Assembly (NCBI GenBank): GCA_016845305.1
Contig: JAERSW010000088.1
Span: 1-62,298 of the forward strand
Reading direction: 5' to 3'
Origin: Acidimicrobiales bacterium
GTDB lineage: Bacteria > Actinomycetota > Acidimicrobiia > Acidimicrobiales > MedAcidi-G1
DNA: 62,298 bases
Both the position numbers and the translations under genes were made by a program. Each line of letters starts with the position of its first letter. The stretch's first letter is position 1. Below are positions 1 through 62,298 of the stretch, piece by piece. The notes under the pieces were generated by a model. The model made no database searches and had not been told where the DNA came from. It saw only the letters and a list, made by a program, of their open reading frames with translations.

Positions 1-2051
1 GGCATCGACTCGTCGGGGCCGACCACCGTCACCTGGTCGTCGGCCTCCAGCACCAGGTCGTCGTCGACCGGTACCGCCACCCCGAACCGGGTCACCGCGG
101 CCACCTCGGCGTCGTCGGGCAGGCCCAGGTCGCCGATCCGACGGCCGATCAGGCCCGCGTCCAGCCCCTCGGGCAGCAACGCGTACTGACGGACCGTCCG
201 TCCCGGCAGCAGCGACGACTTCACCTCGTCCTCGGTGGTGGCCTGGCCACAGGCCCGCGCCCCCGAGTGGAGGAAGCCGGCCAGCTCGCCGGCCAGGCGC
301 AACGACCGGCCCGGGTCGTCCGACGTCCCGGCCAGGAAGAACAGGGCGTTCACCCGCTCGCCGGACCCACCCCACGCCGCCGGGATGCGGATGCCCGAGA
401 CGGCCCGCACGATGACCAACTGGTCGCCGTCGAGCACGTCGAACAGCGCCACCGGCGTGGCCGTGGGGTGGTCGTCGGACGGTTGGATCCACAGCGACCC
501 GGTCTCCAGGAACCGCTCGGTCACCTCCTCGGTGGGCACGCCGATCCGGTCCGACAGCACCGTCGACGCCCGTTCGGCCGCCTCGCCGATGTCGGCCCCC
601 TCGGGGATGGACAGCACCACCGCCCGGGCGATCAGCCCGGCGTAGTCGTCGCGGTCGCGCAGGCCGTGGCCGTACATGGCCTCGCTGATCTCCCGGGCCA
701 GCGAGTCGTCGGCCTCGCGGCCCCACCGGCGGAACACGTGGCGGATGGCACCGGCCCGCTCGGTGCGGGGCGTGGCGTACAGGTGGTGCCACGTCCACCC
801 CACCGCGGCCACCACCCCGAGGAACACCAGGGCGGCCACCCCGAGCCGCGAGATCAGGTAGCCGGAGATGGCGATGCCGGCCAGCTGCGTCCACGGATAC
901 AGCGGCGACCGGAACGACGGGGCGTAGGAGCGGATCTCCGAGGCCCGCAGCACCAGCACGGCCAGGTTCACCAGCCCGAGGGTGAGCAGCACGAAGGCGC
1001 TGGCCAGCTTGGCGATGGCCTCGGCGTCGAAGGCCAGCACCACCGCGGCGATGGCCGCACCGGTGGCCACCACGCTGACCGCCGGGGTGCCGAACCGGCT
1101 CAGGCCGCCGGCCCGTTCCGGCAGCAGGCCGTCGCGGGCCATGGCCATCGGATAGCGGGCCGCGGCGAGGATCCCGGCATTCACGGCCGACGAGAAGGCG
1201 GCGAGGGCGGCGACCACCACCAGCCACGCCCCCACCTTGGGGAGCACGGCCTCGGCCGCGGTGTGGATGGGGGCCAGGTCGCCGTGCAGCACGTCGGCCG
1301 GCACCACGGCCACGGTGACAAGCACGCCGAGCGTGTACACCAGCGTCGCGGTGCCCAACGACAGGGCCATGCCGAGCGGGATGCGCCGGCTGGGGTCCTC
1401 GACCTCCTCGGCGGCACTGTCCACCTTGGTCAGGCCGCCGTATGACACGAACACCAGGCCGACGACGGCGAAGACGCCCGACGCCCCCGTGGTGAAGAAC
1501 GGGTCGAGGTTGGAGCCGTCGAAGCCCCGCTCGGCGGTCTCGAACAGGCCGTCCACGACGAACCAGCCCATGACCGACAGGACGACGGCCACCAGGGTGA
1601 GCTGCAGGCCGGCGCTGGCCTTGGAGCCGAGCACGTTCACCGCCGTGAACAGGCCGATGAGCACCAGGGCGACGGTGGTGGCGTCGACGTCCACGATGAG
1701 CACCAGGTAGGCGCTCATCCCGACCATGGCGAAGGCGTCCTTGAGCACCAGCGAAAGCCACGTGCCGAACCCGGCGACGGTGCCGACCGCCGGCCCGAGG
1801 GCCCGCTCGAGGAAGTAGTAGGCGCCGCCCGCCTTGGGCAGTGCCGTGGCCAGCTCGGACACGCTGAGCATGGCCGGCACGGCCAGGCAGCCGGCCAGCA
1901 GGTAGGCGACCACCGCCGCCGGGCCCGCCTTGGCCGCGGCCAGGCCGGGCAGGAGGAACAGGCCCGAGGAGAGCATCGCCCCGGTGGACAGGGCGAACAC
2001 GTGGCGCAGGCCGAGCGTGCGGGTCAGCTTCCCGCCGTCACCCTTCCCCAT
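1..2051 (-). CDS. APC-family amino-acid permease with C-terminal EIIA-2 and TrkA-C domains (3' end outside window)
   Basis: An uninterrupted frame of 683 codons reads from ATG 2051 to the left edge with no stop, so the C-terminus is missing. Residues about 1-440 are a polytopic APC (amino acid/polyamine/organocation) transporter, recognisable from an N-terminal helix around SSGLFLLPG and about 12 hydrophobic segments. Around residue 470-600 lies a PTS EIIA type-2-like domain, and from about 615 a TrkA-C (RCK_C) ligand-binding domain. The substrate is unknown; these cytosolic domains usually regulate uptake. The ATG is chosen because a TAGGGT box lies 6 nt upstream, which suggests a leaderless mRNA. 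Family is confident, substrate is not. Confidence 0.85.
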   Translation of the reverse strand, partial: MGKGDGGKLTRTLGLRHVFALSTGAMLSSGLFLLPGLAAAKAGPAAVVAYLLAGCLAVPAMLSVSELATALPKAGGAYYFLERALGPAVGTVAGFGTWLSLVLKDAFAMVGMSAYLVLIVDVDATTVALVLIGLFTAVNVLGSKASAGLQLTLVAVVLSVMGWFVVDGLFETAERGFDGSNLDPFFTTGASGVFAVVGLVFVSYGGLTKVDSAAEEVEDPSRRIPLGMALSLGTATLVYTLGVLVTVAVVPADVLHGDLAPIHTAAEAVLPKVGAWLVVVAALAAFSSAVNAGILAAARYPMAMARDGLLPERAGGLSRFGTPAVSVVATGAAIAAVVLAFDAEAIAKLASAFVLLTLGLVNLAVLVLRASEIRSYAPSFRSPLYPWTQLAGIAISGYLISRLGVAALVFLGVVAAVGWTWHHLYATPRTERAGAIRHVFRRWGREADDSLAREISEAMYGHGLRDRDDYAGLIARAVVLSIPEGADIGEAAERASTVLSDRIGVPTEEVTERFLETGSLWIQPSDDHPTATPVALFDVLDGDQLVIVRAVSGIRIPAAWGGSGERVNALFFLAGTSDDPGRSLRLAGELAGFLHSGARACGQATTEDEVKSSLLPGRTVRQYALLPEGLDAGLIGRRIGDLGLPDDAEVAAVTRFGVAVPVDDDLVLEADDQVTVVGPDESM

Positions 2052-2057
2052 GGCGGA

Positions 2058-2063
2058 ACCCTA
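2058..2063 (-). promoter_or_regulatory. -10 box TAGGGT, leaderless promoter of APC permease
   Basis: TAGGGT on the minus strand is followed by 6 nt and then the ATG at 2051, the spacing expected for a leaderless transcript. Confidence 0.5.
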
Positions 2064-2098
2064 GGCGACCGGTCCGGTGGCCTCCGAAGGGTCCACGG

Positions 2099-3091
2099 TC
2101 AGAGGGATGCGAGGAAGTCCAGGAGCAGGTCGTTGGTCGCCTCGGCCGCCTCGGCCTGGATCCAGTGGCCGATCCCCGGCAGGACGACCGAGGCGTGCAG
2201 GCCGGGCAGGGTCCGGTCGAAGGCGGCGATGGCGTCTGCCATCCAGATGGTGGGCCCGTCCTTCTCGCCACCGATGAACAGCGACGGCTGGCGGATCGGT
2301 GCGCCGTGGAAGGCCCGGAGGTCGACCCAGTCGAGGTCGACGCACCGGTACCGGTTGAGTCCGCCGGTGAACCCGGCGCGGGCGAACTCGGCGACGTAGA
2401 AGGCCTGGTCCTCGGCGGTCCGCCAGGCCGGCATCTCGTCGGGGGTCTGGAACCGGTCGTCCAGCCGACCGCCCTCGACGACTACGAAGCCCGACGGCTG
2501 GTCGGGGCCCGGGGGCGGGGCGTCGCCCGACGCCGACCACGCCATGTCCCGGAGCCACCGGTCGGGGTCGTCGGCGATCTCCGCCTCGGCCACCCCCGGT
2601 TCCTGGAAGTAGTCGATGTAGAAGGTGTGCTCGCCGCCCATCATCCGGAACACCTCGGTGGGACGGGGGCTCGACCGGGGGCTGTACGGGACGCTCAGGA
2701 GGGCCATGGCGGTGAAGACGTCGGGACGCAGCAGCGCCGCGGTGCTGGCGATCGGCGAGCCCCAGTCGTGGCCCACGATCGCCGCCGTGTCGGCACCGAG
2801 GGCCTCGACGACGCCGACGCAGTCGCCGGCCAGGTCGACGAGCCGATAGGCGTCGATCGCCTCGGGGGCGTCCGACGACCCGTAGCCGCGGACGTCGATC
2901 GCCACCGCCCGGTAGCCGGCCGCGGCCAGCGCCGGGAGCTGGTGGCGCCACGAGTACCACGACTCGGGGAACCCGTGGACCATGAGGACGAGGGGCCCGC
3001 TTCCCATCTCGGCCACGTGGATGCGGGTCCCGCGGGCGTCCACGTCGTGGCGCACCAGCCCCGCGGCCGTCAGGTCGTCGATGGTCGTCAC
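2099..3091 (-). CDS. Epoxide hydrolase-like alpha/beta hydrolase
   Basis: This 330-residue alpha/beta hydrolase has the epoxide hydrolase oxyanion motif HGFPESW near residue 40. The nucleophile is Asp109 in GHDWGS rather than Ser, which separates epoxide hydrolases and haloalkane dehalogenases from esterases. The C-terminal catalytic His is in GIGHW, and a tyrosine-containing NRYR stretch sits in the lid. It probably opens an epoxide to a diol in the cytosol. The start is GTG 3091, overlapping the end of the vapC-like gene by 4 nt, so the two are probably co-transcribed. The substrate cannot be told from sequence. Confidence 0.85.
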   Translation of the reverse strand: MTTIDDLTAAGLVRHDVDARGTRIHVAEMGSGPLVLMVHGFPESWYSWRHQLPALAAAGYRAVAIDVRGYGSSDAPEAIDAYRLVDLAGDCVGVVEALGADTAAIVGHDWGSPIASTAALLRPDVFTAMALLSVPYSPRSSPRPTEVFRMMGGEHTFYIDYFQEPGVAEAEIADDPDRWLRDMAWSASGDAPPPGPDQPSGFVVVEGGRLDDRFQTPDEMPAWRTAEDQAFYVAEFARAGFTGGLNRYRCVDLDWVDLRAFHGAPIRQPSLFIGGEKDGPTIWMADAIAAFDRTLPGLHASVVLPGIGHWIQAEAAEATNDLLLDFLASL

Positions 3092-3543
3092 GGGGACCCT
3101 TCCTCGTCAGCCGGCTCCTCGGCGGGCTCCGCCGCCGGATCCTCGATCCGGATGCCGCGCACCACCGTGCCATGGGCCAGCGCCTCGGTGGCCATCCGGT
3201 CGCAGCCCCCGACGACCGCGGCCTCCACGGCGAGGGCGTCACGCAGTGCGAGGCCCGCCTCATCGGCGGTGTCGGCGGCGGCCAGCACCAGCGAGGCCTC
3301 CGCGGGCACCACCGTCAACTCTGCCAGCTCGGCCAGGGCCCGCCGGGCCACCACGGCCGACAGGGGCCGGGCCATCCGGCCGGTGACCGCCTCGGCGAAC
3401 TCGGCCAGCACCGGACCCGACACCACCAGCGCCGGGCCGTCCACGTGGCCGACCAGTGCCCGGGCCGCCGCCTGCCGGACGGGCTCGTCGTCGTCGAACA
3501 GGCGGACGAGGACCGAGGCGTCGACGAAGGTCCGCCCGGCCAT
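3088..3543 (-). CDS. vapC: PIN-domain ribonuclease toxin (VapC-like)
   Basis: A 151-residue PIN-domain protein. It opens with FVDASVLVRLF, carrying the first metal-binding Asp, then has a central LAEFAEAV Glu and a late RDALAVEAA Asp, the usual order of acidic residues in VapC RNases. The C-terminal 20 or so residues are an acidic Pro/Glu tail not needed for the fold. The start codon overlaps the upstream antitoxin stop by 1 nt (TGATG), typical of VapBC translational coupling. The target RNA is unknown; VapC toxins usually cut tRNA or rRNA. Confidence 0.8.
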   Translation of the reverse strand: MAGRTFVDASVLVRLFDDDEPVRQAAARALVGHVDGPALVVSGPVLAEFAEAVTGRMARPLSAVVARRALAELAELTVVPAEASLVLAAADTADEAGLALRDALAVEAAVVGGCDRMATEALAHGTVVRGIRIEDPAAEPAEEPADEEGSP

Positions 3544-3776
3544 CAGGTCGCGCCGCCAGGGGCCGGTCCCCCGCTGACGGACCGGCCGCCCGATCCGGCG
3601 GCCGACGAGACGGAGAGGGCGACCAGACGACGCCGCGCCGCCCCCACCCGGTCGGCGACCGAGTAGGCGGCCAGGAGCTCGCGGACCACGGCGTTGACCG
3701 AGGTGCCCTCCTCGGCGGCCCGGACCCGGGCGCGCCGGAGCAGGTCGTCGTCGACCGCCAGCGTCAGGTTCGCCAT
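3543..3776 (-). CDS. vapB: VapB-like ribbon-helix-helix antitoxin
   Basis: A 77-residue protein whose N-terminus (MANLTLAVDDDLLRRARVRA) is a classic ribbon-helix-helix strand and helix, followed by a Gly/Ser-rich flexible tail that would bind and neutralise the PIN toxin. I use ATG 3776 rather than the longer upstream frame, because it begins exactly at the RHH strand and has a CAGACT box 6 nt upstream. A perfect 6+3+6 inverted repeat at 3816-3830 is a natural autoregulatory operator. Confidence 0.75.
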   Translation of the reverse strand: MANLTLAVDDDLLRRARVRAAEEGTSVNAVVRELLAAYSVADRVGAARRRLVALSVSSAAGSGGRSVSGGPAPGGAT

Positions 3777-3782
3777 GGCGAC

Positions 3783-3788
3783 AGTCTG
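3783..3788 (-). promoter_or_regulatory. -10-like box CAGACT, leaderless promoter of vapB
   Basis: CAGACT reads toward vapB and is separated from its ATG by 6 nt. The same hexamer at almost the same distance precedes the CaiB gene and the C45 hydrolase gene in this window. Confidence 0.4.
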
Positions 3789-3815
3789 ACGCAGGGAAAC
3801 CCGTGCTTCACGGAT

Positions 3816-3830
3816 CCTGTGGCACACAGG
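3816..3830. promoter_or_regulatory. Inverted repeat, candidate VapB operator
   Basis: CCTGTG-GCA-CACAGG is a perfect inverted repeat 40 bp upstream of the vapB ATG. A second, weaker pair (CCAGA, 10 nt, TCTGG) lies at 3834-3853. RHH antitoxins bind such palindromes to repress their own operon; the assignment is inferred from position. Confidence 0.45.
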
Positions 3831-3866
3831 GTTCCAGAGATCATGGATTCTGGTCGGGCGAACCCG

Positions 3867-4991
3867 TCAGCCGACCCGCCCGTGGATCCAGTCGCGGTCC
3901 AGGTAGCAGCCATGCAGGAACCGGCCGGGGTCGGCCTCGCCGTCGCGCCCGTGCAGTACCCGCTCGTTGTCGAACACCATGCACTCGCCCGGCGCCAGGG
4001 TGAACCGGTGCTCCAGCTCCGGCCGGTGCAGCAGGCGTGCGAAGGTGCGGAACGCCTCGTAGAGGCCGGCCATCTCGTCGAACGGCACGTCGAACGGCGC
4101 CGCCGACCGGTTGTTGTACCGGACCGCCCGGATCGCCCCGGCCCGGGGACCACCGTCCTCCACCTCGATGAGCGGCCCCCGGTTCCGCAGGTCGAACCCG
4201 TCCCCCGACCAGCGGAACGGCACGCTCGTGGTGGCCAGCAGGTCGAACGCCGCCGGGTCCTCGTCGCGCAGCACCTCGGCGGCCCGGAAGCCGTCGAGCA
4301 GCACCGTCACCCCGCCGACGTCGCTGGCCACCAGGCAGTGCAGCAGCTGGTAGCCGGGCACCGGCCGTCGATACGGGTTGTCGGTGTGGACGTTGAGCGC
4401 CTTCGGCGTGAACGCCAGGTTGGTCGGGTTCGCCTCGGCCCGCACGAGGAAGACCTCGCCGTAGTTGGTGGCCCGGACCGGTCCCCACAGCCCGGCCACG
4501 TCCACGATCCCCGGGGCGTCCGCCGGGGGATCCTCGCCCACGGCCAGGCCGTGCACGATGGCCACCCCGTCGCGCACCAGCGCCGCGGTCGTGGCCGCCA
4601 GCGACTCCCGGTCGTCCCGGTCGGCCCACGCCAGCCGGTGCAGGTCGAGGTCCGCGGCCAGCCACGGGACCGCTCCGGCGGGGCCATCGCCAGCGCGGGA
4701 GCCGACACCGGCGGCCACGTCGTAGCGATGGGCCTCCAGCCACCCGGCGTCGAAGGCGCTCGTCGCCCCGTCCGGCCCGAACGCCACGACCAGGCGACCG
4801 TCCACCACCTCGGCCGACGCCACCACCACCTCGTCGGCCAGCTCGGTCACGTCGAACAGCCGTTGGTCGTTACCGGCGTGACGGGACGCGTCGTCCCGGG
4901 CGTTGTCGCGCAGCCACAGGGCGTGGAACCGGGCCGGACCGTCGGCCAGCTCCACCGTCACCACCTCCGGCGAGACGTCGACCAGCCTCAC
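3867..4991 (-). CDS. tmpA: TmpA/gamma-butyrobetaine hydroxylase-like Fe(II)/2-oxoglutarate dioxygenase
   Basis: This 374-residue protein has the two-part layout of the gamma-butyrobetaine hydroxylase family. An N-terminal DUF971-like domain carries WLRDNARDD but lacks the zinc-binding cysteines of true BBOX. The C-terminal TauD fold has Fe ligands His202-x-Asp204 and His347. The GTG start at 4991 overlaps the stop of the HD gene by 4 nt. That partner is a PhnZ/TmpB-type oxygenase, and the pair matches the TmpA-TmpB pathway, in which TmpA hydroxylates 2-(trimethylammonio)ethylphosphonate at C1. A different phosphonate substrate is possible. The long open frame continuing upstream is an antisense artefact. 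Confidence 0.75.
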   Translation of the reverse strand: MRLVDVSPEVVTVELADGPARFHALWLRDNARDDASRHAGNDQRLFDVTELADEVVVASAEVVDGRLVVAFGPDGATSAFDAGWLEAHRYDVAAGVGSRAGDGPAGAVPWLAADLDLHRLAWADRDDRESLAATTAALVRDGVAIVHGLAVGEDPPADAPGIVDVAGLWGPVRATNYGEVFLVRAEANPTNLAFTPKALNVHTDNPYRRPVPGYQLLHCLVASDVGGVTVLLDGFRAAEVLRDEDPAAFDLLATTSVPFRWSGDGFDLRNRGPLIEVEDGGPRAGAIRAVRYNNRSAAPFDVPFDEMAGLYEAFRTFARLLHRPELEHRFTLAPGECMVFDNERVLHGRDGEADPGRFLHGCYLDRDWIHGRVG

Positions 4992-5578
4992 CGACGCAAC
5001 CCCGGGTCGACCAGCAGCGGACGCCAGTGGTCGACCGGCGGGACCTCCAGACCGCCCGCGGCATCGCCGGCCAGCTTCCCCCCGTCGTCCCAGCCCCGCA
5101 CGGCCAGCGCGGCGTCGGCGAACGGCTCGGCCTCGAACGCGGCGGCCTCGTCGGCCGACATGGCCCCGCCCTGGAGGCGCAGCGTCCCGATCGACGCCGG
5201 GCTGAGCTCGGCCTCGTAGCCGGGGTCCACGAAGCACCGGTACCGCTTGGCGGCCACGTGGAGGCGCACCGGCTCGCTCACGTCGTCGGCGAAGCGCTCC
5301 GCCACCCAGGCCCCGCCGGAGGTGCCGTGGTCGGTCACCCCGAACTCGGAGTCGGCCTCGGCGAGGAAGTGGCCGACGTCGTGCAGCAGGGCGGCCAGCA
5401 CCAGGGCGTCGTCCGCCCCCTCGGCACGGGCCAGCGCCGCGGCCTGGCGGGCGTGCTGCTCCATCGTCACCCGCTCGGAGTACGTGGCGTGGCCGTGTGC
5501 GGCGAACAGGGCCAGCACCTCGTCGACGACCCGGTCGGCCCCCGTCTCCACGCCCGTCTCCGCCCCCTTTTCCGGCAC
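4988..5578 (-). CDS. tmpB: PhnZ/TmpB-like HD-domain mixed-valent diiron oxygenase
   Basis: A 196-residue HD protein. Candidate iron ligands are His42, His66-Asp67, His84, His107 and Asp164, closely matching the spacing recalled for PhnZ (34, 58/59, 80, 104, 161). Tyr33 and Glu35 precede the first His much as the PhnZ substrate-recognition pair does. The block VRLHVAAKRY and the later LQGGAMS are typical of phosphonate-operon HD proteins. It should cleave the C-P bond of the 1-hydroxyphosphonate made by the neighbouring dioxygenase, giving phosphate and, if the substrate is TMAEP, glycine betaine. GTG 5578 is chosen because CAGGAT lies 6 nt upstream; the frame stays open further up. Confidence 0.75.
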   Translation of the reverse strand: MPEKGAETGVETGADRVVDEVLALFAAHGHATYSERVTMEQHARQAAALARAEGADDALVLAALLHDVGHFLAEADSEFGVTDHGTSGGAWVAERFADDVSEPVRLHVAAKRYRCFVDPGYEAELSPASIGTLRLQGGAMSADEAAAFEAEPFADAALAVRGWDDGGKLAGDAAGGLEVPPVDHWRPLLVDPGLRR

Positions 5579-5584
5579 GGGCGC

Positions 5585-5590
5585 ATCCTG
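5585..5590 (-). promoter_or_regulatory. -10-like box CAGGAT, leaderless promoter of tmpBA
   Basis: CAGGAT, 6 nt, then GTG 5578. It would drive the two-gene phosphonate cassette as a leaderless mRNA. Confidence 0.4.
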
Positions 5591-5617
5591 CCCGCTGGGG
5601 ACCCCGGCCACCAGCGC

Positions 5618-5626
5618 ACCTAGGTT
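5618..5626 (+). promoter_or_regulatory. Candidate -10 TAGGTT of the acyl-CoA dehydrogenase inside palindrome ACCTAGGT
   Basis: TAGGTT (5621-5626) lies 37 nt before ATG 5664, so this transcript would have a short leader carrying an ACGGAGA ribosome-binding site. The overlapping perfect 8-bp palindrome ACCTAGGT could serve either divergent transcript. Confidence 0.35.
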
Positions 5627-5663
5627 CCCAGCCGACACCCCGACGACCCCGACGGAGAACCCC

Positions 5664-6986
5664 ATGGCAGTCGGCCCCGGCCTCCACATCGACGATCCCT
5701 CCGATCCGTCCCTCGACCTGCGCATGTCCGATGGCGCCCGACCCCTCTACGAGCAGGTCAAGGCGTTCATCGCCACCGAGGTCGAGCCAGTCACCGTCGA
5801 GTTCCACCGCCTCGGCGCCGAGCGCACCGACCACTGGGGCCACCACCCGGGCCAGCTCGACATCCTGGAGGGCCTCAAGGCCAGGGCCCGCGAGGCCGGC
5901 CTGTGGAACTTCTTCCTCCCCGACGCCGAGACCGGCGAGGGGCTGTCCAACCTCGACTACGCCTACATCGCCGCCGAGCTGGGCAGGAACCCGCTGGCGT
6001 CGGAGTCCATGAACTGCTCGGCGCCCGACACCGGCAACATGGAGGTCATCGAGCGGGTCGGGACCCCCGAGCAGAAGAAGCAGTGGCTGGAGCCGCTGCT
6101 GAACGGCGAGATCCGCTCCGCCTACGCCATGACCGAGCCCGACCTGGCCTCGTCGGACGCCAAGAACATCGCCTGCCGGGCGGTCCTGGACGGCGACGAG
6201 TGGGTCATCAACGGCACCAAGTACTACATCTCCGGCGCCGGCGACCCCCGCTGCAAGGTGATGATCACCATGGTGCAGACCAGCCCCGACGGGCCGCCGC
6301 ACCGCCGGCAGTCGCAGATCCTCGTCCCCATCGACACGCCCGGGGTCACCATCGACCACCCGATGCAGGTCTTCGGCGACGACGACGCCCCCCATGGGCA
6401 CATGCACATCACGTTCAAGGACGCCCGGGTGCCGGCGTCGAACATGCTGCTCGGCGAGGGCCGCGGCTTCGAGATCTCGCAGCTGCGGCTCGGCCCGGGC
6501 CGCATCCACCACTGCATGCGCTCCATCGGCGCCGCCGAACGGGCCATCGAGCTGATGTCCCGTCGCGGCCTGCACCGCGAGGCGTTCGGGAAGACCATCG
6601 CCCACCTCGGCAAGAACATGGAGGTCATCTCGCGGGCCCGCATCGAGATCGAGGCCATGCGCCTGATGGTCCTGCGGGCCGCCAAGGCCATGGACACCAT
6701 GGGCAACGCCGAGGCCCGGGTGTGGATCAGCGCCGTGAAGGCCATGGTCCCCGAGAAGGTCTGCCACATCATCGACGCCGCCATCCAGATGCACGGCGCC
6801 ACCGGCGTGTCCCAGTGGACGCCGCTGTCGCGCATGTACACCCAGCAGCGCACCCTGCGCCTGGCCGACGGCCCCGACGAGGTGCACCACTTCGTGGTGT
6901 CGCGCTTCGAGCTGAACCGCTACCAGGACGGGCCCGGTCCCGTCCCGATGCTGGACCACACCGGCCCGGTGTTCTCGGGCCCGTGA
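5664..6986 (+). CDS. Acyl-CoA dehydrogenase (ACAD10/11-like)
   Basis: A 440-residue acyl-CoA dehydrogenase. The middle domain carries the FAD/substrate signature around YAMTEPDLASSDAKNI, and the C-terminal helical domain ends with the IQMHGATGVSQ and RLADGPDEVH segments common to ACAD10/ACAD11-type enzymes. It should oxidise an acyl-CoA to the 2-enoyl-CoA and pass electrons to ETF. ATG 5664 has an ACGGAG-type ribosome-binding site, and the protein begins naturally there. The stop overlaps the GTG of the downstream sulfatase by 4 nt (GTGA), so the two form an operon. Chain length is not predictable. Confidence 0.9.
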   Translation: MAVGPGLHIDDPSDPSLDLRMSDGARPLYEQVKAFIATEVEPVTVEFHRLGAERTDHWGHHPGQLDILEGLKARAREAGLWNFFLPDAETGEGLSNLDYAYIAAELGRNPLASESMNCSAPDTGNMEVIERVGTPEQKKQWLEPLLNGEIRSAYAMTEPDLASSDAKNIACRAVLDGDEWVINGTKYYISGAGDPRCKVMITMVQTSPDGPPHRRQSQILVPIDTPGVTIDHPMQVFGDDDAPHGHMHITFKDARVPASNMLLGEGRGFEISQLRLGPGRIHHCMRSIGAAERAIELMSRRGLHREAFGKTIAHLGKNMEVISRARIEIEAMRLMVLRAAKAMDTMGNAEARVWISAVKAMVPEKVCHIIDAAIQMHGATGVSQWTPLSRMYTQQRTLRLADGPDEVHHFVVSRFELNRYQDGPGPVPMLDHTGPVFSGP

Positions 6987-8914
6987 GCGACGACCCACGC
7001 GCCCACAAGCCCGCCACGGCCCACACCCGGGCCGACCTCGAGGCGTTCGCCGCCCGGATGCCGGCCGACGACGGCACCGACGCCGCCGACGTGGCCCGTG
7101 GCTTCATCGCCACGCGCGTCGAGCCGGTGATCGAGAAGATCACCCCCAACGCCTGGCTGCCCGTCAGCTGGGACCTGTCGAAGTCGGACTTCGTCCACGG
7201 GCCGTGCCCCGACACCGTCAACCCGTCGCTGTGGCGCCAGGCCGGGTTCAACGCCCAGCACGGCCTCTACGAGGTGATCGACGGCTTCTACCAGGTGCGC
7301 GGCTTCGACACCTCGACGGTCACGTTCATCCGCGGCGACGAGGGCTGGGTGGTCATCGATCCGCTCACCACCACCGAGACGGCCCGGGCCGCCTTCGAGC
7401 TGGTCACCGAGCACCTCGGCGAGCGGCCCGTCACCGCGGTGATCTACACCCACTCCCACGTCGACCACTTCGGCGGGATCCTCGGCGTGCTCGACCCGGC
7501 CCGCGTCGAATCCGGCGAGGTGCCGGTCGTGGCCCCCGAGGGCTTCCTGCGCGAGGCGGTCGCCGAGAACCTGCTGGCCGGGCCGGCCATGGGTCGGCGG
7601 GCCATGTACCAGTACGGCCTGATGATCGACTGGGGCGAGCACGGCCACGTCGACCAGGGTCTCGGCAAGGGCGTGCCCACCGGTGCCTCCGCGCTGGTGC
7701 CGCCCACCATCGAGATCACCGAGACCGGCCAGGAGCTGGTGCTGGACGGCGTCCGCATCGAGTTCCAGCTCACCCCGGAGTCCGAGGCGCCGGCCGAGAT
7801 GCACTTCTACTTCCCGGACCATCGGGCCCTGTGCATGGCCGAGAACTGCACGGCCACCATGCACAACGTGCTGACCCTGCGGGGGGCGCTGGTGCGCGAC
7901 ACCCTGATGTGGAGCCGCTACATCGACGAGGCGCTCGACCGGTGGGGCGACGTGTCCGACGTCGTGTTCGCCAGCCACGGCTGGCCGCACTGGGGCGCCG
8001 AGGCGGTCCACGGCTACCTGACCCGCCAGCGCGACCTCTACCGGTGGCTGCACGACCAGTCGATGCGCCTCATCAACCTCGGGTACACGCCGAACGAGAT
8101 CTCGGCCTGCATCGACCTGCCGCCCGGCCTGTGGGACGACTACCACTGCCACGGCTACTACGGGACGGTCAGCCACAACGTCCGGGCCGTGTACCAGCGG
8201 TACCTCGGCTTCTACGACGGGCACCCGTCCAGCCTCGACCCCTACGAGCCGGTGGAGGCCGGCCGGCGCTACGTCGACTTCATGGGCGGCATGGACGCGC
8301 TGTTGGCGAAGGCCCGCGAGTCGTACGAGGCCGGCGACCACAAGTGGGTGGCCGAGGTGCTGCGCCACGCCGTGTTCGCCGATCCCGACTGCGAGGAGGC
8401 GCGCCTGCTGCAGGCCGACGCCTTCGAGCAGCTGGCCTACCGGGCCGAGGCGGGGCCGTGGCGCGACGTCTACCTGTCGGGCGCCCAGGAGCTGCGGCAC
8501 GGGTCGATCACCGTCCACTCGGTGAGCCGGCCCCGACCCGAGCTGGTGACCGGCATGGACCTCCAACAGGCCTTCGACCTGCTGGCCGCCGCGATGGACG
8601 GGGTGGCCGCCGCAGCGCTCGGCCCGCTGGCCATCGACTGGCACGTGGGCGACCCGTCCGCTGGCGGCGACACGGTTCGCCTTGAGCTGTCCAACGGGAC
8701 GCTGCACTCGACGCCCGGCGCGTCGCACGCCGAACCGGACGTGGTGGTCCGCGGCGAACGCAGTGCGCTGGACCGGATGACGGCCGACGGCGCCACGGTC
8801 GCCGACCTGCTTGACGAGGGGGCGCTCACCGCCACCGGCGACGTGGACCGGCTGACGGCGCTGTTCGCCTGCGTGACCGAGTTCCCCCGCTTCTACAACA
8901 TCATCGAGCCGTAG
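6983..8914 (+). CDS. Alkylsulfatase-like metallo-beta-lactamase hydrolase (SdsA1/BDS1 family)
   Basis: A 643-residue protein of the length and layout of SDS hydrolases. It has a long N-terminal MBL domain, an alkylsulfatase dimerisation domain around 390-530, and a C-terminal SCP2-like lipid-binding domain. The zinc motif is Thr156-His157-Ser-His159-Val-Asp161-His162, near-identical to the THSHxDHFGG of SdsA1, with later Glu and His ligands in AENCTATMHN. It would hydrolyse alkyl sulfate esters to alcohol and sulfate. No signal peptide is visible, so it is probably cytosolic. Coupling to the acyl-CoA dehydrogenase suggests that the released alcohol feeds fatty-acid oxidation. Confidence 0.85.
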   Translation: MSDDPRAHKPATAHTRADLEAFAARMPADDGTDAADVARGFIATRVEPVIEKITPNAWLPVSWDLSKSDFVHGPCPDTVNPSLWRQAGFNAQHGLYEVIDGFYQVRGFDTSTVTFIRGDEGWVVIDPLTTTETARAAFELVTEHLGERPVTAVIYTHSHVDHFGGILGVLDPARVESGEVPVVAPEGFLREAVAENLLAGPAMGRRAMYQYGLMIDWGEHGHVDQGLGKGVPTGASALVPPTIEITETGQELVLDGVRIEFQLTPESEAPAEMHFYFPDHRALCMAENCTATMHNVLTLRGALVRDTLMWSRYIDEALDRWGDVSDVVFASHGWPHWGAEAVHGYLTRQRDLYRWLHDQSMRLINLGYTPNEISACIDLPPGLWDDYHCHGYYGTVSHNVRAVYQRYLGFYDGHPSSLDPYEPVEAGRRYVDFMGGMDALLAKARESYEAGDHKWVAEVLRHAVFADPDCEEARLLQADAFEQLAYRAEAGPWRDVYLSGAQELRHGSITVHSVSRPRPELVTGMDLQQAFDLLAAAMDGVAAAALGPLAIDWHVGDPSAGGDTVRLELSNGTLHSTPGASHAEPDVVVRGERSALDRMTADGATVADLLDEGALTATGDVDRLTALFACVTEFPRFYNIIEP

Positions 8915-8941
8915 GCGCCGGCCCCGACCGGTCCGGAGGGG

Positions 8942-10141
8942 TCAGCCGGACTCCTCCACCTCGGCGCGGACCTCGGCGCCGTGCTGGTCGTTGGCCGGCG
9001 GGCGTCGCCGCACCGTCGGCGGGGTGGCCGACATGCGGATCGGCGAGCGCACGGAGCGGAACGGCTCGGGTCGCCCACCGGTCGCCTCGCCGTCGTCGAG
9101 CACGTCGACCGGGTCCAACCCGAGGGCCTCGGCGTCGAGGAACGCCTGGCGCACCGAGTTGATGGGGCCGGCCGGGATGCCGGCGGCCCGGAGGCGCTCC
9201 AGCCACTCGGCGGTGGTCCCGCCGGCCAGCACCGCCTCCACCTCGGCCTCCATCTCGTCGGCGTGGGCCATGCGGGCTCCGTTGGTGGCGAAGCGGGGGT
9301 CGTCCTGCCAGTCGGACCGGTCCAACGCCACGGCGAACTTCTCCCACAGGGCGGGGCTGGCCGCGGCGATGGCCAGCACCCCGTCGCCGGTCCGGTACGG
9401 CTGGTACGGGACGATCGACGGGTGCCGGTTGCCCTGCCGGCCCGGGTCGGTGTCGGCGATCAGGTGCCCGGATCCGACGTTCAGCAGCCCGGCCAGGGCG
9501 GACGCCATCAGCGACACCTCGACGTGCTGGCCCTCGCCGGTCTCGCGGCGGTGCTCGACGGCGCCGAGGATGGCGATGGCCGCGTACAGGCCCGTGAGGT
9601 TGTCGACCATGGCCGAGCCGATCTTGGTCGGCTCGCCGTCGGCGTGGCCGGTGATGGCCATCACGCCGCTCATGGCCTGCACGAGGAAGTCGTAGCCGGC
9701 CAGCGAGGCGCCCTCGCCCTCGCTGCCGAACCCGGTCACCGAGCACGTGATGACGGAAGGATGCTCAGCGGCCAGCGAGTCGCGGTCGAGGCCGAACCGG
9801 GCCATGGTGCCGACCCGGAAGTTGTCGACCACCACGTCGGCGTCGAGGGCGATGCGGCGGGCGACGTCCCGATCGGCGGGGTCGCGCAGGTCCAGGGCGA
9901 TGCTGCGCTTGTTGCGGTTGAGGCCCAGGTAGTAGGTGCTGGTCGCCTCGTCGCCGTCGCCCCACCACGGCGGGCCCCAGCTGCGGGTGTCGTCGCCGAG
10001 GCCGGGCTGCTCGACCTTGACGACGTCCGCGCCGAGGTCGCCGAGGATCATGGTGGCGATGGGGCCGGCCAGCACCCGGCTGAAGTCGGCGATCCGCAGG
10101 TGCGAGAGGGCGCCGGCGGACCGGTCGGGGCTGCTGGTCAC
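8942..10141 (-). CDS. CaiB/BaiF family CoA-transferase
   Basis: A 399-residue class III CoA-transferase. The N-terminal segment has LRIADFSRVLAGP and LGADVVKVEQPG, and the catalytic Asp of this family falls around VQAMSGVMA and the preceding GYDFL. The enzyme moves CoA from a donor thioester to a carboxylate such as carnitine, a betaine or an aryl acid. I start at GTG 10141, where a CAGACT box lies 7 nt upstream; an ATG at 10186 would add 15 residues. It diverges from the LysR gene and ends 27 bp from the convergent sulfatase. The substrate is unknown; the locus suggests an N-methylated amino acid. Confidence 0.85.
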   Translation of the reverse strand: MTSSPDRSAGALSHLRIADFSRVLAGPIATMILGDLGADVVKVEQPGLGDDTRSWGPPWWGDGDEATSTYYLGLNRNKRSIALDLRDPADRDVARRIALDADVVVDNFRVGTMARFGLDRDSLAAEHPSVITCSVTGFGSEGEGASLAGYDFLVQAMSGVMAITGHADGEPTKIGSAMVDNLTGLYAAIAILGAVEHRRETGEGQHVEVSLMASALAGLLNVGSGHLIADTDPGRQGNRHPSIVPYQPYRTGDGVLAIAAASPALWEKFAVALDRSDWQDDPRFATNGARMAHADEMEAEVEAVLAGGTTAEWLERLRAAGIPAGPINSVRQAFLDAEALGLDPVDVLDDGEATGGRPEPFRSVRSPIRMSATPPTVRRRPPANDQHGAEVRAEVEESG

Positions 10142-10148
10142 GGGCGGG

Positions 10149-10154
10149 AGTCTG
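10149..10154 (-). promoter_or_regulatory. -10-like box CAGACT, leaderless promoter of CaiB gene
   Basis: CAGACT, 7 nt, then GTG 10141. This supports the GTG over the upstream ATG. Confidence 0.4.
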
Positions 10155-10204
10155 GCAGACGGTTCGGTGGCCGACGGCCCTTCCACAAGCCTTCTTCATG
10201 CCGC

Positions 10205-10233
10205 TTGACAACTCCATGACGATTCGTCATCAT
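10205..10233 (+). promoter_or_regulatory. Promoter of the lysR-led operon (TTGACA, 17 nt, CATCAT)
   Basis: TTGACA at 10205-10210 is followed by a 17-nt spacer and CATCAT at 10228-10233. ATG 10240 comes 6 nt later, so the message should be leaderless. The LysR-type palindrome lies across the spacer and -10. Confidence 0.55.
10216..10230. promoter_or_regulatory. LysR-type T-N11-A operator palindrome
   Basis: ATGACGATTCGTCAT is a perfect palindrome with 7-bp arms and one central base, and it contains the LTTR consensus T-N11-A. It sits in the divergent CaiB/LysR intergenic region over the predicted lysR promoter, where bound LysR could repress itself and control both directions. Confidence 0.6.
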
Positions 10234-10239
10234 CCGTCG

Positions 10240-11115
10240 ATGCGCCTCGACGTCGAGTCCCTCCGGGCCTTCCGCGCCGTGGTCGACGAGCAGGGCTTCA
10301 CCCCGGCGGCCGCCCGCCTCGGCCTGACCCAGAGCGCCGTCTCGTGGAAGATCAAGCGCCTCGAGGAGCGCGTCGACCGCCCGCTGCTGCTGCGCGACGG
10401 CAGCCGCCTCGAACCCACCCCCGACGGCCACGACCTGCTGGCCCACGCCGAGCGGATCCTCGCCGCCCACGACGCCGCCGTCGACGGCCTCCGCCGCTCG
10501 GAGCTGACCGGCGTCGTCCGGCTCGGCTGCAACGAGGAGGTGGCCGCCACCGCGCTGGCCGACGTCGTCGCCCGCTTCGGCCGCACCCACCCCGACGTCC
10601 GCGTCGCCATCCGGGTCGAGCAGAGCTTCGACGTGGCCGACTGGCTGGACGACGGCAGCATCGACCTGGCCGTCGTCCAGACCGTCGAGGACCCCGCCAC
10701 CCGGCCCGCCGACGACCTCCTGCTGTGGACCGACGAGCAGGCCTGGGTCCACGCCGACCACCTGCGTCCCGGCCCCGACGACGACGTCCCCCTCATCAGC
10801 TTCGGCGACCGCTGCATCTACCTGCCCACCGCCCGCCGCCTGCTGGCCGACCTCGGGGTCACCACCCACGTCGCCCTCGAGTGCCCCAGCATCGTCGGCG
10901 TCCAGGCCGCGGTGGCCGCCGGGCTCGGCGTGGCCGTCCTCAACGGTCGCAACGTCGTCGACGGCATGCGGCGCTGGGCGTGGGCCCAGGCCGAGGCGCC
11001 CCTCCCCCCGGTCGACTACGTGATCCGACGCCGCCCCGGCGCCGACGACGAACCCACCGACGCACTCCGGGCCGAACTGCACCGGGCCCTCAGCACGAAC
11101 GGAGCCCCCACATGA
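10240..11115 (+). CDS. LysR-family transcriptional regulator of the MttB operon
   Basis: A 291-residue LysR-type regulator. The N-terminal winged helix-turn-helix runs from MRLDVESLRAF through GLTQSAVSWKIKRLEERV, and a type-2 periplasmic-binding-fold effector domain follows from about residue 90. I choose ATG 10240 over 10198 and 10216 because it places the helix-turn-helix at the usual distance from the start and follows a -10 box by 6 nt, while 10216 lies inside the operator palindrome. Its stop overlaps the mttB-like ATG (ATGA), so the regulator leads its own catabolic operon. The effector is probably a betaine or its product (inference). Confidence 0.9.
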   Translation: MRLDVESLRAFRAVVDEQGFTPAAARLGLTQSAVSWKIKRLEERVDRPLLLRDGSRLEPTPDGHDLLAHAERILAAHDAAVDGLRRSELTGVVRLGCNEEVAATALADVVARFGRTHPDVRVAIRVEQSFDVADWLDDGSIDLAVVQTVEDPATRPADDLLLWTDEQAWVHADHLRPGPDDDVPLISFGDRCIYLPTARRLLADLGVTTHVALECPSIVGVQAAVAAGLGVAVLNGRNVVDGMRRWAWAQAEAPLPPVDYVIRRRPGADDEPTDALRAELHRALSTNGAPT

Positions 11116-12704
11116 CCGACACCGCCGCACCCGCCGCCGGCACCTCCACCGGTCCCGCCGCCAGCCCGGCCGCCGAACCCGAGCTGGGCAAGGGGCGACG
11201 GGGCCGCGACGCCCGGGCCGCCAACCGACGCCGCCGCGTCCAGACCTGGCTGCCCGAGTTGGAGCGCGGCATCCCGTGGGTCGACCTGCTCACCCCCGAG
11301 CAGGTCCAGACCGTCCACGACGCCTCCATGGACGTCATCGAGGAGGTCGGCGTCGAGTTCCGCTGCGACGACGCCATCGCCATGTGGAAGCAGGCCGGCG
11401 CCGCCGTCGACGGCGTGCGGGTCCGCATCGACCGCGAGCTGCTCATGTCGCTCGTCGGCACCGCCCCGTCGTCGTACACCATGGTGGCCCGCGACCCCGC
11501 CCACACCGTCACCGTCGGCGACGGGAAGACGATCTTCACCCCGTCCTACGGCGCCCCGTACGTCCTCGGCCTCGACGGGGTCCGTCGTCCGGCCACCCGG
11601 GAGGACTTCCGGAACTTCACCCGCCTCAACCACCTGTCGCCCGCTCTGCACATGTCCGGCGGCGTGGTCTGCGAGCCCATGGACGTGCCCGTCCCCAAGC
11701 GGCACCTCCACATGATGGACGCCCTCCTCAGCCTGTCGTCCAAGCCGTTCATGGGCGCGGTGACGTCGATGGAGCGGGCCGAGGACAGCCTGCACATGGC
11801 CGGCATCGTGTTCGGCCAGGAGTTCGTGCGCGAGACCACCGTCATGACCTGCCTGGCCAACGGCAACACCCCGCTGGTGTGGGACAAGACGATGCTGGAC
11901 AGCGTCCGGGTATTCGCCGGCGCCAACCAGGCCACCCTGTTCAGCCCGTTCGTGCTCGGTGGGGCGTCCACCCCGGCGTCGACGCTCGGCGCCGTCATCC
12001 AGGTCAACATCGAGGCCCTCACTGGCGTGGCCTTCTCGCAGCTGGTCCGGGCCGGCGCCCCCGCCCTCTACGGCCAGTGGCTGTCGACCGTGTCGATGAA
12101 GACCGGCGCCCCGCAGGCCGGCACGCCGGAGATCTGCCACATGAACCTGCTGACCGCGCAGATGGCCCGCCACTACCAGCTGCCGTCGCGCTGCAGCGGC
12201 TCGTGCACCAGCTCCAAGATGGTCGACGCCCAGGCCGGCTACGAGGCGGGCCGCAACATGTACGGCGTGCTGATGTCCGGCACCAACTTCGTGCTGTCCA
12301 CCACCGGCTACCTCGAGAGCGCCATGTGCCAGAGCTACGCCAAGTGGGTCCTCGACAGCGAGCAGCTGGAGATGATGTACCGCCTCGGCAGCGGCGTCTC
12401 GTTCGACGACCTCGACGAGGTGCTGGACACCATGCGCGAGGTGCCGCCCGGCGGCCACCACCTGGGCACCGCCCACACCCTGGCCAACTTCCAGACCGCC
12501 TTCTCGATGCCCGAGATGATGAACAGCGACAACTACGAGCAGTGGCTGGCCGACGGTTCGCTGAGCGCCGAGGACCGGGCCACCGCCCGGTGCCGCGAGA
12601 TGCTCGACGAGTACGTCGAGCCGACCCTGCCCGACGACGTCCGCGCCGAGCTCGACAACTTCATCGCCCGCCGCGAGGCCGAACTACCCGACATGGTTTC
12701 TTGA
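11112..12704 (+). CDS. MttB-family (non-pyrrolysine) quaternary amine methyltransferase
   Basis: A 530-residue protein of the trimethylamine methyltransferase MttB superfamily, with the family blocks FTPSYGAPYVL, GNTPLVWDKTM and the Cys-rich CSGSCTSSKMVDAQAGYE. The frame has no in-frame amber codon, so it is a pyrrolysine-free member like MtgB (glycine betaine) or MtpB (proline betaine). Those enzymes transfer one methyl from the quaternary amine to a cob(I)amide protein. No corrinoid protein or reductive activase gene is in the window. The first 60 residues are a low-complexity Ala/Thr/Pro then Arg-rich extension. Coupled to LysR and followed by DapA, ALDH and DAO genes, it probably starts betaine breakdown. 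Confidence 0.85.
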   Translation: MTDTAAPAAGTSTGPAASPAAEPELGKGRRGRDARAANRRRRVQTWLPELERGIPWVDLLTPEQVQTVHDASMDVIEEVGVEFRCDDAIAMWKQAGAAVDGVRVRIDRELLMSLVGTAPSSYTMVARDPAHTVTVGDGKTIFTPSYGAPYVLGLDGVRRPATREDFRNFTRLNHLSPALHMSGGVVCEPMDVPVPKRHLHMMDALLSLSSKPFMGAVTSMERAEDSLHMAGIVFGQEFVRETTVMTCLANGNTPLVWDKTMLDSVRVFAGANQATLFSPFVLGGASTPASTLGAVIQVNIEALTGVAFSQLVRAGAPALYGQWLSTVSMKTGAPQAGTPEICHMNLLTAQMARHYQLPSRCSGSCTSSKMVDAQAGYEAGRNMYGVLMSGTNFVLSTTGYLESAMCQSYAKWVLDSEQLEMMYRLGSGVSFDDLDEVLDTMREVPPGGHHLGTAHTLANFQTAFSMPEMMNSDNYEQWLADGSLSAEDRATARCREMLDEYVEPTLPDDVRAELDNFIARREAELPDMVS

Positions 12705-12715
12705 CACGCCGTGTC
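12703..12715. repeat. Inverted repeat GACACG-C-CGTGTC at the mttB-like stop
   Basis: A perfect 6+1+6 inverted repeat begins within the stop codon of the methyltransferase gene. The surrounding CTTGACACGCCGTGT recurs with one mismatch at 20690-20704 before the TRAP binding-protein gene. It could be a hairpin at a gene boundary or a protein site. Confidence 0.35.
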
Positions 12716-12759
12716 CTGACCCGCTTCGTCCCCACCCGCATCCCCGAGAGGACCCACGC

Positions 12760-13791
12760 ATGAGCACCAGCAACGGATCCACCCCCGAGCGGCCCCTGCT
12801 CCACGGCGTCTGCGCCGCCATGAGCACCCCGTTCGACGACAGCGGCGAGTCGCTCGACGAGGGGCGCCTGCGCGACCACGTCGAGTCGCTCGTCGACGCC
12901 GGCGTCCACGGCCTCGTGCTGGCCGCCGGCACCGGCGAGTTCGCCTTCCTCTCCGAGGACGAGAAGGCCCGCATCTTCCGCATCGGCATCGACCAGGTGG
13001 CCGGGCGGATCCCCGTCATCTGCCAGACGTCGGCCATCACCACCGTCGACGCCATCGAGAACTCCCGGGCCGCCGCCGACCTGGGGGCCAGCGCCGTGAT
13101 GGTCCTGCCCCCGTACTTCGAAGGGCCGTTCGAGCGGGGCGTGCTGTACCACTACGAGAAGCTGGCCCGGGCCCTCGACGTGCCCATCGTGCTCTACAAC
13201 ATCCCGGTCAACAGCGGCTTCGACATCACCCCGGACGTGTACCGCCGGCTCATCGCCATGGAGAACGTCGACTACATCAAGGACTCCACCGGCGACCTGG
13301 TCCGCCTCCAGCAGCTCGTCGGCATCGGCGGCAACGTGCTGGCGGGCGCCGACCCGCTGGCCCCCTACGCCCTCATGGCCGGCGCCGCCGGCTGGATCTG
13401 GGGCGCGGCGAACGTCATGCCGCACGAGTGCGTGGCCCTGTGGGACCACGTCACGTCGGGTCGCCTCGCCGAGGCGCTCGAGCTGTGGCGCCGCATGCTG
13501 CCGTCCAACCTCTACTTCTGGGACAACCCGCACGGCGCCGAGTACAACTCGGCCGTCAAGACGGCCACCACGATGGTCGGCCGCGCCGTCGGCCCGTGCC
13601 GCCGCCCGGTGCTGCCCATGACCCGCCAGGGCCGCGTCGCCCTGCAGGCCGCCCTGTCCACCCTGCCCACCAACCGGGTCGACCGCGACCGCCTCGTCTT
13701 CCGCGAATGGGACGACGAGCGGGACTGGCTGGTCCGCATGACCGATCGGGCCGGCGTCGGCCGGCCCCACTCCCAGGAGGCCACCCGATGA
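12760..13791 (+). CDS. DapA/NAL-superfamily aldolase-lyase (candidate pyrroline-4-hydroxy-2-carboxylate deaminase)
   Basis: A 343-residue Class I aldolase-fold enzyme of the dihydrodipicolinate synthase/N-acetylneuraminate lyase group. The Schiff-base lysine is Lys174 in YIKDSTGD, the catalytic tyrosine is Tyr146 in LYNIP, and the carboxylate-binding segment is GTGEF. The protein is about 40 residues longer than DapA at the C-terminus. The following gene is an ALDH and then a DAO oxidase, so the enzyme is more likely the hydroxyproline-pathway deaminase giving 2-oxoglutarate semialdehyde than a lysine-biosynthesis DapA. A dehydratase of ketodeoxyglucarate type remains possible. It overlaps the ALDH gene by ATGA. 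Confidence 0.8.
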   Translation: MSTSNGSTPERPLLHGVCAAMSTPFDDSGESLDEGRLRDHVESLVDAGVHGLVLAAGTGEFAFLSEDEKARIFRIGIDQVAGRIPVICQTSAITTVDAIENSRAAADLGASAVMVLPPYFEGPFERGVLYHYEKLARALDVPIVLYNIPVNSGFDITPDVYRRLIAMENVDYIKDSTGDLVRLQQLVGIGGNVLAGADPLAPYALMAGAAGWIWGAANVMPHECVALWDHVTSGRLAEALELWRRMLPSNLYFWDNPHGAEYNSAVKTATTMVGRAVGPCRRPVLPMTRQGRVALQAALSTLPTNRVDRDRLVFREWDDERDWLVRMTDRAGVGRPHSQEATR

Positions 13792-15284
13792 CCCTCGACC
13801 TCGCCGACCCGGCGGCCCTCGCCGCTTCCATCCAGCCGCCCACCCGGGCCGTCATCGGCGGTCGCAGCGTCGACTCGGCCTCCGGCGCCACGTTCGCCAC
13901 CCTCAACCCGGCCACCGGCGCCGAGCTGGCCCAGGTGACCGAGTGCGACGCCGAGGACGTCGACCGGGCCGTCGCCGCGGCCCGCGCCGCCTTCGCCGAC
14001 GGCCCGTGGGGTCGGATGGCACCCGCCGAGCGCAAGCGCCTCATCCTGCGCTTCGCCTCCCTCGTCGAGGCCCACACCGACGAGCTGGCCGTCATCGAGA
14101 CCCTCGAGGCGGGCAAGCCGATCAGCGACTGCGCCGACATCGACGTCCCCGACCTGGTGGCCACGCTGCGCTGGCACGCCGAGGCGGCCGACAAGCTGTA
14201 CGACCAGCTGTCCCCGTCGGGTCCCGGGACGGTCGGCATGGTGGTCCGCGAGCCGATCGGCGTGGTCGGCGCCGTGCTGCCGTGGAACTACCCGCTGATG
14301 ATGGCGGGCTGGAAGCTGGGCCCGATCCTGGCCGCCGGCAACACCTGCGTGGTCAAGCCCGCCGAGCAGACCTCGATGTCGACCATCCGCATCGCCGAGT
14401 TGGCCGTCGAGGCCGGCATCCCCGACGGCGTGTTCAACGTGGTGCCCGGCTTCGGCCCCACCGCCGGCGCCGCGATCGGCCTGCACGGCGACGTGGACTG
14501 CGTGGCCTTCACCGGCTCGACCGAGGTGGGACGCAACTTCCTGCGCTACTCGGCCGACTCCAACCTCAAGGAGGTCCTGCTGGAGTGCGGCGGCAAGAGC
14601 CCCGTCATCGTCATGGCCGACGCCGACGACCTGGACGCCGCCGCGGCCGGGATCTGCGAGGGCATCTTCTGGAACGGCGGGCAGAACTGCAGCGCCAACT
14701 CGCGCCTGCTGGTCCAGCGGTCGGTCGAGGACGAGCTCATGGAGCGGGTCGCCGAACGCAGCCGCGACTGGGTGGTCGGCGACCCCCTGGTGGCCGAGAC
14801 GACCATGGGCGCCATGATCGAGGAGCAGCACCTCGACAAGGTCCTCGGCCACATCGCCGATGCCCACGAGGCCGGCTCGACGTGCGCCATCGGCGGCAAC
14901 CGGGTCCGCGAGGAGTCGGGCGGCTGGTTCGTGGAGCCCACCGTGTTCACCGGCGTCGACCCGTCCAGCCGCCTGGCCCGCGAGGAGGTCTTCGGACCGG
15001 TCCTGGCCGTGACCGCCTTCGACACCCCGGAGGAGGCCATCCGCCTCGCCAACGACACCGAGTACGGCCTGGCCGGGACGATCCACACCACCGACCTGCG
15101 CACCGCCCACCTGGCCACGCGGGCCATGCGGGCCGGCACGGTGGCCGTGAACTGCTACGGCGAGGGCGACATCACCACCCCGTTCGGTGGCTTCAAGCAG
15201 TCGGGCTTCGGGGGGCGCGACAAGTCGATCGCCGCCCACGAGCAGTACACCGAGCTCAAGACCATCTGGATGGACCTGTCGTGA
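13788..15284 (+). CDS. Aldehyde dehydrogenase (candidate 2-oxoglutarate semialdehyde dehydrogenase)
   Basis: A 498-residue NAD(P)+-dependent aldehyde dehydrogenase. Visible landmarks are LPWNYPLMM (cofactor and oxyanion region), FTGSTEVG, the general base Glu266 in LECGGKS and the nucleophile Cys301 in GQNCSANS; the C-terminal PFGGFKQSGFG is also intact. By sequence feel it resembles the PuuC/BetB group. Because it is translationally coupled to a DapA-family lyase, 2-oxoglutarate semialdehyde is a good candidate substrate, with betaine or aminobutyraldehyde as alternatives. ATG 13788 overlaps the lyase stop; the frame is open upstream but antisense-like. Confidence 0.9.
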   Translation: MTLDLADPAALAASIQPPTRAVIGGRSVDSASGATFATLNPATGAELAQVTECDAEDVDRAVAAARAAFADGPWGRMAPAERKRLILRFASLVEAHTDELAVIETLEAGKPISDCADIDVPDLVATLRWHAEAADKLYDQLSPSGPGTVGMVVREPIGVVGAVLPWNYPLMMAGWKLGPILAAGNTCVVKPAEQTSMSTIRIAELAVEAGIPDGVFNVVPGFGPTAGAAIGLHGDVDCVAFTGSTEVGRNFLRYSADSNLKEVLLECGGKSPVIVMADADDLDAAAAGICEGIFWNGGQNCSANSRLLVQRSVEDELMERVAERSRDWVVGDPLVAETTMGAMIEEQHLDKVLGHIADAHEAGSTCAIGGNRVREESGGWFVEPTVFTGVDPSSRLAREEVFGPVLAVTAFDTPEEAIRLANDTEYGLAGTIHTTDLRTAHLATRAMRAGTVAVNCYGEGDITTPFGGFKQSGFGGRDKSIAAHEQYTELKTIWMDLS

Positions 15285-15327
15285 CCGTCCGGGACGGCGG
15301 CCTCCCGCCTGCGGCCGCCTGAGGCCG

Positions 15328-16647
15328 ATGGGCGCCGTCACGCTCCTGCCCGCGGCCCGCCGCGACAACGGCTGGTTCGAGACCCTCCCCGAGGTCCCGC
15401 CCGCCGCTCCTCTGGTGGGCGCCGTCGACGCCGACGTGGTCGTGGTGGGCGCCGGGTTCACCGGGCTGGCCGCGGCGCGGCGCCTCGGCGAGCTCCGCCC
15501 CGACGCCCGGATCCTCCTGCTCGAGGCGGGCCGGATCGGCAACGGCGCCGCCGGGCGGTCGTCGGGCTTCGGCATCGACCACGCCCACAACGTCCGCTCC
15601 GAGGGCTTCGCCGATGCCGCCGAGTACGAGAAGCAGCAGATCGCCCTGAACCGGGCCGGGCTGGCCTACCTCGAGGAGGCCGTCACCACCCACGGCATCG
15701 ACTGCGACTGGTCGTGGGCCGGCAAGGTGCACGCCGCCTGCACGCCGCGCGGCGCCGCCGACCTCGAGCACTTCACCGCCTCGCTGGACCGCATCGACGA
15801 GCCCTACGAGGTGCTCGACGCCGACGCCATGGCCGACCGCCTCGGCATCGACCACTACACGCACGGGGTGCACACCCCGGGCACGGCGCTCATGCAGCCC
15901 GCCGCGCTGTGCCGAGGCCTCGCCGCCGCCATGCCCGCCAACGTCGTCGTCCACGAGGAGACCCCGGTGACGTGGATGGACGCCGGGAGGCCGCACGAGC
16001 TGTGGACCGACGGCGGCAACGTCCGCACGCCCGAGGTGCTGTTGGCCAACAACGGCTACCTGGCCGGCTTCGGGTACTACCGCCACCACCTGATCCCCGT
16101 CGTCACGTGGGGGTCGATGACCCGCCCGCTGACCGACGACGAGATGGCCGCCATCGGCGGGCCGCGCACGTGGGGCGTGATCCCGGCCGCCCCGTCGGGC
16201 ACCACGGTGCGGCGCCTGGCCGACGGTCGGATCCTCGTGCGCAACGTCTACTCGTACAGCCGGCACTCGCTGGCCGACGGCCGTCGCCGGCAACGGGCCG
16301 GCCGGTCCCACCGTCGGGCGTTCGAGGCCCGCTTCCCGATGCTGGCGCACGTGCCGTTCGAGTACACGTGGGGCGGGCCACTGAGCATGGCCCGCAACGG
16401 CGAGCCGGTGTTCGGGCGCCTCGACGACGGCGTCCACGCCGCCGGCGTCCACAACGGCACCGGCCTGAGCCGCGGCATCGTCTGCGGGAAGCTGGTCGCC
16501 GAGATGATGTGCGGGCAGGGCTCGGACCTGCTCGACGCCATGGTGGCCCGAGGCCGCCCCAACCGGAACGTCCCCGACCCGATCCTGGGCTGGGGCGTCG
16601 ACCTGTACGCCCAGCGCCTGCGGCTCCGGTCCGGGCGCGAGATGTGA
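15328..16647 (+). CDS. FAD-dependent amine/D-amino acid oxidoreductase (DAO family)
   Basis: A 439-residue DAO-fold flavoprotein. The FAD dinucleotide motif VVVGAGFTGLAAARRL begins about residue 36 and is followed by LLLEAG and a GRSSGF stretch. It resembles gamma-glutamylputrescine oxidase and D-hydroxyproline dehydrogenase-type enzymes. It would oxidise a secondary or primary amine to an imine; in the proposed pathway that is D-hydroxyproline or an N-methylated derivative to the pyrroline carboxylate used by the DapA-family enzyme. ATG 15328 follows GAGGCCG 43 bp after the ALDH stop. The substrate is inferred from context only. Confidence 0.8.
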   Translation: MGAVTLLPAARRDNGWFETLPEVPPAAPLVGAVDADVVVVGAGFTGLAAARRLGELRPDARILLLEAGRIGNGAAGRSSGFGIDHAHNVRSEGFADAAEYEKQQIALNRAGLAYLEEAVTTHGIDCDWSWAGKVHAACTPRGAADLEHFTASLDRIDEPYEVLDADAMADRLGIDHYTHGVHTPGTALMQPAALCRGLAAAMPANVVVHEETPVTWMDAGRPHELWTDGGNVRTPEVLLANNGYLAGFGYYRHHLIPVVTWGSMTRPLTDDEMAAIGGPRTWGVIPAAPSGTTVRRLADGRILVRNVYSYSRHSLADGRRRQRAGRSHRRAFEARFPMLAHVPFEYTWGGPLSMARNGEPVFGRLDDGVHAAGVHNGTGLSRGIVCGKLVAEMMCGQGSDLLDAMVARGRPNRNVPDPILGWGVDLYAQRLRLRSGREM

Positions 16648-16678
16648 GCGCGGCCCGGCCGCGACGGAAAGGCTGAGG

Positions 16679-17437
16679 ATGGACGAGCAGCCCACGAAGG
16701 TGGCCCTGGTGACCGGGGCGACGTCGGGCATCGGACGGGCGTGCGCCCTGCGCCTGGCCGCCGACGGGTACGCCGTGGTGGTGGGCGGCCGTGACGAGGC
16801 CCGGGCCGCCGCGGTGGTCGACGAGATCACGGCCGCGGGTGGCACGGCGTCGACGGCGCTGGGCGACGTGGCCGATCCCGCCTACGGCGACGCGGCGGTG
16901 GCCGCCGCGGTGGCCGACCACGGGCGACTCGACGTGCTGGTCAACGCGGCCGGCGTCATCACCCGGGCCGATGCCGAGGGCACCACCGACGACGAGTGGC
17001 ACCGTGTCATGTCGACCAACGTCGACGGCGTGTTCCGCACCAGCCGGGCCGCGGTGCCCGCCATGCGGGCCGTCGGTGGCGGCGCCATCGTCAACGTCAG
17101 CTCGACCTGCGGCCTGGTCGGCACGACCGGCCTCGTGGCCTACTGCACGTCGAAGGCGGCGGTGTCGAACATGACGCGGGCCATGGCACTCGACCACGCC
17201 GCCGAGGGGATCCGGATCAACGCGGTCTGCCCGGGCGCGGTCGACACCGACATGCTGTACTCGGAACGCGACGACTCGCCCGAGGAGGTGCGTGCCATGA
17301 ACCTGCCTGACATCCCGGAGGGTCGCGTGCCGTCCGGCGGGGAGATCGCCCACGCCGTGGCCTTCCTGGCCGACGAGCGGTCCCGGCACCTCAACGGCGT
17401 CAACCTCAGCGTCGACGGCGGGTACACGGCCCGATGA
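16679..17437 (+). CDS. Short-chain dehydrogenase/reductase
   Basis: A 252-residue classical SDR. The NAD(P)-binding motif TGATSGIG starts at residue 12, NAAG follows, and the catalytic Ser-Tyr-Lys are in VNVSS and YCTSK. The C-terminus GGYTAR is typical of the FabG-like group. It interconverts an alcohol and a ketone with NAD(P)H. The ribosome-binding site GGCTGAGG lies just upstream of ATG. It is the sixth gene of the LysR-led operon and overlaps the next SDR by ATGA, so the two reductases are made together. Confidence 0.85.
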   Translation: MDEQPTKVALVTGATSGIGRACALRLAADGYAVVVGGRDEARAAAVVDEITAAGGTASTALGDVADPAYGDAAVAAAVADHGRLDVLVNAAGVITRADAEGTTDDEWHRVMSTNVDGVFRTSRAAVPAMRAVGGGAIVNVSSTCGLVGTTGLVAYCTSKAAVSNMTRAMALDHAAEGIRINAVCPGAVDTDMLYSERDDSPEEVRAMNLPDIPEGRVPSGGEIAHAVAFLADERSRHLNGVNLSVDGGYTAR

Positions 17438-18246
17438 CCGCCTCCCCGGACGCCGCCACCTCGGGCCGGGCCGACGGGCGGATCGTCGTCGTCACCGGCG
17501 GGGCCCGGGGTATCGGCCGGGCCATCGTGGACCGGTTCGCCGCTGAGGGCGCCACGGTCGTCATCGGCGACCTGACCGATCCCGGCAACGTGGGCGCCGG
17601 CCTCGACGTGGCCGGGCACCGCGAGTGGGTGCCGCTGGACGTCACCGACGAGGCCTCGGTCCTCGAGTTCGCCGAGACGGTGCAGGCCGGACACGGCGGC
17701 GTGGACGTGCTCGTCAACAACGCCGGGATCATGGACACCCGCTCGATCCGGGACGAGACGGTGGCCGACTGGGACCTGGCCATGGCCGTGAACCTGCGGG
17801 GCCCGTTCCTGATGGCCAAGCACCTGCTGCCGCTGATGGAGGGCCGTGACGACCCGGCCATCGTGAACATCGGCTCCATCGAGGGCCTCGGCGCCAACGC
17901 CCTGCACGCCTCGTACGCGGCGTCCAAGGCCGGCGTGCACGGCCTGACCCGGGCGCTGGCCGTCGACCTCGGTCCGATGGGGGTCCGCTGCAACGCGGTG
18001 GCGCCCGGCTGGATCGACACCGACCTGAACCGGGGCTACGTCGACAAGCACCCCAACCGTGACCAGGCGGTCGCCGAGCTGGCGTCGCTGCACCCGGTGG
18101 GCCGCATCGGCGATCCGGCCGACGTGGCCGGCACCGTGCTGTGGCTGGCCACCCCGGATGCCGGGTTCGTGACCGGCCAGGTGGTCACCGTGGACGGTGG
18201 CCGCATGACCCGCCTGTCACTCCCCGCCTCCCTCGCCGACGACTGA
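17434..18246 (+). CDS. Short-chain dehydrogenase/reductase
   Basis: A 270-residue SDR with TGGARGIG cofactor motif, NNAG at about residue 95, the serine in IVNIGS and active-site YAASK. An acidic GDLTD after beta-2 suggests NAD+ preference, so it may act in the oxidative direction. It is coupled by ATGA to the preceding SDR and is the last gene before a new promoter for the TRAP genes. Two different SDRs side by side suggest two alcohol/ketone steps or an epimerisation through a ketone, which I cannot resolve from sequence. Confidence 0.85.
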   Translation: MTASPDAATSGRADGRIVVVTGGARGIGRAIVDRFAAEGATVVIGDLTDPGNVGAGLDVAGHREWVPLDVTDEASVLEFAETVQAGHGGVDVLVNNAGIMDTRSIRDETVADWDLAMAVNLRGPFLMAKHLLPLMEGRDDPAIVNIGSIEGLGANALHASYAASKAGVHGLTRALAVDLGPMGVRCNAVAPGWIDTDLNRGYVDKHPNRDQAVAELASLHPVGRIGDPADVAGTVLWLATPDAGFVTGQVVTVDGGRMTRLSLPASLADD

Positions 18247-18285
18247 GCCGCCGCGGCTCGTTTCAGGCGGACCACCGCCGCTGAC

Positions 18286-18291
18286 TACCCT
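18286..18291 (+). promoter_or_regulatory. -10 box TACCCT, leaderless promoter of the TRAP genes
   Basis: TACCCT, 6 nt, then ATG 18298. It gives the transporter genes a transcript separate from the LysR-led operon. Confidence 0.5.
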
Positions 18292-18297
18292 CTCGGG

Positions 18298-19065
18298 ATG
18301 CGCCCGTCGCGTCTCCACCCGCTGGGCTGGGTGGTCCTGGGGTTCCTGCTCCTGTCGGCGGTGGCGACCGCGATGGGCTCCGACCGCCTGATCGGGAACC
18401 TCTCGTGGTGGCACTGGCTGGGCCTGGCGGCCCTGCTCGGCCTCTGCGCGGTGCCCGAGGCACTCCACCGGTTCCGGCTGGGGCTCGAGGCCGTCACCTC
18501 GTTCACCGGCGGCATCGCCCGGTGGCTGGGCTGGGCGGTGTTCCTGTTCTCACTGTTCAACGTGGTGACCCGCTACACCGGCCGCTACGTCCAGCGCGAC
18601 ATCATCATCGGCGAGGTCATGAGCCTGGCCTGGATGACGTTCGCCTTCATGTTCCTCATCGCCATGAACTACGGCGTGCGCGAGGGCGTGAACCCCCGCA
18701 TCGACTTCTGGTGGGCCGACTTCTCCGACCTCCGCAAGGCCCGCCTGGACTTCGTCATGCACACCTTCTTCTTCCTGCCGTTCGTCATCGTCGGCGGGCG
18801 CATCCTCTGGAACTACAGCCGGATCAGCCTGGGCATGAAGCGCTCCGGCACGTGGCCCGACGGCTGGCGGGTGTGGAACTCGTGGGAGCAGTCGCCCGAC
18901 GCCGGCAACCTGCCCGTCGGCCCCATCAAGGCCATGCTGCTCGTCGGCTTCGTCCTGTTCGGGCTCCAGGTGCTGGCCGAGATCGTCAAGACCGGCTTCG
19001 TGATGATGGGACGACCGGAGCTGTCGGCCAGGAAGGGGCACGACGCCCCGCTCCGGATCGAGTAG
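18298..19065 (+). CDS. dctQ: TRAP transporter small permease (DctQ)
   Basis: A 255-residue membrane protein with several hydrophobic segments and the DctQ-type central region of helices containing EVMSLAWMTFAFMFLIAMNYGVREG, here listed only as landmarks at about residues 102-126. The RxGxHxRxD-like turn of the family is represented by REGVNPRID. It is longer than the usual 160-190 residues because of an N-terminal pair of helices. It pairs with DctM 18 bp downstream and DctP to import an organic anion or zwitterion with sodium. Substrate unknown; the locus suggests a betaine or carboxylate. Confidence 0.85.
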   Translation: MRPSRLHPLGWVVLGFLLLSAVATAMGSDRLIGNLSWWHWLGLAALLGLCAVPEALHRFRLGLEAVTSFTGGIARWLGWAVFLFSLFNVVTRYTGRYVQRDIIIGEVMSLAWMTFAFMFLIAMNYGVREGVNPRIDFWWADFSDLRKARLDFVMHTFFFLPFVIVGGRILWNYSRISLGMKRSGTWPDGWRVWNSWEQSPDAGNLPVGPIKAMLLVGFVLFGLQVLAEIVKTGFVMMGRPELSARKGHDAPLRIE

Positions 19066-19083
19066 GGGCGGAGGACCTCGACC

Positions 19084-20652
19084 ATGGTGCTCGCCATCCT
19101 CGGCCTCGACCTGAACGTCTTCCTGGCGCTCTCGATGTTCACGGTCTTCATGCTCCTGATCCTGACCGGCTACAACGTCGCCTTCTCGTTCGCCTCGACG
19201 GCGCTGGCCTTCTCGTTCATCGGCGACCTGACCGACACCTTCGACCCCAACACCCTCAACGTCCTGCCCGGCCGGTGGTTCGTCGCCCTGTCCGACCAGA
19301 CGCTGCTGGCCGTCCCGTTGTTCGTCCTCATGGGCGCCATCCTCGAGAGGTCCGGGCTGGCCGAACGGCTCCTGAACGCCATCGGCATGCTCATGGGTCC
19401 GCTGCGGGGCGGCGTGGCCGCCGCCGTGGTGATCGTGGGCACGATGCTGGCCGCGGCGACCGGCGTGGTCGCCGCCACGGTCATCGTCATGGGCCTGCTG
19501 TCCCTGCCCGCCATGATCCGGCTCGGGTACGACCACAAGCTGGCCACCGGCGTGATCACCGCATCGGGCACGCTCGCCCAGTTGCTCCCCCCCAGCCTGG
19601 TCCTGATCCTGCTGGCCCAGCAGCTGGGCGTCGGGATCCTCGGCCTGTTCGCCGGCGCCCTCATCCCCGGCCTGATCCTCAGCGGCATGTACGCCGCCTA
19701 CGCGCTCGGCATCTCCTACCTGCGACCGCACCTCGGCCCGGCCATGCCCAAGGAGGACCGCACGCTCTCCGGCAAGCCGTCGCGGGGCACCGCGGTGCTC
19801 ATCTCGCTGATCCTGGCCGGCCTCATCGGGCTGGTGTTCCTGCTGCTCAGCCCCGGCTCGGCGGCGGTGGTGGCCATCGCCACGTTCGCCTTCAGCCTCG
19901 CCGTCCTGCTGGCCGGCGGGATGCTGACCGCCGAATTGCTGGTGTCGATCGTGCCGGTGCTGGTGCTGATCATCGGCGTGCTCGTCTCGATCTTCCAGGG
20001 CGTCGCCACCCCGTCGGAGTCCGGTGCCGTCGGCGTGCTCGGTGCCCTCCTGCTGGCCGTCCTGAACTGGTTGTTCGACCGCCTCCTGGTGCGCGACGGC
20101 GCCGACCACATCACCCCGAAGTGGCACCTGACCGGCCGCGCCCTCCACGACGCCGGCACGTCGACGGCCAACATCGTCGTGCTCGTCATGACGCTGCTGT
20201 TCTCGTCGACGTTCTTCAGCCTGATGTTCTTCCAGCTCGGCGGCTCCGACCAGACGTCGGAGTGGTTGACGGCCATCGGCGGCGGGAAGTTCGGCTTCGT
20301 CCTCATCGCCATGGTCGCCGTGTTCCTCCTGGGCATCAACCTGGAGTTCCTGGAGATCACGTTCATCGTGGTGCCGATCTTCGTCCCGGCCATGCAGGAG
20401 CTGGGCTTCACCAATGTGGAGAAGATCTGGTTCGCCGTGCTGATGGCGGTGAACCTGAACATGGCCTTCATCTCGCCACCGGTCGGGTTCTCGCTCTTCT
20501 ACCTCCAGAGCGTCGCCCCGCCCGAGGTGAAGACCGCCGACATCCACAAGGGGGCCCTGCCGTTCATGGCCCTGCAGGGCGTGGCCCTCGTCCTGCTGGG
20601 GGCGTTCCCCGGCATCACCGAGTTCTCCTTCCGGTTCTTCAGCGGCGCCTGA
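19084..20652 (+). CDS. dctM: TRAP transporter large permease (DctM)
   Basis: A 522-residue protein with about 12-14 transmembrane segments of the DctM/ion-transporter superfamily. Typical features are the loop PLFVLMGAILERSGLAERL, the GxxxATGVVAATVIVMG segment, SGTLAQLLPPS and the late PPVGFSLFYL. A GGAGG ribosome-binding site lies before ATG. It forms the sodium-coupled translocation channel with DctQ. Length and order (Q, M, P) are standard, and the gene appears intact. Confidence 0.92.
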   Translation: MVLAILGLDLNVFLALSMFTVFMLLILTGYNVAFSFASTALAFSFIGDLTDTFDPNTLNVLPGRWFVALSDQTLLAVPLFVLMGAILERSGLAERLLNAIGMLMGPLRGGVAAAVVIVGTMLAAATGVVAATVIVMGLLSLPAMIRLGYDHKLATGVITASGTLAQLLPPSLVLILLAQQLGVGILGLFAGALIPGLILSGMYAAYALGISYLRPHLGPAMPKEDRTLSGKPSRGTAVLISLILAGLIGLVFLLLSPGSAAVVAIATFAFSLAVLLAGGMLTAELLVSIVPVLVLIIGVLVSIFQGVATPSESGAVGVLGALLLAVLNWLFDRLLVRDGADHITPKWHLTGRALHDAGTSTANIVVLVMTLLFSSTFFSLMFFQLGGSDQTSEWLTAIGGGKFGFVLIAMVAVFLLGINLEFLEITFIVVPIFVPAMQELGFTNVEKIWFAVLMAVNLNMAFISPPVGFSLFYLQSVAPPEVKTADIHKGALPFMALQGVALVLLGAFPGITEFSFRFFSGA

Positions 20653-20701
20653 GGCGGGTGCCCCGGGGCCCCTCCCGGACTCGGCCACCCTTGACACCCC
20701 G

Positions 20702-20717
20702 TGTGACGCGGGTCACG
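20702..20717. promoter_or_regulatory. CRP-like site before dctP
   Basis: TGTGA-CGCGGG-TCACG fits the CRP/FNR-family pattern TGTGA-N6-TCACA with one mismatch, 70 bp before the dctP ATG. A TTGACA lies just upstream at 20691, but no convincing -10 follows it. Assignment is tentative. Confidence 0.35.
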
Positions 20718-20786
20718 CTGGTGGTGCACGTCGGTCGGTCCGACGTGCGTGACACCGCCGTCACCCACAGAGGGGGGGAATTCCCA

Positions 20787-21998
20787 ATGTCCGACGTCCA
20801 TGACGTCACCGAGGTCGACACCGACCTCGACCGCCGCAAGTTCCTGGCCAAGGCCGGGATCGGCGTGGCCGGGTTCGCCGCCGGAGGGGCCATCCTGGCC
20901 GCCTGCGGTAGCGACGAGGAGGCCGCGCCCACCACCACCGCCGCACCGGCGACCACCGCCGCGCCCACCACCACCGAGTCGGTGGCGTTGGCCTCGGACC
21001 TGCCCGACCTGGAGTGGGAGATGGGCACCAGTTGGCCCACCGCCCTCGTCACGTTGTTCGGCTCGGCCCAGATGTTCGCCGAGCAGGTCGGCAAGCTGAC
21101 CGGCGGCAAGTTCAAGATCAACGCCCGGCCGGCCGGCGAGATCGTCGGTGGCCTCGACGTCCTGCCCACGGTCCGCGACCGCGGCATGGAGATGGGCCAC
21201 ACGGCGTCCTACTACTACGTCGGCATCAGCCCGGTCCAGCAGTTCGGTACGGCGGTGCCGTTCGGCCTGAACCAGCGCCAGCAGAACGCCTGGCTCTACC
21301 AGGGCGGCGGCCTGGAACTCCTGCAGGAGTTCTACGCCGAGGAGCACAACATGATCTCCTTCCCGGCGGGGTCGACCGGCTGCCAGATGGGTGGCTGGTT
21401 CTCCAAGGAGATCAACTCGGTGGCCGACCTCCAGGGCTTGAAGATGCGCATCCCCGGCCTGGCCGGCAAGGTGCTCAACAACCTGGGCGGCGAGCAGGTC
21501 TCGGTGGCCGGTGGTGAGATCCTCACCTCCATCGAGACCGGCGCCATCGACGCCGCCGAGTTCGTCGGCCCGACCGACGACCTCATCCTCGGCCTCGACC
21601 AGCTGGGCACCGACCTGTACTACTACCACCCCGGCTGGTGGGAGCCGGGCACGGCCGTCGAGGTCCAGATCTCCCTCGACCTGTGGAACGACCTGCCCGC
21701 CGAGTACCAGGCGGCGATCGAGACGGCCGCGGCGTGGGCGAACTCCCACACCATGGCCACCTACGACGTCCTGAACCAGCGCGACCTCCAGAAGATCAAG
21801 GGGTTCGCCCAGATCCGCGAGTTCTCGCCGGAGCTGATGGACGCCTTCCGCGAGGAGACGGAGAACGTCCTCGACAGCGTGGCTGCCGACGATCCCCGCT
21901 TCGCGGCGATCCTGGGCCCGTGGCGGAAGTTCCGCGACGGGATCACCGAGTGGCACGGCCTGGCCGAGCGCTCGTTCCTCATGAACCAGACGGGCTGA
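20787..21998 (+). CDS. dctP: TRAP transporter solute-binding lipoprotein (DctP)
   Basis: A 403-residue DctP-family binding protein. Its signal is Tat-like (RRKFLAKAG at residue 15) and ends in a lipobox, LAAC, around residue 37, so it should be exported folded and lipid-anchored outside the membrane. A Thr/Ala/Pro-rich tether of about 25 residues follows. The mature domain has the TRAP landmarks WYxxG-like GGWFSKEINS, LKMRIPGLAGKVL with the substrate-carboxylate arginine, and an ETGAIDAAEFVGP loop. The ribosome-binding site AGGGGGGG precedes ATG 20787. It defines specificity of the DctQMP system; the ligand is not readable from sequence. Confidence 0.92.
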   Translation: MSDVHDVTEVDTDLDRRKFLAKAGIGVAGFAAGGAILAACGSDEEAAPTTTAAPATTAAPTTTESVALASDLPDLEWEMGTSWPTALVTLFGSAQMFAEQVGKLTGGKFKINARPAGEIVGGLDVLPTVRDRGMEMGHTASYYYVGISPVQQFGTAVPFGLNQRQQNAWLYQGGGLELLQEFYAEEHNMISFPAGSTGCQMGGWFSKEINSVADLQGLKMRIPGLAGKVLNNLGGEQVSVAGGEILTSIETGAIDAAEFVGPTDDLILGLDQLGTDLYYYHPGWWEPGTAVEVQISLDLWNDLPAEYQAAIETAAAWANSHTMATYDVLNQRDLQKIKGFAQIREFSPELMDAFREETENVLDSVAADDPRFAAILGPWRKFRDGITEWHGLAERSFLMNQTG

Positions 21999-22010
21999 GC
22001 CCCTCTGCGT

Positions 22011-22032
22011 CGGCCGTCCCAGGGGACGGCCG
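22011..22032. terminator. GC-rich hairpin after dctP
   Basis: CGGCCGTCCC and GGGACGGCCG are perfect 10-bp arms separated by 2 nt, so the practical loop is about 4 nt. The hairpin sits just after the dctP stop. There is no long T-run, as is common in high-GC actinobacterial terminators. Confidence 0.6.
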
Positions 22033-22126
22033 TGGGGATCGGGGGGAACCCCGACGGGCACTGGATGCCCCGGCCGTCAGGTCGGCGTGTCCGGTGCCCG
22101 TCCGCGTTCCGGCCCGGTCGGAGGGT

Positions 22127-22585
22127 TCAGTCGGATCGCCGGGCCATCGCCTCCATAGCCGGCCCGAACCTCTTCGGCACCGTGTACCGGATCCCCCGGA
22201 CCTCCCAGTCCGACGTGACCGGCGTGCCCCCCTTCCGGACGAGCTCCACGTCGTCACCGAGCCGGTCGATCAGGCCGGTGGCCACCTGGCGGAAGCGGCC
22301 GCACCGCAGCCAGGCGAGACCCCTCTCCGTCCGGGCCAGGATCCGGTGCTCGGTGGTGGCCAGGGCGGCCACCACGGCGGCCGCCGCCCCCAGGCCGACG
22401 CGGCCCGACCAGGTGTCGAAGCCGACCCAGGCGGCCAGCAGCCCCACGCCCACCCCGGCGACGGCCGCGTAGGGCACCATCAGGCGATGGCGACTCCACA
22501 AGTAGGCGACGACCTCCACCCGCTCGCCGGGTCCGAGGTGGCGCTCGACGGATCGCAGCAGGATGGCCTGACGCACCCGGCCCAT
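22127..22585 (-). CDS. Hypothetical membrane protein, possibly PH-like
   Basis: A 152-residue protein of unknown function. Two adjacent hydrophobic segments occupy about residues 35-75, and the soluble C-terminal half begins TEHRILARTERGLAWLRCGRFRQVA. The arrangement of two helices followed by a domain reading 'standard rules for a local coordinate' resembles bacterial PH-domain (YdbS-like) proteins, but I am not certain. It diverges from the lipoprotein protease gene with about 45 bp between the starts. Confidence 0.5.
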   Translation of the reverse strand: MGRVRQAILLRSVERHLGPGERVEVVAYLWSRHRLMVPYAAVAGVGVGLLAAWVGFDTWSGRVGLGAAAAVVAALATTEHRILARTERGLAWLRCGRFRQVATGLIDRLGDDVELVRKGGTPVTSDWEVRGIRYTVPKRFGPAMEAMARRSD

Positions 22586-22630
22586 CGTAGGGCCGCCCCC
22601 CGGGGCGCCCGGCCGGTCGTCCGCTCCCTG

Positions 22631-23326
22631 GTGGCCGCCGGCCTGTGCCTGATCGGCCTCGTCGGCTGCGGAGCGTCGGACCCTGACCGCACGGCGACCC
22701 CGCCCGACGGCAGGGCCGTGGTGGTGTCCACCGAGGGGTGCGGCCTGGCCTCCGGTGCGACGTCATCGGGGGTGGCCGTGGGCGGCGACCTCGTGGTGAC
22801 CGCCGGCCATGCCGTCGCCCGGTCCTCGGCCATCCGGGTGACCGACCCCGACGGAGCGGATCACGGGGCGGTGGCCGTGGCCGTCGACGAGGCGGCCGAC
22901 CTCGCCCTCCTGCGCGTCGACGGCTTCGCCGCTCGCACCGGCAGCACGCCGGTCACCTCGATCCGGGTCGTGGCCGCCGAGGCCGGCGAAGCGGTGACGA
23001 TCGTCAGCGGGGCCAGTACCGGCACGTCGACCGGTCCGGTGCTGCGGGTCGCGGCCATCACCGTCGACGCGGTGGCCGGCAGCGACGGCCACCGGCGGGT
23101 CGGCTACGAGGTGGACGTGGCCACCGCCACCGGCGACAGCGGCGCCGGGGCGTACGACGGCGACGGGGCCCTGGTCGGCGTCGTCTTCGCCGTCGGGGGC
23201 ACGCCGGACCGGCCGACCACCTGGCTCACCGCCTCGTCCGAGGTGGCCGAGCTCCTGGCGTCCGGTCCGTGGACCGACCTGTCGTGCGACCCCGAGGCGT
23301 CCCGGGTCGTCGGGGTGGGCGGCTAG
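22631..23326 (+). CDS. Trypsin-like serine protease, probable lipoprotein
   Basis: A 231-residue protein if started at GTG 22631. A hydrophobic segment ends in the lipobox LVGC at about residue 13, which suggests a lipid-anchored outer-face protein, though the n-region is short and the true start could lie upstream. The trypsin-fold triad is His60 in TAGHAV, Asp90 in ADLALLRV and Ser170 in GDSGAGA. It would be a membrane-attached protease of the S1 group. No substrate is suggested by the neighbours. Confidence 0.7.
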   Translation: MAAGLCLIGLVGCGASDPDRTATPPDGRAVVVSTEGCGLASGATSSGVAVGGDLVVTAGHAVARSSAIRVTDPDGADHGAVAVAVDEAADLALLRVDGFAARTGSTPVTSIRVVAAEAGEAVTIVSGASTGTSTGPVLRVAAITVDAVAGSDGHRRVGYEVDVATATGDSGAGAYDGDGALVGVVFAVGGTPDRPTTWLTASSEVAELLASGPWTDLSCDPEASRVVGVGG

Positions 23327-23331
23327 CCCGG

Positions 23332-23376
23332 CGACCGGTCAGCCGGTGGCCGATCAGTCGGCGGCCGGTCAGTCAG
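23332..23376. repeat. Three 15-bp direct repeats over the end of the GNAT gene
   Basis: Three tandem 15-bp units (consensus YGGCCGRTCAGTCGG, imperfect) lie between convergent genes. The third unit contains the stop codon of the GNAT gene, and the first two carry the same TCA trinucleotide in the same frame. Confidence 0.6.
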
Positions 23377-23998
23377 CGATGAGGTCGGGGTTGCGCCAGA
23401 CGATGAGGACGGCGTTGTTCCCGACCGCCGGGTCGTCCATGTAGTCGGGGATGGCGCACACGGCCTCGAAGCCGTTCTCGATCTGGAAGCTCAGCGTCGG
23501 GTCGTAGAGCTCGCCGGCCCGCACCCGGTCGACGTACTCGTCGGCCGACATGTCGTCGATGTGGTCCTTGTAGCCGGGGATGACCCCACCGGCCACGATC
23601 CCCTTCTTGCCGAGCCGCTGGACCACGTCCTTGCGGCGGATGTAGAGCTCGTGGCCGATGCCGAGCCGCCGGTAGTTCGGGTCCACGGCGATGGTCACGC
23701 CGTAGTACCAGTCGGCGTCGTCGCGGTGGTTGCCGCAGGAGTGCTCGCCGACCAGGTCGTCCAGCGAGTGGTGGGGGTCGTCGAAGTCGAAGTCGATGAG
23801 GATGCCGACGCCCATGCCCACCGGCTTCTCGCCGTCGAGGGCCACGAAGCCGCCGTCGGCGAAGGTCTCGCACAGGACGACGATGTCCTCCTCGATCAGC
23901 AGGTCCTCGATGCCGGCCGTCGGAAAGGCGGCCCGCTCGATGGCCGCCAGCTCCTTCGCCCACTTCGCCTGGATGGGTGCGTAGGTGATCTCGGGCAC
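23369..23998 (-). CDS. GNAT-family N-acetyltransferase
   Basis: A 209-residue GNAT protein. The acetyl-CoA pyrophosphate loop is YYGVTIAVDPNYRRLGIGHEL (about residues 98-118), the V-D-P-x-x-R-x-x-G-I-G pattern of motif A. The C-terminal part ends with an unusual SFQIENGFEAVCAIPDYMDD that matches the late beta strands of the fold. It should acetylate an amine; the substrate is unknown. The start is GTG 23998 with GGGAG upstream. Its stop lies inside a tandem repeat. Confidence 0.75.
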   Translation of the reverse strand: MPEITYAPIQAKWAKELAAIERAAFPTAGIEDLLIEEDIVVLCETFADGGFVALDGEKPVGMGVGILIDFDFDDPHHSLDDLVGEHSCGNHRDDADWYYGVTIAVDPNYRRLGIGHELYIRRKDVVQRLGKKGIVAGGVIPGYKDHIDDMSADEYVDRVRAGELYDPTLSFQIENGFEAVCAIPDYMDDPAVGNNAVLIVWRNPDLIAD

Positions 23999-24026
23999 GG
24001 TGGCTCCCTTCGTCCGACCCGTCGCC

Positions 24027-25118
24027 TCAGGCCGCGAACGGCACGTGGACGAAGTCGTTGTGGCTGGGCAGGCCCCAGACGGCCCAGAAGTCGAGCGTGC
24101 CGGGCCGCATGATGGCCGCGCCGCTGGACTCGATGTGGGCGGGCGGCGCCGAGACCTGGCAGATGGCGTCGTCGTCGCGGGTCAGCGCCATCAGGTCGTC
24201 GGCGGTGATCCCGTCTCGGTCGAGCAGGTCGTGGGCTCGGTCGAGGCGGCGGGTGGAGCTGGCCATCAGGCCCTCCTGCTTGGGGGCCTGGCGGGCCAGG
24301 GCCTCGTCCCACAGGGCGTGGTTGGTGTGCACGAGGGCGTCGGCCTCGAGCTTCTCGGTCGGGCGGGCCGTGGGGAAGGCCTCGATCATGAAGCCCTCGC
24401 CGGAGGCGTCGAAGGTGAGGAAGCTGTGGGCGCCGGCCAGCTCGGCGTCGAGGATGGCGTCGCGGGCGTCGGCCGCGGTGCTGCGGGTCAGGGCGTCGCG
24501 GACCACCGAGGTCCACATGACGCCCCGGCAGCCGTCGGTGGCCACCAGGTTGTTGATGCCGACGCACACCCCGGCCTCGTTCATGCCGATCTGGCCCACG
24601 CATCCGGTGGTGGTGAACACCAGGGCGGCGGGGGCGTCGTCGGGGTGGAGGCGGAGCAGGACGACGTGGTCGGTGGCCGTGTCGTGCATGTCCCAGGTCT
24701 GGCCGTAGAAGCCCTGCCCGTCGGCCCGGGCGTCGGGGACGATGAAGGCGGTGCAGTCGTCCTCCTGGACCTCCAGGGGATGCTCGCCGCCGACCACGGC
24801 CCGCACCGTGTCGACGAAGTCGGTGAAGCCGCCGACCACGACGGCCTCCTCCGGGGTGATGCCGGCGCCGGCGGCGATGCCGCACAGCTCGGCGTACAGG
24901 GCGGGTGAGTGGGCCTCGTGGGCGGGCAGGCACGACCGGGCGATGTCGAGCACGTCGGCACGGTCCATCGCGCTGCCGGCCCAGTTCGGCGTGCCGGCCA
25001 GGCGGACCCGCTCGTCGGCGTAGACGCGGATCTCGTCGGCGTGGGCGGCGCCGTGTGCGTGGCCCATCGCCTCGGGGCTGCCGGACAGGTCGAGGATTCG
25101 CAGGGGCGGTCGTCGCAT
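24027..25118 (-). CDS. C45-family Ntn hydrolase (acyl-coenzyme A:6-APA acyltransferase-like)
   Basis: A 363-residue protein of peptidase family C45. The predicted nucleophile is Cys122 in EDDCTAF, at which such proenzymes cut themselves into two chains. Other family marks are the SGSPEAMGHAHGAAH N-terminal helix, GFYGQTWD and GINNL. Members hydrolyse amide bonds of N-acyl or beta-alanyl amines. ATG 25118 is chosen because a CAGACT box lies 6 nt upstream. A pair of 16-bp direct repeats lies immediately before the gene, so it is probably specifically regulated. It lies downstream of putA on the same strand. Confidence 0.8.
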   Translation of the reverse strand: MRRPPLRILDLSGSPEAMGHAHGAAHADEIRVYADERVRLAGTPNWAGSAMDRADVLDIARSCLPAHEAHSPALYAELCGIAAGAGITPEEAVVVGGFTDFVDTVRAVVGGEHPLEVQEDDCTAFIVPDARADGQGFYGQTWDMHDTATDHVVLLRLHPDDAPAALVFTTTGCVGQIGMNEAGVCVGINNLVATDGCRGVMWTSVVRDALTRSTAADARDAILDAELAGAHSFLTFDASGEGFMIEAFPTARPTEKLEADALVHTNHALWDEALARQAPKQEGLMASSTRRLDRAHDLLDRDGITADDLMALTRDDDAICQVSAPPAHIESSGAAIMRPGTLDFWAVWGLPSHNDFVHVPFAA

Positions 25119-25124
25119 GTCCGC

Positions 25125-25130
25125 AGTCTG
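25125..25130 (-). promoter_or_regulatory. -10-like box CAGACT, leaderless promoter of C45 hydrolase
   Basis: CAGACT, 6 nt, then ATG 25118. Confidence 0.4.
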
Positions 25131-25149
25131 GCCGACCGGTCGTCCCGTG

Positions 25150-25196
25150 GCAAGGGATTTCGTCGCCGGATTCCCCTGTTGCAACGGATTCCGTCG
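25150..25196. repeat. Two 16-bp direct repeats upstream of the C45 hydrolase gene
   Basis: GCAAGGGATTTCGTCG (25150-25165) and GCAACGGATTCCGTCG (25181-25196) match at 14 of 16 positions and are spaced 31 bp start to start, three helical turns. They lie just upstream of the CAGACT box and are a likely regulator-binding tandem. Confidence 0.5.
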
Positions 25197-25208
25197 TCTG
25201 CTCCCGTT

Positions 25209-28200
25209 TCAGCCCCGATTTTCGTCGTCGACGACGGCAGCTCCGACCAGGTTCCCGAAGCGGTGCAACGTCCGGCTGACCGCCTGTTCCCGCAGGTGGT
25301 AGCGGAGCTCGAGGCGTCCGCTGGCCGTCACCGGCTCGTCGACCACGTCGACCTCGTGGGTGGCCGCCGCCCGCCGGACCACGTCCGACAGGAAGCCCAC
25401 GCCCCGGATCCGCCCGAACCGGTGGGCCGACAGCGAGCCGGCGAACGCCGCGTCGTCCTCGTCGACGGCCCGGCTGATCCGGGGTTCCGCGCCGCAGCGG
25501 GCCGCTGCGGCCAGCACCCGGTCGACCTCGGCGTCGGTGGCCCCGGGCCCCACCCGTACCACCAGGTCGGGGTGCGGCCGGTACCGGTGCACGTTCGACT
25601 CGCAGAACAGGCCGGTGGGGTCGCGCTCGATCCCGTAGTGGTCGTCCCACCACGCCTCGTCGGAGGCCGCCACCTCGCCCGGGTCGACCTCGTCCAGCGG
25701 CCGGGACGGCGCCCACGTGCCCAGCTGCAGCAGGTAGTCGGGACCGCCGGCCTTGGCGCCGGGACCCACCGACGACCGCTTCCAGCCGCCGAACGGCTGA
25801 CGCTGCACGATGGCCCCGGTGATGCCACGGTTCACGTACGCGTTGCCCACCTCGACGGCGTCCAGCCACCGCTCCACCTCGAGCGGGTCGAGGGAGTGGA
25901 TGCCGCCGGTCAGGCCGAAGTCGACCGCGTTCTGCACGGCCAGGGCCTCGTCCAGGTCGGCCACGGCCACCAGGCCCAGGACCGGCCCGAAGGCCTCGGT
26001 GCGATGGAACGCCGAGCCGGGACGCACCCCGGTCCGGATCCCCGGCGTCCAGTGCAGCCCGTCGCCACCGTCGTCGATCGGGTCCAGGCACCGGGGCTCC
26101 AGCAGCCACGACTCGCCGTCGCCGAGCACGGTGAGGGCGTCGAGCAGGCGTCCGGTCGGGGGCACGGCCAGCGGGGCCAGCACCGTCGCCGGGTCGTGGG
26201 CCGGGCCGGTCCGCAGCGAGCGGGCGGCGTCGACCACCTGGCGGAGGAACCGCTCGTCGGTGGCCACCGGACCCACGAGGATCCCGAGGCTGGCCGCCGA
26301 GCACTTCTGGCCCTGGTGGCCGAACGCGGAGGCCACCAGGTCGGCCGCCGCCAGGTCCAGGTCGGCCTGCGGGGTGACGACCAGGGCGTTCTTGCCACTG
26401 GTCTCGGCGAACAGCCGCATCGACGGGTTCCAGCAGCGGAACAGGTCGGCCGTCTCGTGCGAGCCGGTCAGGATCACGCCGTCGGCCGCCGTGACCAGCC
26501 GGCGACCCACCTCGTCGTCAGGGGTCCGGACGAACCGCAGCACGTCGGTGGGCACGCCCGCCGCCCAGCAGGCCTCGGCCACCAGCTCGGCACAGCGCGG
26601 CACCTCGGGGGCGGGCTTGAAGGCCACGGCGTTGCCGGCGGCCAGCGAGGCCAGCACCCCACCGGCCGGGATGGCCACCGGGAAGTTCCACGGCGGCACC
26701 ACGGCCACCACGCCCAGCGGGGTGAACGCCGCGCCCTCGACGCGGTCCAGCTCGGGGGCCCGCTCGGCGTACCAGCGGGCGAAGTCGACCGCCTCGGCGA
26801 TCTCGAGGCACGCCTCGGACACCGTCTTGGTGGCCTCATGCGCCATGGCCACCACCAGGTCGTCGTGCCGGGCCAGCAGCTCGTCGGCCACCCGGCGCAG
26901 CACGTCGCGGCGGCCCGACCCGCCGAGGGCGGCCCACGCCGGCTGGGCGGTCCGGAGCCCGTCCAGCACGGCGTCGATCCCGTCGGGGCCGTCGACGGTG
27001 GTGGTCAGCGGTGTGGCCACCGGCTCGGGACGGCGATCTGCCAGCCCTGCGATCCGGTGGCGCACCGACGGCAGGGTCGGGTCCACGTCGGGCTGGTTGC
27101 GGAACGACCCGTCGCCGGCCACCTCGGCCGGCTGCCCGACCTCGCGGCGGGGCAGGTCGGCCACCTCCCAGCGTCGGGCCACGGCCCGGCGGAACCGGTC
27201 GGCCTGGACGTCGAACTCAGCCGTCCCGGGGCGCAGGGTGAACAGGTGGCGCAGGAAGTTCTCGTCCGAGGCATTCTCCTCGAGGCGGCGGAACAGGTAG
27301 GCCACGGCCACGTCGAAGTCCTCGCGCCCCACGATCGGCGTGTACAGCAGCAACCCGCCGGCCTCGTCGCGCACGGTCCGGGCCTGGGCGGGCGCCATGC
27401 CCTGCAGCATCTCGAACTCGACCCGGTCGGACACGCCGCGGGCCTCGACCAGCAGGTGGGCCCACGCCACGTCGAACAGGTTGTGGCTGGCCAGGCCGAT
27501 CCGCACCGCCCCGACGTGGACGGGCCGCAGCGCCCAGTCGACGCAGCGCTTGTAGTTGGCGTCGACGTCGTCCTTGGTGTCGTACGGGGTCTGGACCCAA
27601 CCGTGCATGGCGGCATCGACCCGCTCCATGGCCAGGTTGGCGCCCTTGACGAGGCGGACCTTGACCTCGCCGCCGCCGGCGTCCCGACGGGCCGACGCCC
27701 AGGCGGTGACCCGCTGCAGGGCGGCGAAGGCGTCGGGCAGGTAGGCCTGCAGCACGATCCCGGCGTCGAGGTGGCGCAGCTCGGGCTCGTCGAGCAGGTC
27801 GGTGAAGGCCCGGATGGTCAGCTCGAGGTCGCGGTGCTCCTCCATGTCGAGGTTCACGAAGGTGGGGCGCCCTGACGGGGTGGGGGCGACGGCCGCCCGG
27901 CGGTAGAGGACCCGGAGCCGGTCCTCGATGCGGGCCAGCGTGTCCTCGAAGGCCCACATGTTGAGCTGCGCGGCGACGGCCGAGACCTTCACCGACACGT
28001 AGTCGACCTCGGGGTCGTCGATCAGGGCCAGGGTGCGCTCGAAGCGCCGCTCGGCCTCGTCGTCGCCGAGGACGGCCTCGCCGAGCAGGTTGACGTTCAT
28101 GGCGTAGCCGTCGGCCCGGTGCTCGGCCAGGTGCTCGTGGACCGGGCCGGGCGCGGCGTCGACCACCAGGTGGCCGACGAGGCTGCGGAGGCGTCGCCGG

Positions 28201-28649
28201 GCCAGCGGCATGACGATCCGGGGCAGGACGGGCGCCAGGCGGGCCCCCACCGTGAGCAGCAGGCGGTCGATCCGGCCGAGGAAGCCCGGCAGGTGGCCGT
28301 CGGCCACGAGCCGGGCCAACTGCTCAGCGGCCAGGGCGTCGCGACGGTGCCGGGCGACGCGGTCCACGAACCGCATGGTGAAGCCCACCCCGACCGGGTC
28401 CTCGATGATGGCCCGCATGCGGTCCGAGCCGCGGCGCTCGGCGGCCGTCTCGGCCTCGCGGGCGGCGGTCAGCCAGCGGGCCACGACGGCCACGGCGTCC
28501 TCGGCCAGCGAGGTGGGGTCGACCCGGGGGGCGCCGGGCGCGGCGCCGTCGACCGAGGCCAGCCTCGGCGGGGCGTCCGCCGGGACGTGCGGGACCGGGG
28601 CGTCGGCGACCACGGGGTCGCCGACCGGAGGTGAACCTGCCGTCAGCAT
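25209..28649 (-). CDS. putA: Bifunctional proline dehydrogenase / L-glutamate gamma-semialdehyde dehydrogenase (PutA)
   Basis: A 1146-residue protein that oxidises proline to glutamate in two steps. The FAD-dependent PRODH barrel spans about residues 90-460 (VDYVSVKVSA, LVKGANLAMER, EFEMLQGM). The aldehyde dehydrogenase spans about 500-960, with PPWNFPVAIP near 653, ETSGKNA near 751 and the nucleophile in GQKCSA near 780. A further 180-residue C-terminal region follows with no obvious catalytic motif. There is no N-terminal ribbon-helix-helix, so it does not regulate itself like E. coli PutA. ATG 28649 is chosen because the frame upstream overlaps the divergent regulator. Confidence 0.93.
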   Translation of the reverse strand: MLTAGSPPVGDPVVADAPVPHVPADAPPRLASVDGAAPGAPRVDPTSLAEDAVAVVARWLTAAREAETAAERRGSDRMRAIIEDPVGVGFTMRFVDRVARHRRDALAAEQLARLVADGHLPGFLGRIDRLLLTVGARLAPVLPRIVMPLARRRLRSLVGHLVVDAAPGPVHEHLAEHRADGYAMNVNLLGEAVLGDDEAERRFERTLALIDDPEVDYVSVKVSAVAAQLNMWAFEDTLARIEDRLRVLYRRAAVAPTPSGRPTFVNLDMEEHRDLELTIRAFTDLLDEPELRHLDAGIVLQAYLPDAFAALQRVTAWASARRDAGGGEVKVRLVKGANLAMERVDAAMHGWVQTPYDTKDDVDANYKRCVDWALRPVHVGAVRIGLASHNLFDVAWAHLLVEARGVSDRVEFEMLQGMAPAQARTVRDEAGGLLLYTPIVGREDFDVAVAYLFRRLEENASDENFLRHLFTLRPGTAEFDVQADRFRRAVARRWEVADLPRREVGQPAEVAGDGSFRNQPDVDPTLPSVRHRIAGLADRRPEPVATPLTTTVDGPDGIDAVLDGLRTAQPAWAALGGSGRRDVLRRVADELLARHDDLVVAMAHEATKTVSEACLEIAEAVDFARWYAERAPELDRVEGAAFTPLGVVAVVPPWNFPVAIPAGGVLASLAAGNAVAFKPAPEVPRCAELVAEACWAAGVPTDVLRFVRTPDDEVGRRLVTAADGVILTGSHETADLFRCWNPSMRLFAETSGKNALVVTPQADLDLAAADLVASAFGHQGQKCSAASLGILVGPVATDERFLRQVVDAARSLRTGPAHDPATVLAPLAVPPTGRLLDALTVLGDGESWLLEPRCLDPIDDGGDGLHWTPGIRTGVRPGSAFHRTEAFGPVLGLVAVADLDEALAVQNAVDFGLTGGIHSLDPLEVERWLDAVEVGNAYVNRGITGAIVQRQPFGGWKRSSVGPGAKAGGPDYLLQLGTWAPSRPLDEVDPGEVAASDEAWWDDHYGIERDPTGLFCESNVHRYRPHPDLVVRVGPGATDAEVDRVLAAAARCGAEPRISRAVDEDDAAFAGSLSAHRFGRIRGVGFLSDVVRRAAATHEVDVVDEPVTASGRLELRYHLREQAVSRTLHRFGNLVGAAVVDDENRG

Positions 28650-28657
28650 GACGTCAT
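28648..28657. promoter_or_regulatory. Palindrome ATGACGTCAT over the putA start
   Basis: A perfect 10-bp palindrome overlaps the putA initiation codon in the 52-bp space between putA and the divergent AraC-type regulator. It may be an operator, but could also be chance. Confidence 0.3.
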
Positions 28658-28685
28658 CGTCGGGGATCCGGCGTCGGGGGTCTTG

Positions 28686-28691
28686 TACGAT
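28686..28691 (+). promoter_or_regulatory. -10 box TACGAT of the PAS-AraC gene
   Basis: TACGAT ends 10 nt before ATG 28702, leaving little or no leader. Confidence 0.4.
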
Positions 28692-28701
28692 CCGCGCCCC
28701 C

Positions 28702-29484
28702 ATGGTCACCGAATCCGACAAATCTCCGGTGGACCCCCCGGTCGCCGCCTCGGCAGGCCCCGCCAGTGCGGGCGTGCCCGCCGAGGTCGTCGACCTGTTC
28801 GACGCCCTACCCAACGTCATGTTCTGCGTGAAGGGCCCCGATGACCGCTACGTCGCCGTCAACGACGCCTTCGTGCGCCGGTCGGGGCGGTCGGACCGGC
28901 GCGACGTGGTCGGCGCCCGGGCCACCGACCTGTTCCCGGCCCCGTTGGCCGAGCGTTACGAGGAGCAGGACCGCCTGGTGTTCGACACCGGCGAACCGCT
29001 CCGCGACGAGCTGGAGCTGATCCGCCGCCCCGACGGCTCGACCGGCTGGTACCTCACCACCAAGCTGCCGGTGGTGCGCGACGGCTCGGTGGTGGGGCTG
29101 GTCAGCGTGAGCCGCGACCTGGAGACGCCCGGCGAGGAGGTGGCGCTGGAGTCGATGGGTCGGGTGGTGGAGGTGGTCCACGAGCGGCTGGACGGGCCGC
29201 TGAAGGTGGCCGACCTGGCGGCGGCCGCCGACTGCTCGGAGGGGCAGTTGGAACGTCGCATGAAGCGGGTGTTCGGGCTGACGGCCACCCAGTACGTCCT
29301 GCGGGCCCGGGTGGATCGGGCCGCGGCGCTGCTGGTCGACACCGACCGGCCGATCGCCGAGGTGGCCGCCGAGTGCGGGTTCTCCGACCAGGCCAACCTG
29401 ACCCGGCAGTTCGGTCGCCTGATCGGCGAGACGCCGGCCCGCTTCCGGACCGGTCGCAACGAGGGATCCCCGCCCCCAACCTGA
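28702..29484 (+). CDS. PAS-domain AraC-type transcriptional regulator, candidate putA activator
   Basis: A 260-residue regulator. Residues about 30-140 form a PAS/PAC sensor (LPNVMFCVKGPDDRYVAVND, VVGLVSVSRDLE). The C-terminal AraC-type double helix-turn-helix runs from about 155 to 255 with ADLAAAADCSEGQLERRMKR and IAEVAAECGFSDQANLTRQF. It diverges from putA with only 52 bp between the starts, so control of proline catabolism is the simplest role. A PAS domain on an AraC output is less common than a cupin or GATase domain and points to sensing a small ligand. Confidence 0.85.
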   Translation: MVTESDKSPVDPPVAASAGPASAGVPAEVVDLFDALPNVMFCVKGPDDRYVAVNDAFVRRSGRSDRRDVVGARATDLFPAPLAERYEEQDRLVFDTGEPLRDELELIRRPDGSTGWYLTTKLPVVRDGSVVGLVSVSRDLETPGEEVALESMGRVVEVVHERLDGPLKVADLAAAADCSEGQLERRMKRVFGLTATQYVLRARVDRAAALLVDTDRPIAEVAAECGFSDQANLTRQFGRLIGETPARFRTGRNEGSPPPT

Positions 29485-29515
29485 GGGCCAGCGCCCTGGG
29501 AACAGCGCCCGGGGA

Positions 29516-29851
29516 TCAGGCGGCGGCGCGCTCCACGCGGATCGGCACACCCAGCTCCCACAGGCCGAGGGCGTCGGCCATGGGCACGGGCCGGTTCACC
29601 TCGCCGTTGTGGTTGACGCCGTACAGCTCGGCCGACACGGCCTCGGCGTCGGCCTTGACGACCACCGTGTAGACGTCGTGGAAGGCCTTGAGCCGCCGTT
29701 CGGCACCACGCACGTTGGGCTCGGCGTCGAGCACCAGCGTCGAGGTGGACGACGAGTCGCCGAAACTCAGGACGGCACCGCGGTCGTCGAACTCGACCGA
29801 CTTCACGATGCCGATCGCCGCCGGCTGGGACTTGCTGGTCTTGCTGGCCAC
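29516..29851 (-). CDS. Conserved hypothetical small protein
   Basis: A 111-residue protein I do not recognise. It starts at GTG 29851 with a GGGAGG ribosome-binding site 8 nt upstream. The N-terminal 10 residues are Ser/Lys-rich, followed by beta-strand-like segments; there is no membrane segment or signal. It converges with the PAS-AraC gene. A perfect 8-bp hairpin lies in its presumed leader. Confidence 0.5.
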   Translation of the reverse strand: MASKTSKSQPAAIGIVKSVEFDDRGAVLSFGDSSSTSTLVLDAEPNVRGAERRLKAFHDVYTVVVKADAEAVSAELYGVNHNGEVNRPVPMADALGLWELGVPIRVERAAA

Positions 29852-29876
29852 GGGGGCTGCCTCCCGGTTGGCTCCC

Positions 29877-29898
29877 GGTCCCCCCGAATCGGGGGACC
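29877..29898. other. Hairpin in leader of the 29.5-kb hypothetical gene
   Basis: GGTCCCCC and GGGGGACC form a perfect 8-bp stem with a 6-nt loop between a TAGAAT box (minus strand, 29918-29923) and the GTG start. It could be a leader structure or a boundary hairpin. Confidence 0.4.
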
Positions 29899-29974
29899 TC
29901 CGCAGGGGGGAGCGTCCATTCTACCGGCGACCCCTTCGGGCCCGGCCGGGAGGCGTCCCCGGCGTGCCGGAGGG

Positions 29975-29980
29975 CACACT
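29975..29980 (+). promoter_or_regulatory. -10-like box CACACT before psuG
   Basis: CACACT, 6 nt, then ATG 29987, the same geometry as the leaderless promoters elsewhere in the window. Confidence 0.35.
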
Positions 29981-29986
29981 GGGCGC

Positions 29987-30937
29987 ATGTCCCCCGCCGA
30001 TTCGACGTCCGATCGCCTGGTGATCGCCGACGAGGTGGCCGCGGCGCTGGCCGACGGACGGCCCGTGGTGGCGCTCGAGTCGACGATCATCAGCCACGGC
30101 ATGCCCCATCCCCGCAACCTGGAGGTGGCCCGGGCGTGCGAGGCCGACGTGCGGGCCGGTGGCGCCGTGCCGGCCACCGTCGCCGTGCTCGACGGCACGA
30201 TCCGCGTCGGCCTCGACGACGGGGACCTGGAGCGTCTGGCCGGCGGGCCCGACCATCCGGGCGACGTCGCCAAGGTGAGCCTGCGGGACCTGGGGGCGGT
30301 GCTGGCCGCCGGGACGGCGGGGGCCACGACCGTGGCGGCCACGATGTTCGCGGCGTCCCGGGCCGGGATCCCGGTGTTCGCCACCGGGGGCATCGGCGGC
30401 GTCCATCGTGGCGACGGGTCGGGGCCGAGCCCCGACGTCTCAGCCGACCTCACGGCGCTGGCCGGCTTCCCGGTCGCCGTGGTGTGCGCCGGCGCCAAGG
30501 CCGTCCTCGACCTGCCCCGCACCGTCGAGGCCCTCGAGACGCTCGGCGTGCCGGTCATCGGCCAGGACACCGACGTGCTGCCCGAGTTCTGGTCCCGGGG
30601 CGGCGACCTCCCGGTGTCGGTCCGGGCCGACGGTCCGGCCATGACGGCGGCCATCCTCGCCGCCCACTGGGGCTGCGGGCTGACCAGCGGCGCCGTGGTG
30701 GCCAACCCCATTCCGGACGCCGACGAGGCCGACCCGGCGGTCATCGCCGCCGCCATCGCCGACGGCCTGGCCGCCGCGACGGCCGAGGGGGTCCACGGCC
30801 GCGACGTCACCCCGTTCCTGCTGGCCCACGTCGCCGAGGCCACCGATGGGGCCAGCCTGGCGGCCAACGTGGCGCTCGTCCGCCACAACGCGGCGACCGC
30901 CGCCCGGATCGCCGTGGCCCTCGCCGCGGAGGGCTGA
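29987..30937 (+). CDS. psuG: Pseudouridine-5'-phosphate glycosidase (PsuG)
   Basis: A 316-residue protein of the PsuG/YeiN family, which cleaves the C-C glycosidic bond of pseudouridine 5'-phosphate to uracil and ribose 5-phosphate. Diagnostic segments are VALESTIISHGMPHPRNLEVA, the Lys in GDVAKVSLRDL, TTVAATMFAA, FATGGIGGVHRG and SGAVVANPIP. Length is standard. The pseudouridine kinase PsuK that usually accompanies it is not visible. An amidohydrolase gene starts 4 bp after the stop, so the two form an operon. Confidence 0.93.
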   Translation: MSPADSTSDRLVIADEVAAALADGRPVVALESTIISHGMPHPRNLEVARACEADVRAGGAVPATVAVLDGTIRVGLDDGDLERLAGGPDHPGDVAKVSLRDLGAVLAAGTAGATTVAATMFAASRAGIPVFATGGIGGVHRGDGSGPSPDVSADLTALAGFPVAVVCAGAKAVLDLPRTVEALETLGVPVIGQDTDVLPEFWSRGGDLPVSVRADGPAMTAAILAAHWGCGLTSGAVVANPIPDADEADPAVIAAAIADGLAAATAEGVHGRDVTPFLLAHVAEATDGASLAANVALVRHNAATAARIAVALAAEG

Positions 30938-30941
30938 CGTC

Positions 30942-32546
30942 ATGGACGGTCCGGGCACCATCCTCGTCGGCGGGCCCATCCACGCGGTGGCCGGCGACCC
31001 CGACGGGTCGGTCGAGGCGCTGCGCATCGACGGCGGGCGGGTCACCGTGGCCGGCACGTTGGCCGACGCCCGGGCCGCCAGGTCGGGCACCGAGGTCGAC
31101 CTGGACGGGCGCTGCGTCCTGCCCGGGTTCGTGGACGCCCACACCCACCCGCTCATGCACGGCCAGTGCGCCTCGTGGGCCGATCTGACCGGGGCGTCCA
31201 CCGTCGACGAGGTGGTCAAGCTGCTGGGCGAGCACGCCCGGACCGTCCCGGGCACCGGCCCCATCCGGGGCTTCGGCTACGACCACCACCGCCTCGACGG
31301 GGGTCGTCACCCCACGGCGGCCGAGCTGGACCGGGTGGCCGACGACCGGACGGTCACGATCATGCAGGTCAGCGGCCACGGCTTCTGCGTCAACTCCCAC
31401 GGCCTGGCCGAGGCCGGCATCACCGCGGCGACCCCCACCCCGCAGGGTGGGGTCATCGACCGAGACGACCACGGGAACCCGACGGGCCGGGTGTTCGACG
31501 CGGCGTGCGACCTCCTGACCGGGCCGGACGGCGTGAAGCTCGGCAACCACGGACCGAACCTCCACCTGCCCGACCATCCCGACGACCTGGCCCGGATGCT
31601 CGACGACGCCCAGGACCAGTTCCTGGCCGCCGGCATCACCACGGTCGGCGACTGCCAGGTCACCGAACGGGAGCTGCGGACCTTCCTGGCGGCCCGGGAC
31701 GCCGACCGGCTGGCCATCCGGGTGGTCATGTACGCCCTGTCCAGCCACGTCGGCCTGTTGGACCGCCCCGATCCGTGGTCCGACGACGACCACCTCTCGT
31801 TCGGAGGGGTCAAGCACTACGTCGACGGCGCCCTGACCGGAGGCACCGCCTACCTGCCGTGCGGCTGCGGGGCCACCCACGGGCACCTGTACCACCCGCC
31901 GGGCGAGTTCGAGGACCTCCTGATCCGGTCGGCCTCCGCCGGACGCCAGACGGCCACCCACGCCCAGGGGCCGGACGCCATCCAGCTGGTGCTCGACGCG
32001 CTGGAGCGGGCGCCCCACCGGCCCGACCTGCGCCACCGCATCGAGCACTGCGGCTTCCCGTCGACCGACCAGTTGGCCACCATGCGCCGGCTCGGCGTGG
32101 TGCCCGTCCCCCAGCCCACCCAGGTCCACCTGTACGGGGAGGGGGTGCGGCGCGACCATCCGGACCTGGCCGACGGCATGTACCCCTCGGGCCGGATCGC
32201 CGCGGCCGGGGTGCCCGTGGTGCTGTCGTCGGACGCCCCGGTGTCCAGCCCCGACGTGTTCCTGGCCTGCTGGGCGGCCGAGACCCGGCTCACCGCCGCC
32301 GGGAAGGTCCTGGGCGCCGACAGTCGGATCTCGCGGCGGGAGGCGTTCGCCGGCTACACGTCCGGCGGCGCCCACGCCCTGCGACGCGACGACGTCGGGA
32401 CGCTGCTGCCCGGTCGACTGGCCGACCTGGTGGTCCTCGACGAGGACCCGTTCGACGTGGCCACCGACCGCCTGCCCGACGGGACCGTGCTCGAGACCTG
32501 GGTGGGCGGCCGCCCCGCCTGGACCCTCGCTGCCGGCCGGACCTGA
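30942..32546 (+). CDS. YtcJ-like amidohydrolase
   Basis: A 534-residue metal-dependent amidohydrolase of the amidohydrolase-3/YtcJ group. The beta-1 metal motif is PGFVDAHTHPL at about residues 63-73, later ligands are in THAQG and RIEHCG, and the final Asp is in LSSDAPV. The C-terminus GRLADLVVLDEDPF is family-typical. It hydrolyses an amide, formamide or related bond; the substrate is unknown. It lies 4 bp after psuG, which could hint at ring opening of a pyrimidine-like product, but that is speculation. Confidence 0.85.
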   Translation: MDGPGTILVGGPIHAVAGDPDGSVEALRIDGGRVTVAGTLADARAARSGTEVDLDGRCVLPGFVDAHTHPLMHGQCASWADLTGASTVDEVVKLLGEHARTVPGTGPIRGFGYDHHRLDGGRHPTAAELDRVADDRTVTIMQVSGHGFCVNSHGLAEAGITAATPTPQGGVIDRDDHGNPTGRVFDAACDLLTGPDGVKLGNHGPNLHLPDHPDDLARMLDDAQDQFLAAGITTVGDCQVTERELRTFLAARDADRLAIRVVMYALSSHVGLLDRPDPWSDDDHLSFGGVKHYVDGALTGGTAYLPCGCGATHGHLYHPPGEFEDLLIRSASAGRQTATHAQGPDAIQLVLDALERAPHRPDLRHRIEHCGFPSTDQLATMRRLGVVPVPQPTQVHLYGEGVRRDHPDLADGMYPSGRIAAAGVPVVLSSDAPVSSPDVFLACWAAETRLTAAGKVLGADSRISRREAFAGYTSGGAHALRRDDVGTLLPGRLADLVVLDEDPFDVATDRLPDGTVLETWVGGRPAWTLAAGRT

Positions 32547-32565
32547 CGCAGACCTCGACGGCCCC

Positions 32566-35496
32566 TCAGCCGAACCCGCGGTTGAGGGCGTAGACGGCGG
32601 CCTCGGTGCGGTTGGCGCTCCCCGTCTTCTGCAGGATCGAGCGGACGTGGTTCGCCGCCGTGTTCCGGCTGATGAACAGCGCCTCGGCGATCCCGGCGTT
32701 GGTCCGGCCCTCGACGAGCAGAGCCAGCACCTCCAGCTCGCGCGGCGACAGGCCGTCGGGTGGGAGCGGCGCGACCTCCGTCGTCGCCACCGGTGCCTGG
32801 GCGGGCTCTGGGAGTTCGGTGGCGATGGCCCCCAGCCCGTACCGGTCGGCCAGTTCCCGGGCCCGGGCGAAGTGGGCCTCGGCGCCGCGCCGGTCGCCCC
32901 GCCGGGCCACCATCCACGCCCAGGTCTGCTCGACGTGGGCCTGCCACACCGGCGAGCCGCTGGACTCGGCGAACGCCGCCGCATCGGCGATGCAGGCGTC
33001 GGCGAGGTCCCGGGCCCCGGCCAGCTCGGCCATGGCGGCCCGGAACCGGTCGGTGGGACCGGCCGTGGTGATCCCCGTGGTGAGGGTGCGTCCGGCGAAC
33101 GGCGCCAGCTCGCGGAGCAGGTGCCCGGCGGCGACGCCGTCCTCAAGGTGGGCGCAGGCGTCGCTGAGGAACGAGAGGGCCAACGGCCAGACCGTGTCGC
33201 GTCTGATCGCCGTGAAGCGTCGGGCGGCGAGCTCGTCGAAGCCGGCCCGGGCCTCGTCCCGCATCCCGAGCTCGGCCATGGCGACGACGAGGCCCGGTCG
33301 CCACAGGTCGGCCGTGGCCTCGGAGCGGACCAGCATCTGCAGGAGGGGGCGCATCTCCTCAAGGCGGCCCTGCTCCCGGCGGATCACGAACATCTGGAGT
33401 CCGTAGTCGCCGGCGGCCTCGATGCCCTCGTACACCAGGGCCATACCGGGGTCGGTCTCCTCCAGGAGCGACTCGGCCTCGTCGAAGCGGCCGCCGACCA
33501 GCGCCAGCGTGGAGGCGAACCGCCGGGCCTCGAAGAAGGCGATGCCCATGCGGTTGTCCTCGACCTGCTGCTGGAGCCGTTCCACGACCTCAGTGGCCTC
33601 CCCGAGCCGGCCCCCGGCCATCAGGCCGTAGGCCCGACGGGACGCCGCCCACATCGACCGGAGGAGGTTCCCGGAGCCGGCGGTGACCTCTTCGAGTTCC
33701 GTGGCCCGTTGGAGACAGACCTCGGGATCGGGCTCGGTGGCCGCCGCCACCTCGAGGGCGTGGCCGAGCGCCTCCGGGTCGCCCAGTCGCCGCGCCTCGT
33801 CGAGGGCCAGGCGTGTGTGCTCGAGCGCGTCGGGACGTCCGGCCAGGATCCGGGCCCGTCCCGTCGAGGCCCGAAGTCGGACCCGGAGCTCGGCGGGCAG
33901 GGCGTCCGAGTCGTCGAGGACCTCGTCCAGCATCCGGACCATCTCGTCGCTGCCCTCGTTGCGGCGGTTGGCGATGTGGACCATCTCCACCGACGCCCGG
34001 GCCCGGAGGAGAAGGTCCCCGGCCTCGCCCGCCATGCCCTGGGCGCGCTGGGCGCGCTCCAGTCCCTCCCGGTTCCGGCCGCTCCGCGCCATGAGGTCCG
34101 CCTGCTCGAGGAGGAGGTCGGCCCGGGCCGAGGTGCCGTCGGCCGTGGCCCCGATGGCCGCCTCGAGCAGCCCGATCCCCTCCTCGTAGGCCCCCGTGCG
34201 ACGCGCCTGGGTCGCCGCCCTCCGCCCGTATGAGATGGCCTTGTCCCGACCGGCAACCGACGCCGCCGCCGAGTAGTGCCGGGCCAGCTCGGCCACCACG
34301 AGACGCCGGTCGTCGGCGTGGACCCGTTCGAGGGACTCGGCGATGGCGTGGTGGACCTCGGCGCGCGAGAAGGCCGGCATCGCCGCGCCCACCGCGTCGC
34401 GGATCAGGTCGTGGGCGAACCGGTAGGCGGGAACCGGACCCTCCAGCTCCTGGACCAGGCCGGACCCCAGCAACTCGGCGAGGGCCGCGCCGGTCTCGTC
34501 GGGGCCTTCCCCGGACGCCTCCCGGAGGACCGCCAGGTCGAGCCGTCCACCGGCGGCGATCAGGTGGGCCAGATGCCGGGCAGGCGGATCGAGCCGGTCG
34601 ACCTGGTCGGCCACCACCTCGCGGACCCCCTCGGGCACCACGTCACCCTCGACGCCCGACAGCTCGCCGACCAGGAACGGGTTGCCGTCGGTCCGGCGGG
34701 CGATGGCCTCGGCCCGCTCCTGGAGGTCGTCGCGTAAGCCCCGGGCCACGAGGATCTCCCGGACCTCGTCGACGCCGATGCCCCCCAGCGCCACGCGCAC
34801 CACGGCGTCGCTCCGACGGAGGTCGGCCAGCATGGCGGCCAACGACCCGCCGACCTCGTCGCCGGTGTCCCGGAAGGTCCCGACGACCAGGAGTCGCCCG
34901 ACGGGCGCGTGGCGGACCACGTACCGCAGGAGGGTCAGGGTCTGGCGTCCGGCCCACTGGAGGTCCTCGAGCACGAGCACGATCGGGGCCAGGGCGGCCG
35001 CGGATCGCAGCAGGCCGACGACGGCTTCGAAGATCCCGAGGGGGTCGGCTTCGGCGTCGATCGGCGTCGTGGCCACCGGCCCGCTCGCCACGCGTTCGAC
35101 CCGGGGGACCAGCGACCGCAGGAGGCCGAGCTCCTCCGGGTCGTCGGGCAGGACGTGTCCGGGGACCTGGGCCACCAGCGCGTCCAGCGCCATGACCCAG
35201 GGCTGGTAGGCGAGGGACAGCTCGCTGTCGCAGAGCCCGCAGAGGACGAGGGCCCCCTCCCGATGCCAGCGTCCGGCCATCTCGGCGGTCAGGCGGGTCT
35301 TGCCGGCGCCGGCCTCGCCGCTGACCAGGGCCACGGCGCTGCCCCCGTCGGCCACGGCCCGCCACGAGTCGTCGAGCCTCGCGGCTTCCTCGTCCCGGCC
35401 GACGAACGGATGCGCCGCGCCGGACGGCAGGGCCGACGGGAAGGTCCAGCCCGGAGTCCCCGCTCCCGCCACGCCGTCTTCCACCACCGTCCCCAT
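32566..35496 (-). CDS. Large ATP-binding LuxR-family regulator (LAL type)
   Basis: A 976-residue regulator. The N-terminal AAA-type ATPase has the P-loop GEAGAGKTRL at about residue 62 and a VLVLEDLQWAG Walker B near 170. A long helical TPR-like middle region of about 500 residues follows. The C-terminal LuxR helix-turn-helix is LSPRELEVLALLVEGRTNAGIAEAL. It should bind DNA as an activator once a ligand or partner fills the TPR region. ATG 35496 follows an in-frame GTG. Two direct copies of ACTAGTG touch the start on the minus strand. Its likely targets are the divergent DUF4242 gene or the neighbouring amidohydrolase operon. Confidence 0.9.
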   Translation of the reverse strand: MGTVVEDGVAGAGTPGWTFPSALPSGAAHPFVGRDEEAARLDDSWRAVADGGSAVALVSGEAGAGKTRLTAEMAGRWHREGALVLCGLCDSELSLAYQPWVMALDALVAQVPGHVLPDDPEELGLLRSLVPRVERVASGPVATTPIDAEADPLGIFEAVVGLLRSAAALAPIVLVLEDLQWAGRQTLTLLRYVVRHAPVGRLLVVGTFRDTGDEVGGSLAAMLADLRRSDAVVRVALGGIGVDEVREILVARGLRDDLQERAEAIARRTDGNPFLVGELSGVEGDVVPEGVREVVADQVDRLDPPARHLAHLIAAGGRLDLAVLREASGEGPDETGAALAELLGSGLVQELEGPVPAYRFAHDLIRDAVGAAMPAFSRAEVHHAIAESLERVHADDRRLVVAELARHYSAAASVAGRDKAISYGRRAATQARRTGAYEEGIGLLEAAIGATADGTSARADLLLEQADLMARSGRNREGLERAQRAQGMAGEAGDLLLRARASVEMVHIANRRNEGSDEMVRMLDEVLDDSDALPAELRVRLRASTGRARILAGRPDALEHTRLALDEARRLGDPEALGHALEVAAATEPDPEVCLQRATELEEVTAGSGNLLRSMWAASRRAYGLMAGGRLGEATEVVERLQQQVEDNRMGIAFFEARRFASTLALVGGRFDEAESLLEETDPGMALVYEGIEAAGDYGLQMFVIRREQGRLEEMRPLLQMLVRSEATADLWRPGLVVAMAELGMRDEARAGFDELAARRFTAIRRDTVWPLALSFLSDACAHLEDGVAAGHLLRELAPFAGRTLTTGITTAGPTDRFRAAMAELAGARDLADACIADAAAFAESSGSPVWQAHVEQTWAWMVARRGDRRGAEAHFARARELADRYGLGAIATELPEPAQAPVATTEVAPLPPDGLSPRELEVLALLVEGRTNAGIAEALFISRNTAANHVRSILQKTGSANRTEAAVYALNRGFG

Positions 35497-35511
35497 CACT
35501 AGTCACTAGTC
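35497..35511. repeat. Direct repeat of CACTAGT at the luxR start
   Basis: CACTAGT occurs twice in tandem (7-bp period, each containing the palindrome ACTAGT) directly before the regulator ATG. The sequence is AT-rich against the local background, so it may be part of its promoter or an autoregulatory site. Confidence 0.4.
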
Positions 35512-35601
35512 ATTCCTGACCATAGTCCCCGTCGTTCCGCCGGTTCCCGGGCGGTCCGGAAACGGTCAGGACGGGTCAGGACGCCACCCTCCCCCTGCCC
35601 C

Positions 35602-35607
35602 TACGGT
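35602..35607 (+). promoter_or_regulatory. Candidate -10 TACGGT of the DUF4242 gene
   Basis: TACGGT lies 67 nt before ATG 35674, so this gene would have a leader of about 60 nt ending in a strong GGAGGAGG ribosome-binding site. Confidence 0.35.
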
Positions 35608-35673
35608 CCTCCCACGGCGGATGACCCGCTGGCGAGACACCGGGACGAGGTCCCGGAGGAGGAGTGTGGAGAC

Positions 35674-35958
35674 ATGGCCCTGTTCGTCATCGAGCGTGAG
35701 TTCCCGGGTGAGCTGGACCCCGATGCCCTGGACGTGGACGGCATCACGTCGGTCAACGACGACGTCGGCGTCCGCTGGGTGCTGTCGTTCCTGTCCGACG
35801 ACAAGCGCAACACCTACTGCTTCTACGAGGCGCCGAACCCCGAGGCGATCCGCGAGGCGGCGGCCCGACTGGGCATCCCGGCCGACAAGGTCGTCCCCGT
35901 CGAGGGCTTCGGACCCATGGCCGAGCAGGTCGCAGAGGCCGCCGCGCAGAACGGCTGA
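35674..35958 (+). CDS. DUF4242 (SCO4226-like) small protein
   Basis: A 94-residue protein with the DUF4242 layout: ERxFP near the start, GVRWVLSFLSDDKRNTYCFYEAP in the middle (about residues 32-54) and PADKVVPVE near the end. The family is a small ferredoxin-like fold; the Streptomyces relative SCO4226 is a nickel binder, but I do not claim that here. The start has an excellent GGAGGAGG ribosome-binding site. It diverges from the large LuxR regulator and is followed by a strong terminator, so it is monocistronic and probably well expressed. Confidence 0.8.
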   Translation: MALFVIEREFPGELDPDALDVDGITSVNDDVGVRWVLSFLSDDKRNTYCFYEAPNPEAIREAAARLGIPADKVVPVEGFGPMAEQVAEAAAQNG

Positions 35959-35988
35959 CTCCCAGCCTCCTGACGACCTCCAGACGGC

Positions 35989-36030
35989 GGGAACCCGCCC
36001 TCCCGGCCATCTCGGTCGGGAGGGCGTTCC
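35989..36030. terminator. Bidirectional terminator between convergent genes
   Basis: CGCCCTCCCG (35996-36005) and CGGGAGGGCG (36017-36026) are perfect 10-bp arms with an 11-nt loop. GGAA and TTCC extend the stem past a 2-nt bulge. It lies between the DUF4242 gene and the convergent thiamine-diphosphate enzyme gene. Confidence 0.75.
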
Positions 36031-36049
36031 GCGTCGGCCCCGATTCCGG

Positions 36050-37753
36050 TCAGGTGCCGGTGGACCGGGCCTGGTCGACGGTGAGGCGGGAGTTGAGCTG
36101 GCCGGTGGCCGTGACCAGGTGCAGCAGCGCCCCGGTGGGCGAGGCCAGGGCCCGCTCGAAGGCCGCCTCGAACTGGTCGGTGCGGTCCACCCGCTCGGCG
36201 TGCATGCCGTAGGCGGCGGCGATGGCGCAGAAGTCGGGGTTGACCAGATCCGTGGCCGACACCCGTCCGGGGTGGTGGAGCTCCTGGTGCATGCGGATGG
36301 TGCCCCACGACGAGTTGTCGACGACGAGCACGATGGGCCGGGCGTCGGCCTGCATCGCCGTACCCAACTCCTGGAGGTTCATCTGCACGTCGCCGTCGCC
36401 GGCGAAGCACACGACGGTGCGTGACGGATCGGCCACCTTTGCTGCCACGGCGGCGGGCAGGCCGTAGCCCATGGTCCCGTTCTGGGGGGCCAGCAGGCGG
36501 GCCTCGGGTCCGTAGAGCAGGAACTTGTTGGGCCACACCGAGAAGTTCCCGGCCCCGTTGGTGACCACCACGTCATCGGGCAGGCGGTCGCGGAGCCAGA
36601 CGGTGGCCACGCCGAGGTCCAGGTCGCCCAGTTGCGGCGGGCAGTCGAGCGTGGCCTCGAACGCGGCCCGCCTCTCGGCCCGCCAACCGGCCCACCGGGC
36701 AGCAGACGCCTCGTCGGGCACGGCACCGGCCAGCAGCGCGGCGGCCGCCTCGTTCGGGCCGGCGTGGACCGTCGCCGTCGGCGTCACGACCTTGCCGAAC
36801 TCGAACGCCGAGGCGTGGACGTGGACGATCCGCTGGTCGTTCGTCCCGCCATCGGTGGCGGACCCATCGGTTCCGAAGCCACCCGTCTGGAAGAGGGTGT
36901 AGACGCCGGTGGTCATCTCGCCGAACCGGCAGTTCAGGGCCAGCACCACGTCGGCCCGTTCCAACGTCTCGCGCACGGCCGGTGGCATCCCCACCCCAGC
37001 CTCGCCGCAGTATCGGGGGTCGGTGTTGTCGACCAGGTCGTGGCGGCGGAACGAGACGACCACCGGGAGGTCGGCCGCCTCGGCGAACGCTGCCGCCGCT
37101 GCCCGTCCGTCGGCGGTCCAGCCGCCACCGCCGACCAGCAGGACCGGCCGTTCGGCGGTCGCCAGCTCGGCGGCCACGGCGGCCACCTCGTCGGCCGTCG
37201 GCGTGCGTTCCTCCACCGGCGCCGGGGGTCGCGGCTCGGCCGACGTGGCCTCGCGCAGCACGTCCTCGGGGAGGGCGACGACGACCGGGCCGGGCCGGTC
37301 GGAGGTGGCCACCGAGAACGCCGTCTCCACCACACGGGGCAGGTCGTCGGGGTCGTCCACCTCGACCACCCACTTGGCCAGGTCGTCGAAGAACGACCGG
37401 TACTCCACCTCCTGGAAGGCCTCCAGACCACGGTGGGGGCGGCCGACCTGGCCGATGAACAGGACCATCGGCGTGGAGCCCTGGTCGGCGGTGTGCACCC
37501 CGATCGAGGCGTTGGTGGCGCCCGGCCCCCGGGTCACGAAGCACACGCCGACCCGACCGGTGAACCGGGCCCACGCCTCGGCCATGTAGGCCGCCCCGCC
37601 CTCCTGTCGGCACGTCACGAAGCGCAGCCGGTCGTCCACGTCGTGCAGTGCGTCGAGCACCGCCAGGTAGCTCTCGCCGGGCACGCCGAACGCCGTGTCG
37701 ACGCCGTGCTCCAGCAGGCAGTCGACCAGCAGGCGACCCCCGGTGCGCGTCAC
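36050..37753 (-). CDS. Thiamine-diphosphate-dependent enzyme (acetolactate synthase large-subunit-like)
   Basis: A 567-residue TPP enzyme. The catalytic Glu is in CRQEGGAAYMAE at about residue 50, the middle domain spans 190-330, and the TPP/Mg motif is GDGDVQMN...N around residue 440-466. It resembles acetolactate synthase large subunits but has no small subunit nearby, so a catabolic 2-oxo acid decarboxylase or carboligase is more likely. GTG 37753 is chosen because upstream codons are antisense to the small membrane gene that precedes it by 10 bp. It is clearly different from the xsc gene in this window. Confidence 0.8.
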   Translation of the reverse strand: MTRTGGRLLVDCLLEHGVDTAFGVPGESYLAVLDALHDVDDRLRFVTCRQEGGAAYMAEAWARFTGRVGVCFVTRGPGATNASIGVHTADQGSTPMVLFIGQVGRPHRGLEAFQEVEYRSFFDDLAKWVVEVDDPDDLPRVVETAFSVATSDRPGPVVVALPEDVLREATSAEPRPPAPVEERTPTADEVAAVAAELATAERPVLLVGGGGWTADGRAAAAAFAEAADLPVVVSFRRHDLVDNTDPRYCGEAGVGMPPAVRETLERADVVLALNCRFGEMTTGVYTLFQTGGFGTDGSATDGGTNDQRIVHVHASAFEFGKVVTPTATVHAGPNEAAAALLAGAVPDEASAARWAGWRAERRAAFEATLDCPPQLGDLDLGVATVWLRDRLPDDVVVTNGAGNFSVWPNKFLLYGPEARLLAPQNGTMGYGLPAAVAAKVADPSRTVVCFAGDGDVQMNLQELGTAMQADARPIVLVVDNSSWGTIRMHQELHHPGRVSATDLVNPDFCAIAAAYGMHAERVDRTDQFEAAFERALASPTGALLHLVTATGQLNSRLTVDQARSTGT

Positions 37754-37763
37754 GGTCCGGTCC

Positions 37764-37937
37764 TCAGCCGTCGGACGACGAGCGGTCCCGCCCGACGAGG
37801 AACACCACGCAGGCGGCCAGGAACAGGATCGAGCCGATGGTGAACAGCACGTCGCCGATGCGGATCGAGCCGATCGTGAACACCACCGCGCAGGCCAGGA
37901 AGAGCCACCAACTGAGGGCCTCGGTGTCGATGCGCAT
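37764..37937 (-). CDS. Small YrhK-like membrane protein
   Basis: A 57-residue protein with two short transmembrane helices (WWLFLACAVVFTIGSI and VLFTIGSILFLAACVVFLVG) that look like an internal repeat, as in YrhK-domain proteins. It begins at ATG 37937, which has CAGGCT 6 nt upstream, and stops 10 bp before the TPP enzyme gene, so the two are co-transcribed. Role unknown; too short for most gene finders. Confidence 0.6.
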   Translation of the reverse strand: MRIDTEALSWWLFLACAVVFTIGSIRIGDVLFTIGSILFLAACVVFLVGRDRSSSDG

Positions 37938-37943
37938 CGGCAC

Positions 37944-37949
37944 AGCCTG
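37944..37949 (-). promoter_or_regulatory. -10-like box CAGGCT of the YrhK-TPP operon
   Basis: CAGGCT, 6 nt, then ATG 37937. Confidence 0.35.
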
Positions 37950-38023
37950 CCAGAGTGGTCGTGCCGACCGGCCACCGATCGGCCACCGACGGGCCGACGA
38001 CGGCCCGGGAACGGGAGACGACC

Positions 38024-38764
38024 ATGGACCTCGGCATCGCAGGACGCACGGCGCTGGTGACCGGCGCCTCGACCGGCCTCGGGCTGGCCTCGGCACAGGC
38101 CCTGGCCGCCGAAGGAGTGACGGTGGCCCTGGCCTCACGGTCGGCCGAGAAGCTGGCCGACGCCGCGGCCACCATCGACGGCGACGTCGTCACGCTGGCC
38201 GTGGACCTGGCCGACGACGCCTCGATCGACGCCATGCTCGCCGACGCCGTCGACGCCCTCGGCCACGTCGACATCCTCGTGGCCAACGCCGGAGGGCCGC
38301 CGCCGGGCACCTTCGCCTCCACCGACGTCGACCTCTACCCGGCGGCCCTGCAGCTGAACCTGCTGGCCCACGTCCGCATGTGCAAGGCCCTCATCCCGCC
38401 GATGCAGCAGCGGGGCTGGGGCCGGGTGGTGGCCATCACGTCGGCGACGGTGCGCGAGCCCTCGCCGGTCCTGATGCTGTCGAACACGGCCCGGGCCGGC
38501 CTGACCGGCTTCCTGAAGACGACGGCCACCGAGGTCGGCCGCGACGGCGTGACCGTGAACTCGGTCCAGCCGGGGCTGCACGCCACCGGGCGACTGGCCG
38601 AGATCTACGACGACCTCGACGCCGTGGCCGCCGACCATCCGATGGGTCGGATCGGCGATCCGGCCGACTTCGGGCGGATCGTGGCCTTCCTGTGCTCGGA
38701 GACCGCCAACTACGTCAACGGCACCGGCCTACCCGTGGAGGGCGGCTCGCTCCTGGAGTCCTGA
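38024..38764 (+). CDS. Short-chain dehydrogenase/reductase
   Basis: A 246-residue SDR with TGASTGLG cofactor motif, NAGGP, and GTGLPVEGG at the end. The catalytic tyrosine position is unusual: the segment that normally reads YxxSK is SNTARAGLTGF, so the Tyr/Lys pair appears replaced by Asn/Arg-like residues. The same substitution occurs in the 3-oxoacyl-ACP reductase-like SDR subgroup with an atypical active site. The start ATG 38024 has GGGAG upstream. Reduced or altered activity is possible. Confidence 0.75.
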   Translation: MDLGIAGRTALVTGASTGLGLASAQALAAEGVTVALASRSAEKLADAAATIDGDVVTLAVDLADDASIDAMLADAVDALGHVDILVANAGGPPPGTFASTDVDLYPAALQLNLLAHVRMCKALIPPMQQRGWGRVVAITSATVREPSPVLMLSNTARAGLTGFLKTTATEVGRDGVTVNSVQPGLHATGRLAEIYDDLDAVAADHPMGRIGDPADFGRIVAFLCSETANYVNGTGLPVEGGSLLES

Positions 38765-38770
38765 CGCCGG

Positions 38771-39223
38771 TCAGCCGCAGCAGTCGGCCTCGGCCACCGG
38801 CTCGGTGGCGCAGCACTCGGCCGCGGTCGAGGCGCCGAGCTGGACGTCGGCGAACTGCTCGCTGTCGCCGGTCTTGACGTACCACTCCCAGCGGACGTCG
38901 TCCGGGGCGTGCACCCACGTCTCGGTCTTCTCGGCGAAGCAGCACAGGGCGTCGCCCACCCCGGTGGTGTCCAGGCCCTCGTCGACGATGCGGGCCTCGG
39001 CGGCCACCACCTCGGCGGCCGTCTCGACCTCGACGCCGAGGTGGTTGAGCGTGCCGCCGGCACCGGGGTTCTCGAAGAGCACCAGCTTGAGCGGCGGGTC
39101 GACGATGGCGAAGTTGGCGTAGCCCTCCTTCACCTTGGCGGGCGGCGTGGAGAAGAGCTTCGAGTAGAAGTCGATGGCCTCGTCCAGGTCGCCCACGTCG
39201 ATGGCCAGCTGCAGTCGTCCCAT
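38771..39223 (-). CDS. cadI: CadI/ArsI-family VOC metalloid resistance protein
   Basis: A 150-residue vicinal-oxygen-chelate protein of the ArsI/CadI group. NFAIVDPPLKLVLFENPG, LNHLGVEVE and the vicinal cysteine pair Cys94-Cys95 in ALCCFAEKTETWV match the As(III)-binding site of ArsI. The first His ligand of ArsI is not present: the segment reads LQLAIDVGD, as in mycobacterial CadI, so C-As lyase activity is uncertain. A Cys-rich tail (ECC, DCC) could bind metal. It diverges from arsR, and a GAGGAGG ribosome-binding site precedes ATG 39223. Confidence 0.85.
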   Translation of the reverse strand: MGRLQLAIDVGDLDEAIDFYSKLFSTPPAKVKEGYANFAIVDPPLKLVLFENPGAGGTLNHLGVEVETAAEVVAAEARIVDEGLDTTGVGDALCCFAEKTETWVHAPDDVRWEWYVKTGDSEQFADVQLGASTAAECCATEPVAEADCCG

Positions 39224-39275
39224 GTCGGGTCCTCCTCGTCGCACACGGCCCCGTCCGATGGCCGATGCTTGTCGT

Positions 39276-39291
39276 ATTGATACTCATCAAT
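39276..39291. promoter_or_regulatory. ArsR operator, inverted repeat ATTGAT-N4-ATCAAT
   Basis: A perfect 6+4+6 inverted repeat lies between the divergent arsR and cadI genes, in an AT-rich island and just before the arsR -10 TATCGT (39293-39298). ArsR/SmtB repressors bind repeats of this kind. Confidence 0.65.
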
Positions 39292-39292
39292 G

Positions 39293-39298
39293 TATCGT
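39293..39298 (+). promoter_or_regulatory. -10 box TATCGT of arsR
   Basis: TATCGT ends 9 nt before ATG 39308; TTGTCG at 39269-39274 is a possible -35 with an 18-nt spacer. Confidence 0.5.
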
Positions 39299-39307
39299 GG
39301 GCCCACC

Positions 39308-39631
39308 ATGAACGCAACCGCCACCTGCTGCCCGCCCCTGAACGAGTCGGCGCTGACCGAGCCGGCCGCCGCCCGCCTGGCCGAGGTCTTCGCCGTGCTG
39401 GCCGATCCCGTCCGCCTCCGCCTGTTCAGCCTCATCGCCTCGCAGCCCGGTGGGACCTGCGCCTGCGACGTGGTCGACCTGGTCGACCGGTCCCAGCCCA
39501 CCGTCAGCCACCACCTCAAGGTCCTCCACGGGGCCGGGCTCCTGGATCGGGAACGCCGTGGTCGGTGGATCTGGTACGAGGCCCGGCCCGGCGCCCTCGC
39601 CGAGGCGGCGTCGCTCCTGGACTGCTGCTGA
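39308..39631 (+). CDS. arsR: ArsR/SmtB-family metalloregulator
   Basis: A 107-residue winged helix-turn-helix repressor with the recognition helix DRSQPTVSHHLKVLHGAGLL. Candidate thiols for metal or As(III) sensing are the N-terminal CC, the CACD pair just before the recognition helix (the classic ArsR position is CVCDL), and a C-terminal CC. It should repress cadI and itself from the palindrome at 39276 until metal binds. ATG 39308 lies 9 nt after a -10 box. Confidence 0.9.
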   Translation: MNATATCCPPLNESALTEPAAARLAEVFAVLADPVRLRLFSLIASQPGGTCACDVVDLVDRSQPTVSHHLKVLHGAGLLDRERRGRWIWYEARPGALAEAASLLDCC

Positions 39632-39697
39632 GCTCCTGAACTGCCTCCGAGGCCGCGGGCTACGGCCCATGGCGAGGCGTCAGCTGGCGGCGGGCCT

Positions 39698-40780
39698 TCA
39701 GCCGGCGGTCGCCACCTCGGCCAGCACCGCCAGGAACCGGTCGTTCTCGGCCGGCGTGCCGATGGTGACCCGGATCCCCACCCCGGGGAAGGGCCGCACC
39801 ACCACCCCCCGCCGCTCCAGCTCCGGGTACAGGGCATCGGTCCGCTCCCCCAGCGGCAGCCACACGAAGTTGGCGTGGGCGTCGGGCAGGTTCCACCCGT
39901 CGGCCCGCAGGGCGGCCACCACCCGGTCCCGTTCGGCGACCAGTCGGCCGATCACGGCCCGGGCCTCGTCGGCGGCCTCGATGGCGGCCAGCGACGCCAC
40001 CTGGGCCAGGTGGTTCACCGCGAACGGGATGAGCACCTTGTCCAGCTCGGCCACCACCGTCGAATCGGCGATGGCGTAGCCGGTCCGCAGGGCGGCCAGG
40101 CCGTACGCCTTCGAGAAGGTCCGCAGGACCACCACGTTGGGATGGTCGGGCTGCAGGTCGTGGACCGGGTCGCCGAGGTCCGTCGTCACGAACTCCCGGT
40201 ACGCCTCGTCGACCACCACCAGGACGTCGTCGGGCACCCGCTCGACGAGGCGGCGGACGTCGTCGACGTGCACCGCCGTGCCGGTCGGGTTGTTCGGGTT
40301 GGCCAGCACCACCAGCTTGGTGCGCGGTGTCACCGCCTCGGCCACGGCGTCGAGGTCGAACGCCTCGTCGACCAGCGGGACGGCCACCTCGGTCGCCGCG
40401 GTGATGGCCACGTCCACCGGGTAGGCCTCGAACGACGGCCACGGGTACACCACCTCGTCGGCGGGGTCCACGTAGGCCAGGAACAGCTGCTGGAGCAGGC
40501 CGACCGACCCGCAGCCGCAGGCGATCCGCTCGGCGTCCACGTCCAGCCATCCGGCCAGGGCGGCCCGCAACTCGGCGGCCCGGTGGTCGCCGTACCGGTT
40601 GACGTCGCCGGCCGCGGCCGCCACGGCGGCCACGATCGACGGCACCGGCGGGTACGGGTTCTCGTTCGACGCCAGCTTCACCGCCTCGTCGAGACCGTGC
40701 TCGTCGGCCGCCTGGGCCGCCGACTTCCCGGGCCGGTAGCTGGCCATGGCGGCCACCGTGGCCCTCGGTCGTCCCACCAT
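39698..40780 (-). CDS. HisC-like aminotransferase (fold type I PLP)
   Basis: A 360-residue aminotransferase of the histidinol-phosphate group. Landmarks are KLASNENPYPP, ANPNNPTGT, VVDEAYREF, the PLP lysine Lys224 in TFSKAYGLA and a late arginine in GVGIRVTIG. It starts with a SYRPGKSAAQ segment common to HisC2/aromatic aminotransferases. It converts histidinol phosphate or an aromatic amino acid to the oxo acid; with no his genes nearby, an aromatic or broad role is likely. It begins 2 bp after the end of the GlcD-like gene, so it is second in that operon. Confidence 0.85.
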   Translation of the reverse strand: MVGRPRATVAAMASYRPGKSAAQAADEHGLDEAVKLASNENPYPPVPSIVAAVAAAAGDVNRYGDHRAAELRAALAGWLDVDAERIACGCGSVGLLQQLFLAYVDPADEVVYPWPSFEAYPVDVAITAATEVAVPLVDEAFDLDAVAEAVTPRTKLVVLANPNNPTGTAVHVDDVRRLVERVPDDVLVVVDEAYREFVTTDLGDPVHDLQPDHPNVVVLRTFSKAYGLAALRTGYAIADSTVVAELDKVLIPFAVNHLAQVASLAAIEAADEARAVIGRLVAERDRVVAALRADGWNLPDAHANFVWLPLGERTDALYPELERRGVVVRPFPGVGIRVTIGTPAENDRFLAVLAEVATAG

Positions 40781-40782
40781 CG

Positions 40783-42222
40783 TCAGTCCTCCTCGGGTCC
40801 GGGGTCCGGCGCGCAGTGGGCGCCCCGACCCGGGTTGAACAGGTCGTCGGGGTCCAGCGCCGCCTTCACCCGCCGCATCATGTCCAGCTCGACGGCCGAC
40901 TTCTGGCCGGCCACCCGCTCCAGCAGCTCCTGGCCGACGCCGTGCTCGGCGCTGACCGTGCCACCCATGTCCCACGTCAGCCGGTCGATGGCCGCCTGCA
41001 CCTCGTCGACCAGCGCCGGGTCCATCCGGCTGCCCCGCTCCAGCGACGTCACGACGTACAGGTGCAGGTTCCCGTCGCCCAGGTGGCCGAACGAGTAGAC
41101 GTGGCCGGCGTCGCCGCACAGCTCGGCGGCCACCGCCTCCGCCGCCCGCTGGTACTCGGCCACCCGGTCGATGGGCACGGCGGCGTCGAACTTGGCGCCC
41201 TTGGCGTCGAAGAGCGTCTCGGGCGGCAGCTCGTCGCGCAGCACCCACAGGTTCTCCTCCTGGGCGGCGGTGTCGGCCACCACGGCGTCCAGCAGCAGCC
41301 CGGCCCCGACGGCATCGGACAGGAACGTCGCCACGGTGTCGTCCACCGGGCTCGTCCCGCTGAACCGGCCCAACAGGTACCAGTCGGACCGGGTATCGGT
41401 GGGACGCGCCACCCCGAACGACTCGATCGTCCCGGCCACCCCGGCCTCGGGCACCAGCTCGAAGGCGGTGAGGCCGGGCTGGTCCAGGGCGCACGCCCGG
41501 TCGTACAGCTCGTGGACGTGCTCGAGCTCGGCCAGCGGTGCGAAGAAGGTCCGGTGGTGGTCCTGGCGGGGATGCAGCTTCAGCACCACCCGCGTGACCA
41601 CCCCCAGCGACCCCTCGCCGCCGATGAACAGGTGCTTCAGGTCGTAGCCCGTGTTGTCCTTGCGCAGGGCCCGCAGGCCGTCGAACACCTCGCCGTCGGC
41701 CAGCACCGCCTCGAGGCCGACCACGCTGTCGCGGGTCGGGCCGTAGCGCAGCACGTTCAGGCCACCGGCGTTGGTCGACACCGCGCCGCCGACGGTGGCC
41801 GTGCCCCGCGCCCCCCAGTCCATGCCCAGCTGCCGGTCGACGGCCAGCGCGGCCTGCTGGACCTGCTCGATGGTGCAGCCGGCCTCCACGGTGATCGTGG
41901 AGCGGGCCGGGTCGACGCTCACGATGTGGGTCATCCGCGACGTCGACAGCAGGACCGACGGGCGATCCTCGGTGGGGACCGACCCGCCCGACAGCGACGT
42001 GTGGCCGCCCTGGGTGACGATGGCGACCCCGGCCGCCGCGCAGGCCCGGACCACGGCCCGCACCTCGTCGACGCTGCCCGGCCGCACGATGGCCACCGGC
42101 GTCCCCGAGAACATCCCCCGGAAGTCGACCGTCATCCCGGCGGCGTCGGCCGGATCCCGCCAACCGGACGGCCCGACGGCGTCGAGCAGCGTGGCCCGGA
42201 GGTCGTCATGGCCGCTGGTCAT
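40783..42222 (-). CDS. FAD-linked oxidase (GlcD/D-lactate dehydrogenase-like)
   Basis: A 479-residue VAO-fold flavoenzyme. The FAD-binding-4 motif QGGHTSLSGG is near residue 74. The GGAVSTNAGGLNVLRYG stretch and the C-terminal HLGDGNLHLY and EHGVG histidines are the metal and substrate sites of D-2-hydroxyacid dehydrogenases. It would oxidise a D-2-hydroxyacid such as D-lactate, glycolate or D-2-hydroxyglutarate to the oxo acid, passing electrons to quinone or ETF. ATG 42222 has TACGAT 6 nt upstream. The following aminotransferase could convert the oxo acid to an amino acid. Confidence 0.88.
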   Translation of the reverse strand: MTSGHDDLRATLLDAVGPSGWRDPADAAGMTVDFRGMFSGTPVAIVRPGSVDEVRAVVRACAAAGVAIVTQGGHTSLSGGSVPTEDRPSVLLSTSRMTHIVSVDPARSTITVEAGCTIEQVQQAALAVDRQLGMDWGARGTATVGGAVSTNAGGLNVLRYGPTRDSVVGLEAVLADGEVFDGLRALRKDNTGYDLKHLFIGGEGSLGVVTRVVLKLHPRQDHHRTFFAPLAELEHVHELYDRACALDQPGLTAFELVPEAGVAGTIESFGVARPTDTRSDWYLLGRFSGTSPVDDTVATFLSDAVGAGLLLDAVVADTAAQEENLWVLRDELPPETLFDAKGAKFDAAVPIDRVAEYQRAAEAVAAELCGDAGHVYSFGHLGDGNLHLYVVTSLERGSRMDPALVDEVQAAIDRLTWDMGGTVSAEHGVGQELLERVAGQKSAVELDMMRRVKAALDPDDLFNPGRGAHCAPDPGPEED

Positions 42223-42228
42223 CGCCGG

Positions 42229-42234
42229 ATCGTA
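42229..42234 (-). promoter_or_regulatory. -10 box TACGAT, leaderless promoter of the GlcD operon
   Basis: TACGAT, 6 nt, then ATG 42222. Confidence 0.5.
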
Positions 42235-42292
42235 TGGCAGGCTCGGGAGGCGGCCCGGACCGTGGGCCGACCGGATGCAGGAGGAGCACGCC

Positions 42293-42727
42293 ATGGGGGG
42301 CTTCCACGCCGAGGCGACCATCGACCGACCCGTTGCCGAGGTCTGGGCGGTGCTCACCGACTGGTCGGGGATCGGCCGGTGGATGGCCGGCATCGACGAG
42401 GTGCGGGCCGAGGGCCCGACGGCCGCCGGCACGACGCTCACGTTCCGGTCCCGCGGCAAGGACCGCACCTCGACCCTGCTCGAGGTGGTCGACGGCACGT
42501 CGGTGACCCTGCGGTCCACCCAGGGCGGGGTGACCGCCGACTACCGCTACGTGCTGTCGCCCGAGCCGTCGCCCGCCGGGGGCGACGCGGGCACCCGGGC
42601 CACGCTGGACGCCGAGTGCACGGCCACCGGCCTGTTCCGGCCCCTGCAGGGGATCATCGCCCGGGCCATGGCCAAGGCCGACGGCGGCCAGATGGACGCC
42701 CTGAAGGCGCTCGTCGAGTCGTCCTGA
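42293..42727 (+). CDS. SRPBCC (polyketide cyclase/START-like) protein
   Basis: A 144-residue SRPBCC-fold protein with ATIDRPVAEVWAVLTDWSGIGRWM at the N-terminus (about residues 7-30) and a long C-terminal helix, the usual layout of this hydrophobic-ligand-binding family. Its ligand is unknown. ATG 42293 is preceded by an ideal AGGAGG ribosome-binding site, which decides against the ATG at 42275. It diverges from the GlcD-like gene. Confidence 0.75.
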   Translation: MGGFHAEATIDRPVAEVWAVLTDWSGIGRWMAGIDEVRAEGPTAAGTTLTFRSRGKDRTSTLLEVVDGTSVTLRSTQGGVTADYRYVLSPEPSPAGGDAGTRATLDAECTATGLFRPLQGIIARAMAKADGGQMDALKALVESS

Positions 42728-42764
42728 GACGGGCCGGGATCCGGCGCCCCCCTCCCGGGGGCAG

Positions 42765-42822
42765 CCCGACGCCCGGGGGCAGCCCTACACCCAGGGGCAG
42801 CCCTACACCCAGGGGCAATTCG
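42765..42822. repeat. 18-bp tandem repeats spanning the DAO-gene stop codon
   Basis: On the minus strand the unit CTGCCCCTGGGTGTAGGG occurs twice exactly, then decays to two diverged units (CCCGGGCGTCGG and CCCGGGAGG variants). The first copy encodes the last residues Cys-Pro-Trp-Val and the TAG stop of the upstream gene. Confidence 0.65.
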
Positions 42823-44266
42823 AGTTGCGGTCGCCGAAGGTGGTGCCGTCGGCGTACCGGCCGAACGTGAACGGCCGCAGTTCCTCGGGCTTCTCGCCGT
42901 GGACGAGCATCGACGCCGTCAGCTTGCCGACGCCGATCATCTTGAACCCGTGGTTCGAGTCCGCGATCACGAAGGCGTTGTCGGTCACGTGGTCGAAGAT
43001 CGGCACGTTGTCCGGGGTGAAGGCACCGATGCCGCCGTTCCGGCGCTGCTTGTAGTACGGCTCGAGGTCCTCGAAGCGTTCGAACAGCATCCCCAGGGTG
43101 CGGCAGTAGTACTCGGGGAACCAGTCGTCGGCCTGGTAGTCGTCGTTGAGGTGGCCGTACGGGTCGGCGCTGGCCTCCGGACCCATCTTGATGGGGATGG
43201 TGCCGCCCTGCAGGCCCGGCGCACCGACCCGCTCGGCGGCGTACCGGGTGTACGTGTACACGTGGTCCTGGATCATCTCGCCGTCGCGGCCGTACACCGG
43301 CGTGTCCATCAACTCGACGTGGAGGACCGGGGCGTCCTTCCCGTCGGCGGTGCGGTAGTCGACGCCCGGCGGCAGGAAGACCTCGCCCTCCAGCAGGCGC
43401 CAGTACGTCCACATGTCCATGCCGTGCTCGACGTGGCCGTCCGGGTAGTGGACGTCCAGCGTCGACGGGCCGCCCAGCCACTCCCAGTGCTTCGGCGTCC
43501 AGGCGCCGGCGCCGACGACCACCTCGTCGCACTGGATTCGACCGGCCGTGGTCTCCACGGCGGCCACCGAACCCGAGGCGTCGAGGTCGTAGCCGGTGAC
43601 GGCCACGCCGTAGCAGCGCTGCACCCCCCACTGGCGGGCCTTCTGGTCGAGGCCCCACATCACCATGTGGGTGCCGGCGTACCCGGAGCGGTGCTCGTGG
43701 AGGACCACGTCACAGTTGTCGGTCTTGAAGTCGGGCCACAGGCCCTTGAGGAAGCGGTGGGCGTCGTCGCCGGTGTAGAGGTCCGACGGGTAGCCGCTGG
43801 CCACCTGCGACTCGTTGAGGCGCACGTAGTCCTCGGCCTGGTTGGCCTCGCCGATCGACACGTAGCCGACCTGCTGGAAGCCGAAGTTGATCGGGTCGGA
43901 CTCCCACACCTCGACGCTGGCCCGCAGGATGGCGTGCAGCGGACCGGTCATGTACAGGTTGCGGACGCAACCGCAGGCCAGGCCGGTGGCCCCGGCGCCC
44001 GGGCCGGCCTTGTCGATGAGCACCACGTCGCTGCCCGAGCCCTTGCCGGTGCGCTCGAGCTCCATGGCCAGGTGGTACGCCGTCGACAGGCCGTGGATGC
44101 CGGCGCCGACGACCACGTAGCGGGCCGAGGCGGGCAGCGGGTCGGCGTCGTTGACGGGCACGACCGGCGGGTTCTGCAGCACGCCGTCGACCAGCGACGG
44201 GGCCGGCCGGTCCATGAACGGGTACCACTGGTTCTGGCCCTCGGTGGGCCGGCCGATGTTCGTCAA
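42803..44266 (-). CDS. FAD-dependent oxidoreductase (DAO superfamily)
   Basis: A 487-residue flavoprotein. A Pro-rich N-terminal 45 residues precede the FAD motif VVVGAGIHGLSTAYHLA, then VVLIDKAGPGAGATGLACGCVRN, in which a His/Cys-like position may carry covalent flavin in related sarcosine-type oxidases; I cannot confirm this. The C-terminal GIGAFTPDNVPIFDHV is typical of the group. It probably oxidises an N-methyl or alpha amine. The start is TTG 44266, with CAGGAG 7 nt upstream. Unusual: the last codons and stop lie in an 18-bp tandem repeat. Confidence 0.8.
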   Translation of the reverse strand: MTNIGRPTEGQNQWYPFMDRPAPSLVDGVLQNPPVVPVNDADPLPASARYVVVGAGIHGLSTAYHLAMELERTGKGSGSDVVLIDKAGPGAGATGLACGCVRNLYMTGPLHAILRASVEVWESDPINFGFQQVGYVSIGEANQAEDYVRLNESQVASGYPSDLYTGDDAHRFLKGLWPDFKTDNCDVVLHEHRSGYAGTHMVMWGLDQKARQWGVQRCYGVAVTGYDLDASGSVAAVETTAGRIQCDEVVVGAGAWTPKHWEWLGGPSTLDVHYPDGHVEHGMDMWTYWRLLEGEVFLPPGVDYRTADGKDAPVLHVELMDTPVYGRDGEMIQDHVYTYTRYAAERVGAPGLQGGTIPIKMGPEASADPYGHLNDDYQADDWFPEYYCRTLGMLFERFEDLEPYYKQRRNGGIGAFTPDNVPIFDHVTDNAFVIADSNHGFKMIGVGKLTASMLVHGEKPEELRPFTFGRYADGTTFGDRNSNCPWV

Positions 44267-44399
44267 CGGACGCTCCTGGGTGCTCGGGCGGGCGACGGTG
44301 CCCGCGACCGCGGAAGTCTGCCCGATGACGGGGACCGGTCGACAGGGGCCGAACGATCTTTTCCGGGGCCCGGCGCCCCGCCGGTGACCGGCCGGTCGC

Positions 44400-45182
44400 T
44401 CAGCCGGTGCCGTAGACGGCGCCGCCGTCGACCTTCAGCACCGAGCCGGTGGTGAACGAGGCCGCGTCGGACGCCAGGTAGAGGGCCGCGCCCACGATCT
44501 CGTCGGCCTCGCCGGCCCGCTGCAGGGCGAGGCGCTGGCGGAACCCCTCATGGGCGCTGTCGGGCCAGTGGGCGGCGATGTCGGTCAGGAACGGTCCGGG
44601 CTGCAGGCAGTTGACCCGCACGGTGGGCCCGTAGGCCCGGGCGAACGACTCGGTCAGCGAGTGCACGCCGGCCTTGGCCGCCCCGTAGATGGCCTCGACC
44701 GGCGTGGGCGCCGATGCCGAGATGGAGCTCACGTTGATGATCGACCCACCACCGTCGGCCACCATGCGGGCGCCGAAGGCGGCCGACAGGCGGAACGTGC
44801 CCCGCAGGTTGGTGGCCATCGTCTTGTCGAACAGCTCCGGGGTGACCTCGGCCAGCGACGGGTACAGCGGCGAGCTGCCGGCGTTGTTGACGAGCACGTC
44901 GCAGCGGCCGAACTCGGCGTAGGTGGCCTCGACGAGGGCGTCGCACTGGTCCCAGTCGCCGACGTGGCAGGCCACCGGCAACGCCCTCCGGCCGGTCGCC
45001 TCGACGACCTCGGCGGCCATGGCCTCGCACGACGCCACCTTGCGGCTGGCCACGACCACGTCGGCGCCGCACCGGGCGAACGCCTCGACCATGGCCCGCC
45101 CCAGTCCGCGGCTGCCGCCGGTGACCACGACGACCCGGTCGGTGAAGTCGGCCAGGCGGTCCTCGGGGGTGGGCGTCGACAC
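44400..45182 (-). CDS. Short-chain dehydrogenase/reductase
   Basis: A 260-residue classical SDR with TGGSRGLG, NNAGS, SS in INVSSIS and catalytic YGAAK. A Cys-containing SRKVASCEAMAAE after beta-2 suggests NADP preference through the Arg-Lys pair. I start at GTG 45182, which has CAGAAT 7 nt upstream, rather than the ATG at 45230 that would overlap the divergent P450 gene. A typical FabG-like ketoreductase; substrate unknown. Confidence 0.85.
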   Translation of the reverse strand: MSTPTPEDRLADFTDRVVVVTGGSRGLGRAMVEAFARCGADVVVASRKVASCEAMAAEVVEATGRRALPVACHVGDWDQCDALVEATYAEFGRCDVLVNNAGSSPLYPSLAEVTPELFDKTMATNLRGTFRLSAAFGARMVADGGGSIINVSSISASAPTPVEAIYGAAKAGVHSLTESFARAYGPTVRVNCLQPGPFLTDIAAHWPDSAHEGFRQRLALQRAGEADEIVGAALYLASDAASFTTGSVLKVDGGAVYGTG

Positions 45183-45189
45183 GGCGTCG

Positions 45190-45211
45190 ATTCTGGCAGG
45201 CCCCCTAGGGT
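45190..45211. promoter_or_regulatory. Divergent leaderless promoters of SDR and P450
   Basis: CAGAAT (minus, 45190-45195) is 7 nt from the SDR GTG, and TAGGGT (plus, 45206-45211) is 6 nt from the P450 ATG. The two starts are only 35 bp apart, so the promoters overlap and probably share control. Confidence 0.5.
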
Positions 45212-45217
45212 GCCCCC

Positions 45218-46489
45218 ATGGCCGGGACACCCGACGGCGACCGGTTCCCCAGGGTCGCCGACCACGTCGACGTCGACCTGTGGGACCCGGCCAACTTCGC
45301 CGCCGGCATGCCCGACGATGCCTTCACGACGCTTCGCCGGGATGCCCCCGTGGCGTGGCACGACGAGCGTCCACGCCGCGAGGGCGGCCATGCCGGCCCC
45401 GGGTTCTGGTGCATCACCACCCATGCGGACGTCCAGGCCGTGTCCATGCAGCCGGAGACGTTCTCGTCGTGGTTGGGGGGCTTCACCGGTGCCGACATCG
45501 GTGGACCGGTCCTCGACGAGACCCGCCTGAACCTGATGGGCATGGACCCGCCCGACCACACCGCCTTCCGGGCCTCGATCCGCGCCCCCTTCGGGCCGCG
45601 GGTCACCCGGGACCTGGGGGAGGTGGTCCGGGGCTTCGCATCGACCATCGTCGACGACGTCGCCCCGCTCGGCGAGGTCGACTTCGTCGAGTCGATCGCG
45701 TCGGAGCTCCCCCTGCGGGTCCTGTCGCACCTCCTCGGCGTGGACGAGGCCGACCGGCGCCTCTTCCACGACTGGTCGAACCGGATCGTCGGCAACCACG
45801 ATCCCGAGTTCGGAGGCTCGGTGGCCGACTTCCTGGCCGCCAAGGACGAGCTCTTCGCCTACGGCCTCCGGGTCATCGCCGAGAAGCGGGCACGACCCGA
45901 CCACGGGCTGGTCTCGACGTTCGTGGCCAGCGAGGTCGACGGCGTTCCCCTCGACGACGAGCAGTTGATCCTGCTGTGGTTCCTCCTGCTCATCGCCGGA
46001 AACGAGACCACCCGGTCATCGCTCACCGGAGCCATGGAGATGCTGTCGGCCCACCCCGACCAGCGGGCCTGGCTGATGGACGACCTCGACGCCCGCCTCC
46101 CCGGCTTCGTCGAGGAGTCGCTGCGGTGCACCAACCCGGTCCTGCACTTCCGCCGCACCGCCACGGTCGACGTCGATCTGAACGGCGCCCGGATCCGGGC
46201 GGGTGACAAGGTCATCCTCTGGTACCCGTCCGCCAACCGCGACCAGGCGGTCTTCGACCGGCCGTTCGCATTCGACCCGACGCGAGAGCCCAACCACCAC
46301 GTGTCGTTCGGCTTCGGTCCACACTTCTGCCTCGGCGCACGGGTGGGTCGCCTCCAGATCGTCGTCATGCTGCGCGAGCTGCTGACCCGGTTGCCCGACG
46401 TCGAGGTGTCGGTCCCCGCCCGACGGGCCCACTCGACGTTCCTGAACAGCCCCAAGTCGCTCGGCGTGCGCTTCACGCCGGTCCCATGA
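45218..46489 (+). CDS. Cytochrome P450
   Basis: A 423-residue soluble bacterial P450. The I-helix oxygen-binding motif is AGNETTR, the K-helix ExxR is EESLR, and the heme ligand is Cys371 in FGFGPHFCLGA. The overall pattern resembles actinobacterial CYP125/CYP142-like enzymes but I do not assign a subfamily. No ferredoxin gene is adjacent, so it relies on an electron partner elsewhere. ATG 45218 has TAGGGT 6 nt upstream. Confidence 0.93.
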   Translation: MAGTPDGDRFPRVADHVDVDLWDPANFAAGMPDDAFTTLRRDAPVAWHDERPRREGGHAGPGFWCITTHADVQAVSMQPETFSSWLGGFTGADIGGPVLDETRLNLMGMDPPDHTAFRASIRAPFGPRVTRDLGEVVRGFASTIVDDVAPLGEVDFVESIASELPLRVLSHLLGVDEADRRLFHDWSNRIVGNHDPEFGGSVADFLAAKDELFAYGLRVIAEKRARPDHGLVSTFVASEVDGVPLDDEQLILLWFLLLIAGNETTRSSLTGAMEMLSAHPDQRAWLMDDLDARLPGFVEESLRCTNPVLHFRRTATVDVDLNGARIRAGDKVILWYPSANRDQAVFDRPFAFDPTREPNHHVSFGFGPHFCLGARVGRLQIVVMLRELLTRLPDVEVSVPARRAHSTFLNSPKSLGVRFTPVP

Positions 46490-46523
46490 GGCCGGGACCG
46501 TGAAACGGGGATCAGGAGATGCG

Positions 46524-47078
46524 ATGACCGACGGCCGTGCCGAGGACCCGCCCTTCCGGACACGGGGCATCAACCACCTGGCGCTGGTGTGCCGGGACAT
46601 GGCGGCCACCGTGGCCTTCTACGAGGGCGTGCTCGGCATGCCACTGGTCAAGACCATCCAGTTGGGTGGCGGGGCCGGCCAGCACTTCTTCTTCGACTGC
46701 GGCAACGGCGACGCCATCGCCTTCTTCTGGTTCCCCGAGGCACCACCGGCCGCCCCCGGGGTGGCCATGCCGGCCGCCATGCCCGGCGAGGGCGACTTCC
46801 GCACGGCCCACGGGTCGATGAACCACGTGGCGTTCGACGTCGCCCCCGAGGCCATCGACGGCTACGTGGAGCGGCTGCGGTCCGCCGGGGTCGAGTGCAC
46901 CGAGGTCATGAACCATGACGACTCCGAGTGGGGCGTGGCCGCCACCGATGGTCCCGGCGTGTTCGTGCGGTCGATCTACTTCCGGGATCCCGACGGCATC
47001 CAGCTGGAGTTCGCCGCCTGGACCCGCGCCCTGGGCCCCGCCGACGTGGGCCACGAGCCCGCCCGCGCCGCCGACTGA
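46524..47078 (+). CDS. VOC-family (glyoxalase/dioxygenase-like) protein
   Basis: A 184-residue vicinal-oxygen-chelate protein. GINHLALVCRDMAATVAFYEGVLGM opens the first beta-alpha-beta module (about residues 15-39), MNHVAFDVAPE begins the second, and IYFRDPDGIQLEFAAW carries the usual C-terminal Glu ligand. His in NHLAL, His in MNHVAF and Glu in LEFAAW could bind one metal. Isomerase, lyase and dioxygenase roles are all open. ATG 46524 has TCAGGAGAT upstream. It follows the P450 by 34 bp and is probably co-transcribed. Confidence 0.75.
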   Translation: MTDGRAEDPPFRTRGINHLALVCRDMAATVAFYEGVLGMPLVKTIQLGGGAGQHFFFDCGNGDAIAFFWFPEAPPAAPGVAMPAAMPGEGDFRTAHGSMNHVAFDVAPEAIDGYVERLRSAGVECTEVMNHDDSEWGVAATDGPGVFVRSIYFRDPDGIQLEFAAWTRALGPADVGHEPARAAD

Positions 47079-47101
47079 CCGGACCACCGATTGACCGGAC
47101 C
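47076..47101. repeat. Direct repeat TGACCGGACC at the VOC-gene stop
   Basis: TGACCGGACC occurs at 47076-47085 and 47092-47101, a 16-bp period. The first copy begins with the TGA stop codon of the VOC gene. Confidence 0.5.
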
Positions 47102-47142
47102 CGTTCGCCGGTTCCGTCGGCGGGGTGCCTCAGCGTCCGAAC

Positions 47143-48948
47143 TCAGCGCCCGAAGAGGACGTGGAGGATCCCGAAGTGCCCGGCGTCGAGCGTCGAGCCC
47201 TCGGGACCCAGGTCGACGTCCACGGCGTTCGGGTACCAGGCGCCGACGTCCCGGTCGATGCCCACCGCGCCGAGCTCGACGAGGCCGCTGCGCCGCACGT
47301 CGCGGACCACGGCCGCCAGGTGGTCATCGAGGTAGCCGGGCCGGTTGTGCAGGTGCGTGGCCGAGTCCATGGGTGCGCCGTCGGAGACCACCACCAGCAG
47401 TCGCCGCGACTCCGGGCGGGCGGCGAGACGGGCGGCGGCCCACGCCACGGCCTCGCCGTCGAGGCCCTCGCGGTAGTGGCGGGTCTCGAGCAGGGCGGCC
47501 AGCGAACGCCGCGACCGTCGCCACGGGGTGTCGGCGTCCTTGAACACGACGTGGCAGGCCTCGTTGAGCCGACCCGGTTCCGGCGGGCTCCCGGCCCGCC
47601 GCCAGTCGGCCATGGCCCGACCGCCGTTCCATCCGCCGGTGGTGAAGCCCAGCACCTCGCTGGCCACCCCGGCCAGGTCCAGCGCCCGGCAGAACACGTC
47701 GACGAGCACGGCCACCGACTCGTAGCGCTGGGCCTTCATCGACCCCGACGTGTCGACGAGGAAGCCGACCACGGCATCGCAGGCCACCTCGTGGCGGGCG
47801 CGGCGGAACACGTGCGGCGTGCCCGAGCCGTCGCGGAAGGCCTGCCGGTCGGCGGCGGGGCGGGCCAGCTGGGCCAGGCGCCGGCCGTCGACCACGCCGC
47901 TGTCCACCTCGAACTCCCACCCGTCGACCACCGGGGCACCGAGCAGGTGGCGGAGCCGCAGGGCGAGGCGGCCGGGGCTGGTGGACTGGGCCCGGACCAG
48001 CTCGTCGAGGGTGGCCCGGTGCCGGTCCAGCACCGCCGGTCGGGCCAGGTCGGTGCCGACGCGCTCGACGTCGTGGGCCCGGGTGAACGCCCGGTAGTCG
48101 CCGTGGCCGTCGACGTCAGACCCCGAGGCGAGGGCGTCGACGGCGGGGGCGAACAGGTCGCGGTCGGACTCGTGGCCGAACCGGTCGTCGGCCTCGTCGT
48201 CCACCCACTCGACGGGCACGAGGATCCGGTGGCGGTCCCGGTCGACGACGGCCTCCTGCTCGGCGGCGTCGCCGACCATGGCGGCCACCACGCCGGCCAA
48301 CTCGAGGGCGTGCACCGCGAACGCCGCCTGGTCGTCGATGGTGTGGCGCAGCTCGCGCAGGGCGTGGCCGACGTGCGGGTTGAGGTTGCCCCGGGTGACC
48401 TCGGTGATGGCGTCCACCTCCTCGTCGATGACGGGACGCACCAGCCGGGACCGGACCATGTGGGTGACGGTGTAGACGAGGGTGCCGAGGCCGCTCTCCT
48501 GGATCCGCTCGGCACGGGCCTGGCGACACCAGGCGTCGAAGGCCCGGTCCAGGTTGCGCGTCAGGCCGACCAGGCCGGGCTCGTCGCGGACGGCCAGCGC
48601 CTCGCACCGCAGCTGTTCGCACAGGTCGAACACGATGCGGGCCACGGGCGCCTCGGGGCTGAGCCGACGGTGGAGGGCCGCGTCGCTGGTCCGCAGCAGC
48701 AGGCCGAGGGCATCGACCACGCCGCGGCTGCGCGCCAGGGTCGTGGCACCGACGTCGGGGGTGAGGTACGGGGTGGCCATGGCCACGGCCCGCCCGTCGA
48801 CGCGCAGGCGGCGTCCCCGCAGCTCCGCGGTGGGGGTGCGTCCGACGGCCCGCAGGGCGGCGGCGCCGTGGCGCTCGAGGAGGCGCCGACGGACCCGGGG
48901 GTCAGCCGTCGGCGCGTCCACCGCTCGACCCGCTGCCGGCACCGTCAT
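47143..48948 (-). CDS. cobT: CobT-like VWA-domain subunit of aerobic cobaltochelatase
   Basis: A 601-residue protein of the CobT family. The N-terminal half carries the conserved [21 protein letters not shown]; the C-terminal von Willebrand A domain has the metal-ion-dependent adhesion motif DTSGSM near residue 410 and a later DGAPMDSAT. The acidic low-complexity linker of Pseudomonas CobT is reduced. CobT works with the AAA+ CobS to drive CobN insertion of cobalt into hydrogenobyrinate diamide. The gene overlaps cobS by 47 bp. No cobN or other cob gene is nearby, so a different VWA/MoxR chaperone role is possible. Confidence 0.8.
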
Positions 48949-49930
48949 CGGGGTCGGCGTGGGCGATCGAGTCGTCCAGCTCGACGTCGAAGGCCCGCTG
49001 GAACAGCTCGGCCACCAGCGAGCGCTCGGCGTCGTCGCACTTGTTGAGGAACGACAGCCGGAAGGCCCGGGCCACGTCCTCGAAGACCTCGAGGTTCTCG
49101 GCCCACGAGATCACCGTCCGCGGCGACATGACCGTCGACAGGTCGCCGGCGGCGAAGCCGGCCCGGGTCAGGTTGGCCACGGCCACCATGCGGTCGACGA
49201 CGTCCGCACCGTCGGCCCGTGCCGCCAGCTCGGGCACGCGGCCGAGCACGATCGACGCCTCGACGTCGGGGGCCAGGTAGTCGAGGCGGGTGACCACGTT
49301 CCAGCGGTCCACCTGGGCGTGGTTCAGCAGCTGCGTGCCCCGGTACAGGCCGGTCAGGTCGCCGAGCCCGACGGTGTTGGCCGTGGCGAACAGGCGGAAC
49401 GACGGGTGCGGGTCGAGCACCCGGTTCTGGTCCAGCAGGGTGAACCGGCCGTCGCGTTCCAGCACCCGGTTGATGACGAACATGACGTCGGGGCGGCCGG
49501 CGTCGTACTCGTCGAAGACCAGGGCGCACGGCCGCTGCAGGGCCCACGGGAGGATGCCCTCGCGGAACTCGGTGACCTGGTGGTCGTCGCGCACCACGAC
49601 GGCATCGCGGCCCACGAGGTCCATGCGGGTGACGTGTCCGTCGAGGTTGACGCGGACGCACGGCCAGTTGAGGCGGGCCGCCACCTGCTCGACGTGGGTC
49701 GTCTTGCCGGTGCCGTGGAAGCCCTGGACCAGCACCCGACGGTTGCGGGCGAAGCCGGACAGGACGGCGAGGGTGACGTCCGGGTCGAAGACGTAGGCGT
49801 CGTCGACCTCGGGGACGTGGTCGTCGCGGACCGAGAACGCGGGGACGGACAGGCGCGACGCGAAGCCGAAGGCCTCGGCGACGTCGACCGTCGCGTCCGG
49901 ATGCTCGGGCAGGTCGCCCAGGCCGGTCAT
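48902..49930 (-). CDS. cobS: CobS-like AAA+ ATPase of aerobic cobaltochelatase
   Basis: A 342-residue AAA+ ATPase with a P-loop [10 protein letters not shown] near residue 70, Walker [16 protein letters not shown], and sensor [10 protein letters not shown]. The N-terminal [22 protein letters not shown] is CobS-typical. It should form the motor ring of the cobaltochelatase with CobT. It ends 47 bp inside cobT and begins 31 bp after xsc stops. A cobalamin link would suit the MttB-type corrinoid chemistry elsewhere in the window (inference). Confidence 0.85.
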
Positions 49931-49961
49931 CCTGCTACGCGCTCGTCAGGCCGTCCGGGGC

Positions 49962-51728
49962 TCAGACGTAGTCGGCGTACTTGTCGAGGTGGCGCACCGG
50001 CTTGGACAGGGCGTCCTTGCGGAACGGGTCGCCCAGCTCCTTGGTGCACATGATCTCGATGACCGTCGTGGTGCCCTCGTTCATCTGGGCGTCGACCGCC
50101 GCGGTCAGCGCCGGGCCGACGTCCTCGAGCCTGTCGACGCGGACGCCCTCGGCGCCCATGGCCCGGGCGATCTGCGAGTAGTCCTCGCCGCCCTCGAGCT
50201 CGCCGGCCACGAAGCGGCGACCGTAGAAGTCGACCTGGTTCTTCTTCTCGGCGCCCCACTGGCGGTTGTGGAACACGATCGAGGTGACCGGGATGTCGTG
50301 GCGCACGGCGGTCATGAGCTCGGACATGCTCATCGCCCAGGCGCCGTCGCCCGCGTAGCTGATGGCCGGGCGGTCGGGGGCGGCGGCCTTGGCGCCGATG
50401 ATGGTCGGCAGGGCGTAGCCGCAGTTGCCCCAGCTCATGGGGGCGAAGAACGAGCGGGGCTCCTCGAAGCGCAGGTAGCTGTTGGCCACCGAGTTGATGT
50501 TGCCGATGTCGGTGGACACCATCGCCCGGGCCGGCATGGCCTTCTCGAGCTCGCGCAGGACCTGGCGGGGGTGGAGCCAGCTGCCCTCCTCGCCCTCGGC
50601 CTCGGCGATCATGTCGAGGCTGAAGTCGTCGTTCTCGTGCGTCCACTCGTCGAGCTCGGCCTCCCAGGCGGCCTTCTCGTCCGCGGTGCGCTGGGTGCGC
50701 TCGTCACGGGTGGCGTCGCACGCCAGGGTGCGGTCGGCCAGGCGATCGGTGAGCGCCACGGCCGCGGCGCCGGCGTCGCCGCAGATGCCGACGGAGACCT
50801 TCTTGACGAGGCCCAGCATCTTGTGGTCAGCGTCGACCTGGATGATCTTGGCGTCCTTCGGCCAGTAGTCCATGCCGTGCTGGGGCAGGGTGCCGAACGG
50901 GCCGAGGCGGGTGCCGAGTGCGAGCACCACGTCGGCCTGGGCGATGAGCTTCATGGCCGCCTTGGAGCCCTGGTAGCCGAGCGGGCCGCACCACTGCGGG
51001 TGGCTGGCCGGGAACGAGTCGTTGTGCAGGTAGCTGTTGACCACCGGGCAGCCGAGGCGCTCGGCGAGGGCCACGGCCTCGTCCATGGCGTCGCCCATGA
51101 CCACGCCACCGCCGGCCACCATGACCGGGAACTCGGCCGAGGCGAGCATGTCGGCGGCCTCGTTCAGGCTGGCGTCACCGCCGGGGCCACGGTCGAGGCG
51201 CATGGGCTCGGCGATCTCCACGTCGATGTCGCCGTAGAAGCGGTCGCGGGGGATGTTCAGCTGGGTGGGGCCGATCTCGGACATGGCCCGGTCGAAGCAC
51301 CGTGCGGTGATCTCGGCCATCCGGTTCTCGTTGTTGATGTGGCCCTGGTACTTGACGAACTCCTGGAACATCGGGAGCTGGTTGGCCTCCTGGAAGCCGC
51401 CCAGGCCGATGCCCATGGTGCCGGTCTCCGGGGTGACGATGACGACGGGGCTGTGGGCCCAGAAGGCCGCCGCGATGGCCGTCACGCAGTTGGAGATGCC
51501 GGGGCCGTTCTGGCCGATGACCACGCCGTGGCGTCCGCTGACCCGGGCGTACCCGTCGGCCATGTGGGCGGCGCCCTGCTCGTGGACGACGGGCACCAGG
51601 CGGATGCCGGCCGGGGCGAAGATGTCCATGGCGTCCATGAACGCCGAGCCCATGATGCCGAAGGTGGTGGTGACGCCGTTGGCCACCATCGTCTCGACGA
51701 AGGCCTCGCTGGGGGTCATGCGGGTCAT
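49962..51728 (-). CDS. xsc: Sulfoacetaldehyde acetyltransferase (Xsc)
   Basis: A 588-residue TPP enzyme that closely follows Xsc: the start MTPSEAFVETMVANGV, GSAFMDAMDIFAPAGI, VVHEQGAAHMADGYARVSGRHG with the catalytic Glu, ETGTMGIGLGGFQE and NIPRDRFYGDIDVEI. It turns sulfoacetaldehyde and phosphate into acetyl phosphate and sulfite, the desulfonation step for taurine and isethionate. No pta, taurine dehydrogenase or sulfite oxidase gene is adjacent; cobS lies downstream. A promoter with a central palindrome lies about 90 bp upstream, so regulation by a specific repressor is likely. Confidence 0.93.
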   Translation of the reverse strand: MTRMTPSEAFVETMVANGVTTTFGIMGSAFMDAMDIFAPAGIRLVPVVHEQGAAHMADGYARVSGRHGVVIGQNGPGISNCVTAIAAAFWAHSPVVIVTPETGTMGIGLGGFQEANQLPMFQEFVKYQGHINNENRMAEITARCFDRAMSEIGPTQLNIPRDRFYGDIDVEIAEPMRLDRGPGGDASLNEAADMLASAEFPVMVAGGGVVMGDAMDEAVALAERLGCPVVNSYLHNDSFPASHPQWCGPLGYQGSKAAMKLIAQADVVLALGTRLGPFGTLPQHGMDYWPKDAKIIQVDADHKMLGLVKKVSVGICGDAGAAAVALTDRLADRTLACDATRDERTQRTADEKAAWEAELDEWTHENDDFSLDMIAEAEGEEGSWLHPRQVLRELEKAMPARAMVSTDIGNINSVANSYLRFEEPRSFFAPMSWGNCGYALPTIIGAKAAAPDRPAISYAGDGAWAMSMSELMTAVRHDIPVTSIVFHNRQWGAEKKNQVDFYGRRFVAGELEGGEDYSQIARAMGAEGVRVDRLEDVGPALTAAVDAQMNEGTTTVIEIMCTKELGDPFRKDALSKPVRHLDKYADYV

Positions 51729-51812
51729 GGCGGTGCTCCCGGGGTGGGTCGTTGGTCGTGGATGGTCGCGGGGCCGGCCCGGGTTCGGGGGCGGCGTCCT
51801 CGCGTAAGTGAG

Positions 51813-51841
51813 AGCCTATAACGGATCCGTGAGACTGTCTA
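51813..51841 (-). promoter_or_regulatory. xsc promoter with palindromic operator
   Basis: On the minus strand TAGACA (51836-51841) is followed by a 17-nt spacer and TAGGCT (51813-51818). The spacer contains the perfect 10-bp palindrome ACGGATCCGT (51821-51830), positioned like an operator. The leader to ATG 51728 would be about 80 nt. Confidence 0.45.
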
Positions 51842-51886
51842 GACCGACGCCCGACCGGGCCGGCGACCGGGGGCGGCGACCCCGCC

Positions 51887-51892
51887 TAGCGT
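51887..51892 (+). promoter_or_regulatory. -10 box TAGCGT, leaderless promoter of SDR
   Basis: TAGCGT, 6 nt, then GTG 51899. Confidence 0.45.
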
Positions 51893-51898
51893 GGTGGC

Positions 51899-52591
51899 GT
51901 GTCGACGATCCTGGTGACCGGAGGGACCCGGGGCATCGGCCTGGCCATCGCCCGGGGCCTGCGCGACCGCGGTCACGAGGTGGTGGCCACCGGCGCCCGG
52001 TCCACCCCCGACGACGAGCCGGGGCTGGACTTCGTCCTGGCCGACGTCACCGACGCCGGAGCCGTCGCCGAACTGGCCGACCGGTTCGACCGTCTCGACG
52101 GCCTCGTCAACTCGGCCGGGGTGATCCGGCGGGCCGAGGAGTTCGACCCCGAGGTGTTCACCGAGGTGGTCGACACCAACCTGCTGGGCACCATGCGGAC
52201 CATCACCGCCTGCCGGAGCGCGCTGGCCGCCGCCGGCGGCTCGGTGGTCAACGTGGCCTCCATCCTGTCGCTGTTCGGCAGCGGCTTCGCCCCGGCGTAC
52301 AGCACCTCCAAGGGCGGAATCGCACAGCTCACCAGGTCGCTGGCCGTGGCCTTCGCCGACGACGGCATCCGCGTCAACGCCGTGCTGCCCGGGTGGATCC
52401 GCACTGACATGACCTCGGCACTGCGAGACGCTCCCGAGCGGGAGGCCGACATCCTGGGCCGCACGCCCATGGGCCGCTGGGGCGACGCCGACGAGCTGGT
52501 CGGCCCGGTGGCCTTCCTGCTCGACCCCGACGCCGCCTCGTTCGTGACCGGCACCCTGCTGGTCGCCGACGGCGGCTACAGCTGCCGCTGA
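51899..52591 (+). CDS. Short-chain dehydrogenase/reductase
   Basis: A 230-residue SDR, short for the family, with TGGTRGIG at residue 7, NSAG, S in NVASI and catalytic YSTSK. It starts at GTG 51899, with TAGCGT 6 nt upstream. Divergence from xsc makes a role in making or using sulfonate intermediates possible, for example isethionate oxidation or sulfoacetaldehyde reduction, but nothing in the sequence proves that. It is followed by a toxin-antitoxin pair on the same strand. Confidence 0.85.
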   Translation: MSTILVTGGTRGIGLAIARGLRDRGHEVVATGARSTPDDEPGLDFVLADVTDAGAVAELADRFDRLDGLVNSAGVIRRAEEFDPEVFTEVVDTNLLGTMRTITACRSALAAAGGSVVNVASILSLFGSGFAPAYSTSKGGIAQLTRSLAVAFADDGIRVNAVLPGWIRTDMTSALRDAPEREADILGRTPMGRWGDADELVGPVAFLLDPDAASFVTGTLLVADGGYSCR

Positions 52592-52693
52592 CCATCGCTT
52601 CGCGTGGTCGGCTCGACGACGGGGATCCCGGTCGACGGAGGCCTGGTCGACCGGACTGGGATTCCGGCATTCCCTAGTTGGTCTTCATTCGGA

Positions 52694-52699
52694 TACCAT
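52694..52699 (+). promoter_or_regulatory. -10 box TACCAT, leaderless promoter of the XRE-NTase pair
   Basis: TACCAT, 6 nt, then ATG 52706. Confidence 0.45.
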
Positions 52700-52705
52700 G
52701 ACGGC

Positions 52706-53056
52706 ATGGATGCCGCCGAGGTCCTCCGTCGCTGCCGATCCCGGTCTGGCCACACCCTTCGCTCACTGGCCGAGGCGGCGGGCACCTCGCACTCCACGCT
52801 GTCCGCCTACGAGTCGGCTTCCAAGGTCCCCACGGTGGCCACGCTGGACCGCATCGTCCGGGCCGCCGGCTTCGCCCTCGACGCCGAGCTCGCCGCCCGA
52901 CGGACCGGCACGCCGGGACTCTCCCGCGGTGACGAGTTGGCCGCCGTCCTCCGCCTGGCCGGGACCTTTCCCGCCCGCCACGAGGCCAACCTCGCCTACC
53001 CCCCGTTCCCGACGCCCGCATCGCAGGCGGCCGCATCCACCGAGGCCGGGCCATGA
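52706..53056 (+). CDS. XRE-family helix-turn-helix antitoxin
   Basis: A 116-residue protein with an N-terminal XRE helix-turn-helix (LRSLAEAAGTSHSTLSAYES) and a C-terminal segment that ends AASTEAGP. It overlaps the downstream nucleotidyltransferase gene by ATGA. HTH plus nucleotidyltransferase pairs act as AbiE- or MNT-type toxin-antitoxin modules, in which the HTH protein represses the operon. ATG 52706 is used rather than the long upstream extension because a TACCAT box lies 6 nt before it. Confidence 0.8.
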   Translation: MDAAEVLRRCRSRSGHTLRSLAEAAGTSHSTLSAYESASKVPTVATLDRIVRAAGFALDAELAARRTGTPGLSRGDELAAVLRLAGTFPARHEANLAYPPFPTPASQAAASTEAGP

Positions 53057-53598
53057 GCGACCAGGGAATCGACCTGGTCGACCGGATCGTGGCCATCCAC
53101 CGCTCGCTCGCCAGCGCGCACATCCCCCATGCCTTCGGCGGGGCGTTGGCACTGGCCTGGTGCACCGAACGGGCGCGGGCCACCATCGACATCGACCTCA
53201 ACGTCTTCGTGGCCCACGACGACGCCGACCCGGCGCTGGACGCGCTGCCTCCCGGCGTCGAGGTCGGCGATGCCGAACGGGCCGCCATCGCCACCGAGGG
53301 CCAGACGCGGCTCTGGTGGGACGGCGTCCCGGTCGACGTCTTCTTCGACACCAGCCCGTTCCACGCCGAGGCCGCCAGACGGGCCAGGGTCGAGCGATTC
53401 GGTGACGCCGACGCCGTCCCGTTCCTCGCCTGTCGCGATCTCGCCGTCTTCAAGGCGTTCTTCGACCGCACGAAGGACTGGGCCGACCTCGAGGAGATGG
53501 CGTCGGCCGGGACCCTCGACGTGCCCGCCGTGGTCGCCGAACTGGTCCGCCACCTCGGCGCCGACGATCCGAGGGTGGTGCGGCTTCTCTCCCTCTGA
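53053..53598 (+). CDS. AbiEii-like nucleotidyltransferase toxin
   Basis: A 181-residue protein with the nucleotidyltransferase signature FGGALALAW followed by RATIDIDLNVF, matching the GG and D-x-D of AbiEii/MNT-like enzymes, plus a later RDLAVFKAFFDRTKDWADLEE. As a toxin it would add nucleotides to tRNA or another target and stop growth until the paired XRE protein is present. It is coupled to the antitoxin by a 4-nt overlap. Function is inferred from the pair. Confidence 0.75.
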   Translation: MSDQGIDLVDRIVAIHRSLASAHIPHAFGGALALAWCTERARATIDIDLNVFVAHDDADPALDALPPGVEVGDAERAAIATEGQTRLWWDGVPVDVFFDTSPFHAEAARRARVERFGDADAVPFLACRDLAVFKAFFDRTKDWADLEEMASAGTLDVPAVVAELVRHLGADDPRVVRLLSL

Positions 53599-53612
53599 CC
53601 GGGCGGGTCCCG

Positions 53613-54482
53613 TCAGCCGGGTGGGTCGGGGAGTCCGGGGGTGCGGTGGCCGTCGTCGCTCCACAGGATCGGGAAGTCGGCCTCGTCCATGGTGTCGTCA
53701 TCGGAGCGGGCGTACCGGGTGTAGATCGGCCCGTTGCCCTCGCCGAACCCCGGTCGGTGGAACCGAGCCTCGCTGCTGGCGCAGTGCAGGACCAGCGTCC
53801 GACGGTGCGCCCCGGTCCGGTTGGCGTCCGATCCGTGCCACGTCCAGCCGTGGTGGAACGACCCGCCACCGGCCGGCACCTCGACCGGGACCACCTCGGG
53901 GTCGATGCCCTCGTCGGCCGCCGCGGCCGCCATCGGCGCCCGGTGGTCGTCCGGAGCGTGGAACTCCATGGGCGGCTCGGCCCCGGTCGCCCACCGGTGC
54001 GACCCCCGGGTGAACTCGACGGTCCCGCCCGTCGCGGTGGTGTCGTCCAGGGCGATCCAGCAGGTGGCCATCTCCTGCGGCCGGTACCACCCCAGGTAGG
54101 CGTTGTCCCGGTGGAACCCCACCGACCGGGCCTCGGGCGGCTTCCACAGCACGTTGTCCTGGATGATCCGCGCACCGGGCCAGCCGGCCAGACGGGCCAA
54201 CGCCTCCCCCAGCGCCGGGTCCAGGACCACCGACGCCACGAGGCGGTCGGCCTTCCACCCGTTGCAGAGCTGCCGGGTCAACGTCGGATCCCCGGTCCCC
54301 TCCTGCCAGTTGACCTCGTCGGGTGCCACGCCCGTCTCGAAGTCGCCGCGGAACAACCGGTCGAACCGGTCGTGCAGCGAGGCGACCACGTCGTCGCCGA
54401 CCAGGCGCTCGACGGTGGCGAAGCCGTCGGCCTCGAATGCCTCCGCGACCCCCGTCGCCACGACGTCTCCGACCGGCGGCAC
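53613..54482 (-). CDS. Phytanoyl-CoA dioxygenase (PhyH) family protein
   Basis: A 289-residue Fe(II)/2-oxoglutarate enzyme with ligands His124-x-Asp126 in FHRDNAY and His216 in TWHGSDANR, the latter followed by the 2OG-binding Arg. It hydroxylates an aliphatic carbon of an unknown substrate. It does not carry the EctD block FETWH that marks ectoine 5-hydroxylase, although it shares an operon with the ectoine hydrolase gene. GTG 54482 lies 2 bp after the end of the M20 gene. Confidence 0.8.
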   Translation of the reverse strand: MPPVGDVVATGVAEAFEADGFATVERLVGDDVVASLHDRFDRLFRGDFETGVAPDEVNWQEGTGDPTLTRQLCNGWKADRLVASVVLDPALGEALARLAGWPGARIIQDNVLWKPPEARSVGFHRDNAYLGWYRPQEMATCWIALDDTTATGGTVEFTRGSHRWATGAEPPMEFHAPDDHRAPMAAAAADEGIDPEVVPVEVPAGGGSFHHGWTWHGSDANRTGAHRRTLVLHCASSEARFHRPGFGEGNGPIYTRYARSDDDTMDEADFPILWSDDGHRTPGLPDPPG

Positions 54483-54484
54483 GG

Positions 54485-55651
54485 TCAGTCCCTCAGGACG
54501 CCGGCCAGGCGGGTCAGCACCTCCAGGCACGCCTCGAGGTCGGCCACCTCGACGAACTCGTCGGGCCGGTGGGCCACGGCGATGTCGCCCGGCCCCCACA
54601 CCACCGACGGGATGCCCGCCGCCTGGTACAACCCGGCCTCGGTGCCGTAGGCCACCACCCCCGTCGGCGGGTCGCCGTCCAGCAGCGACCGCATCAGGGC
54701 GATGGCCGGCGAGCCCTCGTCCCACTCCAGGCCGTCGATCTCGCACACCACCTCGGTCTCGATGGCGGCACCCGGGTGCACGGTGCGCATCTCGGCCAGC
54801 AGGTCGGCCTCGACGGCAGCCATGCGTTCCTTCACGAAGCCGGCGTCGGTGCCCTGCACGGGGCGCATCTCCCACTCGAAGGCACAGTCAGCGGCCACCG
54901 TGCACCGGGCCAGGCCCCCGCCGACCACGCCCACGTTGGTGGTGGTGTACGGCGGCTCGAACCGGCTGTCGGCCGGCGCCCGGTCGGCCAGCTCGCCGGC
55001 CAGGCCCAGCAGCCCGCCGATCCAGCGGGTGGCGTGGTGCACGGCACTGACCGCCTCGGTGGGGCGCGAGCTGTGTCCGTTCATGCCCGTCACCGTGGTC
55101 GTGTACTCGTAGCAGCCCTTGTGGGCGCCGACGACCTGCAGGCCGGTCGGCTCGCCGACGATGGCCGACGCCGGTCGGGGGTGGTCGCCGAGCGAGTCGA
55201 TGAGGATCGGGGCGCCGTGGAAGCCGTCCTCCTCGTCGAAGGTGAGCGCCACGTGGACGGGTCGCACCAGGTCGAGGGCTGCGAAGCGGGGGACGAGGGC
55301 CAGCACGCAGGCCACGAACCCCTTCATGTCGGCGGTGCCGCGTCCGTACACCCGGTCGCCGACCCGGGTGGCGGTGAACGGTGGGGTGGCCCAGTCGGCC
55401 GGGTCGACGGGCACGACGTCGCTGTGGCCGGCCAGCATGATCCCGCCGTCGACGGCCGGGCCGATGGTGGCGAACAGGTTGGCCTTCGTCCCCGTCTCGT
55501 CGTGGGTCAGGGCGATGTCGGTGCAATGCGGCCGCAGGTACGCCACCACGTGGTCGATGAGGTCGACGTTCGGGGTCAGCGCGACCGAGTCGAAGGCCAC
55601 CAGCTCGTCGAGCAGGGCCAACACCCCATCGATGGGGGGCGGGGCGACCAT
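54485..55651 (-). CDS. M20 (ArgE/DapE/ACY1) metallohydrolase
   Basis: A 388-residue M20 peptidase-fold deacylase. The metal and catalytic residues are in HSDVVPVD, GRGTADMKGF, EEDG (the catalytic Glu pair) and the late VVWGPGDIAVAHRPDE. Such enzymes remove the acyl group from N-acetyl-ornithine or similar amino acids. Following ectoine hydrolase, the natural substrate is N-acetyl-2,4-diaminobutyrate, which in proteobacteria is handled by an unrelated DoeB/AspA-type enzyme. That would be a non-orthologous replacement (inference). Confidence 0.85.
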   Translation of the reverse strand: MVAPPPIDGVLALLDELVAFDSVALTPNVDLIDHVVAYLRPHCTDIALTHDETGTKANLFATIGPAVDGGIMLAGHSDVVPVDPADWATPPFTATRVGDRVYGRGTADMKGFVACVLALVPRFAALDLVRPVHVALTFDEEDGFHGAPILIDSLGDHPRPASAIVGEPTGLQVVGAHKGCYEYTTTVTGMNGHSSRPTEAVSAVHHATRWIGGLLGLAGELADRAPADSRFEPPYTTTNVGVVGGGLARCTVAADCAFEWEMRPVQGTDAGFVKERMAAVEADLLAEMRTVHPGAAIETEVVCEIDGLEWDEGSPAIALMRSLLDGDPPTGVVAYGTEAGLYQAAGIPSVVWGPGDIAVAHRPDEFVEVADLEACLEVLTRLAGVLRD

Positions 55652-55660
55652 GGCGTCCGC

Positions 55661-56845
55661 TCAGCCCTTCACGTGGATGCCGCGGGACACATCGGCCAGC
55701 GGCTCGCCGGGCCCGTCCTCGACGATCACGAAGCTCTCGGTGATCTCGAGGCCCCAAGTGTCCATCCACAGTCCCGGCATGAAGTGGAAGGTCATGCCCG
55801 GCTTGAACACCGAGTCGTCGGTGTCGCGCAGCGAGATGGTCCGCTCCCCCCAGTCCGGCGGGTAGCTGATGCCGATCGGGTAGCCGCAGCGGCCCTCCTT
55901 GTGGAAGCCGGCGTCCTCCATGACCGAGTAGAAGCGTCGGGCCATGTCGCCGGCCCGGCTGCCGGCCCGGGCCGCATCGAGGCCGGCGTCGAGGGCGTCC
56001 AGCACCGCCTTCTCGGCCCGGCGCATGTCGTCGGGCGGCGTCCCCAGGAAGGTGGTCCGGCACAGCGGGAGCTGGTAGCGGCGGTGGGCGCCGGCGATCT
56101 CGAAGAACGTGCCCTCGCCGGTCTTCAGCGGCTTGTCGTCCCAGGTCAGGTGGGGTGCCGAGGCGTCCTCGCCGGTGGGAAGCATGGGTACGAACGCCGG
56201 GTAGTCGCCGCCGAACTCGTCGGTGCCGGACACGCCGGTGGCGTAGATCTCGGCCACCAGGTCGCACTTGCGCATCCCCGGCTCGATGACCTCGCGGATG
56301 CGGGCGTGCATGCGCTCCACGATCCGGGCCCCCCGCCGCATGTAGACGAGCTCCTGCGGCGACTTGACGCCCCGCTGCCAGTTGACGAGCGCCGTGGCGT
56401 CGACCACGTCGGCGTCGGGCAGACCGACGCACAGGTGCTGGTGCGACGCCGCCGAGTAGTAGTAGTTGTCGAGCTCCACGCCGATGCGGGCCGAGCCGTG
56501 GCCCATCCCGTCGAGCAGTCCGGCCAGCTGGCCGAAGGCGTGCTTCTCGGTCGACATGACGTGGTCGTCGGAGTAGTCGAGGATGCGGGCGTCGTCCATG
56601 TAGACGGTGCGCCGGGCGCCGTTAGCGTCCATGCGACGGCCCCACCACCACGGCTCGCCCTCGTGGGTGACGATGACGGCCTGCGGGGTGTAGAAGGACC
56701 AGCCGTCGTAGCCGGTCAACCACGACATGTTGGACGGGTCGGCGGCGACGAGGACCTCGATGCCGCGTGCCTCCATCGAGGCGCGCACCTTGGCCAGGCG
56801 TTCGGCGTACTCGGCTCGACTGAACGGGAGCTCGACGTCGGGCAT
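55661..56845 (-). CDS. doeA: Ectoine hydrolase DoeA (M24 family)
   Basis: A 394-residue creatinase/M24-fold protein. ADPSNMSWLTGYDGWSFY near residue 35 and YPIGISYPPDWGERTISLRD near 315-335 are, to my knowledge, characteristic of DoeA/EutD. The canonical M24 metal ligands appear lost: the DxG segment reads EIAGAHRRYQLPLCRT and the GHG histidine is Tyr. Creatinase-like, metal-free hydrolysis of the ectoine ring to N-acetyl-2,4-diaminobutyrate is therefore expected. A strong AGGAGGAGGG ribosome-binding site precedes ATG 56845. It diverges from a GntR regulator across a minisatellite. Confidence 0.88.
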   Translation of the reverse strand: MPDVELPFSRAEYAERLAKVRASMEARGIEVLVAADPSNMSWLTGYDGWSFYTPQAVIVTHEGEPWWWGRRMDANGARRTVYMDDARILDYSDDHVMSTEKHAFGQLAGLLDGMGHGSARIGVELDNYYYSAASHQHLCVGLPDADVVDATALVNWQRGVKSPQELVYMRRGARIVERMHARIREVIEPGMRKCDLVAEIYATGVSGTDEFGGDYPAFVPMLPTGEDASAPHLTWDDKPLKTGEGTFFEIAGAHRRYQLPLCRTTFLGTPPDDMRRAEKAVLDALDAGLDAARAGSRAGDMARRFYSVMEDAGFHKEGRCGYPIGISYPPDWGERTISLRDTDDSVFKPGMTFHFMPGLWMDTWGLEITESFVIVEDGPGEPLADVSRGIHVKG

Positions 56846-56959
56846 GGTCCCTCCTCCTCGGCCCGTCCGGGCCGCGACCCGCGGAGGTTAGACCCGTCCG
56901 TCATCGCCGGGGAACGAGGCGGCCGGACCGGACCGGCCGTTCACGAGCGGGGCGGCCCA

Positions 56960-57063
56960 CGATGGCGGCCCAGGACGGTGGCCTGGGAGATTGGCCTGGG
57001 AGATTGGCCTGGAATGGTGGTCCGGGATGGTGGCCTGGAATGGTGGTCCGGGATGGTGGCCTG
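56960..57063. repeat. 13-bp minisatellite in the doeA/gntR intergenic region
   Basis: Eight consecutive 13-bp units (consensus about GGGATGGTGGCCT) run from 56960 to 57063. Units 3-4 are identical (GGGAGATTGGCCT), and units 5-8 are an exact duplicated dimer of GGAATGGTGGTCC and GGGATGGTGGCCT. It occupies most of the 279-bp gap between divergent genes. Confidence 0.75.
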
Positions 57064-57108
57064 CCCCATGGCGGATGATTTGTCCGTGCATTATCGGAGG
57101 CAGTCGGC

Positions 57109-57114
57109 TACCGT
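57109..57114 (+). promoter_or_regulatory. -10 box TACCGT of the GntR gene
   Basis: TACCGT ends 10 nt before ATG 57125. CTACCGTGCG is identical to the sequence before the GTG at 61702. Confidence 0.45.
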
Positions 57115-57124
57115 GCGGACGACC

Positions 57125-57920
<796 letters not shown>

Positions 57921-57965
57921 AACACGGCCACGCGGTCCCCGACCGAACGAGAAGGCGAGACACCG

Positions 57966-58445
57966 ATGTTCGACGTCCTCCCCGACCGGGTGCCCTGGTA
58001 CCTGGTCGGCCCCGGCCTCGGCCTGCTGATCGTGGCCCTCTTCCTGATCGCCAACCAGCCCCTCGGGGCCAGCGGCGCCTACGTCCAGACCGGCCTCGCC
58101 CTGCGACGACGTCCCGGCGTCGCGGCATGGCGCGTCTGGTACTTCGTCGGCATGTTCGTCGGTGGCGTCCTCGCCACCCGCGTCCTGCGCGCCGGAGACG
58201 GCACCCGGTCCGGATACGACGCCCTCCGGGAGGTGCTCCCCCTGGCCGCCGTGGTTCCCGTGGTGCTCCTCGGCTCGATCCTCCTGGGCTATGGCGCCGG
58301 GATGGCGGGCGGGTGCACCTCGGGGCACGGAATGTGCGGCACGGCGCAGCGTTCGCCGGCCAGCCTGGCCGTGACCGCGACGTTCATGGTGGTGGCGGTC
58401 GCCGTCACGTTCGTCTTGCGGCTGGCCACGGGAGGCGACCTGTGA
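57966..58445 (+). CDS. YeeE/YedE sulfur-transport half-protein
   Basis: A 159-residue membrane protein with four hydrophobic segments and the signature GAGMAGGCTSGHGMCG, whose cysteines mark YeeE/YedE (TsuA-like thiosulfate or sulfur-compound) transporters. It is half the length of a full YeeE and is coupled by a 4-nt overlap to a second half, so the two probably form one transporter. Its operon encodes SulP and a persulfide dioxygenase-rhodanese, indicating sulfur import or export. Confidence 0.85.
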   Translation: MFDVLPDRVPWYLVGPGLGLLIVALFLIANQPLGASGAYVQTGLALRRRPGVAAWRVWYFVGMFVGGVLATRVLRAGDGTRSGYDALREVLPLAAVVPVVLLGSILLGYGAGMAGGCTSGHGMCGTAQRSPASLAVTATFMVVAVAVTFVLRLATGGDL

Positions 58446-58897
58446 GGCTGAACCTGGTCGGGCTCGCCGCCGGAACGCTGTTCGGTGGCCTCCTGGGCGC
58501 CGCCCGACTCCACGAGTACGACACAATCCACGCCATGCTGCGTCTGGACGAGCCGGACGTCTTCCTCCTGATGGCCTCGGCGATCGCCGTGTCGGCCCCC
58601 CTGCTCTGGTTGGCCGAACGACGCCAGGGCCTCCGGACCCCGTTGGGAGGCCGATTCCACCTCTCGAGGTCCCGTCCGGGCCGCAACCACGTGATGGGCG
58701 GCGCCCTCTTCGGGGTCGGATGGGCAGTCGCCGGGACGTGTCCGGCGCCGGCCCTCGTCATGGTCAGTTCCGGCGCGTGGTTGGGGCTGGTGGCGATCCC
58801 GGGGATCTTCCTCGGCCTGCACCTCGCCCAGTCGGGGTCGGCCCTCGACGGCCGACCGGGGTCCGACGGCGAGCACCGGACGACCGTGGACGCCTGA
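58442..58897 (+). CDS. YeeE/YedE sulfur-transport second half-protein
   Basis: A 151-residue membrane protein with GVGWAVAGTCPAPAL, the second-half YeeE/YedE signature with its Cys. It starts at GTG 58442, overlapping the first half by 4 nt. Split YedE pairs are common and presumably assemble. The C-terminal 20 residues are hydrophilic. Confidence 0.85.
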   Translation: MRLNLVGLAAGTLFGGLLGAARLHEYDTIHAMLRLDEPDVFLLMASAIAVSAPLLWLAERRQGLRTPLGGRFHLSRSRPGRNHVMGGALFGVGWAVAGTCPAPALVMVSSGAWLGLVAIPGIFLGLHLAQSGSALDGRPGSDGEHRTTVDA

Positions 58898-58942
58898 CCT
58901 CGACCAGCCAGCGGCGTCGTCGCCCCTCCGATGGGGGACGGG

Positions 58943-58971
58943 TTGACGGCCACCAGATAGGTCCGTACATT
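58943..58971 (+). promoter_or_regulatory. SulP promoter (TTGACG, 17 nt, TACATT), leaderless
   Basis: TTGACG (58943-58948), a 17-nt spacer, TACATT (58966-58971), then 7 nt to ATG 58979. It gives SulP and the CstB-like gene a start of their own. GTCCGTACATTAC here matches GTCCGTGCATTAT at 57082-57094. Confidence 0.55.
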
Positions 58972-58978
58972 ACACTCC

Positions 58979-60262
58979 ATGTCCGGACAATTCGGCTGGC
59001 GGCGCCCTGCCGCCCGCGACCTCATCGCCGGCGCCACCGTCACGGCCATGCTCATCCCCCAGGCCATGGCCTACGCGGCACTCGCCGGACTCCCCCCCGA
59101 GGTCGGCCTCTACGCCTCGACGCTCCCCCTCGTGGCCTATGCGGCCCTCGGGACGTCGCGGAGCCTCGCCGTCGGTCCGGTGGCCATCGTGTCGCTGCTG
59201 ACTGCCTCGGCCCTGGCGGGCGTCACCGAGGGTGGCGACACCTCTCCGGTGGCCGCGGCCGCCGTCCTCGCCACGCTCGTCGGGCTCGTCCACGTGGCCG
59301 CCGGCGTCCTCCACGGCGGGCGGATGGTCGCGAGGGTGTCCCGGCCGGCCCTCGCCGGATTCACCGCCGCCGCCGCCGTGCTCATCGGCCTGTCCCAGGT
59401 CGGTCCCCTGATCGGCGTCTCCGTCCCCCGGCATCGTGGCGCCCACCTCACCGTGGCGGAGATCGGCCGGCGCCTCGGCGACGCCCACGTCCCGACGATC
59501 CTCCTGGCCGTGGTCTCGATCGGCGTCTTCATCGCGCTGCGTCGGGTCCACCCCCGCTTCCCGTCGGCCCTCGTCCTCGTCGCGTCCTCGGTCGTCGCGG
59601 TCGGACTGGCGGACCTGGGCGCGCACGGGGTGGACCTGGTGGGAACCATCCCGGAGTCCCTCCCGACCATCGCCCTGCCCGAGGCCACCACCGGGCTCGT
59701 CCGGTCGCTCCTCCCCTCGGCGTTCGTCATCACCCTCGTCGGCTTCATGGCCTCCCACGCCGCCGCCGACGCGTTCGACGTCTCCGGCCGCCTCCCCGAC
59801 CCCGACAGGGAACTGGTGGCGCTCGGGACGGCCAACCTGGCCGCCGGCCTCGTCGGCGGCCTCCCCGTCTCCGGAGGCTTCTCCCGAACCGCGGTCAACC
59901 ACGCCGCCGGGGCCAGGAGTCGCTGGGCCTCGGTGGCGAGCGCCGCCGGAGTGCTCGTCGTCCTGCTGCTGTTCACGCCGGCGCTCGCGGACCTTCCCCG
60001 AGCGGTGCTCAGCGTCGTGATCGTCGTCGCCGTGAGCGGCCTCGTCGACGCGAGGGCCGTCCGCGGCCACCTGTCCCGATCCGGGTCCGATGCCGCCTCG
60101 CTGACCGTCACCGCCGCCGTCACCCTCGTGGCCGGCGTCGGTCCGGGGACGGTGGCGGCCCTCGCTGTCTCCGCGGCGACCGCCCGTCGGCGCCCGTCCG
60201 ACCCCAGCCCCACCGTCGATGCCGGTGGATCCGAGTACCACCAGGAAGGGATTCCCTCATGA
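58979..60262 (+). CDS. SulP/SLC26-family anion permease lacking a STAS domain
   Basis: A 427-residue SulP transporter. AMLIPQAMAYAALAGLPPEVGLY near the N-terminus (about residues 23-45) and VSGGFSRTAVN are family signatures. About 10-12 membrane segments fill the length, but the cytosolic STAS domain found at the C-terminus of most SulP proteins is missing: after the last helix only a short hydrophilic tail remains. It may export sulfite or sulfate made by the next gene, or import sulfate. It overlaps the persulfide dioxygenase gene by ATGA. Confidence 0.88.
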   Translation: MSGQFGWRRPAARDLIAGATVTAMLIPQAMAYAALAGLPPEVGLYASTLPLVAYAALGTSRSLAVGPVAIVSLLTASALAGVTEGGDTSPVAAAAVLATLVGLVHVAAGVLHGGRMVARVSRPALAGFTAAAAVLIGLSQVGPLIGVSVPRHRGAHLTVAEIGRRLGDAHVPTILLAVVSIGVFIALRRVHPRFPSALVLVASSVVAVGLADLGAHGVDLVGTIPESLPTIALPEATTGLVRSLLPSAFVITLVGFMASHAAADAFDVSGRLPDPDRELVALGTANLAAGLVGGLPVSGGFSRTAVNHAAGARSRWASVASAAGVLVVLLLFTPALADLPRAVLSVVIVVAVSGLVDARAVRGHLSRSGSDAASLTVTAAVTLVAGVGPGTVAALAVSAATARRRPSDPSPTVDAGGSEYHQEGIPS

Positions 60263-61629
60263 TCCTCGAGCAGTACTACCTCGACTGCCTGTCCCAGGCC
60301 TCCTACCTCATCGGCGACGAGACCACGGGCCGTGCGGTGGTCGTCGACCCCCGACGCGACGTCGACGTCTACCTGGAGGACGCCGGGGCCTCCGGCCTGA
60401 CCATCGACCTGGTCGTGGAGACCCACCTCCACGCCGATTTCCTGTCCGGCCACCTCGAGCTGGCCGCCGCCACCGGGGCCGAGGTCTGCTTCGGCGTCGG
60501 GGCGGTCACCGAGTTCCCCTCGAGGCAACTCCGGGACGGCGAACGGATCGAGCTGGGCGAGGTGGTCCTCGAGGTCCTCCACACCCCGGGACACACCCCC
60601 GAGTCGCTCTGCCTCGTCGTGTACGAGCACGCCGACGACACGGTTCCCCACGCGGTGCTGACCGGCGACACCCTGTTCATCGGCGACGTGGGTCGACCCG
60701 ACCTGCTGTCGGCGATCGGCCACAGCCCGGATGGCCTGGCCGACCAGCTGTTCCACAGCCTCCACGACAAACTCCTCGTCCTGCCCGACGACACGCTGGT
60801 CCTCCCGGCCCACGGTGCCGGCTCGTCGTGCGGCAAGAACCTGTCCTCGGAACTCACCTGCACCATCGGCCGGCAGAAGCTCACCAACCACGCACTCCGG
60901 GTCCCCGACAAGGAGGCCTTCGTGGCGCTGGTGACCGACGGGCAACCCCCCGCTCCCGACTACTTCGTCTACGACGCGGTCCTGAACCGCCGGGACCACG
61001 ACCTCCTCGACCCGGACGTCCCGACCACCCCGCTCGACCTGGCCGACGTCCAGCGGGCGGTCGCGGACGGCGCGGTCGTGCTCGACGCCCGTGAACCGGA
61101 GACCTTCGGCCGGGGCCACCTCACGGGTTCGGTGAACGTGGGGCTGGAGGGTCGCTTCGCCGAGTTCGCCGGCTCGGTGGTCGCCACCGACGCCGACATC
61201 GTCCTGGTCGCCGAATCCGGGCTGGAGCGCGAGGCCAGGAACCGTCTGGCACGGATCGGGTTCGATCGCGTGATCGGACACCTGGCCGACCCGGCGGCCA
61301 CCTTCGCCGACAACCCCGGAAGCGTCCAACGGTCCTCGCGCCTCACGGCCACCGACCTCGGGGACTGCTGCGAGACCATCGACGACCTCCAGGTCCTCGA
61401 CGTCCGGAACCCCGGCGAGACGGTCGACGGCACCATCGGGACCGCGATCACCATTCCCCTCGCGCAGCTCCGCAGGCGGCTGGACGAGCTGGACCCTGCC
61501 CGCCCGACGGTCGTCTACTGCGCTGGCGGCTACCGGTCCTCGATCGCGGTCAGCCTTCTCCGGCGCGCGGGCTTCGACGACGTGTCCGACCTCCGGGGCG
61601 GCTACCAGGCCTGGTCCACGAACCGCTGA
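60259..61629 (+). CDS. CstB-like persulfide dioxygenase-rhodanese
   Basis: A 456-residue fusion. The N-terminal metallo-beta-lactamase domain is ETHE1-like (THLHADFLSGH, with His56, His58 and Asp60), oxidising persulfides to sulfite. A degenerate rhodanese follows at about 265-350; its loop is VAESGLE, with Ser320 where the catalytic Cys would be. An active rhodanese is at 360-456 with Cys421 in CAGGYRS. This MBL, pseudo-rhodanese, rhodanese order is that of Staphylococcus CstB, which makes thiosulfate from sulfide or persulfide. It is the last gene of the sulfur operon. Confidence 0.9.
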   Translation: MILEQYYLDCLSQASYLIGDETTGRAVVVDPRRDVDVYLEDAGASGLTIDLVVETHLHADFLSGHLELAAATGAEVCFGVGAVTEFPSRQLRDGERIELGEVVLEVLHTPGHTPESLCLVVYEHADDTVPHAVLTGDTLFIGDVGRPDLLSAIGHSPDGLADQLFHSLHDKLLVLPDDTLVLPAHGAGSSCGKNLSSELTCTIGRQKLTNHALRVPDKEAFVALVTDGQPPAPDYFVYDAVLNRRDHDLLDPDVPTTPLDLADVQRAVADGAVVLDAREPETFGRGHLTGSVNVGLEGRFAEFAGSVVATDADIVLVAESGLEREARNRLARIGFDRVIGHLADPAATFADNPGSVQRSSRLTATDLGDCCETIDDLQVLDVRNPGETVDGTIGTAITIPLAQLRRRLDELDPARPTVVYCAGGYRSSIAVSLLRRAGFDDVSDLRGGYQAWSTNR

Positions 61630-61687
61630 CCCACCCTGCAGCCGGACGACGGCCGGCCGGGGCGGGACCGCGCCGGATCCCGGGCAC

Positions 61688-61693
61688 TACCGT
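61688..61693 (+). promoter_or_regulatory. -10 box TACCGT, leaderless promoter of the PhyH gene
   Basis: TACCGT, 8 nt, then GTG 61702. Confidence 0.4.
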
Positions 61694-61701
61694 GCGCGGC
61701 C

Positions 61702-62298
61702 GTGCCGATCCTCACCGACGACCAGGTCGCCCGATTCCGGGCCGACGGCTGGCTGGCCCCCGTCGACGTGCTCAGCGGGGACGAGGCCGCCGAGGCCCTG
61801 GCCGAGCTCGAGGCCGCCGAGGCCCGCTACCCGGACGACCTGCACGGCGGCCACCGCAACAACGCCCACCTTGTCCTCCCCTTCCTGGCCGACCTGGCGG
61901 TCCACGAGCGGATCCTGGACTGCGTGGCGTCGGTGGTCGACCGCCCCACGTCGCTGCTCAACTCGGTGCTGTTCATCAAGGAGCCGGACTCGTCCGCCTA
62001 CGTGAGCTGGCACCAGGACTCCACCTACATGGGCATCGACTCGGGCGACATGGTCACCGCGTGGGTGGCGCTGACCGTGAGCACCACCGAGAGCGGCTGC
62101 GTGGCCATGGTGTCGGGCAGCCACCACGAGGGCATCCATCCGCACGAGGACCGCTACGGCCCCGACAACATCCTGACCCGCGGCCAGCACGTGACGGTCG
62201 TGGACGAGGACGCCGCCGTCGACGTGGAGCTCCGGCCGGGCCAGATGTCGCTCCACCATCCGTGGCTGGTGCACGGGTCGCGTCCCAACCGGACCGAC
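61702..62298 (+). CDS. Phytanoyl-CoA dioxygenase family protein (3' end outside window)
   Basis: 199 codons are visible, with no stop before the right edge. It is a PhyH Fe(II)/2-oxoglutarate oxygenase with His104-x-Asp106 in WHQDST and distal His191 in LVHGSRPNRTD, including the 2OG Arg. Only the last part of the jellyroll is missing. It differs in sequence from the other PhyH protein in this window. GTG 61702 is supported by the -10 box 8 nt upstream. Substrate unknown. Confidence 0.8.
   Translation, partial: MPILTDDQVARFRADGWLAPVDVLSGDEAAEALAELEAAEARYPDDLHGGHRNNAHLVLPFLADLAVHERILDCVASVVDRPTSLLNSVLFIKEPDSSAYVSWHQDSTYMGIDSGDMVTAWVALTVSTTESGCVAMVSGSHHEGIHPHEDRYGPDNILTRGQHVTVVDEDAAVDVELRPGQMSLHHPWLVHGSRPNRTD

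Follow-up and report, generated by a model that had tools for sequence, protein, structure and literature searches.

A predicted TmpA/TmpB-type phosphonate oxidation gene pair in Acidimicrobiales, with tri-domain fusions in related genomes

Gene content of the locus

The window analyzed here is a stretch of 62,298 nucleotides from the genome of an Acidimicrobiales bacterium (contig JAERSW010000088.1 of assembly GCA_016845305.1). The source genome comprises 2.92 Mb and is rated 98% complete, and its nearest named relatives are Acidimicrobiales/Acidimicrobiia genomes from metagenomes; among the relatives in the lineage are some whose record names sound marine (ALOHA, ETNP).

Two genes on the minus strand are the focus of this study. 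The first in reading order encodes an HD-domain protein of the TmpB/PhnZ diiron oxygenase type (4988..5590), for which the 5' end is uncertain, as a GTG start may lie at 5590, giving 200 residues, or at 5578, giving 196. It is followed by a gene for a TmpA-type Fe(II)/2-oxoglutarate dioxygenase of 374 residues, also with a GTG start (3867..4991). Both open reading frames are real, and the sequence reads GTGA at 4988..4991 on the minus strand, so that the stop codon of the HD gene and the start codon of the dioxygenase gene share 4 nucleotides; the translationally coupled pair described in the first-pass annotation is thus borne out as to its gene structure, and an overlap of this kind probably serves to coordinate production of the two enzymes. 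Upstream, a short divergent intergenic region (5591..5663) separates the HD gene from an acyl-CoA dehydrogenase gene on the plus strand (5664..6986; PF00441, PF02770). The operon promoter is presumed to lie within this region; a promoter scan of positions 5500-5760 returned no sigma-70-type consensus.

The dioxygenase groups with TmpA

Sequence searches of the PDB gave TmpA (6npb) as the best match to the dioxygenase (E 1.6e-78, 267.6 bits), against 118.8 bits for γ-butyrobetaine hydroxylase (BBOX), and the aligned identity is 43.8% to TmpA of Leisingera and 28.4% to human BBOX. Pfam assigns the protein to the TauD type (PF02668). Among the curated models the TmpA equivalog NF049936 scored best, at 349.1 bits and below its cut-off of 400, while the BBOX model TIGR02409 gave 272.9 bits (cut-off 414.75) and the trimethyllysine dioxygenase (TMLD) model 166.5 bits (cut-off 268.3). 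Two orthologues, L071 (355.3 bits) and L076 (354.8 bits), likewise fall below the TmpA cut-off, and L055, which represents another lineage of the same family, passes it with 420.6 bits. The Leisingera protein L084 reaches 600 bits on the TmpA model and passes the BBOX model as well, which illustrates how a TmpA comes to be mislabelled as BBOX. The AlphaFold model of the window protein (pLDDT 85) has 6npb as its best fold match (TM 0.65), with a poor superposition over the whole chain (rmsd 20 Å) that is similarly poor with BBOX.

Phylogenetic analysis was carried out on 57 sequences, made up of 31 of the best 80 loci fetched in the locus search, the relatives from the class and three reference chains. 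The window protein and the characterized TmpA fall in a clade of 36 rows with support of 96/97, and the BBOX, TMLD-type and DfmD rows lie outside it, several of the outgroup branches being long. Trees holding the Acidimicrobiia dioxygenases with human BBOX were rejected (AU test, p=0.019), and so was a clade uniting them with three BBOX-type paralogues (p=0.016). A wider constraint that added four BBOX-like paralogues to human BBOX was rejected as well (p=0.0006), although it could fail merely from those five BBOX-like sequences not forming one group. A joint clade with two TMLD-type rows was not rejected (p=0.122), a grouping that the tree and the residues described below do not favour; nor was a single clade of the Acidimicrobiia dioxygenases with those of three genomes of the same family (p=0.207). 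The first-pass annotation had asked whether the protein would cluster with TmpA or with true BBOX or trimethyllysine dioxygenases, and the answer is TmpA, with a BBOX grouping rejected and a TMLD-type grouping not formally so.

The residues expected to contact the substrate agree with this placement. In PMC9296572, the phosphonate contacts of TmpA are given as N187, N287 and R288. Their equivalents in the alignment are N191, N294 and R295 of the window protein, and the position of R288 is occupied by Ala in BBOX, Pro in DfmD, Ala in the TMLD-type protein L045 and Trp in the BBOX-type protein L040. The motif NNRS stands at the R288 site in all 79 relatives examined among the best 80 loci, as it does in L073, which was excluded for a frame problem; this site lies outside the peptide patterns used in the locus search, and the first Asn (the N191 position) lies inside one of them. 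Four further positions, Y177, F181, F194 and Y363, are aromatic and align with the residues that presumably build the trimethylammonium cage in BBOX. The protein has three cysteines (219, 337 and 362), none of them at the N-terminal zinc positions of BBOX, which upholds the earlier description of a BBOX-like dioxygenase without the zinc cysteines. The likeness to BBOX is therefore one of overall family, and presumably of a trimethylammonium-type substrate, whereas the zinc cysteines, the clade and the residue at R288 all set the two apart.

Tree tests, residues and the pairing with an HD protein thus speak against a BBOX identity, and a TMLD identity was set aside on its model score and its separate place in the tree, with the p-value of the joint clade as given above. 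Two further matches in the genome were considered and discarded: a second BBOX-like sequence (C56, L002) has the N-terminal cysteines and no HD match within its 4 kb locus, and a third (C41) is a chance match within a frame that we take by eye to be that of RNA polymerase beta-prime.

The HD protein is an oxygenase-type relative of TmpB and PhnZ

Counted from the GTG at 5578, the diiron ligands of the HD protein are H42, H66, D67, H84, H107 and D164 (each number rises by 4 if translation starts at 5590); the list in the first-pass annotation is correct in the 5578 numbering, and the ligands are kept across relatives. In an alignment of 30 rows, the window protein and 29 relatives, eight positions do not vary (Y33, E35, H42, H66, D67, H84, H107, K111), and D164 is almost constant. 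The best PDB match by sequence is TmpB (6npa; E 3.8e-28, 101.8 bits), and the only other matches at E 1 or better come from three PhnZ sequences (about 77 bits; PhnZ E 1.5e-20) and one chance match at E 0.05. All 10 fold matches of the structural model (pLDDT 91) with E ≤0.001 are TmpB or PhnZ. Ligands and modelled fold together support an oxygenase-type assignment.

The protein is nonetheless not a textbook TmpB. Its best curated model is TIGR03276, for the HD-domain oxygenase of phosphonate degradation, at 185.3 bits and below the cut-off of 214.6; on the TmpB model NF049941 it reaches 137.4 bits (cut-off 300), and the hydroxymethylphosphonate-oxygenase model scores the same. The gating loop of TmpB is described as YxxE in PMC8177086, and the window protein has Y33-S-E35 (YxE), which retains the Tyr and the Glu one residue closer together. 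The proteobacterial L102 has a YxE gate too, and the dioxygenase next to it scores above the TmpA cut-off. Ahead of the third His ligand, the window protein and the nine Acidimicrobiia relatives in the alignment, which could not include L073, share a 4-residue deletion. In the best tree of 64 HD sequences the window protein groups with other actinobacterial HD proteins, apart from the proteobacterial TmpB, including that of Leisingera; a single clade of all TmpA-partnered HD proteins was not rejected (p=0.169, or p=0.249 with fusions included). The best tree hints at independent recruitment of the HD partner, an idea that we do not put forward in view of this test. With its YxE gate, the missed NCBIfam cut-offs and its place in the best tree, the HD partner deserves the name TmpB-like rather than TmpB.

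Pairing across relatives

The locus search used the dioxygenase only, as an alignment and two peptide patterns. In 79 of the best 80 loci among its matches, an HD match lies within 150 nt of the dioxygenase, and this pairing is far above chance. Two of the 79 are hard to read, L120 ending inside the HD gene and L073 having odd frames; the exception, L123, is a 3.4 kb contig with only a weak HD match on the other side.

Gene order divides the same set, with the HD gene first in all 10 Acidimicrobiia loci and the dioxygenase gene first in the other 69 of 69 pairs, which are proteobacterial; the dioxygenase also comes first in three genomes of the same family from outside the best 80. Of the 10 Acidimicrobiia relatives, 8 retain the 4-nt overlap, as GTGA or ATGA. 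The other two are L073, with a different frame relation, and L078, where HD and dioxygenase are fused in one frame; the latter is a single metagenome contig in which an assembly error is possible, although several bases set its junction apart from the rest.

Of 296 genomes sampled from the class, 80 have a match to the HD query at E 1e-10 and 15 have one to the dioxygenase query at E 1e-40, the window genome counted in both. At those thresholds the two are adjacent or in one frame in eight genomes: that of the window, its three family members and four that carry fusions. Three other HD loci of the class were checked (L058, L066 and L068), and each has a PhyH-type dioxygenase beside the HD domain or fused to it. 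An Embleya plasmid carries a TmpA (404 bits, above the cut-off) with an adjoining HD gene, so Actinomycetota outside the lineage of the window can have TmpA-HD pairs as well.

A predicted route from trimethylammonioethylphosphonate to phosphate

The chemistry and both enzyme families are already known (PMC10574752, PMC8177086, PMC8316502, PMC11203657), and the window pair adds a divergent member to them. Gene structure, homology, the clade of the dioxygenase, the ligand and contact residues, conserved pairing and occasional fusion are all seen directly; building on these, we predict that the pair carries out oxidative phosphate release from 2-(trimethylammonio)ethylphosphonate (TMAEP) or a close N-methylated analogue, a reading to which we give a probability of about three in four. 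The dioxygenase would bind a quaternary-amine phosphonate, most likely TMAEP, with N191, N294 and R295 holding the phosphonate and the putative cage of Y177, F181, F194 and Y363 holding the trimethylammonium group. With Fe(II), 2-oxoglutarate and O2 it would hydroxylate the carbon next to phosphorus. Using O2 and a predicted mixed-valent diiron site gated by Y33 and E35, the HD protein may then cleave the C-P bond, and the expected products are phosphate and glycine betaine.

The closest characterized system is TmpA/TmpB of Leisingera caerulea (PDB 6npa-6npd), which shares with the window pair the two families, the adjacency of the genes, the phosphonate contacts and the diiron ligands, and differs in gene order, gate and the 44% identity of the dioxygenase. 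The TmpA-TmpB architecture proposed in the first-pass annotation accordingly stands as regards families, residues, TmpA clade and pairing, and does not carry over to the HD-dioxygenase order, the YxE gate or the HD scores below cut-off. PhnZ (PDB 4mlm, 4n71) is, according to PMC10574752, an HD diiron oxygenase that cleaves an alpha-hydroxyphosphonate after the action of a 2-oxoglutarate dioxygenase, a division of labour that the window pair would share. The PhyH-HD neighbours of the class relatives L058, L066 and L068 resemble the PhnY*/PhnZ pair. PhnY* is a PhyH-type dioxygenase, whereas that of the window is of the TauD/TmpA type.

The same two-step chemistry might instead act on another aminophosphonate, such as 2-aminoethylphosphonate or its mono- or dimethyl form, with the shortened gate reflecting a different amine; we consider this rather unlikely. 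The gate, the 4-residue deletion, the equal scores on the TmpB and hydroxymethylphosphonate-oxygenase models and the grouping of the HD protein with actinobacterial HD proteins, the three checked having PhyH-type (PhnY*-like) partners, are what it would explain. It is the dioxygenase that would set the choice of substrate, however, and there the TmpA phosphonate triad and the aromatic cage positions are kept, while the YxE gate of L102 stands beside a dioxygenase above the TmpA cut-off.

A betaine or carnitine locus, with gamma-butyrobetaine or trimethyllysine as the substrate of the dioxygenase and an unrelated HD protein beside it, is quite improbable. A family III CoA-transferase and the acyl-CoA dehydrogenase are conserved neighbours, as such a locus might have, and the TMLD-type clade was not rejected; but the CoA-transferase reaches only 339 of 750 bits on the succinate--glutarate CoA-transferase model and 77 of 413 on that for L-carnitine CoA-transferase, the BBOX and BBOX-type clades are rejected, the TMLD score is far below its cut-off, the zinc cysteines are missing and the R288 equivalent is present, and an HD gene adjoins in nearly all of the best loci. 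That the HD protein is a phosphohydrolase next to the dioxygenase by accident has in its favour a match to the general HD family of Pfam (23.4 bits, cut-off 22) and is negligible beside the six-ligand diiron motif, the uniform fold matches to TmpB or PhnZ, and the conserved overlap and fusions with the dioxygenase.

The oxidation of TMAEP-type phosphonates as predicted here would extend this chemistry, with concrete residues, to an actinobacterial lineage. Such genes are readily missed, since they score below the NCBIfam cut-offs and receive generic TauD and HD labels from Pfam. Our search of the open-licence literature found no TmpA/TmpB in Acidimicrobiia and, with a narrow query for fusions, no triple fusion of phosphatase, HD and dioxygenase.

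Neighbouring genes and the fate of glycine betaine

The acyl-CoA dehydrogenase gene is followed on the plus strand by a gene for an alkyl-sulfatase-type hydrolase of the metallo-beta-lactamase fold (6983..8914; PF14863, PF14864, PF00753), and downstream of the pair lies an alpha/beta hydrolase gene on the minus strand (2099..3091; PF00561). Further along the plus strand is an MttB-family methyltransferase homologue (11112..12704; PF06253, 617.6 bits), which with 278.2 bits against 525 falls below the cut-off of the pyrrolysine-type model TIGR02369. Two other genes show faint likenesses that were given no weight here: on TIGR03339 a LysR gene scores 85.6 of 341.1 bits, and on TIGR03329 an FAD oxidase scores 141.2 of 632.8.

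In the 10 relatives, MttB was detected in eight, the acyl-CoA dehydrogenase, the metallo-hydrolase and a DapA-like gene in seven each, the alpha/beta hydrolase in six and the CoA-transferase in four, all of these being at-least counts given poor gene calling on L073, L077 and L079 and some contigs that end early. Partial metallo-hydrolase genes are present besides in L072 and L077. The first-pass annotation had linked betaine release to the methyltransferase nearby, and glycine betaine from the pair may indeed be used by the product of 11112..12704; synteny is in keeping with this part of the proposal, whereas the genome holds seven MttB-family matches, this gene among them, and the evidence for a feed of betaine to the neighbouring MttB is only suggestive.

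Elsewhere in the genome are five OpuAC matches, and contig C27 carries a phosphonate-binding-protein gene (PF12974, 194 bits) followed by what we take, by eye, to be genes for an ABC ATPase and two permeases. Next to the pair itself, no phosphonate transporter was seen. PhnJ had no match in the genome in a search whose Escherichia coli positive control matched, and there is no second strong phosphonate-type HD protein in the genome, the next best scoring 37.7 bits.

Tri-domain fusions outside the window

Four genomes of the class encode an N-terminal phosphodiesterase-like domain (PF01663, as seen for L070), an HD domain and a dioxygenase domain in one open frame. In a sample of 397 genomes from the order, the three domains lie in one uninterrupted frame in 14, a count that includes G530, where the first 76 query residues are absent, and G008, which runs into a contig end; with G494 the count is 15. 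The match in G494 contains a TAG, and in G271 a fusion is split over two contigs. The fusions of the order fall in four family codes, and in a sample of 396 genomes from the phylum two of these fusion genomes were matched, besides a partial match from the window genome.

Across 15 aligned fusions, the HD ligands, the YxE gate and the motifs HTDNPY and DHGG are present in all 15. The NxRS motif is likewise found in every one, as NNRS in 11, NHRS in 3 and NPRS in 1, and so is the distal His of the dioxygenase, recognized by pattern in 14 and by eye in L180. The phosphatase domain has its N-terminal Asp and Thr in 14, L175 being without that end. Unlike the window dioxygenase, all 15 have the N-terminal cysteines in the dioxygenase domain, and their inclusion in the TmpA clade was not rejected (p=0.193). 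The AP domain is NPP-like and weakly PhnA-like (33.0 of 407.55 bits). The neighbourhoods of seven fusions have little in common: apart from three flanking genes found at both L190 and L192, they show only a few single similarities.

Such a tri-domain fusion would be a new variant, and the fusions support joint action of the HD and dioxygenase domain types. Both oxygenase types are also joined in PhoF of Fonsecaea multimorphosa, described in PMC10574752 as a fungal PhnY-PhnZ fusion for AEP and 3-aminopropylphosphonate. It is like L078 and the triple fusions in this respect, whereas the TauD-type fusions here are TmpA-like and, except in L078, have a phosphodiesterase domain; the window pair is unfused.

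From the fused relatives, ester hydrolysis emerges as a possible third step, which would explain the source of the free phosphonate. We tentatively suggest, as a possibility for Acidimicrobiales, that an ester such as a phosphonocholine-type lipid head group is hydrolysed by the AP-superfamily phosphodiesterase domain to release the phosphonate, that the fused HD and TmpA-like domains convert it to phosphate and glycine betaine in one polypeptide of about 770 residues, and that the window pair is a split two-enzyme form with an HD protein of the local actinobacterial lineage. For the pair itself, a search of the window genome, run without a positive control, gave no match to a close AP-type partner, and the fetched flanks of the 10 close relatives held none. 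Among 70 proteobacterial loci, an AP gene directly follows tmpB in six, with one further partial match. On a Labrenzia plasmid the AP gene comes directly after tmpB and the two genes overlap.

Gene fusions and phosphatase neighbours

Within the Acidimicrobiales, outside the window, a single open reading frame of ~770 aa combines an alkaline-phosphatase-superfamily phosphodiesterase domain, an HD diiron oxygenase and a TmpA-like dioxygenase (positions 3459-5768 of locus L070; also L064, L063, L043, L167 and L169-L182). This three-domain fusion is uninterrupted in 14 of the 397 genomes sampled from the order; in the same sample, one further genome carries it with an internal TAG and another has it divided between two contigs. 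The fusion proteins retain their catalytic motifs. A Candidatus Microthrix metagenome genome encodes the orthologs of the window pair, HD and TmpA-type dioxygenase, as one open frame of 549 aa (L078, 7446-9095).

In proteobacteria, among the matches listed, an alkaline-phosphatase-family gene lies directly 3' of tmpA-tmpB at 6 of 70 loci (L086, L090, L097, L118, L132, L138), with an additional partial match at L134, and it is possible that this gene is the third of the pathway. On a Labrenzia plasmid (L189, 7986-10569), the alkaline-phosphatase-family gene overlaps tmpB.

A linear plasmid of the actinobacterium Embleya has HD adjoining a TmpA that scores 404 bits, above the 400-bit cut-off of NF049936 (L188, 8001-9616). 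At L066 (5379-11797) the gene for a PhyH-HD fusion protein precedes one for a PF01663 phosphodiesterase and an ABC transporter of the glycine-betaine (OpuAC) type.

Genomic surroundings of the window pair

Between the dioxygenase and alpha/beta hydrolase genes sits a small PIN-domain-like and antitoxin-like gene pair (3088-3776; named by eye), found among the matches listed in some relatives only (L071, L075 and L078). Further along (11112-21998) is a catabolic-looking cluster in which an MttB homolog and a DapA-like gene are joined by genes for an aldehyde dehydrogenase, an FAD oxidase and a TRAP transporter, and by two that look SDR-like by eye. Across the whole genome there are seven MttB-family matches, one of them partial. 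The same genome encodes a BBOX/TmpA-like paralog (L002, 1435-2682) that carries cysteines near its N-terminus and reads HID at the position of TmpA's HTD motif.
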